Shown: one piece after another, positions 1 to 25,814 of the stretch | Numbering within the stretch: the first letter of the stretch is position 1 | Layout of the letters: every line of letters starts with the position of its first letter | Virus record (IMG/VR): IMGVR_UViG_3300037584_001076 | Span: 1 to 25,814 of that record | Source: a virus | Reading direction: 5' to 3' (one strand) | DNA length: 25,814 nucleotides | Translations under genes and position numbers: made by a program | The notes under the pieces: generated by a model | Seen by the model: only the letters and a program-made list of their open reading frames with translations | Databases searched by the model: none | Told to the model about the DNA's origin: nothing

Positions 1-1746
1 TACCTCAAGGTCGTCGGCGCTTGCTAGTTCAAGACCCCCGTGAAAAAGCTTGAATCTCTCATCTTGTACGGAGTTGTCAGAACCTGTTTCTGTTCCCTCC
101 GGGAACGGCTTGAACTTTCTGTTGAACTCTATCTTACCCCTTTGGTCTGTGTAGTTCGGGATAATCATCGCTCTTGAGCCCTCTACATTCCACTCAATCT
201 CCACCTCCCCTGCAACACCATAGCCATCTTGAGGAATCTGATTCATGTTTAGCACAACCTCAATCCTGTTGGCATCACCCATACCCCAAGCCATATTTGG
301 CTCGACGGTTCCGCCCTCGCCGGTGTCGCCTTTGGATGTAATAGCCCAAGGGACTCGCTGAGTGTCACCGTCAAATATCTCTCCCTCGAAACTGTCTGCG
401 CTGCCGTCTTTTTCTCTTACAAAGTATCCGCCTAAATTTTGAACTTGCCCAAGGTTATTGCCTGCCGCAAGGTTGTCGCCTACACCGGGCTCTACGTGCA
501 GGAAAGGAGAGTACTGTGTTTTGTGAGTGAACAAAGACCTGTATGCGTATTCTGTTTCCTCTAGCTGATTTGTTACTGTGACGCCAGCTCCCGGACTGTT
601 GGCTGGCAGCTCTTCAATGCCCGCCTGCACAGGGAACGAATGAGACGTAAGGTTGCTTCCCTTAATAGAAGCTGGCCAAGTGGTGGCGTCATACCCGTCG
701 ACATAGTTGCCCATGAACAACCTGTTCTCTGAAACGCACAAAGATTTCGCCTGATAAGGAACGTTATCAAACATCTTGTTTACCTCTGCATCACCTACAA
801 TTCTGTAGGCTTTAGAGTTGGTAAAAAATGAGCTTGACCCGAAGGATGTGTAGTCGGTGGGTCTTTCATCAAAGACCTGCCAAGCGCCAGTGTTTCCACT
901 CCTAGCAAGAAATCTAACTGCCTTAATGTCTCCGTCCAAACAGTCCCCACCACTGGCGTCGTTGAGGGCCCTAGCCTTATTTACCTCCACGTTAATCGCA
1001 TCAAACTGCGTTAAGTACAGGTCCGTCATTGTACCCGTAGGATTAAAGTGGTCCTCGTAGTACGACAGCTTGGAGTAAGGTCCGATAGCGGAAACCTCCC
1101 CGTCTACATAAACGTACTGCGCGGCAAACTGAAAGACGTTGTCCACGATTCTGTTTACCACAGTCTCATCTTCCCCAGCCTGAACAAACTCAAAGGTAGG
1201 CGGGCGCATGGGTGGCCTCTTACATACCGTGATTGCATTGGATGCGCCGACGACATTGTTAATGGATGCATCGTAAGAGCCGGAAAGCAATCTGCTGACG
1301 TTAACCTTTCTTGGCTCGTTGAAGTTGTCTGTGAAGTAAAGCAGGATGTCTCCGTTGCCCATCTTCACAACCTCACTTTGGATGTGAGAGTTTTTTTGGA
1401 AGTTCAACACTTCACCTTGATACAGCTTCACGTAGTGATGCTCCGCTGTATCGTACATGTAGATTCCGTGCTTGTCGCTGCTGTTCCACAGGTAATAGAA
1501 AACCACACCACCTGCGTCGTAATTTACGCTAGAGATAATATGATTTTGGCCCACGGATGGAACCGTGTCACTCGAGCCTTTGGCAGGGGCTTCTCTGTTT
1601 CCCTGAGCTTGCTTGATGACACCAGCATCTTCTTCGTCGGCTACGGAGATGTCAATGTTCAGGTTGTCAGTCATTTGGACAGCCTGCACCAAGCGCTCAT
1701 CGTCATCCATGTTCAGATAACGAGGTGTCAGTTTATCAATAGCCAT
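1..1746 (-). CDS. Large virion protein, probable tail nozzle/muzzle (partial, cut by left edge)
   Basis: The reading frame is open from the ATG at 1746 to position 1, giving at least 582 residues without a stop. The C-terminus lies outside the window. The N-terminus (MAIDKLTPRYLNMDDDERLV, followed by a TDNLNI and AGVIKQAQGN stretch) has the layout seen in podoviral nozzle proteins such as T7 gp12 relatives: a short lead, an acidic decision segment, a 'list of variables' strand, then a Gly/Asn-rich turn into beta-rich sequence. The rest is rich in beta-type segments and aromatic residues, with no membrane segment or signal peptide. The start codon shares one base with the stop of the upstream adaptor-like gene (TGATG), suggesting coupled translation. 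Its place after two ring-like proteins fits a distal tail tube part. Function is inferred from context and pattern; a large structural protein of another kind is possible. Confidence 0.6.
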   Translation of the reverse strand, partial: MAIDKLTPRYLNMDDDERLVQAVQMTDNLNIDISVADEEDAGVIKQAQGNREAPAKGSSDTVPSVGQNHIISSVNYDAGGVVFYYLWNSSDKHGIYMYDTAEHHYVKLYQGEVLNFQKNSHIQSEVVKMGNGDILLYFTDNFNEPRKVNVSRLLSGSYDASINNVVGASNAITVCKRPPMRPPTFEFVQAGEDETVVNRIVDNVFQFAAQYVYVDGEVSAIGPYSKLSYYEDHFNPTGTMTDLYLTQFDAINVEVNKARALNDASGGDCLDGDIKAVRFLARSGNTGAWQVFDERPTDYTSFGSSSFFTNSKAYRIVGDAEVNKMFDNVPYQAKSLCVSENRLFMGNYVDGYDATTWPASIKGSNLTSHSFPVQAGIEELPANSPGAGVTVTNQLEETEYAYRSLFTHKTQYSPFLHVEPGVGDNLAAGNNLGQVQNLGGYFVREKDGSADSFEGEIFDGDTQRVPWAITSKGDTGEGGTVEPNMAWGMGDANRIEVVLNMNQIPQDGYGVAGEVEIEWNVEGSRAMIIPNYTDQRGKIEFNRKFKPFPEGTETGSDNSVQDERFKLFHGGLELASADDLEV

Positions 1747-2543
1747 CAGTACTTGGGCGCTTGCTTAAAGTTCTTACGAATCACGCGCATAGCCTCATCC
1801 TTATTGAATGTCTTGAGGCGGGCATTGGCCTTGCGTCTTTCGTTGTAGTATTCCTGCCTAGCGCGAGACTTCTCTACGTTAGGCACACTTCTTTTGCGCT
1901 CAATGATTTTGTAGTACATGTAAGAGCGCAGTGCCTCCTCGGCTTCGATAGGAACCTGTGGGTTCTTAGCCCGAGCTTCGTCTGCCACATACTCTACAAC
2001 AATCACACCAGTAGTTCCGGAGTCAGTCTCAATTCTGTTTTGGTCTCTGTTGAGTCTGTACTCACCTGCGTAGATGCCGCCACCCATGCCGTAGGTTCTA
2101 CCCGTAGCTTGGTTGTAGGCGTAGTTGTTAAAGATAAGCGCCTCCTCTTCACCGAGGATACCGCCACCGCTTCCGGTTGTGTCGTCCACTCTGTCAAAGA
2201 ACCCGTCACTATCACTGTCTACAGGGTCGGTTACATTCGTGTAAGCCTGCGACATGTTGAGGTTTGTGTTGTGTGCGAGTGGGTACACCATCCCGTCTGA
2301 GCCAGCCAAGCCGACACGAGCAATGCTCGCAAAGTCATCAGGCAGCTGGTAGGTCCCGTTGGATTCAGGGGACAGCTTCAACGAGCGCACCTTGCCTGAA
2401 AGGTCAAAGCCAAACTCACGCAGCCCACGCAGGGCTACTGAGCGAAGCATGGGACGAGTAACATTGATAGCGTAGTCATCACCCTCCAAAGAGATGATGA
2501 AGTCGTTGATGATGTCGGATAGTCCTACTAGGTTGTGTGCCAT
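1746..2543 (-). CDS. Head-tail adaptor / tail ring protein (265 aa)
   Basis: This 265-aa protein starts with a helical segment (residues 1-55), followed by a strand with the pattern YQLPDDFASIARVGL at about 63-77, which resembles the LP-D/P-hydrophobic strand of podoviral adaptor proteins (T7 gp11 and P22 gp4 groups, crAss ring proteins). A central insert near 107-119 carries the acidic loop DSDSDGFFDRVD, which looks like a calcium-binding loop, followed by Gly-rich turns. The C-terminal 60 residues are helical and very basic, with many Arg and Lys. It sits between another ring-like protein (4 nt upstream) and the nozzle-like gene, to which it is joined by TGATG. The role at the portal-tail junction is inferred from order and pattern, not from a search. 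Confidence 0.6.
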   Translation of the reverse strand: MAHNLVGLSDIINDFIISLEGDDYAINVTRPMLRSVALRGLREFGFDLSGKVRSLKLSPESNGTYQLPDDFASIARVGLAGSDGMVYPLAHNTNLNMSQAYTNVTDPVDSDSDGFFDRVDDTTGSGGGILGEEEALIFNNYAYNQATGRTYGMGGGIYAGEYRLNRDQNRIETDSGTTGVIVVEYVADEARAKNPQVPIEAEEALRSYMYYKIIERKRSVPNVEKSRARQEYYNERRKANARLKTFNKDEAMRVIRKNFKQAPKY

Positions 2544-2546
2544 CTG

Positions 2547-3392
2547 TTACACTCTTTGTTCTTTAACATCCTCCTGAGCTCCGTGCTGGTACACCTCCTT
2601 GTCCTTGAGATTGACACCAATCAGCTTTGCCATCTCAATCACCAAGTCCATGACGTAGTGGTCAGGCAGCTCAAAGTCCCTGCTGGTTGAAGGGTTGTAC
2701 ACCTCTTTGTTGTTTGTAAGAGTAATACCAATCTTAGGCATCGAAGCGTCGAGCGCACCTGCAGTAGTGAGAGAAGCTGGGTTCTTGTAGTACACAAGGT
2801 CGACCCCGATTTCGTTTGCCGTTCCAGCGGATGACATGTCCTTGTTCAGAACCAAGTCATGAGGGTACAGCTCGAGCGTAAGCCCTGTGATGTAGCACGC
2901 AGGGAAGTCCTTGGTTGGTCTAGACAGCGTGCTTGACAGGATTGCTTGAAGCTTGTTTGCATCCTCAATGACCTCCACAGGAATTACCTCTGCATTGGTT
3001 GAGGCATTGACAGACGCGCTTTCAGACGGAGATGAGATGCCCGTAGCAGCTGGCTCGTAGTTTACCTCGATGATTCTGTTGAAGTTGGTCGGTAGGTTCA
3101 AAGATGTCTTGAGCCTTGGGTATGTAGTGTCCGGTGCTTCATCAAGCTGCACCCTAGTGACAAACCTTCCCAAGTCCTGCTTGAGTCCACGGATACGAGA
3201 CTCGGATAGCCCGGGGTCTAGGAGACGCAGGCGCTGAGCCTGAGCCCGCTCCAGCTCCAAGAAGATATTGTTGAATACCTTCTGCTGTGCGACAGCTGCA
3301 AACTGGTTGAATACTGCAGGGGTGACGAACCCTCTCTCGTCCTTGTTTGCTAGTCCCTGAAGCGTTGTATAGACCTCTCGTACGCTCGCCAT
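2547..3392 (-). CDS. Structural protein, probable neck/ring component (281 aa)
   Basis: An in-frame start 11 codons further upstream exists, but it lies inside the promoter-like element at 3412-3420. The better start is the ATG at 3392, giving a protein that begins MASVREVYTTLQGLANKD. The first 100 residues are helical with regularly spaced Arg/Lys. Residues 95-290 are mixed, with beta-type segments around an LNLPTNFNRIIEV strand, the LP-x-x-F pattern of adaptor proteins. No catalytic motif is visible. It is the first gene after an intrinsic terminator and may have its own promoter; it is followed after 4 nt by the 265-aa adaptor-like gene. A ring or neck role is inferred from the neighbours and fits the two consecutive ring proteins of crAss-like and T7-like tails. 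Confidence 0.55.
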   Translation of the reverse strand: MASVREVYTTLQGLANKDERGFVTPAVFNQFAAVAQQKVFNNIFLELERAQAQRLRLLDPGLSESRIRGLKQDLGRFVTRVQLDEAPDTTYPRLKTSLNLPTNFNRIIEVNYEPAATGISSPSESASVNASTNAEVIPVEVIEDANKLQAILSSTLSRPTKDFPACYITGLTLELYPHDLVLNKDMSSAGTANEIGVDLVYYKNPASLTTAGALDASMPKIGITLTNNKEVYNPSTSRDFELPDHYVMDLVIEMAKLIGVNLKDKEVYQHGAQEDVKEQRV

Positions 3393-3411
3393 GGTGTTGT
3401 AATTACTATCA

Positions 3412-3420
3412 GCAAATATA
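3412..3420 (-). promoter_or_regulatory. Promoter-like element TATATTTGC upstream of the 281-aa gene
   Basis: The - strand reads TATATTTGC, an exact match to the Bacteroidota -7 box TAnnTTTG. It lies 19 nt before the ATG at 3392. It is part of a 16-base string (TTTTGTTTATATTTGC) repeated exactly at 11847-11862. No good -33 box is seen: that position falls in the terminator hairpin at 3430-3449. Promoter activity is inferred from repetition and placement. Confidence 0.5.
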
Positions 3421-3449
3421 AACAAAAAAGGGCCGCCCGAAGGCAGCCC
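3421..3449 (-). terminator. Intrinsic terminator after the 286-aa gene
   Basis: On the - strand an 8-bp stem (GGGCTGCC with GGCGGCCC, one U-G pair) closes a UUCG tetraloop and is followed at once by TTTTTTGTT. On the + strand the same position would be a C-A mismatch and no T-run follows the hairpin, so it is directional. It lies 20 nt after the stop of the gene at 3470-4330 and should separate that transcript from the ring/nozzle genes downstream. Confidence 0.85.
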
Positions 3450-3469
3450 CTTTCCGCTAGGGTTATAGG

Positions 3470-4330
3470 TTAGGCAATCTCCGAGAGTTGCCGTTCGATT
3501 TCGGACAAGACGGTAGCGCCCTTGTCGGTCATGCAGAATCGAGTGAGTACATCGACTTCGTTCTGCCCAACAGGCACGCCGACTACGATTGCACCGCTGT
3601 CAAACCACGTTACAGCACCGCCCTTGAATCTGACAATCTGAAAGTCAAAGGCCTGCATCACAGTGACGCGGGTCTGAACGACTGGGTTGTCAAAGAGGTC
3701 GATGAACTCTTGTGGCTTGCGCTTAGCAGCCAACACAAGCTCTCTCTTAATGGCCAAGTTGTCTTGGTCTGTATTGATATTCAGTGCGATAGCTACAGGC
3801 AGCAAGTCCGTGAGGCTGCGAGTCTTAATCATCTGGATGGCATCGGTAACCAAGAAGTCCATGTCAACAGACTCCTGAATCTTTGTCTCCGTGTCGAGGA
3901 GATGGAAAGAGCTGCCACCGTTGGCCCTGTTCTCAGGGTGAGCTGCGAGGAACTCACGCAGGTTGGGCTTGGTATAAGGCACAGCCAATCCGTTATTGCG
4001 GAAGATTACCTGCGACCTTGTAGCAGAAGGAGACTGCTCGTCGACATAGATAGATGGCTCACCAGCACAGTATCTAATTTGACGAATCTTTCCAGACTCT
4101 TCGTCAAAGATGTTGATGTTGCTGTTGGAAAGCTTAAAGTAGATGCCCCCCATAATAGAGCTGTAGAACTGAGTCTCCTTGCTCTTGTCCTTGAGGTTTC
4201 TTTTGATTTTCGGCTTCTTAGCAGCGGGAGCTTGAGGGATTTCTGTTACCTGTTCCTCAACGACAGGCTTTGCCGCAGCCTTGGGCGCGGACTTCTTAGC
4301 GGGTTTCCGCTGGATAGTTTCTGTAGACAT
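3470..4330 (-). CDS. Unrecognised phage protein with Lys/Ala-rich N-terminus (286 aa)
   Basis: I do not recognise a family. Residues 1-50 are a low-complexity tail rich in Lys, Ala, Pro and Glu (KPAKKSAPKAAAKPVVEE), probably disordered. The folded part, about 50-286, begins with beta-type segments and an acidic turn. It ends in helices with a short acidic/Asn-rich stretch (ALNINTDQDNLAIKREL) and a beta hairpin near 235-255. No transmembrane segment or signal peptide is seen. It lies between the 239-aa structural gene and an intrinsic terminator, so it closes the capsid transcription unit. A virion or assembly role follows from position only. It could instead be a DNA- or RNA-binding protein, given the basic tail. 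Confidence 0.7.
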   Translation of the reverse strand: MSTETIQRKPAKKSAPKAAAKPVVEEQVTEIPQAPAAKKPKIKRNLKDKSKETQFYSSIMGGIYFKLSNSNINIFDEESGKIRQIRYCAGEPSIYVDEQSPSATRSQVIFRNNGLAVPYTKPNLREFLAAHPENRANGGSSFHLLDTETKIQESVDMDFLVTDAIQMIKTRSLTDLLPVAIALNINTDQDNLAIKRELVLAAKRKPQEFIDLFDNPVVQTRVTVMQAFDFQIVRFKGGAVTWFDSGAIVVGVPVGQNEVDVLTRFCMTDKGATVLSEIERQLSEIA

Positions 4331-4359
4331 GATTAAAAGAAATTAAAGTCAAACGAGTA

Positions 4360-4393
4360 GTAAGTGGGAGGAGGCCTTTCCCCCTCCCCTTAC
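4360..4393 (-). other. Long stem-loop between structural genes
   Basis: GTAAG-T-GGGAGG at 4360-4371 pairs with CCTCCC-CTTAC at 4383-4393, making 11 base pairs with a single bulged T and an 11-nt loop. On the - strand it follows the stop of the 239-aa gene (4411) and precedes the ATG at 4330. No T-run follows directly, so it is a weak terminator at most. It could protect mRNA ends, tuning the supply of the genes upstream. Confidence 0.55.
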
Positions 4394-4410
4394 CGTAGGT
4401 TAATCAGCTA

Positions 4411-5130
4411 TTAGCCGAATGAGTTGGCCAAAGTGCCGCTACCAAGGATTGAACCTGTAGCGTAAACTTTAGCAACTTCACCGTAGTACAATCTGATACG
4501 TCCTCCCTCGAGACCACCCTTGGTGGTGGCGTTCAAGGTAATAACGGTATCAGTGCCGTCAGAGTGGAACTGAACGGTTGAGCCGTCGGCTTTTGAAAGC
4601 GTCAAGCAACCCTTGTAGTCATCAGCTGCATTCAACGTAATCGAAATCACGTTGGAACTAGTCTGGCTTGTTCCGACAACGAAGTCGAAGAACTGACCAA
4701 CTGCTGCAGCATCGCACTGAGGCATGGTAATAGCGCATCCGTCTCTGTCAAGCACCACCAAGCTTCCGGACTCTGAGTCGAGCAGGGTTCTGGTAGCAGT
4801 GGAGACATTGATGACTTTTTGCTCATTCACAACAGGCGTGCCGTCCAACGACGCCGCGATAGCTGAGACATCAGAGATGCCAGCAAAGTCGAGGTTCGGG
4901 CCGTCGAGGGTAACCGTGCGTTCGCTTTTGATGAGCTGCAACAGGTCGTTAGCAACAGCATGCTCCTTGGTTGCAGTGCAAGTCAATGCGATAGAGTCAC
5001 GGGTTGGTGTATCCCCTGAGTCTACTGTAGCAAAGTTTGCAGTCACCAATTCAGCAGCAATGTTCATTGACTCGAATGCAACTGGATTGAAGATTGCCCC
5101 TGCGTTAGAGGCGGTCTTTACGATAATCAT
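4411..5130 (-). CDS. Beta-rich small virion protein, possible decoration or fibre (239 aa)
   Basis: The 239-aa product is rich in Ala, Ser, Thr and Val, with few Lys and Arg, and alternates short beta-type segments throughout (for example VINVSTATRTLLDSESGS and SLVVLDRDGCAITMPQ). The middle third resembles the 'GSLVVLDRDGCAITMP' type of bacteriophage surface proteins, with two Cys in DRDGCA and QCDAAA, one in CTAT and one in KGCLT. The C-terminus is Gly-rich. It follows the capsid gene by 27 nt on the same strand and ends before the stem-loop at 4360. Composition and position fit a capsid decoration or head-fibre protein; this is an inference. Confidence 0.55.
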   Translation of the reverse strand: MIIVKTASNAGAIFNPVAFESMNIAAELVTANFATVDSGDTPTRDSIALTCTATKEHAVANDLLQLIKSERTVTLDGPNLDFAGISDVSAIAASLDGTPVVNEQKVINVSTATRTLLDSESGSLVVLDRDGCAITMPQCDAAAVGQFFDFVVGTSQTSSNVISITLNAADDYKGCLTLSKADGSTVQFHSDGTDTVITLNATTKGGLEGGRIRLYYGEVAKVYATGSILGSGTLANSFG

Positions 5131-5157
5131 AGTTTCTTAGTGTTTAGAGGTTAACGA

Positions 5158-6600
5158 TTAGGACTTAATCAACACGTGTTGATTTGCAGCACGAGTAACC
5201 AATGCACACTCAGAACGGTAGTTGAATCTAGCCGTGTCCTCAGTCGCATTACGGAATCCGAGGATAGAACCAGTCACCCAGTGCTCCAACTCACGAGAGT
5301 ATCCACCTGCAGCCTTGTAGTTCAACTCCAAAGCAGGAGAGCGGTCACCAGTAGTTGGGTCAGTCACTGTAGCCAATGGGCACATCACACCAGAAACGAG
5401 CTTCTGTTGGATGTCGGCGTCAGCACCCAAGAGAGTTGGGTCGTTCAACAACTTCCAGCTGTGCTTGTGGAACGTGTATCCACCGCGAGAGAATGAAGAG
5501 AAACCGAGCTGTACAGCCATGTCAGGTGAGTTCTGGAACGCACCGTAAGAGGCGGTAACACCAGCGATGCCAGCCTTAGAAGAACCACCACCCTGAGCGA
5601 CCATGTCGTCGAGGAGCAAGTTCTGCTTGGTGTTGGCGTAGATGGCGTACTCAGGAGCAGAGCCCTGCTTGTCAAACTCAGTGATGAGGTCATCCAAGTC
5701 AGTGAATCCACCGTCGTTTCCAATCATGCTAGAGGTAACCAAGCCACGGTCTTCGAGAGCAGTGATGTAACCTTCGTTGCCGCTCATAGTCAATGCTGCT
5801 GCAGCATCGCTGGCAACTTCTTGACCGAACAAGAGAGTCATTTCACGCTTGTCCAAGAAACGCTGGCGGGCATCCATCTCGCCCTTGATGTACCAACGGT
5901 AGTCACCACCTCCGACGTCGATGTAGCCGATGTTGGTAGCCTGTGAACCCGTCACCTCAAAGTTACCCTTGACGATGGCGTAAGGCTTCTGGTAGCGAAC
6001 CACGTTAGACTCAATAAAGCGTCCGGGCTGGTCGCTGCCTTCATCGAATACGTTACCGATGATTGGCATCTCGTGTACAGTGTTTTGAGTAACCTCAACA
6101 GTTGGGTTATTCATGTATGCACACGTGAACTCTGTGCTGTTGTTGGCAGCACCCTCGCTAGTTACAACGAGACGGTCCTTACCGTTGATGAGCAAGATGT
6201 CACCCTCCATTGGAGTGTGAGCACGGATGTCAGCATCAATAGCGGAAGGAGCTGCGTCAGCGACAAAGACCAATGTTTGCCCAGCATCAATAGCTGCAGC
6301 ACCACTTGAATCGTTCTTGGTTGCTGCACGAACCTTTTGGTGCAAACGAGCTTCCTCGTAGTAAGTAACTTTTTCGGCAGAGCCAGCAGCCTTGACGGCT
6401 CCGGTCATACGCAAGAATCCGGTAATGCCCTGATTACCGTAAGTTTTGATGAGCTCGGGGCGTACATCAAGGGCGTTGATAGAGTTCATAAAGTCACCGA
6501 GAGAAGCGTACTTTTCGGGGGTTGCCAAACCAATGTTTGACGCACCACCACCAGTGCTTCCTCCAAGTTGACCATGAACATTAGGCGCAGTAATAGCCAT
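5158..6600 (-). CDS. Major capsid protein (480 aa)
   Basis: This is the best candidate for the shell-forming protein. At 480 aa it has the length usual for crAss-like and related podovirus capsid proteins. The N-terminus is Gly/Ala/Asn-rich (residues 1-30) and leads into LATPEKYASLGDFMNSINAL and a Gly-rich turn; residues 140-200 look like the beta hairpin (E-loop) region. Acidic and aromatic residues are spread evenly and there is no low-complexity tract. It is encoded directly after the proline/glutamate-rich scaffold-like gene (22-nt gap), the order expected for head assembly genes. No delta-domain protease is visible in the window. The identification rests on size, composition and position between scaffold and ring proteins. 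Confidence 0.75.
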   Translation of the reverse strand: MAITAPNVHGQLGGSTGGGASNIGLATPEKYASLGDFMNSINALDVRPELIKTYGNQGITGFLRMTGAVKAAGSAEKVTYYEEARLHQKVRAATKNDSSGAAAIDAGQTLVFVADAAPSAIDADIRAHTPMEGDILLINGKDRLVVTSEGAANNSTEFTCAYMNNPTVEVTQNTVHEMPIIGNVFDEGSDQPGRFIESNVVRYQKPYAIVKGNFEVTGSQATNIGYIDVGGGDYRWYIKGEMDARQRFLDKREMTLLFGQEVASDAAAALTMSGNEGYITALEDRGLVTSSMIGNDGGFTDLDDLITEFDKQGSAPEYAIYANTKQNLLLDDMVAQGGGSSKAGIAGVTASYGAFQNSPDMAVQLGFSSFSRGGYTFHKHSWKLLNDPTLLGADADIQQKLVSGVMCPLATVTDPTTGDRSPALELNYKAAGGYSRELEHWVTGSILGFRNATEDTARFNYRSECALVTRAANQHVLIKS

Positions 6601-6622
6601 AATTGTTTTCTGTTAGAGAGAG

Positions 6623-7783
6623 TTAAAACTTGAAAGTCATTCCCTTGTCCCCTCCCATGGCAGCTGCGAGCTGGTCAACAATCTTGCTTCTCTGAGCTTC
6701 AGCCGAGGTGTCTACCTGCTGGGACTGTGGAGTCACAGGGGCGACGTTAGAGGCTTGGTGAACTACACGACGCTGGCCATCGCTCATACCCTGTCGGTAC
6801 ACCGCGTTGACAATGTTGTCGATGTTGTCCATCACTGCTCGATGAGAGTTAAGAAGGTCGTAGTCCCAGTTGCCTTCGTCAGAGACGTAGGAATCAAAAA
6901 ACGATTCGAGGTTCGCATTCTTCTCCTTCAAAGTTGACTTGTACTGGTCGGCTAGGCCGTAGGTAAATGTCTTACCCGTGGGCAAATCAAATGAAATGCC
7001 GTCCAGATTGTCAACCTCTTTGGACATGCTTGCGACCCACTGGTCGTCAATAGGGCTCATAAATTCATCTTCGGCGGTTCGATTGGGGTCCGGCGTAGCG
7101 AACGCTTCACGAATCTCCTCAATAGATTGACGAGCCTTGTCGGCTGCCACCTTCAGTTCCACAGCTGATGTAGCGATTTCCTCATCGGTGTACCTGTCCG
7201 TGTCGAGCTTGTACTTATTGTTCATAAGCGTATCAACCTCTTCGGACGTCAGGTTGGGATGTTCCATCTGCATCTGCATACGCACAGCCCTGCCATCATC
7301 CATTTCGGAAGTGTTCAAGGACTGGTACTTATACCAATCGTCAATAGAACGACCCGTCTCGGTGACGAACTCGTTAATAGCTGCGACACTGGGGTCGATG
7401 TCAGCCTTCCTGTTAAACTGCTGGCTTACTTCGTCGAAGCTATCGAACTTCATGTTCAGCCTTTCGCTGAGCTTCTGAAGCGCAATGGCATCTTCGTCGA
7501 TTGCCTGCGGTTGCACAGGTTCTTGTGTCGGAGCTTGTGGCTCCGTGTATTCTTGTCTGAAGACAACTTCTTGAGGTTCAGGCTCCGCTTGTGGAGCGGG
7601 CTCAGGAGTCTCCTGCACGGGCTCGGGAGCTTCTTCCACTACGGGTTGTGTAGCTTGTGGTTCCGAGGGTTCAGGCTCCGGCGAGGGCGCGGGAGCTTCC
7701 TGAGGTGTGTTCAAGAAGTCAGGGGTGTCACTAAGTTTCACTCCCGATGCTTCAGCTGCAACTTCTAATTCGTGCTTAGCCAT
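6623..7783 (-). CDS. Scaffolding protein, probable (386 aa)
   Basis: The 386-aa protein has the expected scaffold layout. Residues 1-95 are a disordered Pro/Glu/Gln tract, with repeats of the type PEPEPSEPQ and EPQEVVF. Residues 95-300 are highly charged helices. The end (about 340-386) carries a helix-turn-helix style tail with SKIVDQLAAAMGG and ends in TFKF, like the capsid-binding tail of internal scaffolds. It has no Cys and no enzyme motif. It precedes the major capsid gene with a 22-nt gap, the usual order. A role as a core or tape-like scaffold is an inference; a capsid-associated internal protein is the main alternative. Confidence 0.7.
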   Translation of the reverse strand: MAKHELEVAAEASGVKLSDTPDFLNTPQEAPAPSPEPEPSEPQATQPVVEEAPEPVQETPEPAPQAEPEPQEVVFRQEYTEPQAPTQEPVQPQAIDEDAIALQKLSERLNMKFDSFDEVSQQFNRKADIDPSVAAINEFVTETGRSIDDWYKYQSLNTSEMDDGRAVRMQMQMEHPNLTSEEVDTLMNNKYKLDTDRYTDEEIATSAVELKVAADKARQSIEEIREAFATPDPNRTAEDEFMSPIDDQWVASMSKEVDNLDGISFDLPTGKTFTYGLADQYKSTLKEKNANLESFFDSYVSDEGNWDYDLLNSHRAVMDNIDNIVNAVYRQGMSDGQRRVVHQASNVAPVTPQSQQVDTSAEAQRSKIVDQLAAAMGGDKGMTFKF

Positions 7784-7807
7784 TTAATTGAATTTGGTGA
7801 ATGTTAA

Positions 7808-8647
7808 TTACGAGTGCCGTCCTGAACCTGCAGACTTCTTGTTGCTTGCAGTGAATCTCACGTTTTGGTTGTATGGTGAGAACTCCAAGCTAGGCTTGTC
7901 TTGGCAGTAAAGGATGGCGTAGTGTGTGTCGGCGGCTTGGGGTGTGAAGTGAGTAATCTCACCGTACACCACCTGACCGTCTGGGTAGTCGATTGCCCGC
8001 TCTCTAGTACCCGCCACGTTGTTCATTCTGAACGTAGCTGGGGTGGTGCGAGCGTCATCTGTACCCGCGTCGACGTCGTCAACGCCAAGCATCTCCACGC
8101 AGAAAGCGGGAGCAAATGGCAAGACGGTCACGAAAATCTTGTTGAGGTCATTGGTTCGGTGAACCCTGTCCGCGAGCTCTGCGCCGAGGTCAGAGTCACC
8201 AAACAAGTTGCCGGGCGCATCTGCAGCAAGGTAAAGCACGCAGTCATTGGTGTTTTCAATCGCGGCTTCAACAAGAGTGTAGCTGCCGTTGTACTGAGGA
8301 AACTCCGCAGAATCAACGACTACTTTGGTCCCCTTCAACAGACAGTTGGCGGAGTACGTGGCCTCCTCTCCGTACATGTTGACAATTTTTAATGGGGAGA
8401 CGTTGGTTGTTCCAATCTTAACTTTGTAGTAGTCGTTGGAGCTGTCGTAAACCCAGCCTCTTGTGTCGTCTGGAATCATAGCAACAGTCTCGTTCTTCAA
8501 AACCATTCCGGCCTCAAAGTCCTTTTCTCCGTCAGTGGCGCCGCGCAAGATTACTGTTTGCGTTCCGCCCGTGAGCATGCGGTTTGTCAGCACATCTCTT
8601 CCGAGATTCTTAGCGCCGTTTCTTACGTTGTGTCTTTGAAATCCCAT
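7808..8647 (-). CDS. Structural protein of unknown role (279 aa)
   Basis: The 279-aa protein starts with a basic segment (MGFQRHNVRNGAKNLGRDVL). From residue 30 on it is mixed beta-type with many Asp/Asn turns, and it ends in a Ser/Gly/Lys tail. It has two Cys near 103 and 135 and others near 180, and no recognised enzyme motif. It is encoded between the 130-aa small virion protein (10-nt gap) and the scaffold (24-nt gap), in the head gene cluster. I cannot name a family. Placement suggests a head vertex, head-completion or auxiliary capsid role. Confidence 0.55.
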   Translation of the reverse strand: MGFQRHNVRNGAKNLGRDVLTNRMLTGGTQTVILRGATDGEKDFEAGMVLKNETVAMIPDDTRGWVYDSSNDYYKVKIGTTNVSPLKIVNMYGEEATYSANCLLKGTKVVVDSAEFPQYNGSYTLVEAAIENTNDCVLYLAADAPGNLFGDSDLGAELADRVHRTNDLNKIFVTVLPFAPAFCVEMLGVDDVDAGTDDARTTPATFRMNNVAGTRERAIDYPDGQVVYGEITHFTPQAADTHYAILYCQDKPSLEFSPYNQNVRFTASNKKSAGSGRHS

Positions 8648-8657
8648 GTCTTATCTA

Positions 8658-9050
8658 TTAGGCGTCAGTTCCGATTACCATGAACTCAACCACCGTAGGG
8701 TTAGTTGTAGCGTATGCTTTGAGCGTCAGTCCAGCATTGAGTGGCATGAATGCCCAGTCACCACCTGCCAGCTTCAAGATAACAGGGTCGCCAGAGGTTG
8801 TGTCGTCGTACACGTAGATGTAGTCGGTCGCTGTAGAATCTGTGTTCTTGATGTACAGGTATGCTGGTGCGCTGAAGTCAGATGCAGTAAACAAGGTTGT
8901 GGCCGCCGCATCCACGGCAGTAGCCGTCACAGGGCGACGTGCCAAGCCTGTAGTGTTGGCTGCGGTGATGCTTGTGTTTACACTGACTGCCAAGTTATCA
9001 GACAACAAGTCTGTGCTCGTCAATGAGATTGCTGCGGTTACTGTTGCCAT
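8658..9050 (-). CDS. Small beta-rich virion protein, possible capsid decoration (130 aa)
   Basis: The 130-aa product starts MATVTAAISLTSTDLL and is rich in Ala, Thr, Ser and Val, with very few charged residues. Regular beta-type strands include PAYLYIKNTDSTATDYIYVY and a WAFMPLNAGLTLKAY segment. This pattern is common in small surface proteins of marine phages: a strand-rich single domain with an 'xYLYIKNT' core. The gene sits next to the portal block and has a promoter-like TATATTTGC 16 nt upstream of its ATG (9066-9074), which may allow higher expression, as expected for a multi-copy virion component. The decoration role is inferred. Confidence 0.55.
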   Translation of the reverse strand: MATVTAAISLTSTDLLSDNLAVSVNTSITAANTTGLARRPVTATAVDAAATTLFTASDFSAPAYLYIKNTDSTATDYIYVYDDTTSGDPVILKLAGGDWAFMPLNAGLTLKAYATTNPTVVEFMVIGTDA

Positions 9051-9065
9051 TAGTTATTCTTTGAT

Positions 9066-9074
9066 GCAAATATA
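9066..9074 (-). promoter_or_regulatory. Promoter-like element TATATTTGC upstream of the 130-aa gene
   Basis: The - strand reads TATATTTGC, matching TAnnTTTG, 15 nt before the ATG at 9050. It lies in the 31-nt gap between the 101-aa and 130-aa genes. No -33 TTG is found at the usual distance. Support comes from the same nonamer at 3412, 11847 and (8 of 9) 16325. Confidence 0.5.
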
Positions 9075-9081
9075 TGAAACA

Positions 9082-9387
9082 TTACCACTTGACTTTGTTG
9101 GCCCAGTAGGCGGCGCTCATCTTGCCCTTCTTGATATTTCTTGAGTGTCTTGACTTGAAGCTTGCTCGCTTCTTCTTCATCTTGTCGGACTCTCCTGATT
9201 TTGGTTTGCCAGCGGTCTTAGCGCCCTGCTCGCCGAAGCGGATAAGCTTAATCTTGTCCCCTTCTTTGGCCAATACAATGTGAGACTTCTTCGGGTGACT
9301 TGGAGTCCTCTTGGCTTTGTTTACACCGCTGAGCCCGTGCTTCTTGAGCATGCGCTTGATTCGCGCTCTCATAGCTTCCTTGCTCAT
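9082..9387 (-). CDS. Small basic phage protein (101 aa)
   Basis: The 101-aa product is very rich in Lys and Arg. It contains the core KSHIVLAKEGDKIKLIRFG followed by Gly/Lys-rich and RASFKSRHSRNIKKGKMSAA segments, ending in YWANKVKW. I recognise this layout from many marine phage genomes, where it sits in head gene clusters; to my knowledge it has no settled function. The basic character suggests contact with DNA or RNA in the head. The ATG overlaps the portal stop by ATGA, so it is translationally coupled to the portal gene. High confidence that it is a gene; its function is unknown. Confidence 0.85.
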   Translation of the reverse strand: MSKEAMRARIKRMLKKHGLSGVNKAKRTPSHPKKSHIVLAKEGDKIKLIRFGEQGAKTAGKPKSGESDKMKKKRASFKSRHSRNIKKGKMSAAYWANKVKW

Positions 9388-11822
9388 CGTCTCATAAGTT
9401 CTTGGATGATGTCCCTATTGTCTTGGTCCTCAAGCTCAGGGCGCGAGCCCTTGCGCTGAGAGATGAGCTTGGACTGAGCCACAGCCTGCTTGTCAACGCG
9501 AGAGTCCTTCCTGTCATCCTTGCTCTTTTCAAGTTCCATACGGAACTGCTTGTCAGCTGCTTGGGTCTGTGCGTTCATTTGCATCTTGGCCATTTGCACC
9601 TGACCATCCATCTGCTGGCGAGCCTGAAGAATCTGAAGCTCGACTTGACCCTGAGCTTGAATCTTCTGCATGTCAATCTGACCCTTCATCTGGACTTCTT
9701 GCATGCGGAGCTGAGCAGCGGCCTGCTGAGACTGCATGTTCACCTGCGCTTGCATCTGCATTTGTTGTTGCTGCTGCTGCTGCAAGGCGGCGATTCTACG
9801 CTTGCGCCTGATGATGAGGAGTCTTTCCGCTTGGTCCAAATCTTTAAGACGGCGGATTGCCATAGCGTCCTCAAGGTCAATCTCTCTTTGTGCAAGTGAC
9901 TGCTGGATGTTTTGTTCGAGTAACAATTTGGCTTCGTCTGACATCTCTCGTTCCACAATCACACCGTAGTTGTGAAGTGGCAGAGAAGCAAACGAAGAAA
10001 GTACTTCCATGCTGGTAGTTCCGATGGCTCTTTCGTACGCCTCGTAGATGATTGAGTCAGGAGGCAGAACCTGCAAGCACTTCACCACGTCATCGCACAC
10101 TCTCTTGTACAAGACAGATGCTCCGTTGGTGATGTCATTGATTGCGTTGTTTCCTGCAGCGAGTTGCTGTTGGCGCACGCCTACAAGAGCGTCAGCCTTT
10201 GGTGAGCTACCATCAAGAACCTCGTTTACACCCGTGACGTCACGAATCATGCGGAGGTAGTGGTTATACAAACCAATCAGCTCGTTGATGTTTCGGATGG
10301 TGTTGTCAAGAGGACGAACAGGTGGGTTTTGGAATCCACCTTCTGGGTTCTTGCTTCTGTAGTAGAAGACACCAGTCTGCTCGTAGATGTCTTGGATGTC
10401 GAGCGGTTGAAGCTCTCCTCCTGCACCAAGCTGCACATTCTCCAAACCCTCGATGTCCACAATCAATCCATCAGGCTTGGCCTTAGCGATGGCTTGTTGA
10501 ATCTTGAGGTGGGTAAGCTGGAGCTGGTCAGCAAAGCCGATGACAGATGACACCATAGACTTGGGCATCTGACGACGGAAGTTCGTGGCGACTACGCTGT
10601 ACGAAAGACGAGCACGAGTCAGGTCGTGCATGTTCTTGGGGATGTCCTTCTTCATGCCATACCCGAACAACAGGCCGCTACCAATGACGTAGGAACCGCC
10701 GTACACACACATGTTTGGCATGGTGTGAATCTTTCTGTCGTAGACAGAGTCGTTAGGGAGCTTGTAGGTTTCGCCCTTGTAATAGAAACCGATGTTGCCG
10801 AACTGCGAGGTCTTCTCCTCGTAAATCATATCATCGACACCAAGGAACTCAAAGTCCAAGACGTCGACCAAGTATTCGTCGTAGCCGTAGACGTGAGTGC
10901 CGCGAGTTCTGTCGTAAACAGTTTGGTTGAACTGAGCCGCGTTATTGTAGGTGCGGTTCATCACAGCCTTCGCAATCTTCTTGTACTCCTCCTCCGGGAT
11001 GTCAGTCCCAGCAACTCTCTTGAGCTCTTGGATGGACATGCGCTTGACATGCCCAGCGTATACGATGTCAGAGAAGTTGGGGTCCTCCGTGCTGGAGTGG
11101 ATGAACTGAGCGGGGTCTACATACTCCGTCTTGATTCCGTAACTCGGGTCGTTGCTCCTCTTAACCACAGCCATGCCGTTGACCACAAGGTCCTCCACAG
11201 CTCTACGGAATACGACGTCATCAAAGTCATTCCAATCAAGAGTAAGTTTAGTAGCAAGTTGAGCAGCCACCTCAGCACTAGTCTTGATACTATCAGCCAA
11301 GTAAATCTCAGCCTCCTCGCTGTTGTCGGGGAGCCCCTCTGGCACAGCAGCTGTGTTGAGCCCAAGCGACTTAGCTTCCTCAATGACCTCTCTTTCTTCA
11401 ATAGCAAACTTGGCTAGAATCTTTTTCTTCTCCTTCTCGTCCTTTGACATAGGGTCAATCGCCTCCACATTGGGGCGGAACTTGCGAGAAAGAATCTTGT
11501 TTACTACAATCCGAACAAACTTGGGGACGACTGGAACTGGTGACCAATCGAGGTTAAGCAGCGTTCCGTCACCCGCTTGGGTGTCCATGCTGTTTAGGAT
11601 TTGTTTGTAGATTGATGTATCTTGCGTACCGTTAGCGTAATCTCTGTTTCGATTAAACTCGACGAGTCGCTTTCCGAACCCGTGAGAAAAATCGTCGAGG
11701 CCTCCCCACTGTGCCTCGATAGATTTAGCGTAAGCGATGCCGTAGTCCTTGCTTGCCTTAACGCTCGCTGGCGCCATAGGGTCTGGGAACTGGGAATACG
11801 ACTTTGGCTTGTGACCCTTCAT
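9384..11822 (-). CDS. Portal protein (812 aa) with long Gln/Met-rich C-terminal helix
   Basis: At 812 aa this matches large portal proteins of crAss-like and other Bacteroidota podoviruses. Portal features include the N-terminal lead, then a wing segment with YVDPAQFIHS at about 240, RRQMPKSMV near 430 and long helical regions. From about residue 680 the protein becomes a Q/M-rich coiled coil, beginning with seven consecutive Gln and continuing with MQxQ-type repeats for about 90 residues; a basic tail (SRVDKQAVAQSKLISQRKGS) follows. This could form the barrel or crown that reaches into the head. It is encoded directly after TerL, with a promoter-like element in the gap at 11847. The start ATG at 11822 lies in an AT-rich leader. 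The stop overlaps the next gene by ATGA. Confidence 0.85.
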   Translation of the reverse strand: MKGHKPKSYSQFPDPMAPASVKASKDYGIAYAKSIEAQWGGLDDFSHGFGKRLVEFNRNRDYANGTQDTSIYKQILNSMDTQAGDGTLLNLDWSPVPVVPKFVRIVVNKILSRKFRPNVEAIDPMSKDEKEKKKILAKFAIEEREVIEEAKSLGLNTAAVPEGLPDNSEEAEIYLADSIKTSAEVAAQLATKLTLDWNDFDDVVFRRAVEDLVVNGMAVVKRSNDPSYGIKTEYVDPAQFIHSSTEDPNFSDIVYAGHVKRMSIQELKRVAGTDIPEEEYKKIAKAVMNRTYNNAAQFNQTVYDRTRGTHVYGYDEYLVDVLDFEFLGVDDMIYEEKTSQFGNIGFYYKGETYKLPNDSVYDRKIHTMPNMCVYGGSYVIGSGLLFGYGMKKDIPKNMHDLTRARLSYSVVATNFRRQMPKSMVSSVIGFADQLQLTHLKIQQAIAKAKPDGLIVDIEGLENVQLGAGGELQPLDIQDIYEQTGVFYYRSKNPEGGFQNPPVRPLDNTIRNINELIGLYNHYLRMIRDVTGVNEVLDGSSPKADALVGVRQQQLAAGNNAINDITNGASVLYKRVCDDVVKCLQVLPPDSIIYEAYERAIGTTSMEVLSSFASLPLHNYGVIVEREMSDEAKLLLEQNIQQSLAQREIDLEDAMAIRRLKDLDQAERLLIIRRKRRIAALQQQQQQQMQMQAQVNMQSQQAAAQLRMQEVQMKGQIDMQKIQAQGQVELQILQARQQMDGQVQMAKMQMNAQTQAADKQFRMELEKSKDDRKDSRVDKQAVAQSKLISQRKGSRPELEDQDNRDIIQELMRR
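9762..9782 (-). repeat. Trinucleotide CAA/CAG tract in the portal gene
   Basis: Seven Gln codons in a row (four CAG then three CAA on the - strand) start the Gln/Met-rich helix of the portal protein. Such tracts can slip in replication; the mixed CAG/CAA codons would reduce this. Confidence 0.9.
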
Positions 11823-11846
11823 TACTTACTGTATTACAGGCAATGT

Positions 11847-11855
11847 GCAAATATA
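11847..11855 (-). promoter_or_regulatory. Promoter-like element TATATTTGC upstream of the portal gene
   Basis: The - strand reads TATATTTGC (TAnnTTTG match), 24 nt before the portal ATG at 11822 in the only gap between TerL and portal. With the bases before it (TTTTGTT) it forms a 16-base string identical to that at 3412-3427. No -33 TTG is found at the expected position. It may give portal and head genes their own late transcript. Confidence 0.55.
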
Positions 11856-11862
11856 AACAAAA

Positions 11863-14004
11863 TCACTTAGAGGGTTTTGAGAGCCCGCCCGGTGTGTAAG
11901 TGTATTTGCGGAAAAACTTTTTGCCTGTAAAGTCAGCCGCTTTTTTCTTCTGTACGACAGTCTGTGCAGCAAGCAACGCAAGCCCCGCACTAATTGTCAA
12001 GTCAAACTTTGTTCTGTTGTCAATTCTGTACCCAATCCAATCCTCTAGAGTTCGGTTGAAATACATCCTACCCACCTCACCCTTCTCGTTGATTCCCACG
12101 TGATTGTGTATGTAGTCCTCAATAGATTGTGCATGTGTGTGGATTACATCCTGTGAGTTAGACGGGATTCCCTTGGTCTTAGTTACAACAGACCCTGCCG
12201 TAGTAAGGTGTTGTGGTCTGTCAAGTAGATAGCCATCGTAACCCCTTGATTCAAAGTACCTTACGATACCGTACTTGTTGTTCTCCACGAGGAGTGGGTA
12301 GCCAAAGAAGAAGGACGCCATCAACACATCCTCGTAGAAAATTTTTGCCATAGGAGGGCGGGAGCAGTACTCTGCAACAAACATGTTAGAGGGGGCCCGC
12401 ATGTTGAACTTGTTGTAGATGTGACACGCTCCCTTTGAACCCCTTCCGTCTGTAGTAGCGTCGATGTCATAGGAGTCAACACCACCACAGCCAATCAGTT
12501 TGTTTGGGGCTACAAGCTTGCCCCTTTCAGTAATCTTTTGATTCCTGAGGTCAAGAGGAGGCATCCAAGACACAAACCACCTGCCCTCTGAAGTAGGAAC
12601 AAACACGACCTCCGTGTCTCTAACGCCCCCCTTCCATGTGAAGTTGCCACGCACAACGGGGTCTGGATACATGTTTTCGTTGTGGTCAATCTGCTCGTAA
12701 ATCTTTCCGATGTTGAACAGAGAGCCCTCGACGCTATCACGGAACGCCTCGTCTGTAGTAAAGGGGAACTGGCGAACGATTTCGTTCATCTCCCGAGCGT
12801 CATGCCTTAGAGCGTCCCTTTCGTTTTTTAGAAACTCCCTTGCGCCTATCTCTACGGTTTCCCCGTCCAGTGTTTCTATCTCCTGCTCCGGACTCTCGAT
12901 GATTGGTTTCCCGTACTTGTCGAAGAAGCCCTCTAAGGCTTCGTAAGCCGGAATAAAGATTTTGTACAATCCTGAGGTTGTCCTTCCGTTTTTGTTGCGT
13001 TCTTGTGGGTCTGAATCTTTCCAAAGCTCTTTGTATTCTTGACCTCCTTTGTCCATCGGGTTGACGGTGCTGCCCACAAGCGCCTTCCCGATAACACGGC
13101 GTCCCACAATCAAGCAAGTCCGTTGTATCCTCCATGCTTCTCTGATGTCTGTTGGTTTCTCCCACTTGCCTGCCTCATCGAGATACAAGATATGTAACTT
13201 CTCGCCATCGTAGGCATTGTTAGTGGTATTCTTCCAGTTGATGATTGTGTTCAGGGCGTCCCCTTTGATAGAGGTCTTGTTGTTTTTGGTAATCCTTTTG
13301 GACGGTTCTCTGAACGCCAACTCCATGCGCGGGTTGGTGGTACCGTCTTGGATAGGCTTAAAGAAGAACGGGTAGGACTTGAAGATAGCAACGACCTTCT
13401 TCATGAAGACGTTCTCCTGCGCGTCCTTACCCGTCTTCGACTGGATACCCAAAAGTTTGTCCTTGACCTGTGTGGCTTCGTCTACAAGAACGCAGGCGGA
13501 CATGTTGGTATACCCTGAGCGACGACACTTGGTATACAGTTGACCAAGGCATCTGGGGTCAGCCTCACACGCGGCCTGATGGACGAAGAGCTTACGTTGG
13601 AAGTCTAGGAAACTAGGATAGCCAATATCTATCTTGCTCCACTGAAGCATCATGTAGTGACGTCCAGTGACATAGGTAGGTTCTCCGTTGTTGTAGAACC
13701 AGTACCCTTCTCTGCGCCTGCGGAACTCCTCCTCGATAAAGGGAGAGAACCTTTGGCGAAACTCCTTGGGCATTTCATACCACTCGTCCATAGACTTGAT
13801 GCGAGCAAGCTCACTAGGCATCTCTGTCCTAGCCCAAGTCTGTAGGTGGGTGGGTAGGTCGTACCCTGCAATGTCTTTCTTTCGGGGCTGCTTAGGCAAG
13901 CAGATAGGTAGACCAGAGATGTCGATGACGTCTCCAATAGTGCCGCGCGGGCAAATGGATACGACTGGTTCGTCGTACTTCTCTATGTCTATCAGCCCTG
14001 TCAC
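11863..14004 (-). CDS. terL: Terminase large subunit, TerL (713 aa)
   Basis: This is the packaging ATPase-nuclease. Numbering from the chosen start: a NNGEPTYVTGRHYMMLQW segment near 105-122, typical of TerL N-termini; a variant Walker A (CRRSGYT) at 160-166; a Walker B plus catalytic Glu (LYLDEAG) at about 273-279; and a coupling GST near 311-313. In the nuclease half, acidic residues in GVDSYDID (Asp about 510) and LLVENN (Glu about 574) fit the RNase H-like metal site. An open frame reaches further up to an ATG at 14124, but its first 40 residues are the shadow of the upstream 97-aa gene. The GTG at 14004 overlaps the TGA of that gene (GTGA), giving 713 aa and classic translational coupling. 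The stop at 11863 is followed by a gap with a promoter-like element before the portal gene. Confidence 0.9.
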   Translation of the reverse strand: MTGLIDIEKYDEPVVSICPRGTIGDVIDISGLPICLPKQPRKKDIAGYDLPTHLQTWARTEMPSELARIKSMDEWYEMPKEFRQRFSPFIEEEFRRRREGYWFYNNGEPTYVTGRHYMMLQWSKIDIGYPSFLDFQRKLFVHQAACEADPRCLGQLYTKCRRSGYTNMSACVLVDEATQVKDKLLGIQSKTGKDAQENVFMKKVVAIFKSYPFFFKPIQDGTTNPRMELAFREPSKRITKNNKTSIKGDALNTIINWKNTTNNAYDGEKLHILYLDEAGKWEKPTDIREAWRIQRTCLIVGRRVIGKALVGSTVNPMDKGGQEYKELWKDSDPQERNKNGRTTSGLYKIFIPAYEALEGFFDKYGKPIIESPEQEIETLDGETVEIGAREFLKNERDALRHDAREMNEIVRQFPFTTDEAFRDSVEGSLFNIGKIYEQIDHNENMYPDPVVRGNFTWKGGVRDTEVVFVPTSEGRWFVSWMPPLDLRNQKITERGKLVAPNKLIGCGGVDSYDIDATTDGRGSKGACHIYNKFNMRAPSNMFVAEYCSRPPMAKIFYEDVLMASFFFGYPLLVENNKYGIVRYFESRGYDGYLLDRPQHLTTAGSVVTKTKGIPSNSQDVIHTHAQSIEDYIHNHVGINEKGEVGRMYFNRTLEDWIGYRIDNRTKFDLTISAGLALLAAQTVVQKKKAADFTGKKFFRKYTYTPGGLSKPSK

Positions 14005-14294
14005 TTGCTGAATCTTTCTGCAAAGCCACCTGAGTAGTCTTTGTCTTGGTCGATGCTGCCGTTCTCGCTCAGGTCCTTGACCATCTGCTCTAGCCGCTGC
14101 CTTTCGATTAACAGTTCTTTGCAATCTGTAGCGGTCTGTTTGATAGACTGCAGCTCAGCCTTGCGTGCGGCACCACCAGCTTCAGGGTCGACGGGACGCT
14201 TGACCTCCTCAATCATGTTGTCGATTGCAACAGCCATGCTATCCATCAGCCTGCGAGAGGCCTCTATGGTCTGAAACTTAGGACTCCTCGACAT
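14001..14294 (-). CDS. Small helical protein, candidate small terminase subunit (97 aa)
   Basis: The 97-aa product is almost entirely helical and charged: an Arg/Met-rich helix in the first 35 residues (RRLMDSMAVAIDNMIEEV), a Pro/Gly/Ala linker near 36-47, and a coiled-coil-like stretch with a KELLIERQRLEQMVKDL segment, ending in a Gly/Phe tail. It lies directly upstream of terL and shares GTGA with it, so the two are coupled. Position and helical, oligomer-forming character fit a TerS-type DNA recognition subunit, but no clear helix-turn-helix is seen. It overlaps the preceding gene by 17 nt. This assignment is an inference from place and composition. Confidence 0.6.
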   Translation of the reverse strand: MSRSPKFQTIEASRRLMDSMAVAIDNMIEEVKRPVDPEAGGAARKAELQSIKQTATDCKELLIERQRLEQMVKDLSENGSIDQDKDYSGGFAERFSK

Positions 14295-14868
14295 ACATCA
14301 TTTCTTCTGAGCGCATACGGAAGACAGTGGTGTCGTCCTCCAATCGCATCTCATAGTCTCTATTCTGCTTGAACCCTACGGTGTCCCCCGGCTTGACGCC
14401 TTGAGTAATCATGTCCTTGGGGCAGCAAAAAACTTTTGCCTTGAGGTGAGTCTTAGGCTTGAGGTCAACTACAATAATCTCGCTCTCTTCTGGCTCCTCC
14501 TCCTCGATTGGCTGCAGGAACACCCAGTCCGCGAGCATGTGAAGCTCACCAGTATCCTTGCTGCGATACGCAATGGCGTGACAGCTAAGAGTGTTTACTG
14601 GGTCATATCCAACGATGAACCTGTCCTCGTCGTCTACCTGAATCTTCAAAGCATCGGACATAACTACGTGGTGATGGAAGAACAGGGTGTCCCCCGGCTT
14701 CACATCCACGTCGTACTTGACTGGTGTTGACGTCACCTCACCGTACATGACACGGCGCTCGAACTCCTGCCACTTGGGGTCGACGTAAATCTCCGTGCCG
14801 TTGTCCAGCTCGATTGTGTCGTGATGAGTCTTCTCAAGCTTCACCACGAAGTGATACAGTGCCTTCAT
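14278..14868 (-). CDS. Probable tandem GroES-like co-chaperonin (196 aa)
   Basis: The 196-aa protein looks like two GroES/Cpn10 barrels in one chain. First half: a basic VKLEK strand, acidic loop, GTEIYVDP, RRVMYGEVTST, DVKPGDTLFFHHHVVM and a VGYDPVNTLSCHAIAYR end. Second half: VFLQPIEEEEPEESEIIVVD, a KAKVFCCP segment, GVKPGDTVGFKQNRDYEM and FRMRSEEMMYVEES. The second end matches the GroES C-terminus pattern V-GD-VIF-x-acidic-VLIMxExDILAIVE; both halves carry the VKPGDT turn. No single-barrel GroES is this long. Phages such as T4 (gp31) use their own co-chaperonin to fold the capsid protein in host GroEL. Its location one gene before the terminase block would fit that. The ATG overlaps the preceding stop (ATGA). 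Confidence 0.65.
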   Translation of the reverse strand: MKALYHFVVKLEKTHHDTIELDNGTEIYVDPKWQEFERRVMYGEVTSTPVKYDVDVKPGDTLFFHHHVVMSDALKIQVDDEDRFIVGYDPVNTLSCHAIAYRSKDTGELHMLADWVFLQPIEEEEPEESEIIVVDLKPKTHLKAKVFCCPKDMITQGVKPGDTVGFKQNRDYEMRLEDDTTVFRMRSEEMMYVEES

Positions 14869-15104
14869 TCAAAGTTACAATCGTATTCAACAATGACTGG
14901 GGTGTTCTCCACAGTCTTCCACAGGTAGGACGATTCATTGTCCTGAGTGTAGATGTTGTACCTACGAATGTTGTGCTTGAACATAGCGCGGTCATCCTCC
15001 TCTATGAGAACAACCTTACCTGCGCCAGCTTTCATGCCGACGTAGTACGCCATCGCGTCCTTTGGATTAGGACCGATGACGATTTTTCTAATCAAATTTT
15101 CCAT
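14865..15104 (-). CDS. Small conserved-looking protein of unknown function (79 aa)
   Basis: The 79-aa product has an N-terminal VIGPNPKDAMAYYVGM segment, then VVLIEEDDRAMFKHNIRRY, and ends in a beta-type PVIVEYDCNFE. It shows mixed alpha-beta order with a single Cys and no recognised motif. It lies 5 nt after the 104-aa gene and its TGA overlaps the GroES-like start (ATGA). Tight packing and coupling support it as a real gene. It might work with the co-chaperonin, but I cannot support a function from sequence. Confidence 0.75.
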   Translation of the reverse strand: MENLIRKIVIGPNPKDAMAYYVGMKAGAGKVVLIEEDDRAMFKHNIRRYNIYTQDNESSYLWKTVENTPVIVEYDCNFE

Positions 15105-15109
15105 TGTAT

Positions 15110-15424
15110 TTAGTTGAGGTTGAAGCCTAGGTCGTCTAGGTCGATGTCATCTATGTCGATGTCATTATCTTCAGATACTTTCTCGTAAGAAGCCATGATG
15201 GCTGTGAACAGCTCGGCAAGTTCTTCCGAGCTATCTACGTGCCATTTGCTGGCCACCTGCCAAGCAGGTCCAATCTCTGGGATGTCGTCAACAAGCCCGA
15301 GACCAAAGAGGTAAGCCACCCTTTCATTTACTTGATACTTCTCGATGACGTCTTCAAGCTGCGCCAAGACGTCGGCTACTTCTGAGATGAAGAGCTCCTT
15401 CAGGGTGGGGTCCATGGTTGTCAT
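15110..15424 (-). CDS. Acidic helical protein of unknown function (104 aa)
   Basis: The 104-aa product is strongly acidic, with a C-terminal Asp/Ile repeat (DNDIDIDDIDLDDLG). Residues 1-80 are helical and contain a W-V-A-S-K-W segment. There is no signal peptide or membrane segment. The ATG shares one base with the TAA of the fibre-like gene (TAATG). A role as an inhibitor, chaperone or DNA mimic could be guessed from the charge, but there is no evidence for any of them. Confidence 0.75.
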   Translation of the reverse strand: MTTMDPTLKELFISEVADVLAQLEDVIEKYQVNERVAYLFGLGLVDDIPEIGPAWQVASKWHVDSSEELAELFTAIMASYEKVSEDNDIDIDDIDLDDLGFNLN

Positions 15425-16305
15425 TATTGTCCGTTAATTGCTGCGATAGAGGTTGGCGTAGTTGAGTTCCCGATAAGAGTTCCGGTAACAAACCAGCCTG
15501 ATTCATCGTAGCAGGTAAGCTCTAGGCAGCTACCAGCTGCACCACCAATGTTGTTATGGTCTTGGTCTAGAGTAATTTGATTGTGCGTAGACACAGCGGC
15601 GGCTGCGGTTGCACGCAGGACTCTTTGTACAGAGACCTTGTTGTCTGTAGTAGACACGTGGGTGATTGCCCCGTAGAAGTAGTCCCCAGAAGCGGCATTG
15701 ATGTTGCAGGCAGTGTTAGAGCCTACGTCAACATAAATCCTAAAGAACCTGCCTTCAGTCGCTGCGGGAAGTGTTACGGTGTCTCCCGCAAGAGTGGTGC
15801 AATCCAAAAAGACTGTTTTACCAGAATCACTGCGAGCGCTAAGGCTTGTGGTTGAAGTAACCTTCTTTACGCCTCTGAGGTCGTACTTCGTGGTAACTGT
15901 CCCGCTTGTAGAAGTAAGGTTAATGTTCTGCCCCGATTGAAGGTTCACTGTAGATGCGTGACCTGACGAGTCTGTGACAGTAATGCCAATCCCGGTGCCG
16001 CTTCCATTGGAGGTTGAGCTTGAGCTTGCGCTCATCTGAACAGTCTTCAGGTTCGGCAAGGTGCGAGTACTAATCAATCCAGTAGAAGAATCTCTCACCA
16101 GAATTTCGTCGCTTGTAGACCTCGCTGGAGAATCAATCAGAAGATTCGTTACCTTTACCTGAGATGTAGACACAGATAGAGCAGTGTCGGTTCCCTGACC
16201 ATCAGTGATGACTTTAAGAGAGCCGCTGGCGCTACCGTTGTCGGTTGTCTTGAGGATTCCGACGTAGCTTGTTTTGATTTGAGTGCCTGATAGTGACGTT
16301 CCCAT
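15424..16305 (-). CDS. Fibre-like or surface structural protein (293 aa)
   Basis: The open frame extends upstream to 16389, but those 28 residues lie under the start of the opposite-strand gene. The ATG at 16305 gives MGTSLSGTQIKTSYVGILK, a start often seen in marine phage fibre or surface proteins, and has a promoter-like TATATTTG 19 nt upstream. The protein is very rich in Ser, Thr, Gly and Asn, with repeated short beta-type segments and a DSSTG turn near 85. From about residue 150 it has a distinct domain beginning with a VTSTTSLSARSDSG-type segment and containing FRIYVDVGS; its end is Gly-rich. No catalytic motif is visible. It may be a tail fibre, head fibre or decoration; which one cannot be decided here. 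Confidence 0.6.
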   Translation of the reverse strand: MGTSLSGTQIKTSYVGILKTTDNGSASGSLKVITDGQGTDTALSVSTSQVKVTNLLIDSPARSTSDEILVRDSSTGLISTRTLPNLKTVQMSASSSSTSNGSGTGIGITVTDSSGHASTVNLQSGQNINLTSTSGTVTTKYDLRGVKKVTSTTSLSARSDSGKTVFLDCTTLAGDTVTLPAATEGRFFRIYVDVGSNTACNINAASGDYFYGAITHVSTTDNKVSVQRVLRATAAAAVSTHNQITLDQDHNNIGGAAGSCLELTCYDESGWFVTGTLIGNSTTPTSIAAINGQ

Positions 16306-16324
16306 CTTGTTTTTTTTGTCTACA

Positions 16325-16332
16325 CAAATATA
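16325..16332 (-). promoter_or_regulatory. Promoter-like element TATATTTG upstream of the fibre-like gene
   Basis: The - strand reads TATATTTG (followed by TG), 19 nt before the ATG at 16305. It lies in the 33-nt gap between this gene and the divergent winged-helix gene, so a regulator bound here could act on both. No clear -33 box is seen. Confidence 0.45.
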
Positions 16333-16338
16333 CTCAAA

Positions 16339-16785
16339 ATGAAGAGACACAGACCTGAGCGCAAAATGCGGGAGTTCTCGTACCTCCACGAGAAGTACGT
16401 CAACAAAAACTACCTCAAGTACCTACGGCTGGCAGAGGCAGATATGGCGCAGCATTACGACGTCAGGCCAGTAGAGATGCAGGTGATGTTGTTTGGATAC
16501 GACTATGAGTTCTTTACGGCTACGCACATAGCAGAATCATTGTTTGCATCACCCAAGAAGTTCAGGGAGCGCACGCTGCAACCGATGATGAAAAAGGGGT
16601 TGATACATGTAGTGCATCGCAGGTTTAACGTGGACACGGGCTCAGAAGCCGACATGTACTTCGCTGAAGAAGCAAAGACAAACTACAAGCACAGGTACGG
16701 ACTGACGCCTAAGGCTAGGCATATAGTCCAAAGATTCTACCGCAAGCTAGAAGGCGAAGAAGCGATTAAGATTTCTCGTGAGTAG
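16339..16785 (+). CDS. Winged-helix (MarR-like) DNA-binding protein (148 aa)
   Basis: This is the only + strand gene inside the late block. The first 40 residues are basic (KRHRPERKMREF). Residues 40-90 form a winged helix: VRPVEMQVMLFGYDYEFF as the first helix, ATHIAESLFASPKKFRERTLQPMMKKGLI as the recognition region, and HRRFNV as the wing. A C-terminal helix begins YGLTPKARHIVQRFY, the LTxKGRxL pattern of MarR relatives. It is transcribed away from the fibre-like gene across a 33-nt shared region and its 3' end overlaps the 63-aa gene by 20 nt. I infer a transcription regulator of late or its own genes. A strong + strand promoter is not visible; the leader is T-rich. Confidence 0.8.
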   Translation: MKRHRPERKMREFSYLHEKYVNKNYLKYLRLAEADMAQHYDVRPVEMQVMLFGYDYEFFTATHIAESLFASPKKFRERTLQPMMKKGLIHVVHRRFNVDTGSEADMYFAEEAKTNYKHRYGLTPKARHIVQRFYRKLEGEEAIKISRE

Positions 16786-16957
16786 CCGTCTTGAATGACG
16801 CCTTTTCTACAGCTCCGGGGTGAGGCTTGTAGTCTCCCTTCATCAGAAAGTACCTGCCCCGCTCTTCCATCCAGTGGTAACCCTTAGGGGGAGCAACACT
16901 CACCTTTTTGCTGAGAACCTTAAGTCCGCCTTTTTTGTATTTCTTTACTGTGTTCAT
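16766..16957 (-). CDS. Small conserved basic phage protein (63 aa)
   Basis: An upstream in-frame ATG (16993) lies inside the previous gene; the ATG at 16957 overlaps its TGA as ATGA and is preferred, giving 63 aa. The protein has a Lys-rich start (NTVKKYKKGGLKVLSKK), then PPKGYHWMEERGRYFLMKG and a PHPGAVEKASFKT end. This 'P-x-GYHWM...LMKG...PH-GA...ASF' layout is familiar from small proteins in many marine phages, though I cannot give a function. The 3' end overlaps the opposite-strand winged-helix gene by 20 nt. Confidence 0.8.
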   Translation of the reverse strand: MNTVKKYKKGGLKVLSKKVSVAPPKGYHWMEERGRYFLMKGDYKPHPGAVEKASFKTATHEKS

Positions 16958-17214
16958 CCTTCGTAGTTTAGGTAAGATTCTACATCTACCCACCAGTCCC
17001 CTGACTCATCGTTTAAGATGTCCAAGACTTCAGAGTGGGTATAAACGGTAAGAGACTCAGCTCCGCTAGGAGTAGTGTCTGAGTCCCATCGCAAAAGACA
17101 CTTGTCTGTGTTTCTAACAGTCTTTCGCATTGCATCCGTACCGTTGTCCACGGTTGCTGCCGCCATAGAGGGCGTGACAGATGATGTCTGGATAATAGCG
17201 TACTTCCTGCTCAT
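16954..17214 (-). CDS. Small protein of unknown function (86 aa)
   Basis: The 86-aa product begins SRKYAIIQTSSVTPSMAAA, has a DAMRKTVRNTDKCLLRW segment, then a Ser/Thr/Asp-rich middle, and ends DILNDESGDWWVDVESYLN. It looks like a small alpha-beta fold with one Cys. The ATG overlaps the LamG stop and its TGA overlaps the next ATG, both as ATGA, so it is in a chain of coupled genes. It may assist the LamG protein or be a small virion component; I cannot tell from sequence. Confidence 0.75.
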   Translation of the reverse strand: MSRKYAIIQTSSVTPSMAAATVDNGTDAMRKTVRNTDKCLLRWDSDTTPSGAESLTVYTHSEVLDILNDESGDWWVDVESYLNYEG

Positions 17215-18023
17215 GATGGTACGTCGTCTGTAAAGGTTGCTCCTGTGATGGTCAAGTTATTGCTGTTGCTGCTGGAGTCGTTCCCGTTGTCTTCAAGTCT
17301 CCAATAGCCAACCAGTCCTGACCTCGATGATTCATCAGCGGGCACTCCGCTGTTGTAGATAGCTGATACATCAGAAGAACTCAACTCGGAGTTGTAGATT
17401 GAAAGCTCATCAACCTCAATTTGGAAGAACGAATCAGAACCTAAATTAAACGTAGAAGAACCTATAGCGATGTCTCCAAGGCTTGCACCGCTAAAGTCGA
17501 CGCTGTTTGAAGTCTGTGTTACGGCTATCTCCGAGCCATTGATGTACAGCTTACCTGTTCTAGAGCTTGCTCCAGCGTCACAGGTAATCAGACAATGATG
17601 CCAAGTGTTATCTCCAACAGAAGAACGTAAATCGTTGTTTGATGTTAAAGTTAAAAAATCACTGCTAGAGGCAACGCCACCTCCAATTTGTAACGAAATT
17701 TTTCCGGGAAGGCTACCAGCCGCAGAGTCTCCATACGCAGTCATAATAAAGCCTGTGAGGCCGCCTCCCGGAAAGAAGAGGGAGTTCCACAGAATAGGGG
17801 TAGCACCACTTCCAACAGGGAAGAAATCAGCCTTCTTTACCCACCAAGATATGCTAAAGTCACCCGCGCCAATCAGTCCGAGTATCGTTGAGTTCGAGGC
17901 CCAACGAGCTGCATCATTGGTTCCGTCAAAGCTTAGAGACTTGGTGTTAACCAAACCTCGAGATACTACGCGACGAGTCTTTTTAGAACGTCTGCGCCTT
18001 GATGTGTTAGCTAGTGTTTTCAT
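17211..18023 (-). CDS. LamG/concanavalin-like surface protein (270 aa)
   Basis: The ATG at 18023 overlaps the TGA of the giant gene (ATGA). An upstream in-frame ATG (18077) lies inside that gene and is less likely. The chosen start gives an N-terminus with a striking basic run (RRRRSKKTRR, about residues 9-18), then a LamG/concanavalin domain from about residue 28: KSLSFDGTND, FSISWWVKK, NTWHHCLITCD, KLYINGSEI, IEVDELSIYN and AIYNSG. It ends in a strand-rich GYWRLEDNGND segment. Such jelly-roll domains bind sugars or surface polymers in phage tail fibres and in host adhesins. Its coupling to the giant calcium-loop gene suggests the two are made together. Ligand and virion location are not shown. 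Confidence 0.85.
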   Translation of the reverse strand: MKTLANTSRRRRSKKTRRVVSRGLVNTKSLSFDGTNDAARWASNSTILGLIGAGDFSISWWVKKADFFPVGSGATPILWNSLFFPGGGLTGFIMTAYGDSAAGSLPGKISLQIGGGVASSSDFLTLTSNNDLRSSVGDNTWHHCLITCDAGASSRTGKLYINGSEIAVTQTSNSVDFSGASLGDIAIGSSTFNLGSDSFFQIEVDELSIYNSELSSSDVSAIYNSGVPADESSRSGLVGYWRLEDNGNDSSSNSNNLTITGATFTDDVPS

Positions 18024-21000
18024 GGTGTAGGTGGTGGGGGTGCCCCTCCTGTTTCTGTATACCCTTGTGGTGACCAACCCTCTCCGAAGTAGTCTTCTGG
18101 GTCAAGGTCGTCATAATCAAAGTCAACCCATACTCCGTCGAGTAAGTATCCGTATTGTCCGGACTGAGGGTTCCCAGCTCCGCCAAACCCTCCAAAGAAC
18201 GCTTGGAACTGAGAAACATCGGAGCTTCCGGTCAACTGGCCATTGCCATCAAGGTCTAGGGCATCAAACTCAGGGCTTCCCGGGCTGTATGCCCCAGATT
18301 CAATTAAGTCAATGTAGAATGAAATGTCATCGGCAGTAAAGAACCCATCGTTGTTAAGGTCTGGGTCGTCGTACAACTCAATGAACTCAAGAAGCTGAGG
18401 GTAGAAAAATACTTGGAATTGGGCCAGTGCATCTTGCGGAAGTGTTCCGTTTATACTGTAGTTTTGAAGCCCCTGATATAAGGTCTGAGCCTGCAGTCCG
18501 CTGTACAGTTCGTTGACAGCAATGTATTCACCGTTCGGGCCAAGGTAGAAGGCTCCTTGTATAAGCGAACCTGCAAGTGCCCCAATAATACCTGTATCAC
18601 CAGTTCCTTGTACGTCACCAACTATCATCTGCCATTGCCCTAACGTGCTTACTGCTGAATCCGAAATTGGGTTGACAAGGCTGACGATGTATTGATTGTT
18701 AAAGGCATCAACGTCAGCACTGAGGATGCCAAGCATGACAAAAGGCTGGAACAGCAAGAACAAGGCGTTCTCTTCGCTCGTAGCCTCCCCATTGCTGATG
18801 GCGCTACTGACAAATTGGTTTATCAAGTTGTACGAGCCCATGTTGTTCATCAACTCCAAAAACAATACCTGCATGTCGATAGAGCCTCCAGCTCCATTGA
18901 TTGCAAGTATTTGCTCTTGAATCATTATGGAGAGCTGAGCATACAGATTGATTTCTCCTTCGTTGATTACGCCATCGCCGTTGAAGTCAAGCTCCTGAAC
19001 AGCCAACGCATTGGTGTTCACTAGTGAGTCGATGTAGCTTGTTGATGAAGCTGCCTCAAGAGCGTCTAAGAGTGAGCCCGAAGTTAAACTCCCAAGACCT
19101 GTAACAATAGGGACCAATGATGCTTCCCCTGTGTAGTTGCCAGCAGACACAAAGAACTCGTTGGGGTTGATGTTGTTCTGCAAGTAAAAGTCCGAGTACT
19201 CGTTCATCGCAAGCTCGTCCGGCAAAATCTGCTGAAGGATGTTGGAGATGGTGGTCCATAGAGCATTGTCACCTTGAAACGACTGGCTGTTCAAGTCGCC
19301 CCACGAAGACGCCCAATCTGGGTCTACTAGGTCAAAGAAGGCGGAGGTGCTGTTTGCTGCGACTGCATCAGCGCCAGTAGTTTCAATGCCCATTAGGAAG
19401 GTGTACCATGCGGGCGTTTGACCACCAGACTCGACGTAATCGTTAGCATATTGGAACACCAAAAAGTGAGCCAGAGCATACGCAGGGTCAAAGCCAGTAT
19501 AGAGGGCGTTGTCTGAACCGTACACAGAGCCACCTGCCGCATAGGCATTGAAACCCTCTAGGTTGTCGGCTGAATAAGCTTGGGGGTTAAAGCTACTCCA
19601 AAACGCATCACCCTGCGTAACGAAACCACCGTACCACAAACTTTCAGGGCCTATCCCTTCGTCGTTAAATTGTCCACCTGAACCGAAGGAAGTCTGAGTG
19701 CTGTAAAATGCAGACCAGCCAATTCCAACGAAGCTGCTGAAGTAAACACTGTAGTTTCCCCATGAAGTTCCGTTGGCGGCAGAGTCTGCTCCAGTTATCA
19801 TCCACCCGTAGAGGTGAAGGAAGTCTGCAAGTCCGACGTTACCATCTCCGTTGAAGTCAATCATACCTCCTGTTCTTTCCAAGAAGTTAGGAAGGTCAAT
19901 GTACGTGCCGTTGACAGCGGCCCCCTCGTTAGGTGCAACTCCGTAAAGCTGCATGACGTTTTCGCTTGGGTTCTGTACAAACGACGGTGGGGGTGGTGGG
20001 ATGTAGAACGGAGTGCTGTCGTTGAATGCGTTGTACGAGTACAGGAAGTCGTTAGACGTCAGGTCCAGATTGAAGTTGTAGAACTGCACGTCAAATCCGT
20101 AGGGACCGCCGCTTTGATAAAACGCGTAGTCTTCGTAATTGTCTCCCGGCTCCCAACCAGCTGGTGCCCAAATGACACCTTCACCTACAGGGTAATACAC
20201 ATCTGCTCCTGTGTTTGGGTCAGTGTACCCAACGAATCCTTGGAAGCCAGCATAAAGCCAGTTGGCAAATGATTGATTATCAGCGAGGAACCCGTTGTTT
20301 GGGTCAAGCATATATCCCTCAAGGGCCGCAGAGTCTACTGCATCGAAGCCTAGATACTGAAACACTGAATCAAAGCTGTACTGCAACGATGTACTGGATG
20401 TCCCGAAGCCAGCCGAAAAGCCATTGTTGGACTGGCTCTGGTGACCAAGCACCTGAGCAAGAAGCATCATAGCTCCTCCTTGCGCCATGTAGTCGTACGT
20501 TTCGGTAGACTCTTGTCCGAGAATGTTTGCAAAGTCTGGAATGCCACCCACACCGTTTACCCAATCAGAACATTGATTGAGCAGAAAGCTGCCCAAAAAC
20601 TGAAGGTTATTGGCTGCTTGGCCAACCACTACAGCTTGCTCCTCAAAGTCAAACACATCAAACAGCTCTGGCGTAATGTCAGCGACAGTATTTACGGCAG
20701 GGTGGTTAGAGATTAAGTAGTCTACAACAGATTGGTCTAGTAGGGCAGGGTCGTAGCTTCCATCGCCATCGGGGTCAAAAAGATTTGCACTTACCCAACT
20801 TGCAATCTGTTGATTAAAGGCCTGTTGCTGGACAGTAACCAATCCGGGGCTCGCCCACTGTGGCCAAGATGCAGTTGCAAGCTGCGCGTAGTTAGCGTCA
20901 AAGCCACCATCAATCCAAGGCTGGATGGCATTGGCAAGAGCCATGTACCACGTTGGCACCTCTGACTGAAGGTCATCGGATAGTCCGTAAGCCTCGCCCC

Positions 21001-22357
21001 AAACGGGTCTTTGGTCGGCCCAGTTCAGCTGGATAAGTTCAAAAATCTCGTCTTGCTCTTGCTCTTCGACATACGCATCCACATCTCCTGAGTCCAGAAG
21101 GTTAAAGATGAGTGGTGGGTTCTCTGCAACATTGTTGATGTTGAACAGGTTCTGCGTATCATCCCACTCACCGTTGGTGCTGAAGTACATATTGCCCCCA
21201 GCCATCTCCACACCGTAGTAGGTGTAGTACGCAATAATTTGGTCGATGTCAGCCTGAGAGAACAGGTTGTTCGTTTCAGAGATAGTGCCCGCACCAGAGA
21301 CAGCAGACACCATCTCGGTGAAGTCTGCCCATGCCGCGATGTCAGCACCATTAAAGGTGCCGTCGTTGTTTACGTCGAAGATGTTGCCAGAGAACGGGTT
21401 GTAGTCTGCGTCGTTGACAGATACATCAAAGAATCCGAGGCCAGCGCCTTGAGAGTCAATGAAGTTCATCATGTCTTGGAAGTTGCTGTCGCTGTATCCA
21501 AGCGGGTCTCCTGCGGCGTTTGACATAAAAACATCCGCGTAGATGTTCATGATTGGCAGCATGTTTGCATCGAACCATGCACCCAAGTCCTCGAGGTCGG
21601 CCTCGGTGGGCTGTGGGTTCATAAGTAGGGTGTCGAAGAAGTCTGCTGGAACTTCACCTTGGTACGCATCAAACACAGCGTCTAGTGCAGATGAGTACAA
21701 AGTCGTCTCTAAAGAGTTGGTCCAATCAATCGGAATGGGGATAAAGCCGTCGACGTTTGCTGCTGCGTCGTCTTGAGCAGCCATGTAATCTGCCCAAGTC
21801 AGTAGTGACTCTGCAATGCCGTCTTCTGTTGGGGTGTAGTAAACGGGTCCATCCGAACCACCAGCACCTGAATAGCTTATTCCTTGGTTGTAGAAGAGTC
21901 CGTAGCCATTCTCAAAGGAGTTTTGATAACCGCTTTGGTTCCAAAACAATCCCTGAAGTCCACCGAGCGGGTTAGAACCGCCCTCCAAAACACCCTGACC
22001 GACAACTGTCATGAAGAAGTCGATGATACCTGCGACGTCAAGAATGTCTAGTGTTCCGTCACCGGACGTATCCATGTTACCACCCTGAAGAGCGATGGCG
22101 TTCTCAAACGCGTCAATAGCCTGCCTGTACGATTCCGGAAGCTGTGGAGCTTCTTGAACTGGCGGGTCAGGGATTGGTGGCGGGACTACATCGTCGTCGT
22201 CCTGCTGCTGATTCGCCTTTTGGTTTGACAGCAGATAGGAAGAGTAATCGTCACGAGCTGCCGTAACGTCACGCTTCTTTACTTCAGGGCCTAGCGGGCG
22301 AGCCTTCTCGCCGTGCTCTGGGTCGCGGAAGGTCGCCGATAGCTTCTTCAGCTTCAT
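18020..22357 (-). CDS. Giant lysine-free protein with seven EF-hand/dockerin-like calcium loops (1445 aa)
   Basis: This 1445-aa protein is the longest gene here and belongs to no family I can name. Residues 1-50 are basic and hold the segment TFRDPEHG (9-16), shared with the 167-aa protein upstream. After residue 48 I see no Lys and only three Arg; Asp, Asn, Gln, Gly, Tyr, Phe and Trp dominate, so it is very acidic. Residues 50-76 are Asp/Pro-rich. DxNxDG-type loops occur near residues 96 (DTSGDGTLDILD), 327 (DVNNDGTFNGAD), 527 (DPDGDGSYDP), 833 (DFNGDGNVGLAD), 1123 (DFNGDGVINEGE), 1332 (DLNNDGFFTADD) and 1366 (DLDGNGQLTG). Each is followed by a helix, as in dockerins and EF-hands. A recurring P-x-WY-x-x-L pattern suggests internal repeats. 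It has no signal peptide and no recognised enzyme motif. The stop overlaps the LamG start. It may be a calcium-stabilised fibre, adhesin or internal virion protein. Confidence 0.8.
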   Translation of the reverse strand: MKLKKLSATFRDPEHGEKARPLGPEVKKRDVTAARDDYSSYLLSNQKANQQQDDDDVVPPPIPDPPVQEAPQLPESYRQAIDAFENAIALQGGNMDTSGDGTLDILDVAGIIDFFMTVVGQGVLEGGSNPLGGLQGLFWNQSGYQNSFENGYGLFYNQGISYSGAGGSDGPVYYTPTEDGIAESLLTWADYMAAQDDAAANVDGFIPIPIDWTNSLETTLYSSALDAVFDAYQGEVPADFFDTLLMNPQPTEADLEDLGAWFDANMLPIMNIYADVFMSNAAGDPLGYSDSNFQDMMNFIDSQGAGLGFFDVSVNDADYNPFSGNIFDVNNDGTFNGADIAAWADFTEMVSAVSGAGTISETNNLFSQADIDQIIAYYTYYGVEMAGGNMYFSTNGEWDDTQNLFNINNVAENPPLIFNLLDSGDVDAYVEEQEQDEIFELIQLNWADQRPVWGEAYGLSDDLQSEVPTWYMALANAIQPWIDGGFDANYAQLATASWPQWASPGLVTVQQQAFNQQIASWVSANLFDPDGDGSYDPALLDQSVVDYLISNHPAVNTVADITPELFDVFDFEEQAVVVGQAANNLQFLGSFLLNQCSDWVNGVGGIPDFANILGQESTETYDYMAQGGAMMLLAQVLGHQSQSNNGFSAGFGTSSTSLQYSFDSVFQYLGFDAVDSAALEGYMLDPNNGFLADNQSFANWLYAGFQGFVGYTDPNTGADVYYPVGEGVIWAPAGWEPGDNYEDYAFYQSGGPYGFDVQFYNFNLDLTSNDFLYSYNAFNDSTPFYIPPPPPSFVQNPSENVMQLYGVAPNEGAAVNGTYIDLPNFLERTGGMIDFNGDGNVGLADFLHLYGWMITGADSAANGTSWGNYSVYFSSFVGIGWSAFYSTQTSFGSGGQFNDEGIGPESLWYGGFVTQGDAFWSSFNPQAYSADNLEGFNAYAAGGSVYGSDNALYTGFDPAYALAHFLVFQYANDYVESGGQTPAWYTFLMGIETTGADAVAANSTSAFFDLVDPDWASSWGDLNSQSFQGDNALWTTISNILQQILPDELAMNEYSDFYLQNNINPNEFFVSAGNYTGEASLVPIVTGLGSLTSGSLLDALEAASSTSYIDSLVNTNALAVQELDFNGDGVINEGEINLYAQLSIMIQEQILAINGAGGSIDMQVLFLELMNNMGSYNLINQFVSSAISNGEATSEENALFLLFQPFVMLGILSADVDAFNNQYIVSLVNPISDSAVSTLGQWQMIVGDVQGTGDTGIIGALAGSLIQGAFYLGPNGEYIAVNELYSGLQAQTLYQGLQNYSINGTLPQDALAQFQVFFYPQLLEFIELYDDPDLNNDGFFTADDISFYIDLIESGAYSPGSPEFDALDLDGNGQLTGSSDVSQFQAFFGGFGGAGNPQSGQYGYLLDGVWVDFDYDDLDPEDYFGEGWSPQGYTETGGAPPPPTP
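22311..22334. repeat. 24-bp near-identical repeat, copy 1 (TFRDPEHG codons)
   Basis: These 24 bases match 22743-22766 with two differences. They encode the TFRDPEHG segment near the N-terminus of the giant protein. The match suggests a recent duplication or conversion of the gene starts. Confidence 0.85.
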
Positions 22358-22360
22358 GGC

Positions 22361-22864
22361 TTACTTCTTTCTGTTGTCCCGCAACATTGCAACAAAGTCA
22401 GCGGGGTCCATTACGGAGAAGCCGCCTTCTTTGAACTTCTTCATCATCATGCCCTTTTCGGCCTTCATGTCTTTCCTCTTGAGCATCATGCCCTCCTCAC
22501 CAGTCTGCAGCGGACCAGCACCTGAGCCTGAGATGTCTGCACCCTCGATTCCCGGGAGTTCAACATCGTCGCTGTAGTTTGCAGTCTGAGTCTGCACACC
22601 AGTCTCCTCGTCAGTAGTTACCGTGTAGCTCTGAATCGACCCGGGGATGGTGATAGGCTGGTCGGCAGTATACGGGTCACCCATTGCTGTAGTGCCAGTA
22701 AACTTGCGCTCTACATCAGAGGCCAGTGGCATGGATGGTGAACCGTGCTCGGGGTCTCGGAAGGTCCCGCTGCTAGTGGCAGCTGCTTTCTGGGTCATCG
22801 CCTTGCGCTGAGCCATCTTGTTCATTGCGGGCATGCCGCCCTCTTGCATCTTCTTAGTTCTCAT
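22361..22864 (-). CDS. 167-aa protein sharing an N-terminal module with the giant protein
   Basis: The 167-aa product is mostly disordered in appearance, with many Met, Lys and Gly near both ends (KKMQEGGMPAMNK and GMMLKRKDMKAEKGMMMKKF). It holds TFRDPEHG at 34-41, followed by SPSMPLASDVERK, which aligns with EKARPLGPEVKKR in the giant protein. The middle is Thr/Gly/Asp-rich, and the end reads FVAMLRDNRKK. The ATG overlaps the DUF5675-like stop (ATGA) and the stop lies 3 nt before the giant ATG. A role as partner, adaptor or chaperone of the giant protein is my inference from the shared module and the spacing. Confidence 0.75.
   Translation of the reverse strand: MRTKKMQEGGMPAMNKMAQRKAMTQKAAATSSGTFRDPEHGSPSMPLASDVERKFTGTTAMGDPYTADQPITIPGSIQSYTVTTDEETGVQTQTANYSDDVELPGIEGADISGSGAGPLQTGEEGMMLKRKDMKAEKGMMMKKFKEGGFSVMDPADFVAMLRDNRKK
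22743..22766. repeat. 24-bp near-identical repeat, copy 2 (TFRDPEHG codons)
   Basis: 22 of 24 bases match 22311-22334. Both copies are in coding sequence, in the same reading frame and at equivalent positions in the two proteins. Confidence 0.85.
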
Positions 22865-23355
22865 AAGTTCAGTTTTGCGATGATAACATCATTGAGGTCG
22901 ATGTACTCGATGCGAACATCTTCCCCGTTGTTGAGTGCTTTTAGAATTTTTGGGTACACTCTCTTGTACGCCTGTGTTGACTTGCCAATGAATCCATCAT
23001 CCACGAGCTGGTTGTTCTCTTGGCTGTCACCAAGTAGAAGACATCCTGCTGTGTGCTCGTCTGTGTTGCCACAGTGGATGAGGATGTATTCAAAGTTAGG
23101 TACATCTCGCACCCAGAGCATGCCCTCATGGATGTCGGGAAACCGCTCGGCGTACTTGGCGTCAAACCCGCCCTCGGTCCGGAGCGTGATGTCGTATGTC
23201 CCATCAGGGATTCGCGTCTCGCCCCGCTTCTTTCTCTTGCGCTCTTCGTCCTCCAAAGTGTAGCACAGGAACTCTCGCCCATCAGGCAACAGCTCAACCA
23301 AAATACCGTTGGTCGAGTCTCCGCTATCTGAGAACCGGAGTACCTGAAGGTGCAT
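22861..23355 (-). CDS. DUF5675-like protein, probable lysis or peptidoglycan function (164 aa)
   Basis: The 164-aa product fits the DUF5675 layout: a short MHLQVLRFSDSGDSTNGIL lead, a C-Y-T-L-E-D-E segment, a GETRIPDGTYDITLRT strand, HEGMLWVRDVPNFEYILIH and then the signature HCGNTDEHTAGCLLLG (about residues 93-108), in which a His and a Cys sit in the order seen in L,D-transpeptidase-like domains. Family members are common in phages near lysis genes, but their activity is not firmly established. There is no signal peptide. It lies between the 95-aa gene (TAATG junction) and the 167-aa gene (ATGA). A lysis role is my inference. Confidence 0.75.
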   Translation of the reverse strand: MHLQVLRFSDSGDSTNGILVELLPDGREFLCYTLEDEERKRKKRGETRIPDGTYDITLRTEGGFDAKYAERFPDIHEGMLWVRDVPNFEYILIHCGNTDEHTAGCLLLGDSQENNQLVDDGFIGKSTQAYKRVYPKILKALNNGEDVRIEYIDLNDVIIAKLNL

Positions 23356-23642
23356 TACTTCTTCTTCTTCTTGAGGAACATTCCCTTTTTCGCCTTAGGA
23401 GTTTTTGCTTGCTTAGCCGCAGACTTCATGGACTCGGTCTTGTTGCCGTCACCATCAATGTCGATGTAGTCAGGCTTACCGCCTTGGTTGTACATCTTAC
23501 CTCCGTAGGCAAATGACTTCTTGGCGAGCTTGATAGTTCCGTTAGACATTCCCTCTCTGACTTGGTCGAAGGTCATCTCATTAACCGTACCGCCAGCGGC
23601 GTAAGTCTTGTAGGTTTTAGCTTTCTTTTTTGCTTTTGCCAT
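23355..23642 (-). CDS. Small basic protein with a calcium-loop-like motif (95 aa)
   Basis: The 95-aa product is very Lys-rich at both ends (MAKAKKKAKTYKTY and KAKKGMFLKKKKK) and carries YIDIDGDGNKTESM at about 59-72, an Asp-rich loop of the DxDxDG type common in small phage proteins. In between it has Gly/Tyr-rich KKSFAYGGKMYNQGGK. It may bind nucleic acid or the acidic giant protein; neither is shown. A TAGATTTG element lies 19 nt upstream of the ATG (23662-23669). The stop overlaps the DUF5675-like start as TAATG. Confidence 0.8.
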   Translation of the reverse strand: MAKAKKKAKTYKTYAAGGTVNEMTFDQVREGMSNGTIKLAKKSFAYGGKMYNQGGKPDYIDIDGDGNKTESMKSAAKQAKTPKAKKGMFLKKKKK

Positions 23643-23661
23643 CTCGTTGTTGTTGAGGTTA

Positions 23662-23669
23662 CAAATCTA
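23662..23669 (-). promoter_or_regulatory. Promoter-like element TAGATTTG upstream of the 95-aa gene
   Basis: The - strand reads TAGATTTG, matching TAnnTTTG, 19 nt before the ATG at 23642 in the 33-nt gap after the 140-aa gene. No -33 box is found at the usual distance, so support is positional and weak. Confidence 0.35.
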
Positions 23670-23675
23670 ATAAAA

Positions 23676-24098
23676 TTATCGCAAGTCTGTATCGTGCTTC
23701 TTCGAGCCTTTGATATAGCTGTTGACTCTGCCCATGGCCCAAGCAGCCATACTTGTCTTCGGTCTTGAACCACTAGACAGATACGCACCCTGACCTCTAC
23801 GGTACACCTTCTTGAGTGTAGCAAGAGACTTGCCCGATGACTTGGCTTTCTTCTTGAGTGAGGCAATGGTAGATGCGTTCAAAGGCTTTCTGCCTTCCTT
23901 GGCACCTTTACCTGTCTTTACCTTTCCACCCTTCTTGAACTCTTGTCTTTCATCAAAGTAGCTGTCGGGGAGTCGCTTCCCTTCCTTGTAGGCCTTCTTG
24001 CCTTTTTCGATGGATTCGGCTCTTGCCGCCGGATTTGGTGAACCAGACAGATACTTCTTAGGAAGCCCCGTCTTCTCGTCTTTCTTTACTGCTCGCAT
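23676..24098 (-). CDS. Small basic DUF5824/DUF5872-like phage protein (140 aa)
   Basis: The 140-aa product has a KEGKRLPDSYFDERQEF region and a C-terminal YRRGQGAYLSSGSRPKTSMA followed by WAMGRVNSYI. That pattern of a basic helix, 'Y-R-R-G', 'GSRP-TS' and 'W-GR-NS' is shared by DUF5824/DUF5872 proteins from large and marine phages. The family has no firm function. It contains SGSPNPAARAESIEKG and KSSGKSLATLKK segments and is strongly basic. The ATG lies 41 nt inside the preceding small ORF. Confidence 0.75.
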   Translation of the reverse strand: MRAVKKDEKTGLPKKYLSGSPNPAARAESIEKGKKAYKEGKRLPDSYFDERQEFKKGGKVKTGKGAKEGRKPLNASTIASLKKKAKSSGKSLATLKKVYRRGQGAYLSSGSRPKTSMAAWAMGRVNSYIKGSKKHDTDLR

Positions 24099-24228
24099 TG
24101 CCGTAGTATTTGTTCAAAGCCCTTTCCATGGCACGACGACGTGCTCGGGCAGAACCATTGTTCTTTTGTTTTTTTGATGCTGCCATCAACACCTCTATAA
24201 ACTCAGGGTTTAGTGTTGGTAGATTCAT
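24058..24228 (-). CDS. Small basic protein (56 aa)
   Basis: A 56-codon frame starts at the ATG at 24228 and ends with TAA at 24058-24060. It begins MNLPTLNPEFIEVLMAASKK and holds a basic stretch (ARARRRAMERALNKYY) that looks like a helix. Composition is protein-like. It overlaps the next ORF by 41 nt at its end and the previous one by 26 nt at its start. A second start at 24186 (MAASKKQ) is possible. It lies in the leader of the late transcript; function is unknown. Confidence 0.6.
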   Translation of the reverse strand: MNLPTLNPEFIEVLMAASKKQKNNGSARARRRAMERALNKYYGNASSKERREDGAS

Positions 24229-24355
24229 GCTGTAAATATACTACAACTTTGGGTACAGCTAACCCGGATACGGCACTTGACGAGTACGACTGCGATAGTT
24301 CTGTTTCACGCAGCATTTGTTCAGACTGAGTAGCGTCCGAGACCCGAACTCCCAT
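24203..24355 (-). CDS. Small ORF in the late leader (50 aa)
   Basis: A 50-codon frame runs from the ATG at 24355 to a TGA at 24203-24205. The product (MGVRVSDATQSEQMLRETEL, then Ser-rich, ending HESTNTKP) has protein-like composition. Its ATG is about 40 nt after the expected start of the leftward transcript, making it the first ORF of the operon. It overlaps the 56-aa ORF by 26 nt. It may be a real small gene or a leader peptide. Confidence 0.4.
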   Translation of the reverse strand: MGVRVSDATQSEQMLRETELSQSYSSSAVSGLAVPKVVVYLQHESTNTKP

Positions 24356-24402
24356 AGGGTCGAAGGGCGTGACTTGCGATGTCGTGAGTGCCTAGCGACT
24401 TA

Positions 24403-24434
24403 GCAAAGTTACGGGAAAAAAATTAAAAAGTCAA
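24403..24434 (-). promoter_or_regulatory. Bacteroidota-type promoter for the leftward late block
   Basis: On the - strand TTG is followed by 20 bases and then TAACTTTGC, an exact -7 box (TAnnTTTG) for the Bacteroidota primary sigma factor. Transcription should start near 24395, about 40 nt before the first small ORF. The spacer has a long T-run. Of the leftward promoter candidates in the window, this is the best one. Confidence 0.75.
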
Positions 24435-24446
24435 GTCCTGAACAGC

Positions 24447-24477
24447 TTGTTTACTCGAGAACTTGTAAGTACCTTTG
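24447..24477 (+). promoter_or_regulatory. Bacteroidota-type promoter for tRNA-Arg
   Basis: On the + strand TTG is followed by 20 bases and TACCTTTG (TAnnTTTG). It has the same geometry as the divergent leftward promoter and ends 13 nt before the tRNA. Transcription should begin near 24484. It may continue through the long leader into the rightward gene, as no terminator is visible right after the tRNA. Confidence 0.7.
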
Positions 24478-24490
24478 TGTCAAACGATAT

Positions 24491-24564
24491 GCTCTCGTAG
24501 CTCAACTGGATAGAGCAACAGCCTTCTAAGCTGTAGGTTGCAGGTTCGAGCCCTGCCGGGAGTA
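24491..24564 (+). tRNA. tRNA-Arg (anticodon UCU)
   Basis: All four stems pair: acceptor GCTCTCG with CGGGAGT (one G-T at the end and one T-G inside); D-stem GCTC/GAGC; anticodon stem ACAGC/GCTGT closing the loop CTTCTAA with anticodon TCT at 24525-24527; T-stem GCAGG/CCTGC with loop TTCGAGC. The length is 74 nt with discriminator A and no encoded CCA. It should read AGA (and AGG by wobble). It is probably carried to supply phage codon use. Confidence 0.95.
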
Positions 24565-24706
24565 CAGCGCCGCGAAAAAGTCCTGAGAAATGTGTGGGGT
24601 GGGGATTATGTCTATATGTACACGTGCGTCACGTCGACCGGAAGTCGTTTAATCCTAGTGGGGGGGTAGGGTTTACACGTTTGTATTGCAGAAACTTCTA
24701 GCGTTT

Positions 24707-24737
24707 TTGTCAACACTATTGGGTGAATTGTCAATAG
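24707..24737. repeat. Paired TTGTCAA direct repeats with a CTATTG/CAATAG inverted repeat
   Basis: TTGTCAA occurs at 24707-24713 and 24728-24734, exactly 21 bp (two helix turns) apart. CTATTG (24716-24721) and CAATAG (24732-24737) form an inverted repeat. CTATTGAC recurs at 25026-25033 and 25232-25239. This pattern suggests a protein-binding operator. The binding protein is unknown; the winged-helix protein at 16339 is one candidate. Confidence 0.45.
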
Positions 24738-24962
24738 CAAATCTGACTACCTATGGGGAGAGGTGGGACAACTCCATCCCCTAGGTCCAACCACCCCAAA
24801 CTGACCCCACAAACGGGGTTGGCACGGAGGTTGATACGCACGTCTACAACATTTTTCTGACCTGTGCAAACACACAAATGTTAAAATTCTGATTTTCTCG
24901 TCGAAGCTATTTGGCTGTTCGTCGGGTGAATCATACTCTCTGTCGAAATATCGCTTGACATT

Positions 24963-24993
24963 TTGGTGGCTCAACCTCCCTATACTACTATGG
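24963..24993 (+). promoter_or_regulatory. Weak promoter candidate for the rightward leader
   Basis: TTG is followed by 20 bases and TACTATGG, the same spacing as the two good promoters here but with two mismatches in the -7 box. A TTGACA and a TATACT also sit nearby with a 20-base gap. If used, it would start transcription near 25000, upstream of the hairpins and boxA-like motif. Confidence 0.3.
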
Positions 24994-25059
24994 CTCTCGT
25001 GTTGCAACGGCAACCGCCCTCGGACTATTGACGTACTGCCTGTCGCTGACTAAACGACC

Positions 25060-25105
25060 CGCTCCCCGGAGCGCACCTCGCACCATGTATGCAGAAAGCA
25101 TGGTG
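25060..25105 (+). other. Two adjacent stem-loops in the rightward leader
   Basis: CGCTC-CCCG-GAGCG (25060-25073) is a compact GC hairpin. CACCATG at 25081-25087 pairs with CATGGTG at 25099-25105 around an 11-nt loop, in which ATGC/GCAT can form an alternative pairing. No T-run follows, so these are not simple terminators. Confidence 0.5.
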
Positions 25106-25132
25106 GGCACACACCACTCACCGCAGAGCGCA

Positions 25133-25148
25133 GTTCTTTGACGTATTG
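25133..25148 (+). promoter_or_regulatory. boxA-like antitermination motif
   Basis: GTTCTTTGACGTATTG begins with GTTCTTTGA, close to the bacterial boxA element bound by NusB/NusE (consensus near GCTCTTTAA). It lies after the two hairpins and 245 nt upstream of the rightward gene. A role in antitermination of a long leader is an inference. Confidence 0.4.
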
Positions 25149-25299
25149 AAACTACCTACCACTCGGGCCGACAAAACCCGCCACACTACGTGGCCATCGG
25201 AGTTGGGATGGGGGAAGAATTAACGCAAACACTATTGACTACACCGCCATGATACCGGCCAGCCGGGGACTGCGGGGCTATCCACCCGCCATGGCGTCA

Positions 25300-25359
25300 G
25301 CAACGGCACAGGCGTGCCACCTCGGTAGGGTGGTGAGGGTTCGACTCCCTCCCGTTGTT
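25300..25359 (+). ncRNA. Reduced tRNA-like element (60 nt, one arm missing)
   Basis: A 7-bp acceptor stem (GCAACGG at 25300-25306 with CCGTTGT at 25352-25358, one G-T) and a perfect T-arm (GAGGG-TTCGACT-CCCTC, 25335-25351) are present. Only 28 nt lie between them, not the usual 41-45. These hold one hairpin, CCACC-TCGGTAG-GGTGG. The loop carries the GGTAG typical of a D-loop, or could read as a GGT anticodon with an unusual C before it. One arm is therefore missing. It sits 34 nt before the ATG of the rightward gene. It is clearly tRNA-derived; whether it is a decayed gene, a processing signal or a working RNA is not known. Confidence 0.65.
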
Positions 25360-25366
25360 CTAACCC

Positions 25367-25378
25367 GTGCTTCGGCAC
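25367..25378 (+). other. UUCG hairpin before the rightward gene
   Basis: GTGC-TTCG-GCAC is a 4-bp stem with a C(UUCG)G loop, 15 nt upstream of the ATG at 25394. It may set translation or mRNA ends after processing of the tRNA-like element. Confidence 0.5.
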
Positions 25379-25393
25379 ACAAACCCCAACATC

Positions 25394-25814
25394 ATGTTGT
25401 TTACTGCAACCGCCATTCAGGCATACACTACGACCCGCGACAACCACGAAGTCGCATTGTCCAACCGCTTCGAGTTCAGCTACGACCTCGACAACAACAA
25501 CAAGCAAGCCCGTGACCTCGTCATCGGCACGATGCTCAACCGCTTGTTCCGCTACCTGTCCTTGCAGAAGGAGACAGGCGCACGATTCACCAACCTGTCG
25601 CACCCTGTCCTCTTGCAGTTCAAGGTCGGCAAGTCAACCATCGACCTCCGCGACATCGAGGAGCGCTTGCAGGCCACCTTCAAGGTCGGTCACACACCCA
25701 AGGCCAAGCGACGCTTTGCCCAACGCGTTGTGGCTGTCGTTGAGTTCCTGCTCGAAGCCCCTGTGCAGATGACTGCCACGGAGTTGCTCGCCTCCTTGGA
25801 GGAGCAGATTGCCG
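25394..25814 (+). CDS. Unrecognised rightward gene (partial, first 140 codons)
   Basis: The frame from the ATG at 25394 is open to the right edge, so the gene is cut at its 3' end. The visible 140 residues start MLFTATAIQAYTTTRDNHEV. They contain an Asp/Asn-rich segment (SYDLDNNNKQARDLVIG), a RLFRYLSLQKE helix, a LLQFKVGKSTIDLRDIEERL strand-helix, and a basic HTPKAKRRFAQRVVAVVEFL helix. The mix suggests a soluble alpha-beta protein; I recognise no family. Codons are richer in C at third positions than those of the late genes. It is preceded by the tRNA-like element and a UUCG hairpin and transcribed away from the late block, so it is likely an early or middle gene. Confidence 0.75.
   Translation, partial: MLFTATAIQAYTTTRDNHEVALSNRFEFSYDLDNNNKQARDLVIGTMLNRLFRYLSLQKETGARFTNLSHPVLLQFKVGKSTIDLRDIEERLQATFKVGHTPKAKRRFAQRVVAVVEFLLEAPVQMTATELLASLEEQIA

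Follow-up and report, generated by a model that had tools for sequence, protein, structure and literature searches.

The locus and its late genes

The window analyzed here, i.e., the whole stretch of DNA, is a 25.8-kb viral record of a marine phage, in which the recognizable late genes are, all but one, encoded on the minus strand (Table 1). Its nearest cultured kin are Elemovirus, the Cellulophaga phages phi38:1 and phi40:1 and other marine Bacteroidota phages, with 27-32% identity. Between a lysis-type gene and the terminase large subunit (TerL) gene a giant acidic protein of 156 kDa is encoded, with a pI of 4.05 and a net charge of about -178. At the corresponding slot, phi38:1 carries an endosialidase-chaperone fibre and a tail protein, and in the relatives G001 and G002 no other obvious fibre gene was seen. 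A 148-aa protein encoded on the opposite strand within the late cluster (16339-16785, plus strand) is 88-98% conserved; it matches Antibiotic_NAT only below threshold and has, judged by eye, the look of a winged-helix regulator. Beyond the late cluster lies a tRNA-Arg (TCT) gene (24491-24565, plus strand).

The giant gene is coupled to a partner gene. The giant TGA and the partner ATG form an ATGA overlap in seven of the eight compared loci (18020-18023 in the window), and in the eighth (L039) the overlap is longer. Every partner whose upstream region is present is preceded by the giant or its end. The partner N-terminus is arginine-rich and conserved, carrying +7 to +11 within 30 residues, while its C-terminal domain is exchangeable, being either a LamG lectin or a 115-residue domain without assignment. 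For the LamG lectin fold, relatives in cyanophages are annotated as tail-fibre connector and carbohydrate-binding module. On the other side, the giant always has a small protein directly upstream. This protein, of 167 aa in the window, has TFRDPEHG and the residues after it in common with the giant and occurs only beside it, as all 11 viral contigs having it also encode the giant. The basic-tagged partner, the tag shared with the upstream gene and the mosaic allele exchange described below are additions to the sequence-only reading of this DNA.

Lys-rich late proteins with GG-then-hydrophobic motifs (KKMQEGGMP, YAAGGTVNEM, KFKEGGFSVMDPADF, FKKGGKVKTG) are encoded in the window (22361-22864, 23355-23642 and 23676-24098) and in relatives (L107:7765-9564 and L062:6568-7122), and the motif MREGGSVDWPP stands before a lytic-transglycosylase-like domain. 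The GG motif has the appearance of a packaging or processing tag that recurs across the giant-bearing phage group.

Table 1. Features of the locus with their positions in the window
Feature	Position	Strand	Remarks
Partial tail-end gene	1..1743	-	full-length relative has crAss muzzle C-terminal domain
Virion structural protein, probable major capsid protein	5158..6600	-	phrog_13704
Portal protein	9384..11822	-	phrog_6547, E 1e-193
Terminase large subunit	11863..14004	-	phrog_6681, E 5e-206
Fibre-like protein	15424..16311	-	N-terminus conserved, C-terminus variable (gene comparison)
Partner gene, basic N-terminal tag and LamG/ConA-like lectin domain	17211..18023	-	start overlaps giant stop
Giant Lys/Arg-excluding acidic protein	18020..22357	-	1,445 aa, late gene; from composition and homologues
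Acidic, aromatic C-terminal tail, conserved	18023..18166	-	residues 1398-1445; WVDFDYDDLDPEDYFGEGW
Recombining hypervariable body	18167..21007	-	residues about 451-1397
Predicted Ca2+-loop 7	18218..18256	-	residues 1368-1380; DLDGNGQLTGSSD; second half of dockerin-like pair
Predicted Ca2+-loop 6	18326..18361	-	residues 1333-1344; DLNNDGFFTADD; first half of dockerin-like pair
Predicted Ca2+-loop 5	18953..18988	-	residues 1124-1135; DFNGDGVINEGE
Predicted Ca2+-loop 4	19823..19858	-	residues 834-845; DFNGDGNVGLAD
Predicted Ca2+-loop 3	20741..20776	-	residues 528-539; DPDGDGSYDPAL; position 12 Leu here, Glu in L001
Predicted Ca2+-loop 2	21341..21376	-	residues 328-339; DVNNDGTFNGAD; Dockerin_1 half-match
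Predicted Ca2+-loop 1	22037..22072	-	residues 96-107; DTSGDGTLDILD
N-terminal tag MKxKKLSxTFRxxEHGEKAxPL	22217..22357	-	residues 1-47; contains all Lys
Motif common to giant and upstream 167-aa protein	22292..22333	-	TFRDPEHGEKARPL; second match, E 0.001
167-aa Lys-rich protein with TFRDPEHG motif	22361..22864	-	directly upstream of giant
DUF5675 protein	22861..23355	-	phage relatives annotated peptidoglycan hydrolase

Exclusion of positive charge from the giant body

The sequence-only reading had stated that beyond residue 48 the giant has no lysine and only three arginines, and the residue count agrees: its seven Lys are located at residues 2, 4, 5, 18, 27, 28 and 47, and Arg occurs beyond residue 48 at 78, 450 and 828 only. 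If Lys were as frequent as in the neighbouring proteins (7.6%), about 1,398 residues without any would have a probability of 1e-48. AAA and AAG occur 80 times across the other two reading frames of the ORF and are absent in the coding frame alone, and a single substitution would turn 319 of the 1,386 body codons into a Lys codon, which argues for selection acting on the protein and not on the DNA. Histidine is depleted as well (4 of 1,385 body residues; P = 1.6e-6 versus the frequency in the neighbouring proteins), so that the rule reads as 'no positive charge' and not merely as 'no trypsin sites'. The negative charge is spread evenly, with -6 to -17 per 100 residues. Adjacent, presumably exposed proteins show no such exclusion (Lys plus Arg 8.4% in the LamG protein and 7.4% in the fibre-like protein). 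The exclusion of positive charge from the giant body is firm, its cause is less certain.

No signal-peptide-like hydrophobic start of the giant was seen; this rules the giant out as a classical Sec substrate and shows no more than that. An internal repeat search found no long tandem domain repeat, and the internal DNA repeats of the gene are mainly recurring loop-coding 19-mers. Relatives encode Lys-poor proteins that do have signal-peptide-like starts (MKPSLLLLLLAPFVSYSQTC; L111:16704-17228, L044:500-1705 and L049:1904-3112), and these are possibly phage-made host-surface proteins.

Loops of the EF-hand/dockerin type

Seven loops with the canonical EF-hand pattern, i.e., ligand positions 1, 3, 5 and 12 plus a hydrophobic residue at position 8, are predicted in the giant. 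D.[DN].[DNG]G is matched by six of them and D.[DN].DG by five, where shuffled sequences would yield 0.6 and 0.18. For most loops the ligand positions (1, 3, 5, hydrophobic 8 and acidic 12) are kept across homologues, and AlphaFold2 predicts, with low to moderate confidence, a helix directly after each loop. The count of seven given in the sequence-only reading is real, although its residue positions were off by up to two, and profile matches together with the conservation in homologues support the loops as genuinely of the EF/dockerin type, as it had proposed. Its expectation of seven EF-hand/dockerin folds holds for the C-terminal pair, which is dockerin-like, and not for the other five, which are single loops.

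The loops resemble those of type I dockerins (PF00404; the cellulosomal GH48 dockerin 2y3n) in having a DxNxDGxxxxxD loop followed by a helix. The pair at residues 1333/1368 also shows their spacing and aligns to the solved dockerin 2y3n_B with E 2e-6 to 6e-6, and it is only here, at residues 1333-1392, that a two-repeat dockerin arrangement was found. The Pfam Dockerin_1 profile scores 27.2 bits on the whole giant against a cut-off of 22.9 bits, but this score is summed over half-matches; EF-hand_7 remains below the Pfam cut-off. In contrast to type I dockerins, the giant has one pair in 1,445 aa, five single loops and no cellulosome context, and four related records, possibly incomplete ones, contained no cohesin partner at E<=1. 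Pfam results contain no RTX family for the giant, and its loops are EF-type and not GGxGxDxUx nonapeptides. RTX adhesins and toxins, which are giant Ca2+-dependent surface proteins, are acidic chains that can stay unfolded in the Ca2+-poor cytoplasm and fold in Ca2+ after release, a design that the giant may share; the giant differs from them by its EF/dockerin loops, by the lack of a visible secretion signal and by the almost complete exclusion of cationic residues.

Family and structure searches

The claim that the giant belongs to no known family was upheld, as searches in PHROG, NCBIfam and 50,697 phage records returned neither a family nor a homologue, and no described tail-fibre or adhesin family among them matched. 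For one homologue a hit to phrog_13661 (E 0.037) was set aside as weak. No crAss cargo or other crAss family matched in Pfam or PHROG, the bacterial/archaeal genome collection contained no relatives, giving no sign of a host-derived gene, and the literature searched yielded no counterpart, neither a phage dockerin nor a Ca2+-binding virion protein devoid of lysine. AlphaFold2 models of both halves of the giant are poor (mean pLDDT 47.4 and 44.5, from 10-12 sequences); unreliable as they are, they suggest helices and not the beta-fibre usual in tail fibres. With these models as Foldseek queries, neither the N-terminal half in the PDB (best E 1.3) nor the C-terminal half in BFVD (best E 0.48) had a match, which is uninformative and does not speak for a new fold.

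Homologues, variability and recombination

Full or partial homologues of the giant, all metagenomic, were found in IMG/VR scans on about 15-20 contigs of one genus-like phage group akin to Cellulophaga phi38:1, Elemovirus and crAss-tailed phages. They are 1,396-1,767 aa long and share 71% down to 25% identity with the giant of the window. Overall composition is alike, with 0-4 Lys, 3-9 Arg and 14-15% Phe/Trp/Tyr in each full-length body, and even at 25% identity the N-terminal tag and C-terminal tail are retained along with most loops and the Lys/Arg exclusion. Compared to L001, L002 and L003 the body shows 414, 506 and 536 differences; 47-61 changes to or from Lys or Arg were to be expected, and there is none. 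Across the five nearest homologues, 0-2 Lys/Arg changes each were counted among 294-712 differences, with 34-61 expected in the four pairs tested; the expected values are rough, being derived from BLOSUM62, and the other three homologues contribute counts only. Sister phages, whose TerL is about 73% identical, do not have the giant cassette and other proteins fill the slot, so that the giant is accessory.

Conservation is highest at both ends of the giant. In eight homologues, M1, K2, K4, K5, L6, S7, T9, F10, E14, H15, G16, E17, K18, A19, P21 and L22 of the N-terminal tag and W1410, D1412, F1413, D1416 and Y1423 of the C-terminal tail are invariant. In between, no other stretch of the gene block varies as much as the body, which is 52-60% identical to G001, G002 and L001, compared to 92-100% for portal and TerL. 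In the comparison with L001, dS of the first 440 residues is 0.04, the level expected of near-identical core genes; it climbs to about 2 at a sharp boundary from about residue 450, and identity resumes near residue 1398. With dN/dS at 0.14-0.31, the body is best read as being swapped through recombination (allele exchange) under purifying selection. The giant thus appears to combine a hypervariable, recombining body with a conserved attachment end, a trait of phage tail fibres and adhesins.

Per-gene comparison identified as variable the giant body, the partner, the fibre-like gene at 15424, the gene at 4411 and the muzzle, whereas portal, TerL and the lysis-type gene are 92-100% identical in closer relatives. 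Between two near-complete relatives, an internal protein of 2,934 aa, which by its type would probably be ejected, shares 93% identity, compared to 60% for the giant and 49% for the tail-tip muzzle, which shows that the giant varies like an exposed protein. The 239-aa gene following the probable capsid gene (4411-5130, minus strand) is unusually variable, with 60-62% identity to G002 and L003 and 89% to L039; it is a mosaic and perhaps encodes a head fibre or decoration protein.

A putative two-part adhesion device and its alternatives

A host-facing role in the virion is favoured by the way the giant varies, by its lectin partner and by its slot, which holds a fibre in phi38:1, and the fibre or adhesin role proposed earlier would fit the hypervariability and the neighbouring genes. 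We consider the giant a late host-facing virion protein that forms a two-part adhesion device together with its coupled partner, with a probability of roughly 45%. From these observations we infer its location in the virion, Ca2+ loading after lysis, docking of the partner and receptor binding by the latter. The short Lys-rich N-terminal tag would anchor the giant to the particle, and the 167-aa neighbour with the same motif might occupy the same anchor site. The long and uniformly negative body, predicted to be mostly helical and having no positive charge, would bind neither DNA nor RNA nor itself in the crowded, Ca2+-poor cytoplasm. Once lysis frees the giant into the medium, the EF/dockerin-type loops would take up Ca2+ and other divalent ions. 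The acidic C-terminal tail would be the end onto which the partner docks with its strongly basic N-terminal tag, a guess from the complementary charges, and the exchangeable LamG-lectin or other domain of the partner would touch sugars of the host surface. Body and partner would shift through allele exchange as hosts change. In analogy, the tip adhesin gp38 of T2-type phages binds the fibre gp37 via its N-terminal part, while its receptor part is hypervariable (PMC12892980). The giant and its partner may share this shaft-plus-tip logic, with docking presumed here; the likeness is one of logic, and the giant, in contrast to gp37, is predicted to be helical and has almost no cationic residues in its body.

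The predicted helices and the accessory nature of the giant speak against a host-facing role, and the small Lys-rich neighbours with GG motifs could equally be internal proteins. Foremost among the alternatives, the giant may be ejected cargo like the helical cargo proteins that crAss001 keeps in its capsid and tail (PMC10172136). The giant would be packed in the capsid or tail lumen via its N-terminal tag, be cation-free to avoid the DNA, thread the tail unfolded and fold with Ca2+ once it is in the periplasm or in the extracellular space. The mostly helical prediction without a fibre-like beta fold, the tag common to a small Lys-rich protein and the crAss-type muzzle domain encoded by these phages are consistent with it. 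However, these phages encode their large internal protein elsewhere and it varies far less, the giant falls in no crAss family, its slot holds fibres in phi38:1 and a strict coupling links it to the partner, which in some members bears a lectin; a role as cargo is rather unlikely. It is also unlikely that the giant is a late non-virion protein freed at lysis with its lectin partner, acting as soluble decoy, matrix or debris-binder that stops progeny phages from sticking to dead host material. The lack of a signal-peptide-like start, the proximity to the lysis-type gene DUF5675 and the absence from sister phages would agree with this, while the conserved tag, which the 167-aa protein has as well, points to a fixed binding partner, and a position amid the late virion genes would befit a virion part.

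Two further explanations address the composition only. Lys and Arg might be avoided because extracellular trypsin-like proteases cut exposed virion proteins, and the joint exclusion of both residues, with 0-2 changes per nearest homologue, is in line with this; as protection from proteases alone it is very improbable, since His is depleted too and the presumably exposed LamG and fibre-like neighbours show no exclusion. Lysine deserts, i.e., long Lys-free stretches, were described in Mycobacterium phages (PMC10665810), and the roughly 1,400 Lys-free residues of the giant might, as proposed for mycobacteriophages, escape host protein tagging or degradation by a pupylation-like system. Tagging of Lys leaves the depletion of Arg and His unexplained, and the relatives infect Bacteroidota, whereas pupylation is mainly actinobacterial (PMC10665810); this explanation has hardly any credit and was rejected. 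An Ocr-like DNA mimic was dropped, as the giant is far too large, late and hypervariable.

Within the host-facing reading, the giant may even represent a new kind of virion fibre, namely a giant polyanion from which cationic residues were nearly all selected out, which is unfolded in the cell, set by seawater Ca2+ via its EF/dockerin loops and equipped with a swappable lectin tip held by charge between the acidic tail and the arginine-rich tag, but we regard this full combination as quite unlikely.

Implications

Standard trypsin digestion would cut the giant body at the three Arg only, so that such proteins may escape virion mass spectrometry. The near-total exclusion of positive charge, kept down to 25% identity, is a clean constraint at the level of composition and raises the question of whether it protects against DNA binding, against sticking to host debris or against proteases. 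If the host-facing reading is right, phages would be able to face their receptors with a helical, calcium-set polyanion in place of the usual trimeric beta fibre, and this helical part would come with a coupled, exchangeable lectin.
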